DNA of 27,789 nt, taken from positions 1 to 27,789 of the IMG/VR virus record IMGVR_UViG_3300031951_000974; one strand, given 5' to 3'. Position 1 is the stretch's first letter. Each line of letters starts with the position of its first letter. This stretch comes from a virus. The notes below the pieces were generated by a model that worked only from the letters and a program-made list of their open reading frames with translations, did no database searches and was not told the origin of the DNA. This document shows positions 1-27,789 of this stretch, one piece after another. A program made the position numbers and the translations under genes.

Positions 1-1
1 T

Positions 2-3000
2 GAGCAAGAGAACAAGAAAAAAGCACGAGAGTATAATTCTAATTTAGATAAATCGGCAAAAGAATTTGGTTTATCTGATAAGTCAAAATTGTCAGATTAT
101 AGAAAAAAATGGTGGGAACGTGAAATTTCAAAAGAAGAAAAAAAATCCGGCTTTAAATTTACAAAATCTGAAAAGAGTGGACTTATTAAAAGGTGGGCAG
201 ATGGTGATAAAGGATTTGGTGTAAATGGATTTCAAGACGATAAGAAAAAAGCATGGTTTAGAAACTACGAAAAATCTTCTTTAGAAAAGTCTCAAAAGTC
301 AATGATAAGACCTATTGAGAATACATTCTTAAAAGCTGGAGCACAGACTTTAAAAAGAGCTACTAATTTTGTTGCATCCAATAACCCCGAAACATCTAAA
401 CAGGTAAAAAAAGATGTAGCTACAGCTATAAAAGCAATAAAGGATAGTAAAGATCCTGCTAAATTAGCAAAATTACGTAAAGAACTTGATAGGCTGAAAG
501 AAATTGGAATGGACAATGTAGTTCCTTCCGAAGGTGTGGTTTTTATGTATAAGGGAAAGCCATATAAGTTTACAGGTGCATTTGCTCCTATTAATCAAAT
601 AAATGGTACTTTCAAATTTGACAAACCAAAAGACGAAAAACCAGAAGCAAAGCCAAAAGAAAAATATAAAAAAGAAGCAAAAAAAGACGAAAAGAAAAAA
701 GCAGAAAAGCAACCAAAGAGAACTATAGCAGTATTTGCTGGAAGATTTCAACCATTTCATGCAGGTCACTATAGTGTTTATCAAGAACTTGTCAAAAGAT
801 TTGGAAAAGATAATGTGTATATAGCGTCATCAGATGTAACAGATGAAGTCCGTTCACCATTTAAATTTAGTGAAAAACAGGAAATAATTACATCTATGTT
901 TGATGTACCGAAAGACCATGTTGTTCAAGTTAAAAATCCATATCAGCCCGTAGAAGTATTAAAAGGTGCGGGCAAAGACACGGCATATGTCACGGCTGTT
1001 AGTCAGAAAGATGCAGAACGATTAGACAAAGGTGGTAAATACTTTAAAAATTATGATAAAACGCCTAAAGGAACACATAAAAATTATAAAGAAGAAGGTT
1101 ATTATATAATAGCACCTGAAATGCAACTCAAAGTTAATGGTGGTAATATAAGTGGAACACAATTACGTGCTACGTTCGGTAATGAATTTTTATCAGATAG
1201 TGAAAAAAGAGATATATTTACACAAGTATATGGTAAATTTAACAAAGACATATATAATAAAATAGTTAAAAAAACCACCAAAGCAGAAGAAGCTAAAGTA
1301 GAAATAGAAAAAATTGAAAAACAAAAAAAAACAGCAAAAGCAATAACTAAAAAAACTGACACCGGTAAGAAAGATAAAAAAGAAAAATCGGTAAGTTTAG
1401 ATAAAGATACTCGTAAAAAATTAAAGGATGTACTAAAAACTAAAATAAAAAATCCAGAGACTGGTAATAAAATTTATGTTAGCAGTGCATTAAAATATAA
1501 AAAAGGTAGTAAAGTAAGAAGAGCAGCAGAGGATGAAATTAAAAAAGCATTGAAAACCAAAAATGAGAATTTTCCGGGTGGAGTATTTACTGGGTTAACA
1601 TCGCCGGCCGGATATATAAATGGCGCACCTAACCCAAAACGTGTAAAAAATATGAGAAAGAAACTAAATTCAAAAGAAAAAAAATCGGTTAATGAAAATA
1701 TTTCTTTGGTAGATGAAACTATCTTTAATGAATGGGCTTCCGATTATTTCGGAGAATCGGTCGTAGCAGAAGAAATAAAATCTGTTAATACAAAAGACAC
1801 TAGAAAAATTCAATCGTTAAAAGAAGATTCAGAAATTTATAATCCGATAGCTAGGTATCATGTTTTTAATGATAATGATTCTCCTTTAGTACCATTTTTA
1901 TTCAATATAATACAAGAAGAAGTTCAAGAATACATAGATACGCATTCTATTGATGAAGCGGATGAGGAGGGTGGAAAACCTAAAAAAGAAAAAGAACCCT
2001 CAGAAGCGGAAAAAATGGGTTTAGTATATCGTGGTTATGGTAGATATGCAAAAGATAAATCTGGCCCTATAACTCACAAAAGTGAAGATGGTAAAATTAG
2101 ACCACTAACACCTGCCGAAGCTGAAGAAGAAAACAGAAAAGAAAAAGGTGCAGGAGCCGCACCTAAACCTGCAGCACCGGGCGCATCTGCAGCCGCTGGA
2201 GCAGCTCCTGCTGCCGGACAACCGGCAGCAGCTGGTGCAGGAAAAGAACCTGGCAAAAAAGGTCAACAAAAACCACCCGCACCATCACCACAAGATAGAG
2301 CTCAAAATCCACAGGCAATAAAAGCAGGAGAATTTAAATCAGATGCGGATAAAGCTGAGGAGAAAGAAAAAAAAGAAAAAGCAGAAAAGGAAAAAGAATC
2401 TAAATTTGAAAAAGACGCTGAGGAAAGATTAGCAAAACTATCACCAGAAGAGAGAAAGAAAGCTGAAAAAGCGAGAGAGATAGCTGACAGAGAAAATGCT
2501 GCAAAAGCTCAAATGGAAAAAGAAGAAGCTGAAGCTTTTGATACATTAAAAAACGAAGCCTTTGGATTTAAAAACCCAGATGGTACTAAAAAATCAAAAT
2601 CAAATATAGCTAGAGCAATATTTGGAAATGCAACAAGATTGGTAACAAGAGCTGTAAGTCATACTTTAGGTGGTGTAGCAAATGTACTAACACTTGGTCT
2701 TGTAAAAGGATTTAATCCTAAAAATGTAGGAAAATTAGCAGATAAGATGGCGGCTGGTATTACAAAGTTTGTAACAAATCAGGACAATGCTATGGTCAAA
2801 TTTGCTAAAGCATTTCCGCATAATGTAGCACATACAGTACATCATATAGTAGACACAGTTAAAAGAACAGGAAGTGCTGTAAATAATTTAGCACATCTTA
2901 GACATCCTTTGTCACAAAAACGAACTTGGAAAGATTCACAAGGAAAAGAACATAGTGAACACGTGACACGTGGTGATTTTCAAGAGGAAGTAGTAGTTAG

Positions 3001-5509
3001 AGATCCTAAAACAGGTAAGCCTGAAAGAAATATGTTTGGAATGCCCAAAAAAGTATGGGTAGACAAAGAACAACCAAAAGAACCCGATCGTAACGACCCT
3101 AAGTTTAAAAACGATAAACAATATGAGAAAGAAACTAAAAAGTATGAAAAGGAAAAAGCTAAACACGATTTTTATCAATCAGAAATAGAGGTTCCTAATG
3201 ACCATTTTGATAGTCATAAACCAGAAAGTTCTGATAATCCAAGAACAAAGAAAGTTAAAGCAAAAGATGATGTAATTAAAGAACATGAAGCAAATAAAAA
3301 AGCTTGCGTGAGTATGATGAAGATGGCAGCTATGTCAGTAGCTGCTGCTTACGGTGGCCCGTTCTTAAAAGGATTGATGACTAAAGTTGGAGGAAGTACA
3401 GCTGCATCAGCTACTACATCAACTTTAGCTAAAGGTGCTCAAGCTTTATCAGATGCTGCACATAATGGTATGCAATGGTTGTCTACTCAAGGAAAAATAG
3501 GAGAAATGACAGCACAAGGACTTGCTGCCGCTGGAAAAGGTGCAGCCGCGGCCGGTAAAGTAGCCGGTCACGCAGCAGCTGAAGTTGGGCATCATGTTCT
3601 TCACGTTGGTGAAAAGATAGGCCACACTGCAGCTAGTGTAGCACACGCACCAACCGAAGCATTACATTATGCATTTGACGCAATGGGATTGCATGGTAAA
3701 ATAGTAAATGGTATTTCGTATTTTGGAGGTGAAATGATAGGTCATGGTACATTAGAATCATTAGGATTACACGCTCCAGATGCTGAAAAGATTGGCGGTG
3801 GTGCAATAGGAATGCATTCATTGTTAGGCGCAATATCTGAAAGTGAAAGAGCAGAATATAAGATGATGTCCGAACATTTCAATTATTTAAATAAAACCAT
3901 ATTAGTTGAAGGAAAAAAAGTTGGTGAAGAGGACATGAAAAAAGCATCAAGAAATTCATTAGCTTCGGCTATGTTGATAGCTTCAAAAGCTGCACCAAAG
4001 ATTGAAAAATACGAGATGACTGAAGAGCAATATGCTGAGATGTTAGAAAAAGCTGTTATGTTCAAAAAATTGAAAGAAGGGTCTGATAGAGAACAAGAAA
4101 TAGATAAAACAAAAGATGCAGCAGCTGATATGGCAAAATCTTTTTCTAAAATGTTAAAAGAAGACGCCAGCGAAGCTCAATCACATTCTCGTTTAAAACT
4201 TGTAAAAGAGTTTGTTGAATGGTGTTCAGAAAGACTGAAATTAAAAGAAAGGCCCCGTGTAAAAATTTTAAGTAACAAATCTTTACCAGAAGCAGAACAA
4301 CCTTCATTAGGTGGGTATATTCCGCACATTAAAGAAATATATGTTGTTATGGAGGGAAGACTGATAGCAGATGTTTTAAGAACTATTGCACATGAGATGG
4401 TTCATCATAAACAATATGAAATGAATCTCATAAAGAATATAGAGAATGACGGAAAAACGGGCTCTGAAATTGAAAATAAAGCAAATTCTGTAGCAGGAAT
4501 ACTACTTCGTGAGTATGGTAAACTGCAAAAAAAGATATATACCGAATCAACTCAAAAAAAAAATTCAAATGATAAGGTAAAATCTTCGGAAGAACATTAT
4601 GTACCTACTACTGGTATCTTTAGTAGAAATTTAACTCCACAACAAAAAATAGATAAATTAAATCCTGCCAGAGCAATACAAAAAGCTAAAATTTGGCATA
4701 AAACATTTGCTCATCACAATCCGGAAACCGGTGAGGTTGAATCGAAAAATATGTCAGAAGCAATTGTAGATGATACGATTGACTCTACATTTGCTAAAAT
4801 GAAAGAAAAAATAAAAGCAAGTTATCCATCTTTACAATCGATTAAATACGATACACACGACAAAACTTATACTTTCATTTTTAATAGTGAAAAAGAGGCT
4901 AACACTTTTAGAACAAAATTTAAAGGTACAAAATCTCAAATAGCTCAATTTGATAAAATTGATTATGAGCCAAAACAAAGTCCTAACACCTTTTTTGTAA
5001 AATTTAAAACTCAGTTTAAAGAAGATATAAATTTACCGGTAAATGTTGGAGACACTGTACTAATGGGTAAATTCAAAAATAAAAAAGTAAAAGTAAAAGA
5101 TATTGGTAAGGATCACCACGATATGCCTACAATCAATGGTAGACCAGCGGCAACATTCAGAACTAAAAAAGAATCTTTAAATGAAGTAAGTGCATTAGCT
5201 GGTTCAGATGCTCAGCCAGATGGTGCTTTTTTACCAAAAGGTAAAACTAGAATATTGGGTAGAAATGATAATGTAAACAAAACAGATAAGTGGTTCACAA
5301 ATGGTGGATATACTCAGACTGACTTTCCAACTGCTGATGCAATATTTGGAGATGAGGACGCGGAACTTGTAACAGTTTGGTATAGTCATGAAAATGTACC
5401 AAGACAAGAAGAAAAGCTCAAAACGGATTTCATAAAGGAAACTTTGAACACTAATAAAGAGTATGAAAAATATACCAATAAACTATTGGAAATAATTCGG
5501 AAAAAGTAA
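2..5509 (+). CDS. Giant multidomain virion-type protein with nucleotidyltransferase and metallopeptidase domains (5' partial)
   Basis: The frame is open from base 2, so the gene is cut by the left edge and its true start is outside; 1835 residues are visible. A cytidylyltransferase-fold domain (about 722-1270) has the GRFQPFHAGH signature (HxGH at 758-769), a SPFKFSEK stretch and ISGTQLR (1148-1168); this set resembles NadM/NadR-type NMN adenylyltransferases. A Pro/Ala-rich linker lies near 2145-2270. Ala/Gly/His-rich amphipathic segments span about 2590-2900 and 3300-3700. A zincin domain carries HEMVH (4391-4405) with a downstream ENKAN glutamate (4472) as likely third ligand. A small domain with GDTVLMGKFKNKKVK follows at about 5040-5160, then a C-terminal domain. 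Lys/Glu-rich linkers separate the modules, and several (L/I)xE sites that a gp21 protease could cut lie in them. The function of the whole is unknown; an internal head protein delivered with the DNA is my inference. Confidence 0.8.
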   Translation, partial: EQENKKKAREYNSNLDKSAKEFGLSDKSKLSDYRKKWWEREISKEEKKSGFKFTKSEKSGLIKRWADGDKGFGVNGFQDDKKKAWFRNYEKSSLEKSQKSMIRPIENTFLKAGAQTLKRATNFVASNNPETSKQVKKDVATAIKAIKDSKDPAKLAKLRKELDRLKEIGMDNVVPSEGVVFMYKGKPYKFTGAFAPINQINGTFKFDKPKDEKPEAKPKEKYKKEAKKDEKKKAEKQPKRTIAVFAGRFQPFHAGHYSVYQELVKRFGKDNVYIASSDVTDEVRSPFKFSEKQEIITSMFDVPKDHVVQVKNPYQPVEVLKGAGKDTAYVTAVSQKDAERLDKGGKYFKNYDKTPKGTHKNYKEEGYYIIAPEMQLKVNGGNISGTQLRATFGNEFLSDSEKRDIFTQVYGKFNKDIYNKIVKKTTKAEEAKVEIEKIEKQKKTAKAITKKTDTGKKDKKEKSVSLDKDTRKKLKDVLKTKIKNPETGNKIYVSSALKYKKGSKVRRAAEDEIKKALKTKNENFPGGVFTGLTSPAGYINGAPNPKRVKNMRKKLNSKEKKSVNENISLVDETIFNEWASDYFGESVVAEEIKSVNTKDTRKIQSLKEDSEIYNPIARYHVFNDNDSPLVPFLFNIIQEEVQEYIDTHSIDEADEEGGKPKKEKEPSEAEKMGLVYRGYGRYAKDKSGPITHKSEDGKIRPLTPAEAEEENRKEKGAGAAPKPAAPGASAAAGAAPAAGQPAAAGAGKEPGKKGQQKPPAPSPQDRAQNPQAIKAGEFKSDADKAEEKEKKEKAEKEKESKFEKDAEERLAKLSPEERKKAEKAREIADRENAAKAQMEKEEAEAFDTLKNEAFGFKNPDGTKKSKSNIARAIFGNATRLVTRAVSHTLGGVANVLTLGLVKGFNPKNVGKLADKMAAGITKFVTNQDNAMVKFAKAFPHNVAHTVHHIVDTVKRTGSAVNNLAHLRHPLSQKRTWKDSQGKEHSEHVTRGDFQEEVVVRDPKTGKPERNMFGMPKKVWVDKEQPKEPDRNDPKFKNDKQYEKETKKYEKEKAKHDFYQSEIEVPNDHFDSHKPESSDNPRTKKVKAKDDVIKEHEANKKACVSMMKMAAMSVAAAYGGPFLKGLMTKVGGSTAASATTSTLAKGAQALSDAAHNGMQWLSTQGKIGEMTAQGLAAAGKGAAAAGKVAGHAAAEVGHHVLHVGEKIGHTAASVAHAPTEALHYAFDAMGLHGKIVNGISYFGGEMIGHGTLESLGLHAPDAEKIGGGAIGMHSLLGAISESERAEYKMMSEHFNYLNKTILVEGKKVGEEDMKKASRNSLASAMLIASKAAPKIEKYEMTEEQYAEMLEKAVMFKKLKEGSDREQEIDKTKDAAADMAKSFSKMLKEDASEAQSHSRLKLVKEFVEWCSERLKLKERPRVKILSNKSLPEAEQPSLGGYIPHIKEIYVVMEGRLIADVLRTIAHEMVHHKQYEMNLIKNIENDGKTGSEIENKANSVAGILLREYGKLQKKIYTESTQKKNSNDKVKSSEEHYVPTTGIFSRNLTPQQKIDKLNPARAIQKAKIWHKTFAHHNPETGEVESKNMSEAIVDDTIDSTFAKMKEKIKASYPSLQSIKYDTHDKTYTFIFNSEKEANTFRTKFKGTKSQIAQFDKIDYEPKQSPNTFFVKFKTQFKEDINLPVNVGDTVLMGKFKNKKVKVKDIGKDHHDMPTINGRPAATFRTKKESLNEVSALAGSDAQPDGAFLPKGKTRILGRNDNVNKTDKWFTNGGYTQTDFPTADAIFGDEDAELVTVWYSHENVPRQEEKLKTDFIKETLNTNKEYEKYTNKLLEIIRKK

Positions 5510-5511
5510 TA

Positions 5512-5521
5512 TATATTTATA
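5512..5521 (+). promoter_or_regulatory. Putative late promoter motif TATATTTATA
   Basis: TATATTTATA lies just after the giant gene stop and 22 bases before the ATG at 5544. It is one of several TATAYTTATA copies before transcription-unit starts in this window. No -35 element is evident, as in T4-type late promoters. Confidence 0.5.
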
Positions 5522-5543
5522 TACAGGTTACAAACAATTTATT

Positions 5544-6212
5544 ATGGCAAAAAGAAAATCATTTGAAGAAAAAAATAAGTACATTCATCCAACTCGCAAA
5601 AAAGTCATAGACACTGTTTTTGGTAGAGATGGTAACACTCAAAAAACATTTGGTTACGAAGGTGATGAGTTAAAGAAAAGAGAAATAGGAGAAACATGGA
5701 CTGACTCAAGTGGGGTAACATGGGAACAAAAAGATGGATATAAAACCACAGTTAGTAAATTAGATGATGTCAGACAATATCTTTCTTCATTAAAAGAATG
5801 CAAAGGTACAGATTGTCAGACTAAAATATTTTCTAAAATAGACAAAAAAATAATAATAAAAACAGGAATGTGCGTTGATTGTTTACAAAAATATGAAACA
5901 CAACTAAAAGTAGATGGGACATATCCGTTTTATGAGGATTACAAAATGACTCGTAATAAACTAGCTTATGCTAGAGAATTGAAGCAAAGATATGAAGCTG
6001 CTCTAGATGGTATTAAAGATACTATTGAATTTGTAAACGAAAGAGGTGAAATTGAAACATGGAAATGGGAAATTGAACCAGAAAAAGTTCGTCAAGATTT
6101 AATTAATGATATTCAACAGGTTTCGCATGCAATAGAATTATTGATAGAAAGAAAAGCTAAACTTGAAGATAAGTTAGTTGAACTAAAGCATTCCGAACTA
6201 ATAGTAAAATAA
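5544..6212 (+). CDS. Possible small terminase subunit (gp16 position)
   Basis: This 222-residue soluble protein overlaps the large terminase start by one base (TAATG), so the two are probably translationally coupled. I do not recognise the sequence itself. The middle holds two cysteine pairs, CKGTDC and CVDC about 30 residues apart, which could form a zinc ribbon. The C-terminal half (about residues 125-220) is a charged helical, probably coiled-coil region. Position directly before terL and a helical oligomerisation region fit a small terminase subunit, which recognises DNA and regulates the motor. T4 gp16 is shorter (164 residues) and I see no clear helix-turn-helix, so a different packaging or head function is possible. 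The start ATG has no Shine-Dalgarno sequence. Confidence 0.5.
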   Translation: MAKRKSFEEKNKYIHPTRKKVIDTVFGRDGNTQKTFGYEGDELKKREIGETWTDSSGVTWEQKDGYKTTVSKLDDVRQYLSSLKECKGTDCQTKIFSKIDKKIIIKTGMCVDCLQKYETQLKVDGTYPFYEDYKMTRNKLAYARELKQRYEAALDGIKDTIEFVNERGEIETWKWEIEPEKVRQDLINDIQQVSHAIELLIERKAKLEDKLVELKHSELIVK

Positions 6213-7822
6213 TGGCAGTTCAAGGTCAACCACAAAAAACTCTTAAAGAGATAATCGCAGATGAATATCGTAGATGTGCGTTAGACCCTATACATTTTAT
6301 GAAAAAGTATTGTGTCATTCAACATCCGACACGAGGAAAGATACCTTTTCATTTATATCCGTTTCAAGAAAATTGTATGAACGATTTTAAAAATAATCGT
6401 TTTAATATCATTCTAAAATCACGTCAGCTCGGATTATCAACACTTTCAGCAGGATACATACTTTGGAAAATGCTATTTAACGAAGATTTTAATGCACTAG
6501 TTATTGCTACCAAAGTAACAGTAGCAAAAAATCTTGTTGAAAAAGTTCGTGTCATGCACGACCTTCTTCCTATATGGTTGAGGGATGGAAATAACGCATC
6601 GGTTGAAGATAACAAACTATCACTTAAATTAAAAAATGGTTCACAAGTAAAAGCAATTGCAAGTTCCCCTGACGCAGGTCGTTCTGAAGCATTGTCTCTT
6701 CTTGTAGTGGACGAAGCAGCATTTATTCGTGACATTGATGAAATATGGTTATCAGCACAATCAACACTTTCAACAGGTGGTAGTGCAATTGTACTTTCTA
6801 CTCCAAATGGTGTTGGTAATTGGTTTCATAAAATGTGGGTTGAGGGTGAAAACCAAACAAACGGATTTAACAATATCAAACTACATTGGACAGTCCATCC
6901 CGAAAGAAATCAAGAATGGAGAGACGAGCAGACACGAGTATTAGGAATAAAAGGAGCAGCACAAGAATGTGATTGTGACTTTGTGAGTTCTGGTGATACT
7001 GTCATTGACCCACAATTATTAATGTGGTATAAAGAAACTTATGTAATGGAGCCTGTAGAAAAACGTGGATTTGATGGAAATCTTTGGGTATGGGAGCATC
7101 CAAACTATAGTCGTCAGTATATGGTTGTGGCTGACGTTGCTAGAGGTGATGGTAGTGACTTTTCAACGGCACAGGTCATAGACATTGAAGATTGTTCACA
7201 AGTAGCAGAATATCGTGGCAAACTTGAAACCAAAGATTTTGGTAACTTTTTAACAGCACTTGCGACTGAATATAATAATGCTTTACTTGTAGTAGAAAAT
7301 TCAAATGTAGGATGGGCAACAATTCAACAAATCATAGACAGAGGTTATGGTAACCTATTTTATATGAGTAATGATTTAAGATACATAGATGTTGAACGTC
7401 AAATAACGAATAAACATTATAGAGAAGAAAGACAGATGGTTGCTGGTTTTTCAACCACGTCAAGAACTCGTCCACTTATTATCTCATCATTAGACACCTA
7501 TATAAATAATAAAGATATTCTAATCAGATCATCTCGTCTTGTAGAAGAGTTATTTACTTTTATTTGGAATGCGGGAAGAGCAGAAGCAATGAAAGGATAC
7601 AATGACGACTTAACTATGGCAATGGCAATCGGATTGTGGGTTCGTAATACAGCATTACGTCTTCGTCAAGAGGGAATAGATTTAACAAAAAGTATGTTAG
7701 GTGCATCTCACATTCAAAAACATATAGGAATGTATACTGGAAATATGGCAAATGGTAGTCCATACGAAATTGCAACCGGGAAAAATAATGAAAAAGAGAA
7801 TATAACTTGGTTACTTGGTTAA
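6212..7822 (+). CDS. terL: Large terminase subunit (T4 gp17-like), ATPase and nuclease
   Basis: This 536-residue protein is the DNA-packaging motor that docks on the portal, translocates DNA with ATP and cuts the concatemer. The ATPase half shows a Walker A-type loop SRQLGLST (residues 70-77), Walker B LLVVDE (163-168) and coupling motif LSTPNG (195-200). The RNase H-fold nuclease half shows the acidic metal ligands: D308 in ADVARGDGSD, E362 in VVENSN and D465/D466 in GYNDDLT. Length is a little below T4 gp17 (610). All catalytic positions are present, so it should be active. It follows the putative small subunit with a one-base overlap and has no Shine-Dalgarno sequence. Confidence 0.97.
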   Translation: MAVQGQPQKTLKEIIADEYRRCALDPIHFMKKYCVIQHPTRGKIPFHLYPFQENCMNDFKNNRFNIILKSRQLGLSTLSAGYILWKMLFNEDFNALVIATKVTVAKNLVEKVRVMHDLLPIWLRDGNNASVEDNKLSLKLKNGSQVKAIASSPDAGRSEALSLLVVDEAAFIRDIDEIWLSAQSTLSTGGSAIVLSTPNGVGNWFHKMWVEGENQTNGFNNIKLHWTVHPERNQEWRDEQTRVLGIKGAAQECDCDFVSSGDTVIDPQLLMWYKETYVMEPVEKRGFDGNLWVWEHPNYSRQYMVVADVARGDGSDFSTAQVIDIEDCSQVAEYRGKLETKDFGNFLTALATEYNNALLVVENSNVGWATIQQIIDRGYGNLFYMSNDLRYIDVERQITNKHYREERQMVAGFSTTSRTRPLIISSLDTYINNKDILIRSSRLVEELFTFIWNAGRAEAMKGYNDDLTMAMAIGLWVRNTALRLRQEGIDLTKSMLGASHIQKHIGMYTGNMANGSPYEIATGKNNEKENITWLLG

Positions 7823-7828
7823 ATTCTT

Positions 7829-7838
7829 TATACTTATA
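7829..7838 (+). promoter_or_regulatory. Putative late promoter motif TATACTTATA
   Basis: TATACTTATA sits between the terL stop and the ATG at 7843, with only four bases between motif and start codon. If it works as a -10 element, transcription would begin at or inside the start codon, giving a leaderless message for the next gene. Confidence 0.45.
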
Positions 7839-7842
7839 CAGT

Positions 7843-8532
7843 ATGAATGAAGATCTTCGTAAATGGTTTAAACAAAAATGGGTAAACATCGGCAAAAAAG
7901 TTGATGGTAAACATCCTCCATGCGGAACATCTGGTGAAAAGAGTGGATATGCAAAATGTGTACCTGCGGCAAAAGCAGCAGGTATGACTAAAAAAGAAAA
8001 AGAATCCGCAACTAAAAGAAAGAGAGCAGCTCAAAACAAAGCAGATAGGGGTGGTAAAGAATCAGGTAGCCAAGGTAAAAAACCAATATACGTTAGTACA
8101 AAACCACAAAACGAAGATTGGACAAAAAAATATAAAAAAAGTATTGACTGTAACAACCCCAAAGGATTTAGTCAAAAAGCACATTGTGCCGGTAGAAAAG
8201 CAAGACAAGCTGGTAAAAATACAAAATCAAAATCCGTGAACGAAATGAATATTGAAGAAAAGTTAAACTTATTTTTAGAAAAGAATTGTCCGACAGATGC
8301 GGCTAAATGGTCAGCTTCTAAAGCGGCTGCCAAGAAAAAATTTGATGTATATCCTTCAGCGTATGCAAATGGTTGGGCTGCAAAAAACTACAAATCTAAA
8401 GGTGGTGGTTGGAAAAAATGTAATGAAGGTGATATGAATGGATTGTGCGAAGAGTGTTGGAAAGGATATACTGCCGTTGGTGGTAAAATGAAAAATGGAA
8501 AAATGGTTCCAAATTGTGTACCTAATAAATAA
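7843..8532 (+). CDS. Conserved Lys- and Cys-rich phage protein (DUF5872-like C-terminal part)
   Basis: This is a 229-residue, very basic protein. The start is set at the ATG giving MNEDLRKWFK; an in-frame TTG 12 codons earlier lies inside terL and upstream of the promoter motif. The N-terminal part (WVNIGKK, HPPCG, YAKCVPAAKAAGMTKKEK) and the C-terminal part (KKKFDVYPSAYANGWAAKNY followed by Lys/Gly) resemble small domains that I recall from T4-type marine phages and some giant viruses, the latter annotated as DUF5872. About ten cysteines are spread over four clusters (PCG/KCV, DCNN/HCAG, KCNE/LCEECW, NCV), which suggests metal or nucleic-acid binding. The function is not known. It sits between terminase and portal, where T4 has its sheath and tube genes. 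Confidence 0.7.
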   Translation: MNEDLRKWFKQKWVNIGKKVDGKHPPCGTSGEKSGYAKCVPAAKAAGMTKKEKESATKRKRAAQNKADRGGKESGSQGKKPIYVSTKPQNEDWTKKYKKSIDCNNPKGFSQKAHCAGRKARQAGKNTKSKSVNEMNIEEKLNLFLEKNCPTDAAKWSASKAAAKKKFDVYPSAYANGWAAKNYKSKGGGWKKCNEGDMNGLCEECWKGYTAVGGKMKNGKMVPNCVPNK

Positions 8533-8547
8533 TAAAACTATTTAATT

Positions 8548-8982
8548 ATGAAAAAAGTAAAAAAAGAAAGTCATAACGTAGTAGACCATCCAAATCGTAG
8601 GGATACGGATGTTGATATAAATTATGGTCAAGTTGAGCCATATGAATATGATGTTGAAAATCACGATGACGTAAAAGATTTTATAATTTTTATGCGTGAA
8701 TATACAAAACAATTAAATGAAGCTGGTTGTGGTTGTGTTTTTGAAGCTGAGTATCAAGGTCGTAAAGTTAAGCTTGGAAAGCCAATGGCTGGTGATGTTA
8801 AAAAATTTAAGGTATATGTAAAGAATCCACAAGGAAATGTTGTAAAAGTAAATTTCGGTCAAAAAGGTGTCAAAATTAAAAAAAATAACCCTGGCAGAAG
8901 AGCAAATTTTAGAGCAAGACATAATTGTGATAATCCAGGCCCAAGACATAAAGCTAGATATTGGTCTTGTAGAAAATGGTAA
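8548..8982 (+). CDS. Conserved phage protein with RARHxC...YWSCRxW C-terminus
   Basis: This is a 144-residue protein. The first 65 residues are acidic and probably poorly ordered (DTDVDINYGQVEPYEYDVEN). The rest is a compact basic domain: GRKVKLGKPMAGDVKKFKVY, then NPQGNVVKVNFG, then RARHNCDNPG and a final YWSCRKW. I recall this C-terminal signature from many environmental T4-type phages, where it stands alone or is attached to other head genes, without an assigned function. Two conserved Cys, a His and the aromatic C-terminus suggest a small metal-binding fold. It is 15 bases after the previous stop and before the portal gene, so probably co-expressed with head genes. Confidence 0.75.
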   Translation: MKKVKKESHNVVDHPNRRDTDVDINYGQVEPYEYDVENHDDVKDFIIFMREYTKQLNEAGCGCVFEAEYQGRKVKLGKPMAGDVKKFKVYVKNPQGNVVKVNFGQKGVKIKKNNPGRRANFRARHNCDNPGPRHKARYWSCRKW

Positions 8983-9025
8983 TTCAAAATATTTTTTGTA
9001 TATTAACAAATTAAAATAAAACATA

Positions 9026-10780
9026 ATGGCCGATACATCAATTTTTACAAGACTAAAAAAGTTATTTTCAACCAACACGATAGTTAGGAAAACACCTAAA
9101 GGAGTCAAAGTTATTGATACCGATGAGTATCAAAACATGACAACAAACCTAGTTGATAGGTTTTTAAAAATGCGTGTCACCAACCAATCTAATTTAGGTA
9201 CGGTTGAATCATCAATGGCATATCAACAAATTAGAATAGATTTGTTTAGAGATTATGATTCTATGGATCATGACCCAATTATCAGTTCCGCTTTAGACTT
9301 GTATGCCGATGAATGTACTGCAAAGAATGAATTCGGAAGTGTATTGAAAATACATCATCCCGATGATAAGGTTAAACAAATTCTTGAAAATTTATTTTAT
9401 GATATAATTAATGTTGAGTTTAATCTTTGGCCATGGACTCGTAATCTTGTAAAGTATGGAGACCTGTTTCTTCAATTAGAGATGGCGCCTGAAATTGGTA
9501 TAATTGATGTAAGACCACTATCCGTATATGAGACAAGTCGTATTGAAAACTTTGACCCTAAAAATCCTCAATTAGTAAAGTTTGTTAATGCACCATATCA
9601 AAATCCATATACAACAAGTGCGTTGGGTGCACAGAAAAAAGAATACGAAAATTTTGAGGTAGCACACTTCAGACTATATTCTGATTCAAATTTTCTCCCA
9701 TATGGCAAGTCTATGATTGAAGGATGTCGCCGTGTATGGAAGCAGTTGATGTTAATGGAAGATGCGATGTTGATTCATCGTATTATGAGAGCACCTGAAA
9801 AGAGAATATTTAAAATTGACGTTGGTAATATTCCTCCAAACGAAGTTGATAACTATATGCAAAAAATTATCAACTCATCTAAAAAGACACCATTTGTTGA
9901 TGAAAAAACGGGTGACTACAATTTAAAATTCAATATACAAAACCTCATAGAAGATTATTATATGCCTGTTCGTGGTAGTGATACCGGAACTAGCATAGAT
10001 ACATTAAAGGGTTTGGAGTATAATATGGTAGAAGACATTAATTACCTAAAAGGTAAGTTGATGGCAGCACTTAAAATACCAAAGGCATTTTTGGGATATG
10101 AAGAAGATGTAAATGGAAAAGCAACTTTAGCTGCACAAGATGTTAGATTTGCAAAAACTATAGAACGTATTCAACGCGTAATGATTTCAGAACTTACGAA
10201 GATAGCTATTGTACATTTATATTCACAAGGTATTACAGATTCATCTTTAACAGATTTTAGTCTTGAACTTACTATACCATCAAAAATATATGAGCAAGAA
10301 AGAGTTGAATTATATAGTTCAAAAGTACAGTTAATACAATCCATGCAAGGTACTAAGATGTTTTCAAAAGAATGGATGTATCATACAATCATGGGTATGG
10401 CAAAGGATGAACAAAATGATATAACTCTACAGGTATTAGATGATACAAAACAAGCATTCCGATTATCACAAATAGAAACTCAAGGTGTAGACCCAGCTAA
10501 ACCAACGGGAACAGAAGCACCTACGAATGTAGAGGAAGAAATTCAGAAAATAAAGTCTGAGTTAGAAGAGGATGGTAAAGTTGGTCGTCCTAAAGACGCT
10601 GTAAGATACGGAAAAGATGACCATCCCATGGGAAGAGACCCATTAGGAATTAAGACTTTGAAGCAAAAAGAGGGTTCTGTTAACTATAAACCGAGAAAAA
10701 GCTATTACGAAGAAATATTTAAAGATATGGAAGGTAATAGAAAAAAGATTATATTAACGGAAAATACGACTAAAAAGTAA
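9026..10780 (+). CDS. gp20: Portal vertex protein (T4 gp20-like)
   Basis: This 584-residue protein forms the dodecameric portal through which DNA enters and leaves; it also nucleates prohead assembly and docks the terminase and neck. Family features visible are DPIISSALDLYADECT near residue 85, the WPWTRNLVKYGDLFLQ segment near 135, and the long helical stem and crown region around ALKIPKAFLGYEEDVNGKAT with AAQDVRFAKTIERIQ near 355-385. The C-terminal about 90 residues are charged and low in complexity (VGRPKDAVRYGKDDHP). Length is close to T4 gp20 (524) with a small C-terminal addition. The start ATGG has an A-rich leader (AAATAAAACATA) and no Shine-Dalgarno sequence. Confidence 0.96.
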   Translation: MADTSIFTRLKKLFSTNTIVRKTPKGVKVIDTDEYQNMTTNLVDRFLKMRVTNQSNLGTVESSMAYQQIRIDLFRDYDSMDHDPIISSALDLYADECTAKNEFGSVLKIHHPDDKVKQILENLFYDIINVEFNLWPWTRNLVKYGDLFLQLEMAPEIGIIDVRPLSVYETSRIENFDPKNPQLVKFVNAPYQNPYTTSALGAQKKEYENFEVAHFRLYSDSNFLPYGKSMIEGCRRVWKQLMLMEDAMLIHRIMRAPEKRIFKIDVGNIPPNEVDNYMQKIINSSKKTPFVDEKTGDYNLKFNIQNLIEDYYMPVRGSDTGTSIDTLKGLEYNMVEDINYLKGKLMAALKIPKAFLGYEEDVNGKATLAAQDVRFAKTIERIQRVMISELTKIAIVHLYSQGITDSSLTDFSLELTIPSKIYEQERVELYSSKVQLIQSMQGTKMFSKEWMYHTIMGMAKDEQNDITLQVLDDTKQAFRLSQIETQGVDPAKPTGTEAPTNVEEEIQKIKSELEEDGKVGRPKDAVRYGKDDHPMGRDPLGIKTLKQKEGSVNYKPRKSYYEEIFKDMEGNRKKIILTENTTKK

Positions 10781-10796
10781 TAAAGTGATATAAAGA

Positions 10797-10806
10797 TATA
10801 TTTATA
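10797..10806 (+). promoter_or_regulatory. Putative late promoter motif TATATTTATA
   Basis: TATATTTATA lies in the portal-to-next-gene gap, 19 bases before the ATG at 10826. It matches the copies at 5512 and 20191 exactly. Confidence 0.5.
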
Positions 10807-10825
10807 TAGTAGAAATCTATTTTTA

Positions 10826-11695
10826 ATGAAAAAGATAAAGCATTCAAAGTTTAAAAATACGGGCTTCTTGTTTGAACTCTTAGTTAGACAAGTAACGTCA
10901 GATATATTATCTGAAAACCGTTCAATAGCAGAACGTATTCTAAAAGAATATTTCAACTCTAAAAAAGAGTTATCAAAGGAACTAAAGTTATATCAGTTCT
11001 TAGTTAACGAGAAATATGCATCAGAAGTAAAAGCTGAAAAGTTTATAGACACTGTTTGCGAAGCTCGTAAAAAATTAGATGAAAAGAAGTTAGTAAAAGA
11101 AAAGTATAATTTGATTAAAGAAATAAAGTCTAGCTACAACATAGATGATTTTGTAAAGTCTCCCATATCAAATTACAAATTATTAGCTTCTATTTACAAA
11201 ATTTTTGAAAATGCAATAGATAAGGATAATTATAATCCTGTAGACATTTTAAGTGCTAGATTTACTATAACAGAAACTATTATAAATTCATCTGTAAAAA
11301 ATAAAGAATCAAGACTAAAAGACTTAGCTTTAGAAGAATACAAAAAACAAACAGATGATGTTAGGTCTATTACTTACAAATTTTTAGTTGAAAAATTTAA
11401 TGAAAAGTATAAGAATCTAACAAACGAACAAAAAGTACTACTCAGAGAGTACATAAATAATATTAATAACACGGGTAATTTAACAAAATACGTCATTGGT
11501 GAAGTTAATACTTTGTTAAAATCACTCAAAGAAGTACAACCAAAAATAAAAGATAAAGTGACTAAAATAAAGTTATCGGAAACAATAGATAACATAAAAA
11601 AAATAAAATCTACAAAGATTATAAAAGAAAATCACCTATCTGCACTTATGATGGCGTATGAATTGGTTAAAGAACTAAAATCTAAATTGAAATAA
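10826..11695 (+). CDS. Helical head-region protein of unknown function
   Basis: This 289-residue protein is Lys/Glu-rich and almost wholly helical by composition, with no cysteine pairs, membrane segment or catalytic motif that I can see. It begins MKKIKHSKFKNTGFLFELLV and ends in HLSALMMAYELVKELKSKLK. Proteins of this look occur between portal and prohead protease in other environmental T4-type phages, in the place where T4 has its small core proteins gp67 and gp68. A prohead-core or internal-protein role is therefore plausible but inferred from position. It is the first gene after a promoter motif and heads a tightly packed run of small genes to 15176. Confidence 0.55.
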   Translation: MKKIKHSKFKNTGFLFELLVRQVTSDILSENRSIAERILKEYFNSKKELSKELKLYQFLVNEKYASEVKAEKFIDTVCEARKKLDEKKLVKEKYNLIKEIKSSYNIDDFVKSPISNYKLLASIYKIFENAIDKDNYNPVDILSARFTITETIINSSVKNKESRLKDLALEEYKKQTDDVRSITYKFLVEKFNEKYKNLTNEQKVLLREYINNINNTGNLTKYVIGEVNTLLKSLKEVQPKIKDKVTKIKLSETIDNIKKIKSTKIIKENHLSALMMAYELVKELKSKLK

Positions 11696-11696
11696 A

Positions 11697-11954
11697 ATGA
11701 CAAATTATAGAGCGTTTAATGCATTAACTGTTGGTTCCGGTCAAACCGGTTCTTTAGACAGAGCATGGGGAATACTAAGAAGTTCAAGTGGAGCTGGTGT
11801 ACTTTATTTAGAAGCAAAAAGTGGTTCATTAAACAACAGTGTTTATGCACCAAATGTAACTATGTCAATAGCAGACATTGCAGCTGGACAACCATTCCCA
11901 TGTCATGTAAAAAAAGTTGAAGTTTCAGCAGGTACAGTCTATATTTTAGCATAA
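11697..11954 (+). CDS. Small beta-rich protein, possible decoration protein
   Basis: This is an 85-residue protein starting one base after the previous stop (TAAAATG). It is rich in Gly, Ser, Val and Ala, with short strand-like stretches (GVLYLEAKSG, VKKVEVSAGTVYIL) and almost no charge in the first half. A single cysteine lies in PFPCHVKKV. There is no signal peptide or membrane segment. Composition and position suggest a small virion surface or head-decoration protein, but no family is recognised with certainty. Its Ala/Gly/Ser-rich make-up contrasts with the Lys/Glu-rich helical genes on both sides. Confidence 0.5.
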   Translation: MTNYRAFNALTVGSGQTGSLDRAWGILRSSSGAGVLYLEAKSGSLNNSVYAPNVTMSIADIAAGQPFPCHVKKVEVSAGTVYILA

Positions 11955-11955
11955 T

Positions 11956-12525
11956 ATGCCAGCACACTCAGAAGACCAGGCAAAATTAATGAGACTCGTA
12001 AGAGCAGCTCAAAAAGGAAAAGTTAAAGGAATAACTGATCCGGCTAAAACTATGGCTAAGGATATGGATGTTGAAGATGTTGAAGACATGATGACTACCG
12101 AAGATTTATATAAACTAAAAGAATATATTCGTGGTATTGTAAGAGAAATGAATACTACAGCAAATGTTCAGGGATATTTAACACCAAAAGCATTTAGTAA
12201 ACCAGGCTCAGAAAAGAAAAAAGCTAAAAAACAAGCATCTTTAACCGGCTATACAGTAGTTGAAGAAATAAATCAATTAGCAGAAAATCGTTGGTTAGAA
12301 TTGAAAAAAGAAGAATTGCCTGCTAGAGCTAAAATAGGACGTGGTATTTCAAATATAAATAAGCAATTAAATGAAATAGAAAGATTTCTCAATTGGTATG
12401 GTAGGTTGAAGCAAGAAAATGGTATGAGTAATCAAGATTTTTGGAAACGAACAAATCACAATATTTATAAGATAAAAGAGAGACTTATTAAATTAGAACA
12501 ACAACTTAGAAAAATATCAGAATAA
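11956..12525 (+). CDS. Head-associated protein, unknown function
   Basis: This is a 189-residue protein whose start is one base after the previous stop. It begins MPAHSEDQAKLMRLVRAAQK, a type of N-terminus shared by small phage proteins that I recall as starting MPAxSxxQ. A middle segment LYKLKEYIRGIVREMNTT followed by NVQGYLTPKAF also recurs in T4-type environmental phages. The C-terminal third is a predicted coiled coil (IGRGISNINKQLNEIERFL to the end). No catalytic motif is visible. The neighbours are small head genes and the prohead protease, and the LKEYIRGIVRE helix with its LKE and IVRE sites resembles substrates of such proteases. The role is inferred only. Confidence 0.5.
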   Translation: MPAHSEDQAKLMRLVRAAQKGKVKGITDPAKTMAKDMDVEDVEDMMTTEDLYKLKEYIRGIVREMNTTANVQGYLTPKAFSKPGSEKKKAKKQASLTGYTVVEEINQLAENRWLELKKEELPARAKIGRGISNINKQLNEIERFLNWYGRLKQENGMSNQDFWKRTNHNIYKIKERLIKLEQQLRKISE

Positions 12526-12526
12526 T

Positions 12527-12718
12527 ATGAAACTAGAACAACTAAGAGCAGTAATACGTGAGGTAATAAAAGAAGAAGAGGAATATCAAGCTTTCTTTAA
12601 AAAGGCTTTAGATAAAGCAGGAAAGTCAATTACAAAAATGAGTGATGCTGAGAAAAAAGCATTCTTTAATAAAATTGACGCAGCTTGGAAAGGTAAAACC
12701 GAAAATAAGAAAAAGTAA
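12527..12718 (+). CDS. Small protein with capsid-targeting-like N-terminus
   Basis: This 63-residue protein starts MKLEQLRAVIREVIKEEEEY, an amphipathic helix with several (L/I)xE-type sites. It continues with KMSDAEKKAFFNKIDAAWKG, a stretch that I recall from small proteins near head genes of other T4-type phages. T4 internal proteins carry an N-terminal targeting helix of similar length that sends them into the prohead and is cut off by gp21. By analogy this could be a packaged small internal protein. It overlaps the protease start by one base (GTAATG), so the two are probably translationally coupled. Confidence 0.5.
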   Translation: MKLEQLRAVIREVIKEEEEYQAFFKKALDKAGKSITKMSDAEKKAFFNKIDAAWKGKTENKKK

Positions 12719-13314
12719 TGAATAAAAATCTTCTTATAGAAACTCACTTGTTTGAAGCAAAGGTTCAAGAAGAATCTAATGGAACGCTTTTGGTTAAAGG
12801 TATATTACAAAGAGCTGGTGCGCCAAATCAAAATAAGAGACGTTATCCTAAAGAAATACTTGAAAGAGAAGTAAAGAAATATCAACAACTCATAAAGGAA
12901 CGTAGAGCTTTAGGTGAACTTGACCATCCTGAATCTCCGATTATTAACCTTAAAAATGTATCTCATAACATCCGTGAAGTATGGTGGGATGGAGACGATG
13001 TTGTTGGTGTAGTAGAAATATTATCAACACCAGCTGGGAATATTCTTCGTGAACTTATAAAAAATAATATACGATTGGGTATCAGTTCTCGTGGATTGGG
13101 AACAGTAAAAGAAATGCACGATGGTACAGTACTTGTGCAAGAAGATTTTGAGTTAGTTGGATGGGACTTTGTTTCTAATCCATCTACTTATGGTGCTTTT
13201 ATGTCACCTATGAATTTGAAGGAGAGTGTTGAACATAAGACCATGCTTGAAGAATGTGGTAAGTGGTGTAAATCACAAGACCTTATGAGAGAAATACTAA
13301 TAGAATTAAACTAA
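12718..13314 (+). CDS. gp21: Prohead core protease (T4 gp21-like)
   Basis: This 198-residue serine protease of the herpesvirus-assemblin type matures the prohead by cutting scaffold, capsid and internal proteins, usually after (L/I)xE. Visible signatures are NKRRYPKEIL (40-48), the catalytic histidine H70 in GELDHPES, and the serine in GISSRG (123/124), followed by LVGWDFVSNPSTYGAFM. Length is close to T4 gp21 (212). The N-terminus (LLIETHLFEAKVQEES) and the tail (LKESVEHK) offer possible self-cleavage sites. It overlaps the upstream small gene by one base. All key residues are present. Confidence 0.95.
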   Translation: MNKNLLIETHLFEAKVQEESNGTLLVKGILQRAGAPNQNKRRYPKEILEREVKKYQQLIKERRALGELDHPESPIINLKNVSHNIREVWWDGDDVVGVVEILSTPAGNILRELIKNNIRLGISSRGLGTVKEMHDGTVLVQEDFELVGWDFVSNPSTYGAFMSPMNLKESVEHKTMLEECGKWCKSQDLMREILIELN

Positions 13315-13320
13315 TAATAT

Positions 13321-13626
13321 ATGTTAAAATTAAAAGGATTAATATCTGAAGTAGCAGAAGACCCAAAAATAGAAAAATTGATTAAAGACATATCTAAAAA
13401 AACAGATATGAATGACCATACTGCATCTATATTGGTATTAGCAAAATTTTTAAAAGATAATAAATCTGTAAAAATTTTAGATGCTATAAATGATATTCAC
13501 CATATAGAACAAAGTATGCCATACGAATTGGGTAAATATAGAAGTTCAATATTGAATGGTTTGTTAGAAACATTAAAAAATAAGTATGACGCTAATACTT
13601 ATATGAAAGTATCAAGTGCATTTTAA
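13321..13626 (+). CDS. Small helical head-region protein
   Basis: This is a 101-residue protein beginning six bases after the protease stop. It starts MLKLKGLISEVAEDPKIEKL, again a short amphipathic helix with an ISE site, like neighbouring genes. The rest (THTASILVLAKFL-like helix, INDIHHIEQSMPYELGKYRS) is predicted helical, with no recognisable family. Location directly after gp21 and the N-terminus suggest an internal or core protein that the protease cuts. This is inference; no function is assigned. Confidence 0.45.
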   Translation: MLKLKGLISEVAEDPKIEKLIKDISKKTDMNDHTASILVLAKFLKDNKSVKILDAINDIHHIEQSMPYELGKYRSSILNGLLETLKNKYDANTYMKVSSAF

Positions 13627-13639
13627 AATAAATAAAGGT

Positions 13640-14437
13640 ATGAAATTATCATCTCTTGTAAATAAGAAAATAAAAGAAAACAGACTAACTTTAAAAGAGG
13701 AAGGTCTGGAAGATTTAGACGTAAATTTACCAGTACAAGTAACTCGCTTTTTAGATAAAGTGGTGACAGCTATTAAAGGATATAAATTAAATAGAAAAAA
13801 AGAGCAACTTATAGTTGCAAAAATTATAGATGCACTCGGTATGGATAAGCAAGAATTAATGATGGCTATCCAAAAGATAAAGAAAAAAGGTATTTTACAA
13901 AAAGAAGATATTCAAAAATTATCGTCTTTAATAAAAGAATCGGAAGATAATGAAAAACTTCCTAATGAGATAAAAAAGCATTTCCTTGAGATTATATCTA
14001 CTTATGGAAATCATCGTGAAGGCATATCTCGTAAATCAGACATTCGTGAAACAGCAGAAACATTAGGTGCGATAGCAGATGCAGCACAGGAGTATACACT
14101 CCGTGAAGGAGGTGATTGGTTCGACCGTGTTACGATTAAACGTAATATGAAAGAACTAAAATCACTTTGTGAATCTTTTACAAAAGAAGCTATGATAGCT
14201 AAAGAACAAGAACAACGTCTTGAAGCATTATATGAAGATATGGGTCACGTTTTATCACGTTATTTTGAAATAGCTGAAGTATCTGAAGCAGTTATGAAAG
14301 AAAGACTTGGTATAAAAGAAAAAGCACCTGAGGGTTGGGAAAAAACTGTAAAGGCTATGAAAGATGAGCCCGGTGTAGATAATCCTTGGGCATTGGCGCA
14401 TTGGATGAAAGGAAAAGGTTATAAATCTCATAAATAA
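13640..14437 (+). CDS. Head-region protein with capsid-targeting-like N-terminus
   Basis: The ATG at 13640 gives MKLSSLVNKKIKENRLTLKE, a 265-residue product. An in-frame GTG eight codons earlier overlaps the upstream gene and lacks the typical N-terminus, so I reject it. The N-terminal helix ends in LTLKE, a good gp21-type cleavage site. Residues about 25-110 form a helical domain (KKEQLIVAKIIDALGMDKQE). Residues about 115-225 form a second helical domain (SRKSDIRETAETLGAIADAA, GGDWFDRVTIKRNMKELK). The C-terminal 35 residues (PEGWEKTVKAMK, NPWALAHWMKGKGYKSHK) match a short motif that I recall at the ends of unrelated phage structural proteins. A weak AAAGG lies four bases before the ATG, the closest thing to a Shine-Dalgarno in this window. 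Confidence 0.55.
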   Translation: MKLSSLVNKKIKENRLTLKEEGLEDLDVNLPVQVTRFLDKVVTAIKGYKLNRKKEQLIVAKIIDALGMDKQELMMAIQKIKKKGILQKEDIQKLSSLIKESEDNEKLPNEIKKHFLEIISTYGNHREGISRKSDIRETAETLGAIADAAQEYTLREGGDWFDRVTIKRNMKELKSLCESFTKEAMIAKEQEQRLEALYEDMGHVLSRYFEIAEVSEAVMKERLGIKEKAPEGWEKTVKAMKDEPGVDNPWALAHWMKGKGYKSHK

Positions 14438-14439
14438 TA

Positions 14440-14970
14440 ATGGCAACAAATATAAAAGCACTTACTGCAGCAAAAGCAATATTACCAAAAGTATTGGTAA
14501 GTTCATCCGTAGTTATACTTACCGATAGAATGTTTGATGAGTATACTGCTCATTTTTTCTATAGAAGTGCTACTAACTTTTGCAAAGGAGTTGGTTATAA
14601 TAGAGCAGCTGCTTTCTTTGAAAAAGAAGCGGCAAACGAATTAACACACGCCGAGAAGTTACAAAAGTATCTTGTAGATTGGAATGTAACACCAACATTA
14701 CCGGCGGTTAAACCCAACATAGCATTTTCGGGCTTAATTGATATTGTTAATAAGGCTTATCTTTTGGAATATAATCTTTGGGAAAAATACAACGCAGATT
14801 CGCTAAAAGTATTTCAGAACGATTTGTCAACTTTTGATTTTTTACAAGAATTTAGAGAGGGACAGACAAAATCTGTAGCTGAGTATTCCGATTTATTGAA
14901 TGCGGCTCAGTTAATAGACCCTACTAATTTATTAGATGTTTTACACTACGAAGAAATGTATTTTGTATAA
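14440..14970 (+). CDS. Ferritin with complete ferroxidase centre
   Basis: This 176-residue protein has the four-helix ferritin pattern. It aligns without gaps over the key stretches to E. coli FtnA from memory. FDEYTAHFFYRSA matches LELYSSLLYQQM (E34 for E17, Y41 for Y24). ANELTHAEKLQKYL matches QEEMTHMQRLFDYL (E67 for E50, H70 for H53). YLLEYNLWEKYN supplies E110 for E94. STFDFLQEFREGQ matches PTFNFLQWYVSEQ (Q142 for Q127). The A and B iron sites are therefore those of a classical H-type ferritin, while the extra bacterial C site (E49, E126, E129) is lost (N66, G141, K144). The expected role is Fe(II) oxidation and storage, normally in a 24-mer. An N-terminal extension of about 17 residues relative to FtnA is hydrophobic and Ala/Lys-rich. 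The gene overlaps bS21 by one base and lies among head genes, which is unusual. Confidence 0.88.
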   Translation: MATNIKALTAAKAILPKVLVSSSVVILTDRMFDEYTAHFFYRSATNFCKGVGYNRAAAFFEKEAANELTHAEKLQKYLVDWNVTPTLPAVKPNIAFSGLIDIVNKAYLLEYNLWEKYNADSLKVFQNDLSTFDFLQEFREGQTKSVAEYSDLLNAAQLIDPTNLLDVLHYEEMYFV

Positions 14971-15176
14971 TGACTGAAAGAATTGTTGTTAAAGTAGACG
15001 GTGGTAATATAGAAAAAGCCCTACGTCAATGGAAACGAAAGTTTATAACTCAAAAAGTTGTAGAAGAACTTCGTGAAAGAACGGAGTATGTAAAACCATC
15101 TGTTAAACGCAGAACCCAAATAAAAGACGCAGTGTATCGTCAGAAAAAAAGAACACAATCTGAAAAAGATAAATAA
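14970..15176 (+). CDS. rpsU: Ribosomal protein bS21
   Basis: This is a 68-residue basic protein of the bS21 family, a late-assembling small-subunit protein that lies near the 3' end of 16S rRNA and affects initiation. Diagnostic parts are VKVDGGNIEKALRQWKRKF, then VVEELRERTEYVKPSVKRR and QIKDAVYRQKK. The KPSVxxRxQIxxAxYxQ pattern is the type I recall from Bacteroidota, not the KPTTERKR type of Proteobacteria. Length fits the family (60-70). The ATG overlaps the ferritin stop (TAATG), so translation is probably coupled. No Shine-Dalgarno sequence precedes it, although Bacteroidota rpsU genes are reported to carry one for self-regulation. Phage-encoded bS21 is known from pelagiphages and uncultured phages. 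Confidence 0.93.
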   Translation: MTERIVVKVDGGNIEKALRQWKRKFITQKVVEELRERTEYVKPSVKRRTQIKDAVYRQKKRTQSEKDK

Positions 15177-15199
15177 ATCTATCGTTTTCAAAAAAATCT

Positions 15200-15209
15200 T
15201 ATACTTATT
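15200..15209 (+). promoter_or_regulatory. Variant late promoter motif TATACTTATT
   Basis: TATACTTATT lies 23 bases after the bS21 stop and just before a perfect hairpin. It differs from TATACTTATA at the last base. It could drive the scaffold and capsid genes with a long leader; it may also be chance in AT-rich DNA. Confidence 0.3.
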
Positions 15210-15216
15210 GTAAATA

Positions 15217-15245
15217 TCCCACTCCAATGTGGGATTTAATTTTGT
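15217..15245 (+). terminator. Hairpin TCCCAC-TCCAAT-GTGGGA, terminator or 5' leader element
   Basis: A perfect six-base-pair stem (15217-15222 with 15229-15234, extendable by one A-T pair) with a six-base loop is followed by TTTAATTTTG. This could be a rho-independent terminator that ends the portal-to-bS21 unit. If the motif at 15200 is a promoter, the hairpin would instead sit at the very 5' end of the scaffold message, where it could stabilise it. Confidence 0.5.
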
Positions 15246-15260
15246 TGGTTAATGAATACC

Positions 15261-15270
15261 TATTCTTATA
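15261..15270 (+). promoter_or_regulatory. Putative late promoter motif TATTCTTATA
   Basis: TATTCTTATA is a one-mismatch copy of TATACTTATA, 80 bases before the scaffold ATG at 15351. Of the two motif copies in this gap it is the one after the hairpin. Scaffold and capsid genes would be transcribed together from here to the terminator at 18311. Confidence 0.35.
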
Positions 15271-15350
15271 GAGTGACCGAACAACCGACATAAAATTATT
15301 GGAGTCCACAATCTATTGACTTCAGAGAGTAAAACAAACCAATTAACAAA

Positions 15351-16634
15351 ATGGCAAACTCAAAATTGTTAAAAGAGGCTATCGCCGACGCTAAAGCTGT
15401 TAAAGAAACTGCTCTAGCAAATGCAAAAATTGCTCTTGAGGAAGCCTTCACTCCACGTTTACAATCTATTCTTTCCAAGAAATTGAGAGAAGAGATGGAA
15501 GACGAAGAGGAAAAGGAAACCGAAATGGCAAACGAGGAGCTCAGTTCATCTGAAATAGGAACTGGCACCGCAAAAGCACCTAAAGAACCTAGCAAGCTAG
15601 AAGCTGGTACGGATCTTTCGGTGGGTATCAAAAAAACATCTGCAGCACCTGGTGCTGAAGGTGAGTACAAAAAAGTAAAGGACATCAATGAAATGGACGG
15701 AGCCGAAGAGGATGAAGTTGACATGGAAACTGATGAAAACCTTTCTGTTGCACAACTTCGTGAAAAACTTCTTAAGCGTTTAGCTGAATTAGATTCCGCA
15801 GAATCTGAGGAGGAAAAAACTGAAGCAGAAGAGCCATCAGCGGAGACGGAAGAAGAGCCCATGGCAGACGCATATATGGGAGAAGACGAACCCGATGATG
15901 ACGAAGACGAAGAAGAGTACGAAGTTACTGGTGAGGAAGAAGAAGACACCGAAGAAGACGAAGATGGTTTAGACCTTGAATCTATTATTCGTGAGTTAGA
16001 AGCTTCCGTAGACGCAGAAGAAGCTCCCGAAGCAGAAGCTGGTGAAGAGGAAATGCAAGAAGATGCACTTTCATCCGGTGAACCCGCAGGAACAGACAAA
16101 GGAGAAGATCCTAAAGTTGTAATGGCGGAAGAAGAGGAAGACAAAAAGGAAGAAACTGATGAAGTTATTGACCTTGAAGAAATCCTTAAGGAAATGGAAG
16201 CTGACCTCAAAGAAGGTGAAGAAGAAGAGAAGAAAGAAAAAGAAGACATGGAAGAAGTTAAGAATCAATTAAAAGAAGCTTACGAAACCATTAATTCTCT
16301 TCGTGGCACTATCAATGAAGTTAATCTTCTAAATGCGAAATTATTGTTCGCAAACAAATTGTTTAGAGCACATAACCTAACCAACGAACAGAAGGTTAAA
16401 GTTATTGAAACTCTTGACAGAACCAAATCAGTTCGTGAAGTTAAACTTGTTTACTCAACTTTAGCTGAAAACTTAAAGTTTGGTTCATCTCAAAAAGTTG
16501 CTAAAAAATCTATCACAGAAGGAATCGCTAGCAAAGTTGTTAAATCAACTAAGCCGGCAGCAGCTAAGCAAGTAATTGCAGAAGGTGCTGATTTTTCTGC
16601 TAGATTTAAAAAGTTAGCAGGTATTATTAGATAA
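15351..16634 (+). CDS. gp22: Prohead core scaffold protein (T4 gp22-like)
   Basis: This 427-residue protein is extremely acidic in its middle (Glu/Asp runs at about residues 115-305), with helical coiled-coil ends. It stands directly before the capsid gene, as gene 22 does in T4. The C-terminal part (ETINSLRGTINEVNLLNAKL, NKLFRAHNLTNEQKVKVIET, VREVKLVYSTLAENL) is the conserved scaffold portion in environmental T4-type phages. T4 gp22 is 269 residues; the extra length is the acidic repeats. It would form the internal core on which gp23 assembles and then be degraded; many (L/I)xE sites (LKEA, IREL, LEEI, INEV, ITEG) fit digestion by gp21. The start AATTAACAAAATGG has no Shine-Dalgarno sequence. 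Codon use is more C-ending than in earlier genes. Confidence 0.88.
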   Translation: MANSKLLKEAIADAKAVKETALANAKIALEEAFTPRLQSILSKKLREEMEDEEEKETEMANEELSSSEIGTGTAKAPKEPSKLEAGTDLSVGIKKTSAAPGAEGEYKKVKDINEMDGAEEDEVDMETDENLSVAQLREKLLKRLAELDSAESEEEKTEAEEPSAETEEEPMADAYMGEDEPDDDEDEEEYEVTGEEEEDTEEDEDGLDLESIIRELEASVDAEEAPEAEAGEEEMQEDALSSGEPAGTDKGEDPKVVMAEEEEDKKEETDEVIDLEEILKEMEADLKEGEEEEKKEKEDMEEVKNQLKEAYETINSLRGTINEVNLLNAKLLFANKLFRAHNLTNEQKVKVIETLDRTKSVREVKLVYSTLAENLKFGSSQKVAKKSITEGIASKVVKSTKPAAAKQVIAEGADFSARFKKLAGIIR

Positions 16635-16654
16635 TAAACAAAACAAAAAACAAA

Positions 16655-18280
16655 ATGGACGTTAGAAAATTAATGAATGGCGCTAATCCCCAGAGCGTAA
16701 TGCTTGAGCAGACCCGTGGTCTTAAGAGCAAGTGGGAAAAGACTGGCCTTTTAGAAGGCATTAAGTCTGAAACTCAGAAGCACGGAATGTCCGTGATTCT
16801 TGAAAACCAAGCAAAACAATTGCTTGATGAAGCAACTCGTACAGGTACCTCCGCAGGTTCTGAAGAATGGGCTGGTGTAGCTCTTCCTCTTGTTCGCCGT
16901 ATTTTCGGTAGCATCGCAGCGAAAGAGTTCGTTAGTGTACAGCCTATGAACTTACCTTCAGGTCTTATCTTCTACATGGACTTCAAATATGGTTCAACCG
17001 CAGGTAAAGACGTTAATCGTCCTGCTTCTGGTTCTTCACTTTATGGTGGAACTGGTTCAGTTGGTTTGGACAACTTAGATTCAAGCACTTATAAGCTTGG
17101 TTCTACTCAAAACACAGATGGTGGTCTTTATGGTGCAGGTCGTTTTGGATATACCATTAACGATGCCGCTACTAGCTTAAGTGCAACTTTAGCATCTGCT
17201 TCATTAGCAGACATCGCTTTTGACCTTAGCAACACTACCATTTCCGCATCTTATGCAGCTGGTAAGATGAAGAAATTGACTGTAGCTATTCCTTCTGATG
17301 CAGATTTCAATGCAGTTCGTGTATTTGACTTTGCACAATCAGGTTCAGGCTACACTCAGTATCCTCAATTCACTGTAAAGAATGGTTCAAACGTAGTATT
17401 TATCGCAGAAGTAGCAGCTGCAGGTACTTACGCTGGCGCAACAGCTGTTGATGGTCAGTTGAAGTATGTAAAACAGCCAGTTGATTACAACCGTGGTGAT
17501 TTCGAAGATAAAGGTTCCGACCTTCCTATCACAGAAATTGAACTTGAACTTAAGAGTGAGCCTATCGTGGCTAAGACTCGTAAGTTAAAGGCTATCTGGA
17601 CTCCTGAATTAGCACAAGACTTGAATGCATACCATTCAATTGATGCTGAAGCAGAATTGACCCAGATGCTTTCTGAATACATCTCTCTTGAAATCGACCT
17701 AGAAATCCTTGAGATGCTTCAGCAGAACGCATTGACTACTGAGTATTGGTCAGCAAAAGTTGGATACGAGTGGGATGGTGCTTCGTTTATAATTGATTCA
17801 AACGCAGCAGCAGCTTCTGCATATCAGAAGAACACTTGGTTCCAAACTCTTGGTATCAAATTGCAGAAAGTTTCTAACAAGATTCATCAGTTAACTATGA
17901 GAGGTGGTGCAAACTTTATCGTTGTATCTCCTAACGTAGCAACTATCCTTGAGTCTATGAACGGATTCTCTGCAAATCCTGGTAAGGATGCATTGCAATT
18001 CGCAGCAGGTGTAACTAACATCGGTCAGATTTCTAACCGTTACGATGTGTATAAGAACCCTTACATGACTGAGAATGTAATTCTTCTTGGTTTCAAAGGT
18101 TCTAACTTCTTTGAAACAGGAGCAGTTTACGCACCGTATGTACCGCTCATCATGACTCCTCTAGTGTACGATCCTACGAACTTTACTCCTCGTAGAGGCG
18201 TAATGACTCGCTACGCTAAGAAGATTGTTCGTCCTGAGTTCTACGGTAAGATTGTTGTTGGTGGTCTTGAAAGCCTCTAA
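16655..18280 (+). CDS. gp23: Major capsid protein (T4 gp23-like)
   Basis: This 541-residue HK97-fold capsid protein is close in length to T4 gp23 (521). Recognisable parts are the N-terminal region MDVRKLMNGANPQSVMLEQT, EWAGVALPLVRRIFGSIAAK, PMNLPSGLIFYMDFKYG, KLKAIWTPELAQDLNAYHSI and the C-terminal FTPRRGVMTRYAKKIVRPEF. A gp21-type site LLDE lies at residues 56-59, so maturation probably removes the first 59 residues, comparable to cleavage after E65 in T4. The gene follows the scaffold by 20 A-rich bases and is closed by a strong terminator. It has the most C/G-ending codons of the window, consistent with very high expression. I see no separate gp24-like vertex protein. Confidence 0.97.
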   Translation: MDVRKLMNGANPQSVMLEQTRGLKSKWEKTGLLEGIKSETQKHGMSVILENQAKQLLDEATRTGTSAGSEEWAGVALPLVRRIFGSIAAKEFVSVQPMNLPSGLIFYMDFKYGSTAGKDVNRPASGSSLYGGTGSVGLDNLDSSTYKLGSTQNTDGGLYGAGRFGYTINDAATSLSATLASASLADIAFDLSNTTISASYAAGKMKKLTVAIPSDADFNAVRVFDFAQSGSGYTQYPQFTVKNGSNVVFIAEVAAAGTYAGATAVDGQLKYVKQPVDYNRGDFEDKGSDLPITEIELELKSEPIVAKTRKLKAIWTPELAQDLNAYHSIDAEAELTQMLSEYISLEIDLEILEMLQQNALTTEYWSAKVGYEWDGASFIIDSNAAAASAYQKNTWFQTLGIKLQKVSNKIHQLTMRGGANFIVVSPNVATILESMNGFSANPGKDALQFAAGVTNIGQISNRYDVYKNPYMTENVILLGFKGSNFFETGAVYAPYVPLIMTPLVYDPTNFTPRRGVMTRYAKKIVRPEFYGKIVVGGLESL

Positions 18281-18307
18281 TAGCAGACTGAACTGATAGT
18301 TCAAAAT

Positions 18308-18339
18308 AAAGAGGGGGGAGAAATCCTCCCTCTTTTTTT
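18308..18339 (+). terminator. Strong rho-independent terminator after the capsid gene
   Basis: Arms GAGGGGGGA (18311-18319) and TCCTCCCTC (18324-18332) pair over nine bases with one G-T wobble around a GAAA tetraloop, followed by seven T. Flanking A/T bases can extend the stem. This is the clearest terminator in the window and ends the scaffold-capsid unit. Confidence 0.92.
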
Positions 18340-18349
18340 ATTGTATAGT

Positions 18350-18359
18350 TATACTTATA
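18350..18359 (+). promoter_or_regulatory. Putative late promoter motif TATACTTATA
   Basis: TATACTTATA lies ten bases after the T-run of the capsid terminator and 13 bases before the ATG at 18373. A terminator followed at once by this motif is the best positional support that it is a promoter. Confidence 0.6.
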
Positions 18360-18372
18360 TAAAAAGATTAGT

Positions 18373-18918
18373 ATGATTTTTAGAGGACCCAGAGCTAGTG
18401 TTCCGACAGAAGTAACTATTGAAGCAAAGGCAATGGATTTGTATCAATATGAGCATGATTTTAACGCATTAGTTCTTACTAGACAAACAAACGGACAGCA
18501 AGGATATGTTTCGGAAGGTATTTTAGCAACTACAGGATCAAACACGTTTATAGGAAACCAAATCATATCGGGAAATCTTGAAGTTACAGGCACTATACAA
18601 GCAAAAAATGGTTTTATATACCAAACCAAAGAAATAAACACAGCAACCTATTCCGCAAGTTTTGATTATCAATACTACGGAGTAACTTATACGACAGGAA
18701 CTTGTAGTATAGCACTCCCACTTTGTACATCTCCTGCAGACGATGGTCGATTCCTAAGTATTGCGGATGAAACGGGTAGTATTAGTTATGGAAATCGTGG
18801 TATATTTGTACACGGAGCAGATAGTCAAACAATAAATGGTCACAATGATATTCTAATGAAGATAGACAGAATGTCTTTGACCTTCTTATACAGAAACAAT
18901 TCATGGAAAACAATATAA
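18373..18918 (+). CDS. Beta-rich virion protein, fibre-like
   Basis: This is a 181-residue protein with a short helical N-terminus (EVTIEAKAMDLYQYEHDFNA), then a strand-rich shaft with the pattern NQIISGNLEVTGTIQAKNGF, a type common in trimeric phage fibres. A compact C-terminal domain follows (FLSIADETGSISYGNRGIFV, ending LYRNNSWKTI). There is no enzymatic motif. It comes directly after the capsid terminator, three bases before the next gene, so it may be a head fibre, whisker or decoration protein; a tail fibre component is also possible. The sequence shows the fibre-like fold only, and the location on the particle is inferred. Confidence 0.6.
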   Translation: MIFRGPRASVPTEVTIEAKAMDLYQYEHDFNALVLTRQTNGQQGYVSEGILATTGSNTFIGNQIISGNLEVTGTIQAKNGFIYQTKEINTATYSASFDYQYYGVTYTTGTCSIALPLCTSPADDGRFLSIADETGSISYGNRGIFVHGADSQTINGHNDILMKIDRMSLTFLYRNNSWKTI

Positions 18919-18921
18919 TTT

Positions 18922-20148
18922 ATGTCATATACCTATACTGATAAAGTCAAATTCGCTTACACACCAAACTTTGATGCATTCAATCGTCTACGAGTCTCAG
19001 AACCATTTACACTATTTGATTCAAGTCATAGATACCATGATAATGGACTATGGTTTACATCTGGGTCGGGTACTACCACATTTAACGCAAACGAAGGTCT
19101 GATTGATTTGGAGGTAAATGGTACAATTGGGAGTGAGGTAATTAGGGAAACAAGTAGAGTATTCGCATATCAACCCGGAAAAAGTCTTCTTGTTCTAAAC
19201 ACGGTTACATTTGAACCTGCAAAAACAGGATTAAGGCAAAGAGTCGGATATTTCGGTGCACAAAACGGATGTTATCTACAATTAAGTGGTTCGTTTGTAC
19301 ATTTGGTTGAGAGGAGTTCTGTTAGTGGTACAACGACAGAGACGGAGGTATCACAATCCGTATGGAATGTTGACAAAATGGATGGAAACGGCCCATCGGG
19401 TGTCACCTTAGATTTTTCAAAATCTCAAATTTTTTGGCAAGATTTTGAATGGTTAGGAGTAGGTTCGGTTAGATGTGGATTCGTAGTAAACGGAGAATTA
19501 TACACCTCTCATGTATTTCACCATGCAAATTTAATAACAAAAACATACATAACTACTGCCTGTTTACCTATACGATACGAAATAACTAATGTTGCCGCAA
19601 CGGGAACAACAAGTAGAATGAAGCAAATATGTTCATCTGTTATATCGGAAGGTGGATATGAACTAAGAGGAACACAAGATTCAACAAAAACGAGTATAGC
19701 ATCCCCATATACTATAGTATCGCCAAATACTTATTATCCTGTAGTATCTATTCGGTTAAAGAATGGATACTTAGATAGTATTGCTGTTCCAACTGCACTA
19801 TCAATCATGGCAAAGGAATCTGGTAACTACGGATATTGGATAGTGAATGGTGGAACTACATCCGGTGGAACATGGGTTTCAAGTAGTGTTAGTGCCAGCG
19901 TAGAGTATAATCTAACAGGAACATCATTTCAAACGGGTTCAATTGTTCAGGCAGGATTTTTTTCACAGACACAACAAGCGGGCTCTGCTATAAATTTATC
20001 AGGTAATAATATTTTTGCTTATCAACTAACAAGAAATGGATTAACACAGGTTGGTCAAGAATTTACAATTTGTGTAGCGGTAGATGGTGTAACGGGCGGA
20101 GGTAACTCTATATGGCGTTCTTTATCTTGGGAAGAAACAACTCATTAA
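18922..20148 (+). CDS. Conserved phage structural protein (FNRLRVSxPxTLFDS family)
   Basis: This 408-residue protein starts with FDAFNRLRVSEPFTLFDSSH, followed by VIRETSRVFAYQPGKSLLVL and GLRQRVGYFGAQNGCYLQLS. I recall this set of motifs from structural proteins of many marine and soil phages, including podoviruses, without a settled role. The whole protein looks beta-rich and has no signal peptide or membrane segment. The C-terminal about 90 residues (SGNYGYWIVNGGTTSGGTWV, VDGVTGGGNSIWRSLSW) resemble a lectin-like or fibre-head domain. It is three bases after the previous gene and probably co-transcribed with it. A surface virion protein with possible receptor or glycan binding is my inference. 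Confidence 0.65.
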   Translation: MSYTYTDKVKFAYTPNFDAFNRLRVSEPFTLFDSSHRYHDNGLWFTSGSGTTTFNANEGLIDLEVNGTIGSEVIRETSRVFAYQPGKSLLVLNTVTFEPAKTGLRQRVGYFGAQNGCYLQLSGSFVHLVERSSVSGTTTETEVSQSVWNVDKMDGNGPSGVTLDFSKSQIFWQDFEWLGVGSVRCGFVVNGELYTSHVFHHANLITKTYITTACLPIRYEITNVAATGTTSRMKQICSSVISEGGYELRGTQDSTKTSIASPYTIVSPNTYYPVVSIRLKNGYLDSIAVPTALSIMAKESGNYGYWIVNGGTTSGGTWVSSSVSASVEYNLTGTSFQTGSIVQAGFFSQTQQAGSAINLSGNNIFAYQLTRNGLTQVGQEFTICVAVDGVTGGGNSIWRSLSWEETTH

Positions 20149-20171
20149 ATATATGTTGATATAAGAAAACT

Positions 20172-20210
20172 CGTTACTCTTTTATTTTTTTATATTTATA
20201 CAGAGTAACG
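20172..20210 (+). repeat. Inverted repeat CGTTACTCT...AGAGTAACG flanking a promoter motif
   Basis: Perfect nine-base arms at 20172-20180 and 20202-20210 are separated by 21 bases of T-rich sequence that contains TATATTTATA. It could be a weak hairpin ending the upstream unit or a two-armed protein-binding site around the promoter of gp13. Confidence 0.65.
20191..20200 (+). promoter_or_regulatory. Putative late promoter motif TATATTTATA
   Basis: TATATTTATA lies 23 bases before the gp13 ATG at 20224 and between the arms of a perfect inverted repeat. It would start the neck and tail-completion operon. Confidence 0.5.
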
Positions 20211-20223
20211 TAAACAATTTCTT

Positions 20224-21417
20224 ATGTCTCTAAACTTAAAATGGCCGGGAAGTGGATCTGCAATATCTGGAAGTACTCCGTTTGGTATATATGATTCCGA
20301 TAGTGATTTTATAAACGATGGCCCAAAAACAGCTGTTTGGTGTGCAAAACGATTGGGATATCCAATTGTTGATGTAGAATTAATTGACCAAAATTTTTAC
20401 GCTTGTTTTGAAGAAGCAGTTAGTGAGTATTCTGCACAAGTTAACCAATTTAACATAAGGAATAACTTAATGTTACTGAGGGGAAAACCTAAAACAGATG
20501 TAACAAATTATTCGCAAAAATTAGTAGATGGAACATCCGTTGCAATGATATTCCGTATGTCTCAAGACTATGGAACATTAGCAGGAGTTGGTGGAGGTGT
20601 AGATATTAAAAAAGCATATATAAATGTCACCTCGTCAGTTCAAAATTACGATTTAACTACATCTGGTATAGATGTTAGTACTGGCCAATCATTAAGTTCA
20701 CTAATAACTGGCTCATCGGTGTTTGATGTTACACGAGTATTCTTTGAACAAATACCGGCAATCACTCGTTTCTTTGACCCATACTCGGTTGGTGCACAAG
20801 GAACACTAAATCTTATAAGTGAATTGGGATTTGGTAATTTTTCACCGGCGGCACAATTTCTTATGATGCCGGTGTATGAAGATGTTTTACGTATGCAACA
20901 TATTGAGTTTAACGATATGATTCGTAAGTCAGCCTTCACATTTAATATTGTAAATAATAAACTACAAGTATTTCCTGTTCCCACGGTTAATACTGTAAGA
21001 AAAATATATTTTGAATACTTTAAGAGAGATGACCTAAATTCAAAAACATCTACAGTAGATTCTGCCGGAAATTCTATATCAGATTATTCCGATATAGGAT
21101 ATGATTTCATTCAATATTCAGACATAAATGATGTTGGTAAACAGTGGATTAGAAAATATACTCTAGCATTAGCAAAAGAATTGTTAGGTGCAGTTCGTGA
21201 AAAATATAGTAATATTCCTATACCTGATGCTGAAATATCTCTGGATGGTGCCGCATTAAGGTCAGAAGCTCAAGTTGAAAAAGATGCATTGATAACCCAA
21301 CTAAGGGAAAATCTTGAAGAATTGAGTAGAAAAAATCAATTTGAAATACAAAAGAATGTAGCAGACCAACATCAAGATATGCTGAAAAAAATTCCACTTA
21401 AACTTTATGTAGGATAA
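20224..21417 (+). CDS. gp13: Neck protein (T4 gp13-like)
   Basis: This 397-residue head-completion protein sits under the portal and prepares the head for tail joining. The N-terminal part AKRLGYPIVDVELIDQNFYA matches [20 protein letters not shown] of T4 gp13 from memory. The C-terminal part QWIRKYTLALAKELLGAVRE, ISLDGAALRSEAQVEKDAL and the final LYVG match WVKDYATALAKELNGQI, TIDGQRLIEEARLEKEAL and ILVG of T4 gp13. It is about 90 residues longer than T4 gp13 (309), mostly from an insert near residues 95-165 and a longer C-terminal helix. gp14- and gp15-like genes follow in T4 order. Confidence 0.85.
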   Translation: MSLNLKWPGSGSAISGSTPFGIYDSDSDFINDGPKTAVWCAKRLGYPIVDVELIDQNFYACFEEAVSEYSAQVNQFNIRNNLMLLRGKPKTDVTNYSQKLVDGTSVAMIFRMSQDYGTLAGVGGGVDIKKAYINVTSSVQNYDLTTSGIDVSTGQSLSSLITGSSVFDVTRVFFEQIPAITRFFDPYSVGAQGTLNLISELGFGNFSPAAQFLMMPVYEDVLRMQHIEFNDMIRKSAFTFNIVNNKLQVFPVPTVNTVRKIYFEYFKRDDLNSKTSTVDSAGNSISDYSDIGYDFIQYSDINDVGKQWIRKYTLALAKELLGAVREKYSNIPIPDAEISLDGAALRSEAQVEKDALITQLRENLEELSRKNQFEIQKNVADQHQDMLKKIPLKLYVG

Positions 21418-21418
21418 T

Positions 21419-21874
21419 ATGCCAAAATTTGTATCCGCAAGAGATGTAGCTTTTTTCAAACATATCGCCCGAGAACTTGTGGACGATGTGGTTCAGAATG
21501 TTATCGTATTATATAAAGTTAATTTGAATGCAACACGGGTAAATCTTTATGGAGAATCAGTAGAAAAAACTTGGCATAAAGGAGTTGAATTATATGCTTT
21601 AATTGATAAGGACCCTGGCGTAATAAACTATGAAGGATTTGGACCCGAGTCTAACCAAGCTATTACATTTAAATTGGATAGATTTGCGTGTGAAGAAAAA
21701 AATTCATATCCACAAGTAGGTGATGTTATATATTTTGATACGCATTATTATGAAATAAATTACACTTACGAAATTCAATACGCTGGTGGTTTACCTGAAA
21801 ACAATTTTAGTATAGTTGTAAATACATTCTTGACAAATAAGACTACACTTGGTATAGAAGAACGAATAAATTAA
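21419..21874 (+). CDS. gp14: Neck protein (T4 gp14-like)
   Basis: This is a 151-residue protein starting one base after gp13. Its pattern VINYEGFGPESNQAITFKLD, then YPQVGDVIYFDTHYYEINYT, follows T4 gp14 (FEGYEGQ, SNFG, EGDLIYF, LFEINWVEP from memory). The fold expected is the small beta-barrel head-closure type that stacks below gp13 as a hexamer. It is about 100 residues shorter than T4 gp14 (256), lacking most of the N-terminal and C-terminal extensions. Gene order 13-14-15 supports the assignment more than sequence alone. Confidence 0.72.
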   Translation: MPKFVSARDVAFFKHIARELVDDVVQNVIVLYKVNLNATRVNLYGESVEKTWHKGVELYALIDKDPGVINYEGFGPESNQAITFKLDRFACEEKNSYPQVGDVIYFDTHYYEINYTYEIQYAGGLPENNFSIVVNTFLTNKTTLGIEERIN

Positions 21875-21880
21875 TTATAA

Positions 21881-23011
21881 ATGGCAGCAATAGATCCTTT
21901 AAGAAAATCTGGTAGAAACTTTCAAACTAAGTCTGAAAAGGGTGATGTAAAGCAAAGTATTACATTATACGACATTGACTATGCTATAATGTCGTATTTG
22001 GAAGAAGTGGTATTACCTAAATTAGAACAAAATAATCAATCTATAACTATACCGGTTATCTACGGAAATTCTGAAAGATGGGTAGGCGCTAGACGCCAAG
22101 GAGTATACAGAGATTCTGCTGGTAAAATTCAGTTACCTTTAATGATGATACGTAGAACTAGTGTTGCTAAAAATGAAAATATGGCAATGCTTAATCGTCA
22201 TGTTTCGTATAGAAGTATTACCAAATATTCAAAGCAAAATAAATACGACAGATTCTCAATATTGGGTTCAACTATAAAACCTAAATATAATGTATATAAT
22301 ATTACTATGCCGGATTATGTAGAGATAAATTATGAGTGTATGGCTTGGACAAACTTTACAGAACACTTAAATACGGTAGTAGAATCTTTGACTTTCGCAT
22401 CGGATGAATATTGGGGTGATAAACATAAATTTAAGTTCAATACTGTAATTTCTGATTATAATATAATAAATGAAGTTGGAGATGGAACAGAAAGAATTAA
22501 CAGAGTTGAATTTAACTTGAATGTTAAAGCATATCTTCTTCCTGAAAAATTTGATGGTCAAGACACAATTAAAAAAGGTGGAAATATTACTAGGGTAGGT
22601 ACAGTCATAACAACCGAAACTGATGTTACTGCAAACGGAAGGTTGGAATCTGTATTTATAAAACCATCATCTTATTACGACAACAAAGATTTAATAGATT
22701 TTCTATCATTAAATAATTCAGAGTCTGCGAATCCTGTAAGTAATAATACAATAACTTTTACCGGCGTTAGATTGGTAAAAACTCCAATAGCTCTTGCCGG
22801 AACAATAACGGGAAGTTTAACCATAAGTAGTATTACTTATGATGTAAAAGTATACATAAATGGAGTAAGAATGATACAATCTAATAATTTTACCGCAACA
22901 TATTCCGCAGAAACTAGTACACTTACTATAAATTTTGATGCAGGAAATATAGGATACAGCATTACTTCATCAGATGAAGTAACAATAACCGGTAAATTTA
23001 TTGAATTGTAA
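21881..23011 (+). CDS. gp15: Tail completion / sheath terminator (T4 gp15-like) with extra C-terminal domain
   Basis: This is a 376-residue protein. Residues about 25-230 follow T4 gp15: ITIPVIYGNSERW, LPLMMIRRTSV, the helix YECMAWTNFTEHLNTVVESL and NRVEFNLNVKAYLLPEKF, compared with VPITYASKEHF, YELSIFTRYEDDMFQIVEQI and RIEWSLTFEVNGWMYPP. gp15 forms the hexameric ring that caps the tail and sheath and binds the neck. Residues about 230-376 are an addition: a beta-rich region with VKVYINGVRMIQSNNFTATY and an end DEVTITGKFIEL. This end pattern recurs in the next two genes. The gene overlaps the next by one base. Confidence 0.75.
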   Translation: MAAIDPLRKSGRNFQTKSEKGDVKQSITLYDIDYAIMSYLEEVVLPKLEQNNQSITIPVIYGNSERWVGARRQGVYRDSAGKIQLPLMMIRRTSVAKNENMAMLNRHVSYRSITKYSKQNKYDRFSILGSTIKPKYNVYNITMPDYVEINYECMAWTNFTEHLNTVVESLTFASDEYWGDKHKFKFNTVISDYNIINEVGDGTERINRVEFNLNVKAYLLPEKFDGQDTIKKGGNITRVGTVITTETDVTANGRLESVFIKPSSYYDNKDLIDFLSLNNSESANPVSNNTITFTGVRLVKTPIALAGTITGSLTISSITYDVKVYINGVRMIQSNNFTATYSAETSTLTINFDAGNIGYSITSSDEVTITGKFIEL

Positions 23012-23343
23012 TGAAAAGATCTGTATTGGACATAACAAAAAAATTATATCGTTCTAATAATAGAATACGATTGAATGCTCACGATTTAGGAGACATAAAT
23101 TATTACATATTCAAAAAAATTGGATACACATTTCCAAATGTTTTTTATGAAATGATTAATAATATAGACCCTAAAGATTCGGTTAGATTAACTATTAATA
23201 ATGTCTATATATCAAACGATGATTTTATATTAGAATCTGACACAAATTCAATTACTGTAAAATTGATAAAAAATAGAATATCTTATCTTATAGATCAAGA
23301 AGATGTATTAATACTACAAGGTTCAATACAATATGCCGAATAG
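23011..23343 (+). CDS. Small protein sharing the gp15 C-terminal pattern
   Basis: This is a 110-residue protein that overlaps gp15 by one base. The N-terminal half is basic and helical (MKRSVLDITKKLYRSNNRI). The C-terminal half, NNVYISNDDFILESDTNSIT then IDQEDVLILQGSIQYAE, has the same order of elements as the gp15 C-terminus: VYI, a DF or NF turn, a strand, then DEV-I-x-G near the end. This pattern resembles the short YING-type beta domains that I recall from phage fibres. Function unknown; a neck or fibre-attachment component is possible. Confidence 0.5.
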   Translation: MKRSVLDITKKLYRSNNRIRLNAHDLGDINYYIFKKIGYTFPNVFYEMINNIDPKDSVRLTINNVYISNDDFILESDTNSITVKLIKNRISYLIDQEDVLILQGSIQYAE

Positions 23344-23923
23344 ATTTCAGTCATATAGCAGAAAAAGACAAATGTCAACTGTTGTAAATACAAAAAATTT
23401 AGAACCAACTGACATTACGGGTAGTTTACTACAAATTGAAATACCATCTGAAAAAATATTTCAAAGTGGTGTTAGGAAAACTATAAAAAGTACAATAGTA
23501 AACGCTATAAATTTACAAACGATTGACATAACTGGAAGTCTTCAAAACATAATAGAACCTGTAAAGCCTGTAAATTCAAATACACGTTCGCAAATATCAA
23601 CACCTACTATTACAAATACGGATAAGATTGTGTTGGATTTTAGGGAAGACATTTTTAAGTACAGTGCTAGAAATATAGAAAAAACAATCACATCATTTGA
23701 TGCTCAAACAAATCAATTATTTATATCGGGTACTATAATAGATTACGGAACAGAAGCTGTTTCAGACAAAGATTTTGAAATTTATTATAACGGAGTTCGT
23801 CTTCCCGATATATTTATGGTAAAACAAATAAATAATGACATAGTTATTACTTTAACGGAGGAATATATACAATATGATGATTTACGATTGTCTGAAATTA
23901 AAGTAATAGGTAAATTTATATAA
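23333..23923 (+). CDS. Small fibre-type protein with internal repeat
   Basis: This is a 196-residue protein that overlaps the previous gene by 11 bases. Residues about 15-75 hold a duplicated unit: MSTVVNTKNLEPTDITGSLL and KSTIVNAINLQTIDITGSLQ, each followed by an I/E/P stretch. The C-terminal part, FEIYYNGVRLPDIFMVKQIN then LRLSEIKVIGKFI, repeats the pattern seen at the end of gp15 and in the 110-residue gene. No enzyme motif is visible. It is placed directly before the long fibre gene, so it may link the fibre to the particle; this is inference. Confidence 0.5.
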   Translation: MPNRFQSYSRKRQMSTVVNTKNLEPTDITGSLLQIEIPSEKIFQSGVRKTIKSTIVNAINLQTIDITGSLQNIIEPVKPVNSNTRSQISTPTITNTDKIVLDFREDIFKYSARNIEKTITSFDAQTNQLFISGTIIDYGTEAVSDKDFEIYYNGVRLPDIFMVKQINNDIVITLTEEYIQYDDLRLSEIKVIGKFI

Positions 23924-23925
23924 AG

Positions 23926-26900
23926 ATGGCCGAACTGATTAGATTAAAACAAATAGAAAGTGGTTCATATTTGGCGGCACTAGCCTCTGGAAGTGGTGGA
24001 GGAACCGGCGCTGGATTTCCATTTAACGGTTCAGCAGTAATTACAGGAAGTCTTTATGTAAGTGGAGCATTTACAGCATCGTTACAAGAAGGATATATTT
24101 GGGTAGGTGGTGCAAATGGTGAAAGTGTACAAGTACAAAGTAGTTCTCTATCGGGAACCAGTGGTACCAGTGGACTTAGTGGAGACATATACAGAGGTAA
24201 TAGTTCGGATACATTAACAATTCCAACTACATATGGTCAATTAATTACCTTAACTGCATCTGCTGACCTTTCATATACTGTAGGACAAACTGTAATAGTT
24301 TCACATGATTATCACATTTATTTTGAAGGTGAAGTTGAATTATATAATTCCGTTACAGGCCAATTGGAAATATTTACAACTTATTTTGAAGGCGCCGGTA
24401 CATACAATAGTTGGCAACTAAATTTAGGTGGTGCAACGGGTCAAAATGGTTCAAGTGGAACATCAGGCTCAAGTGGTTCAACGGGCTCAAGTGGTTCAAC
24501 CGGGTCAAGTGGAACATCAGGCTCAGCAGGTTCAAGTGGAACGAGTGGTTCGGCAGGTTCAAGTGGAACATCAGGCTCAGCAGGCTCAAGTGGAACATCT
24601 GGTTCATCCGGAACGAGAGGTTCAAGTGGTTCATCGGGTTCAACAGGCTCAAGTGGAAGTTCTGGCTCAACAGGCTCAAGTGGAACATCTGGTTCAAGTG
24701 GAACATCAGGCTCAAGTGGTTCAACGGGCTCAAGTGGTTCAACCGGGTCAAGTGGAACATCAGGCTCAGCAGGCTCAAGTGGAACATCTGGCTCATCTGG
24801 TACACGAGGTTCAAGTGGTTCATCGGGTTCAACCGGCAGTAGCGGTTCAACTGGCTCAAGTGGTTCTACGGGCTCAAGTGGAACATCCGGTACTAGCGGA
24901 TTTGGAGCATTCCCCTTTACAGGTTCAGCTGTAATTAGTGGTAGTTTAATAGTAACAGGGTCTGTAAGTGTTAGTGGTTCAATTACAGGTAGTCTTTTAG
25001 GAACTTCATCATTTGCATTAACTGCGTCTTATGCACTTAATGGTGGTGCGGCAATAACAGCATCTATAAATCCTCCTGTAACGCCGGAAGAAAATGACCT
25101 TTGGTATGATTTGGATACAGGCAAAACATATATAAGACTTAATGATGGTACATCAGTTCAATGGGTATTACAGAGTGATCCGACTATTGATGTAAACACA
25201 TCATTACAAACTCTACAAGAGGTTACCGATTTAGGTAGTACAACGACTAATGTAGTCAGCATAACTAATACTACTAATGCAACGGATACAGGTTCAGGTG
25301 CATTGATTGTAGATGGTGGTGCAGGATTCGGTTTAGATGTACGAGCAAGAGCATTTTATGGCGATGGTAGTGGATTAACAGGCATTGTAGCAACTGCAAC
25401 AAATGTCGGTAACTTACAACAAGTAACATCCAATGGAAATACTACAAGTGGTTCTATTATCCTAACAGGAACAACAAACGCAACATCAAGAACAACCGGT
25501 ATACTAAGGGTAGCTGGTGGTATAGGTGTTGAAAAAGATATATGGGCTGACAACTTTTATGGAACTGCGAGTTTAGCACTCACAGCAAGTTATGCTTTAA
25601 ACGCAGGAGGAGCAGGATTTCCATTTAGTGGAAGTGCAGTAATTACGGGTAGTCTTTTTGTATCAAATTCTTTATCAATAGGAACCGTTCTAACAGCATC
25701 TCTACAACAAGGATATGTTTGGGTTGGTGGTGCAAATAATATATCTACTATTATAGCATCATCTTCATTCGCCGGAAGTAGTGGAACAAGTGGTTCAAGT
25801 GGAACATCAGGTTCATCCGGCACACGAGGTTCTAGTGGAAGTTCTGGTTCAACTGGCTCAAGCGGTTCAACCGGAAGTAGTGGAACAAGTGGTTCAACTG
25901 GCTCAAGTGGTTCAACGGGAAGTAGTGGAACAAGTGGTTCAAGTGGAACATCAGGTTCATCAGGTACAAGAGGTTCCAGCGGTTCATCTGGTTCAACAGG
26001 TTCAAGTGGTTCAGCAGGCTCAAGTGGAACATCGGGTTCAGCAGGAAGTAGTGGAACATCGGGCTCAGCAGGTTCAACCGGTTCAAGTGGTTCAACTGGT
26101 TCAAGTGGTTCAAGTGGAACATCGGGTTCAACGGGATCAAGTGGAACATCGGGTTCAACGGGATCAAGTGGAACATCGGGTTCGGCAGGTTCAAGTGGAA
26201 CATCGGGTTCGGCAGGTTCAAGTGGTTCAACGGGAAGTAGTGGAACTAGTGGTGTAAATGGTTCATCCGGAACTTCCGGTTCAAGTGGAACATCGGGTTC
26301 TTCTGGCACGAGAGGTTCAAGTGGTTCAACTGGTTCAAGTGGTTCAAGTGGAACATCGGGTTCAACGGGATCAACTGGCTCAAGTGGTTCGGCAGGTTCA
26401 AGTGGAACAAGTGGTTCCGCGGGTTCAACTGGCTCAAGTGGTTCGGCAGGTTCAAGTGGAACATCGGGTTCCGCAGGTTCAAGTGGAACATCTGGTCAAA
26501 ACGGAAGTAGTGGAACATCTGGTTCAGCAGGTTCAAGTGGTTCAACCGGAAGTAGCGGAACATCGGGTTCAACGGGATCAAGTGGAACATCGGGTTCCGC
26601 AGGTTCAAGTGGAACATCTGGTTCAACAGGTTCAAGTGGAACATCGGGTTCCACAGGCTCAAGTGGAACATCGGGTTCGGCAGGTTCAAGTGGAACATCT
26701 GGTTCAGCGGGTTCAAGCGGTACTTCAGGTTCATCCGGCACTAGGGGTTCTAGTGGTTCATCCGGTTCTACCGGCTCAAGTGGTTCAGCAGGAAGTAGTG
26801 GAACATCGGGTTCAACTGGCTCAAGTGGAACATCTGGTTCAGCTGGCTCAAGTGGAACATCTGGTTCAGCGGGTTCAACTGGCTCAAGTGGTTCGGCAGG

Positions 26901-27789
26901 TTCAAGTGGAACATCTGGACAAACTGGAAGTAGTGGAACAAGTGGTTCAACAGGTTCAAGTGGTTCATCCGGTCTAAACGGAGACCGATATGCAACAACA
27001 TCCACTACATCAAATGACATAGGTACGGGTACTAAAAACTTTACGGTAGCAGATAGTGGATTAGCATATACAAACGGACAAACAGTAATTGCAGCATCTT
27101 CTGCAAACTATGCAAATAGAATGGAAGGTACTGTTATTTCATATAATGACGGAACAGACCAATTGTCAATAGATGTAACTACTACATATGGTAGTGGTAC
27201 GGGTATAACAAGTTGGCAAATAAATGTGGGTGGTGTCCCGGGCCAAGATGGAAGTTCTGGTTCAAGTGGAACATCTGGCCAAAACGGAAGTAGTGGAACA
27301 TCAGGACAAAATGGTAGTAGTGGAACAAGTGGATCATCTGGAACAAGAGGATCGAGTGGAAGTTCTGGCTCCACAGGTTCAAGTGGAACGAGTGGTTCTG
27401 CGGGTTCCACAGGTTCAAGTGGTTCAGCAGGAAGTAGTGGAACATCTGGTTCCACAGGTTCAAGTGGTTCAACGGGAAGTAGTGGAACCAGTGGTTCAAC
27501 AGGCTCTAGCGGAACAAGTGGTTCTGCGGGTTCAACGGGTTCAAGTGGTTCAGCAGGAAGTAGTGGAACATCTGGTTCCACGGGTTCAAGTGGTTCAACA
27601 GGAAGTAGTGGAACAAGTGGTTCAACAGGCTCTAGCGGAACATCGGGTTCAACGGGCTCAAGTGGTTCAACAGGAAGTAGTGGTACATCGGGTTCAACGG
27701 GCTCAAGTGGTTCAACAGGCTCAAGTGGAACATCGGGGTCATCAGGTTCAAGTGGTTCAACAGGCTCAAGTGGAACATCGGGGTCATCA
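23926..27789 (+). CDS. Long collagen-like fibre / adhesin (3' partial)
   Basis: The frame from the ATG at 23926 stays open for 1288 codons to the right edge, so the gene continues outside. The N-terminal region MAELIRLKQIESGSYLAALA probably attaches to the particle. It is followed by a beta module GFPFNGSAVITGSLYVSG (from residue 30), an 83-residue beta domain (residues 86-168) and a first block of 52 Gly-X-Y triplets. Then come a second beta module (from about 327), a globular region with LWYDLDTGKTYIRLNDGT, a third copy of the beta module (from 564), 134 triplets, a second copy of the 83-residue domain, and 62 triplets to the edge. Triplets are GSS, GTS, GST, GSA and a few GTR, GQN, GVN, with almost no proline. 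A trimeric tail fibre with collagen-like rods is likely. The receptor-binding tip is probably beyond the window. Confidence 0.88.
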   Translation, partial: MAELIRLKQIESGSYLAALASGSGGGTGAGFPFNGSAVITGSLYVSGAFTASLQEGYIWVGGANGESVQVQSSSLSGTSGTSGLSGDIYRGNSSDTLTIPTTYGQLITLTASADLSYTVGQTVIVSHDYHIYFEGEVELYNSVTGQLEIFTTYFEGAGTYNSWQLNLGGATGQNGSSGTSGSSGSTGSSGSTGSSGTSGSAGSSGTSGSAGSSGTSGSAGSSGTSGSSGTRGSSGSSGSTGSSGSSGSTGSSGTSGSSGTSGSSGSTGSSGSTGSSGTSGSAGSSGTSGSSGTRGSSGSSGSTGSSGSTGSSGSTGSSGTSGTSGFGAFPFTGSAVISGSLIVTGSVSVSGSITGSLLGTSSFALTASYALNGGAAITASINPPVTPEENDLWYDLDTGKTYIRLNDGTSVQWVLQSDPTIDVNTSLQTLQEVTDLGSTTTNVVSITNTTNATDTGSGALIVDGGAGFGLDVRARAFYGDGSGLTGIVATATNVGNLQQVTSNGNTTSGSIILTGTTNATSRTTGILRVAGGIGVEKDIWADNFYGTASLALTASYALNAGGAGFPFSGSAVITGSLFVSNSLSIGTVLTASLQQGYVWVGGANNISTIIASSSFAGSSGTSGSSGTSGSSGTRGSSGSSGSTGSSGSTGSSGTSGSTGSSGSTGSSGTSGSSGTSGSSGTRGSSGSSGSTGSSGSAGSSGTSGSAGSSGTSGSAGSTGSSGSTGSSGSSGTSGSTGSSGTSGSTGSSGTSGSAGSSGTSGSAGSSGSTGSSGTSGVNGSSGTSGSSGTSGSSGTRGSSGSTGSSGSSGTSGSTGSTGSSGSAGSSGTSGSAGSTGSSGSAGSSGTSGSAGSSGTSGQNGSSGTSGSAGSSGSTGSSGTSGSTGSSGTSGSAGSSGTSGSTGSSGTSGSTGSSGTSGSAGSSGTSGSAGSSGTSGSSGTRGSSGSSGSTGSSGSAGSSGTSGSTGSSGTSGSAGSSGTSGSAGSTGSSGSAGSSGTSGQTGSSGTSGSTGSSGSSGLNGDRYATTSTTSNDIGTGTKNFTVADSGLAYTNGQTVIAASSANYANRMEGTVISYNDGTDQLSIDVTTTYGSGTGITSWQINVGGVPGQDGSSGSSGTSGQNGSSGTSGQNGSSGTSGSSGTRGSSGSSGSTGSSGTSGSAGSTGSSGSAGSSGTSGSTGSSGSTGSSGTSGSTGSSGTSGSAGSTGSSGSAGSSGTSGSTGSSGSTGSSGTSGSTGSSGTSGSTGSSGSTGSSGTSGSTGSSGSTGSSGTSGSSGSSGSTGSSGTSGSS
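24013..24147 (+). repeat. Fibre beta module, copy 1
   Basis: This encodes 45 residues, GFPFNGSAVITGSLYVSG to GYIWVGGANG and VQVQSSS. The same layout returns at 25615-25767 (GFPFSGSAVITGSLFVSN, GYVWVGGANN), and a partial copy (GAFPFTGSAVISGSLIVTG) starts at 24904. Confidence 0.85.
24181..24429 (+). repeat. Fibre beta domain, copy 1
   Basis: This encodes 83 residues, GDIYRGNSSDTLTI to YNSWQLNLGG, with YTVGQTVIVSH and FEGEVELYNSVTGQLEI. It is paralogous to 26980-27231. Both copies lead directly into a Gly-X-Y block, so the domain probably caps or starts the collagen-like helix. Confidence 0.85.
24430..24897 (+). repeat. Collagen-like Gly-X-Y block 1 (52 triplets)
   Basis: A nine-base period encodes 52 uninterrupted Gly-X-Y triplets starting GAT, GQN, GSS, GTS. 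Two GTR triplets occur (24610-24618 and 24799-24807). Codons for the same residue vary, so repeat copies are not identical at DNA level. Confidence 0.93.
25615..25767 (+). repeat. Fibre beta module, copy 2
   Basis: This encodes 51 residues parallel to 24013-24147, with a six-residue insertion (SNSLSIGT region). It is followed by Gly-X-Y block 2, whereas copy 1 is followed by the 83-residue domain. Confidence 0.85.
25774..26979 (+). repeat. Collagen-like Gly-X-Y block 2 (134 triplets)
   Basis: This is 1206 bases of Gly-X-Y coding sequence in perfect register, with four GTR triplets (25819, 25963, 26305, 26737) and rare GVN, GQN, GQT, GLN. The low-complexity composition makes long false open frames in other frames and on the other strand. 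Confidence 0.93.
26980..27231 (+). repeat. Fibre beta domain, copy 2
   Basis: This encodes 84 residues, GDRYATTSTTSNDIGTGTKN to ITSWQINVGG, including YTNGQTVIAASSANYANRM and EGTVISYNDGTDQLSIDV. It matches copy 1 at 24181-24429 in order and length. I recall the GDRYxTTST form from many phage fibres. Confidence 0.85.
27232..27789 (+). repeat. Collagen-like Gly-X-Y block 3 (62 triplets, continues off the edge)
   Basis: The block starts GVP, GQD, GSS and runs to the window end without a break in register. It has one GTR (27340-27348) and the only proline of the three blocks. Confidence 0.93.

What the first reader, a model, noticed from the sequence alone, without database searches (positions are those of the whole stretch)
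2..5509. Giant protein that looks like a gp21-cleaved polyprotein of packaged effectors
Seen: over 1835 residues with unrelated modules joined by Lys/Glu or Pro/Ala linkers. Sites of the (L/I)xE type lie in or near module borders: LKE 1817-1825, IDE 1949-1957, ISE 3833-3841, LKE 4154-4162 just before the zincin, LNE 5177-5185 before the C-terminal domain. Known: T4 gp21 cuts after (L/I)xE and internal proteins are packaged with DNA. Inference: the protein is made as one chain, drawn into the prohead, cut into separate effectors and injected.
Basis: partly seen in the sequence, partly recalled or inferred. Interest (0 to 1): 0.7.

Follow-up and report, generated by a model that had tools for sequence, protein, structure and literature searches.

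The report
Phage polyprotein with prohead-protease cut sites
A T4-like phage seems to make several unrelated enzymes as one giant chain whose module joints carry the cutting signal of the phage's own head-assembly protease, so the enzymes are probably packed into the virus head, cut apart there and delivered with the DNA, a bacterial-virus version of an animal-virus polyprotein.

Summary
Supported at sequence level; not proven biochemically. The ORF (window 2-5509) is the last 1835 residues of a 2045-aa protein; the full gene is on an identical longer contig (L002). It joins an RNA-ligase-like domain, an NMN-adenylyltransferase-like domain, small modules, a helical region, a zincin and others, just upstream of the packaging genes and a gp21-family protease. 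In this protein alone, (L/I)xE is no more frequent than chance (18 vs 18.9). Across 40 non-redundant giant homologues, though, motif-blind homology borders carry (L/I)xE about 2.7 times more often than shifted positions (z 10.5; replicated in 18 further giants, z 5.8). (L/I)xD, K and Q show no such enrichment, and other genes of the same loci show none. Border codon use is ordinary, so the constraint is on the protein. One module sits behind (L/I)xE in many unrelated contexts (ligase: 51 of 52). Relatives start with a T4-register capsid-targeting sequence (MKGLAKFLVE; T4 MKTYQEFIAE) or carry the modules as separate genes with such leaders. Enrichment persists in giants lacking the zincin, so self-cutting by the zincin is unnecessary. 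Injection and effector function are inferred. Related ideas exist (T4 internal proteins, polyvalent proteins); I found no description of a prohead-protease-cut multi-enzyme polyprotein.

The parts
2..5509 (+). C-terminal 1835 residues (aa 211-2045) of the 2045-aa giant polyprotein; the start codon lies outside the window at L002:7825
2..622 (+). C-terminal half of the RNA-ligase-like nucleotidyltransferase module (aa 16-417; motif IV PSEGVVF and motif V YKFTG in the window, motif I EKLDG upstream)
   Evidence: ligase motif residues invariant in 27 sequences; Foldseek T4 RNA ligase 2, prob 0.98 but E 0.017; AF2 pLDDT mostly 80-95
623..715 (+). Lys/Glu-rich linker aa 418-448 without (L/I)xE: ligase and adenylyltransferase probably stay joined here
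   Evidence: pLDDT < 50
716..1351 (+). NMN adenylyltransferase-like module (aa 449-660), HxGH and ISGTxxR motifs intact
   Evidence: Pfam PF01467 E 3e-7; PDB profile hits to NMN adenylyltransferases E 5e-7; Foldseek 1k4k prob 1.0, E 0.009; invariant residues
1817..1825 (+). Candidate cleavage site LKE|DSEIYNPI (E818)
   Evidence: a like module follows IDE in another context (TTFRTIDE|TELYNPIF); not kept in the five spanning alignments; moderate support
1949..1957 (+). Candidate cleavage site IDE|ADEEGG (E862), before the GLVYRGYGRY module
   Evidence: homology border at aa 875; equivalent place carries (L/I)xE in two relatives
1958..3841 (+). Predicted product aa 863-1490 (67 kDa): GRY module, Pro/Ala linker, Ala-rich helical region
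3833..3841 (+). Candidate cleavage site ISE|SER (E1490)
   Evidence: low-confidence region in AF2; one relative has INE here; moderate to weak
3902..3910 (+). Candidate cleavage site LVE|GKK (E1513)
   Evidence: four of four relatives whose homology starts just downstream carry (L/I)xE nearby; pLDDT < 50
4154..4162 (+). Candidate cleavage site LKE|DAS (E1597) directly before the zincin
   Evidence: Glu kept in 11 of 14 spanning homologues, (L/I)xE in 9; aligned LKE, LNE, IKE, INE, MKE in relatives
4187..4543 (+). Zincin metallopeptidase-like module (aa 1606-1724), HEMVH invariant
   Evidence: HExxH and downstream Glu invariant in 18 sequences; AF2 pLDDT mostly 84-95
5003..5176 (+). GDTVLMGKFKNKK small module (aa 1878-1935)
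   Evidence: homology unit in most relatives, in many contexts
5177..5185 (+). Candidate cleavage site LNE|VSALAG (E1938)
   Evidence: border at aa 1936; Glu kept in 12 of 16, (L/I)xE in 10 of 16; pLDDT < 40
5186..5437 (+). C-terminal module (aa 1939-2022), found in other positions in L078, L052, L015 and L067
5432..5440 (+). Candidate cleavage site IKE|TLN (E2023) after the C-terminal module
   Evidence: FKE and IKE at the same place in two relatives, where another module follows
12718..13314 (+). gp21-family prohead protease (peptidase S77), own leader MNKNLLIE|THLFE|AK
   Evidence: Pfam PF03420 E 7e-34, PHROG 207 E 1e-54; leader compared with T4 gp21
13321..13350 (+). T4-register capsid-targeting-like leader MLKLKGLISE of the 101-aa ORF after the protease
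15351..16634 (+). Scaffold (gp22-like, by position and composition) with many (L/I)xE, e.g. LLKE|A, SITE|G, VIAE|G
   Evidence: no PHROG match
16823..16831 (+). Predicted maturation site LDE|ATRTG of the major capsid protein, matching T4 gp23 LTE|AEIGG
   Evidence: MCP: PHROG 138 E 1e-74; sequences compared by eye

Best explanation
The gene encodes a capsid-targeted polyprotein. It is made late with the head genes, drawn into the prohead core by a short N-terminal leader ending in (L/I)xE, and cut there by the gp21-family protease after (L/I)xE at module borders. The expected main products are a ligase-adenylyltransferase of about 90 kDa, a helical 67-kDa piece, a zincin plus KFKNKK piece of about 39 kDa and a C-terminal piece of about 9.5 kDa. 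They stay with the DNA and enter the next host, where they probably repair or protect RNA and NAD+ against host defence. Shown here by sequence: modular shuffling, border-specific (L/I)xE, T4-like leaders in relatives, a linked gp21 homologue, intact catalytic residues. Inferred: cutting, packaging, injection, biological role.
For: Motif-blind homology borders in 40 nr giants: 34.4% have (L/I)xE close by vs 12.9% for shifted positions, z 10.5, 0/200; D, K and Q controls flat. Still z 9.5 after collapsing to 162 distinct junction types and z 3.8 by downstream module. Independent 18 giants: 40.7% vs 12.7%, z 5.8. Other genes of the same loci: no enrichment. P3 Ile/Leu log2 +1.75/+1.54 at border Glu only, the published gp21 motif (PMC9026906). 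In the first set (L/I)xE is depleted inside modules, ratio 0.67, z -7.4. Border codon use equals background. Ligase start preceded by (L/I)xE in 34/35 and 17/17. T4-register leaders such as MKGLAKFLVE and MNELSKFLVE in 31 giants vs 16 of 7329 internal Met. Separate genes with leaders: ligase MIRLQKILNEVLLKE|GGAYGH, zincin MNYKQFLRE|S in Synechococcus phage B23, huge phage MKFLKSYEEFLNENLILE|GGSYGH. Cultured Microcystis phage Mel-JY01 has the two modules in reverse order with IAE|GG between. gp21 homologue 6-9 kb downstream in 25/27.
Against: No virion proteomics and no cleavage assay. In this protein alone the motif count is at chance, and its own leader MDFKNEEIMLLNE is not in strict T4 register. 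Only a minority (about 35-40%) of homology borders carry the motif, as HSP ends are imprecise and some borders have Phe, Tyr or Met at P3 or no site. The module-interior depletion was weak and not specific in the second set (ratio 0.86, the same as (L/I)xD). Effector role and injection rest on analogy with T4 internal proteins.
Confidence: 0.78

Rival explanations
1. The zincin inside the chain cuts it (auto-processing), as proposed for metallopeptidase domains of polyvalent proteins; gp21 is not involved.
For: An intact HExxH zincin is present; embedded peptidases are the proposed release mechanism in polyvalent proteins (PMC5512222).
Against: 19 giants lack the zincin motif and show the same border enrichment (37.1% vs 13.7%, z 7.0). 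The border consensus is the gp21 consensus. The zincin also occurs as a lone gene with a leader.
Confidence: 0.06
2. The chain is packaged and injected whole as a polyvalent effector; the (L/I)xE mark only the leader and some incidental trimming.
For: Polyvalent proteins are described as multidomain injected effectors (PMC5512222, PMC9503650).
Against: Internal borders, not only the leader, carry the motif in many unrelated contexts, and it is avoided inside modules in the first set. A 2045-aa multi-domain chain would have to pass the portal, which is about 30 A wide in T4 (PMC9026906).
Confidence: 0.08
3. It is a prohead core or scaffold protein (like gp22, gp67, gp68) that is shredded and leaves the head; domains are relics.
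For: T4 core proteins are cut into many pieces by gp21; charged linkers and a helical region exist.
Against: Ligase, adenylyltransferase and zincin catalytic residues are invariant across divergent relatives. A separate gp22-like scaffold is present. Sites avoid module interiors in the first set, unlike a shredded scaffold.
Confidence: 0.05
4. The border motif is a by-product of DNA recombination (shared short sequences at module joints) rather than a protease site.
For: Modules are heavily shuffled, which needs recombination joints.
Against: Leu, Ile, Glu and Asn codons at border sites match the genome background, and border contexts fall into 112 upstream and 86 downstream clusters; the motif is at the protein level and matches leaders of single genes.
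Confidence: 0.03

Closest known systems
T4 internal proteins (IPI-III, Alt) with capsid-targeting sequence and gp21 cleavage
   Same: N-terminal leader ending in (L/I)xE; in relatives the leader is in register with T4 positions 4, 7, 8 and 10 (PMC9026906); gp21-family protease encoded nearby; predicted packaging with DNA.
   Different: T4 internal proteins are single proteins, each with its own leader; here several enzymes are joined in one chain with sites between them. Injection is shown for T4, not here.
Polyvalent proteins of phages and plasmids (PMC5512222)
   Same: Large multidomain proteins of shuffled enzyme modules, some with metallopeptidases, thought to be packaged and injected; the authors draw the analogy with polyproteins.
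   Different: There, release is ascribed to embedded peptidases, and T4-type leaders or prohead-protease sites at borders did not turn up in my text searches of the paper. The modules found here (RNA-ligase-like, NMNAT-like, CCA-adding enzyme) were not matched to its domain list.
Ejection proteins of giant phages cut by the prohead protease (SPN3US, phiKZ; PMC10052503)
   Same: Many head proteins cut after Glu by a gp21-related protease and packaged with DNA.
   Different: In the accounts read, cutting trims propeptides and does not release several unrelated enzymes from one chain; the motif is S/A-x-E in phiKZ.
Polyproteins of eukaryotic RNA viruses
   Same: Several enzymes in one chain, cut at border sites by a viral protease.
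   Different: No shared proteases or domains; here the protease is the head-maturation protease and cutting is expected inside the prohead.

Membership tests
gp21-processed, capsid-targeted internal protein | N-terminal leader of about 10-20 residues ending in (L/I)xE | tested here: met
   This protein: MDFKNEEIMLLNE|GG, but not in strict T4 register; relatives have the T4-register 10-mer
gp21-processed, capsid-targeted internal protein | A gp21-family protease in the same phage | tested here: met
   window 12718-13314, Pfam S77 E 7e-34; 25 of 27 relatives with enough sequence
gp21-processed, capsid-targeted internal protein | Cleavage by the protease at (L/I)xE | not testable with these tools
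   needs virion proteomics or an in vitro assay
gp21-processed, capsid-targeted internal protein | Presence in the mature virion and ejection into the host | not testable with these tools
   no proteome of a carrier phage found
Polyprotein | Cut sites concentrated at module borders beyond chance | tested here: met
Polyprotein | Cut sites avoided inside modules | tested here: inconclusive
   first set ratio 0.67, z -7.4, specific; second set 0.86, not specific
Polyprotein | Separate functional products | not testable with these tools
   suggested by single-gene versions of modules
Polyvalent protein | Multidomain chain of shuffled enzymatic modules | tested here: met
Polyvalent protein | Carries the characteristic polyvalent-protein domains described by the authors | not tested
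   Pfam and PHROG scans show CTP_transf_like and cytidyltransferase only at meaningful scores; the domain list of the paper was not scanned
RNA ligase (nucleotidyltransferase superfamily) | Motif I KxDG, motif IV EG, motif V K | tested here: met
   invariant in 27 sequences; Foldseek to T4 Rnl2 prob 0.98 but E 0.017, so fold support is modest

The most novel reading that the evidence does not exclude
A widespread group of T4-like aquatic phages uses an exchangeable cassette polyprotein: RNA-repair, NAD+-repair and peptidase modules are shuffled between phages as units bounded by prohead-protease sites, loaded by one leader in fixed stoichiometry, released inside the prohead and delivered with the genome as a ready-made counter-defence kit.
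Probability: 0.6. Interest if true: 0.85.

Novelty: new variant of a known kind. Interest (0 to 1): 0.77.

Why it matters
If true, the head-maturation protease of a T4-like phage doubles as a polyprotein-processing protease, and (L/I)xE borders become a reading rule: virion-packaged enzymes can be recognised, and their products delimited, from sequence alone in many uncultured phages. It also gives a natural example of multi-protein cargo loaded by one short leader, and places NAD+- and RNA-repair enzymes in the virion, where they could act before any phage gene is expressed.

Tried and rejected
Raw motif counts in this protein: at chance, so not used as evidence. Zincin as the processing enzyme: the pattern persists without it. 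Recombination-site explanation: border codons and contexts vary. Sites inside the zincin (E1626, E1640, E1655, E1714) rejected as cut sites; E377 in the ligase is not conserved (0 of 34). The interior-depletion result did not replicate specifically, so it is only supporting. A first clustering to correct for non-independence (any shared 5-mer) chained almost everything into 16 clusters and was uninformative (z 1.5); it was replaced by junction-type clustering. Foldseek on the multi-domain models gave no hit below E 0.001; zincin matches were weak. Searches for proteomes or papers on carrier phages or on prohead-protease polyproteins found none; only open-licence PMC papers were searched.

Full report
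What is there. The window is a 27,789-base fragment of a T4-like phage: terminase large subunit 6212-7822, portal 9026-10780, gp21-family protease 12718-13314, scaffold-like ORF 15351-16634, major capsid protein 16655-18280. The ORF 2-5509 is the end of a 2045-aa protein; an identical contig, L002, holds the whole gene at 7825-13962, starting MDFKNEEIMLLNE|GGAAGHLAHPFED. Modules: an RNA-ligase-like domain (aa 16-417; motifs KLDG, SEG, YK invariant), an NMN-adenylyltransferase-like domain (449-660; HxGH and ISGTxxR invariant), small modules, a Pro/Ala linker, a helical region, a zincin (1606-1724; HEMVH invariant), a GDTVLMGKFKNKK module and a C-terminal module. Fold support for the ligase is modest (best hit to T4 RNA ligase 2, probability 0.98 but E 0.017).

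Does the motif mean anything? The test that could fail was made on relatives. From 80 IMG/VR loci, 40 non-redundant giant ORFs were compared all against all; the ends of BLAST alignments give module borders without using the motif. (L/I)xE lies at 34.4% of 244 borders against 12.9% for shifted borders (z 10.5, 0 of 200); (L/I)xD, xK and xQ do not. Since homologous borders are not independent, they were collapsed into 162 junction types (35.6% vs 13.8%, z 9.5), 125 upstream contexts (z 10.7) or 87 downstream modules (z 3.8). An independent set of 18 giants from a second scan gave 40.7% vs 12.7% (z 5.8). The other genes of the same loci show no border enrichment.

What the border looks like. Taking all Glu near borders, P3 is enriched for Ile (log2 +1.75) and Leu (+1.54), P2 for Asn, P1' for Ser, Asn and Gly; Asp and Lys near borders show nothing like it. 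This is the published specificity of T4 gp21, L/I-X-E (PMC9026906). The same signature sits in the phage's own head proteins: MCP LLDE|ATRTG beside T4 gp23 FLTE|AEIGG, scaffold LLKE|A, SITE|G and VIAE|G, protease leader LLIE|THLFE|A. The ligase module is preceded by (L/I)xE in 34 of 35 and 17 of 17 cases, with 19 different upstream contexts in one count. Codons at border sites follow background, so the constraint is on protein, not DNA. In the first set (L/I)xE is depleted inside modules (267 vs 398 expected, ratio 0.67, z -7.4), whereas other genes have 1.26; the smaller second set gave 0.86, no different from (L/I)xD, so this point is only supporting.

Leaders and single-gene versions. T4 IPII and IPIII start MKTYQEFIAE|A, with positions 4 and 7 for targeting and 8 and 10 for processing (PMC9026906). 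Of 154 giants (redundant), 31 start with a 10-mer in the same register, such as MKGLAKFLVE, MNELSKFLVE or MSTLSTFLAE (12 distinct), against 16 of 7329 internal Met. Single-gene versions of modules carry their own leaders: ligase MIRLQKILNEVLLKE|GGAYGH (L019, L044), zincin MNYKQFLRE|S (Synechococcus phage B23), ligase MKFLKSYEEFLNENLILE|GGSYGH (huge phage LR756500), and MKLLIRVLKE|IDPHTKGL matching KKKLNE|IEAKTKGL inside a giant. In Microcystis phage Mel-JY01 the adenylyltransferase comes first, then NIIAE|GGLGGHMNHPF and the ligase. A gp21 homologue lies 6-9 kb downstream in 25 of the 27 giants with at least 9.5 kb of sequence; in the two exceptions (L073, L074) an intein insertion shortens the called ORF, so the protease may simply lie beyond the stretch held.

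Which sites in this protein. Best supported: E13, before the ligase (Glu kept in 34 of 35), E1597, before the zincin (11 of 14), and E1938 (12 of 16); then E862 (border at 875, both relatives), E2023, E1513 and E1490; E818 is plausible because a like module (YNPI) follows IDE in another context. In the structure model of the C-terminal part, E1938, E1490 and E1513 are in regions with pLDDT below 50, E1597 lies at moderate confidence just before the zincin, and E1626 is inside the fold. No site lies between ligase and adenylyltransferase, so these probably stay joined.

Mechanism. Most likely: synthesis with the late head genes, entry into the prohead core through the leader, cutting by the gp21-type protease when it becomes active, retention of the products with the DNA, ejection. 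The steps up to site placement are supported by sequence; cutting, packaging and ejection are inferred from T4. The role is inferred: conserved ligase and NMNAT catalytic residues, and in L018 a CCA-adding enzyme (Pfam E 2e-29) plus an HD domain in the same chain, point to RNA and NAD+ repair early in infection. NAD+ reconstitution is a known phage counter-defence (abstract of PMC12774641), though by other enzymes.

Rivals. Zincin self-processing is unlikely, since 19 giants without it show the same pattern (z 7.0). Whole-chain delivery, a shredded scaffold and a recombination signature are each disfavoured as listed.

Novelty. The parts are known: capsid targeting, gp21, polyvalent proteins. 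A multi-enzyme chain with prohead-protease sites at its module borders was not found described in the papers I could search. I call it a new variant of a known kind.

Noticed in passing
L074:3117-9649 (also L073): The ligase module is interrupted exactly within motif I (K|TDG) by an intein whose halves lie in two ORFs (giant ends ..TREK|CIAGDTIIH; second ORF ..YANDILVHN|TDGQ) with an endonuclease-like ORF between, which suggests a split intein and trans-splicing of the polyprotein.
   Followed up: partly
L018:9944-15301: One giant chain carries NMNAT-like, CCA-adding enzyme (PolyA_pol E 2e-29), HD and RNA-ligase-like modules: what looks like a packaged tRNA/NAD+ repair kit.
   Followed up: partly
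window 14440-14970: A ferritin-like protein (Pfam Ferritin E 1e-16) is encoded between the prohead protease and the scaffold gene.
   Followed up: no
window 23926-27789: A large ORF, open at the window's end, with many collagen-like repeats (Pfam Collagen E 2e-103) and higher G+C than its surroundings; probably a fibre.
   Followed up: no
other genes of the loci, e.g. window 13321, L021:5388, L067:18150: A second leader family, MIKLxxILKE / MIRLKDILNE, starts many short genes around the head cluster (35 of 758 gene starts fit the T4-register pattern), suggesting many more capsid-targeted proteins.
   Followed up: partly
window 7807-8982: Two small ORFs after the terminase carry domains matching DUF5872 (above cut-off) and DUF5754 (below cut-off), with (L/I)xE such as QLNE|AGCGC at 8713-8721; possibly further packaged modules.
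   Followed up: no
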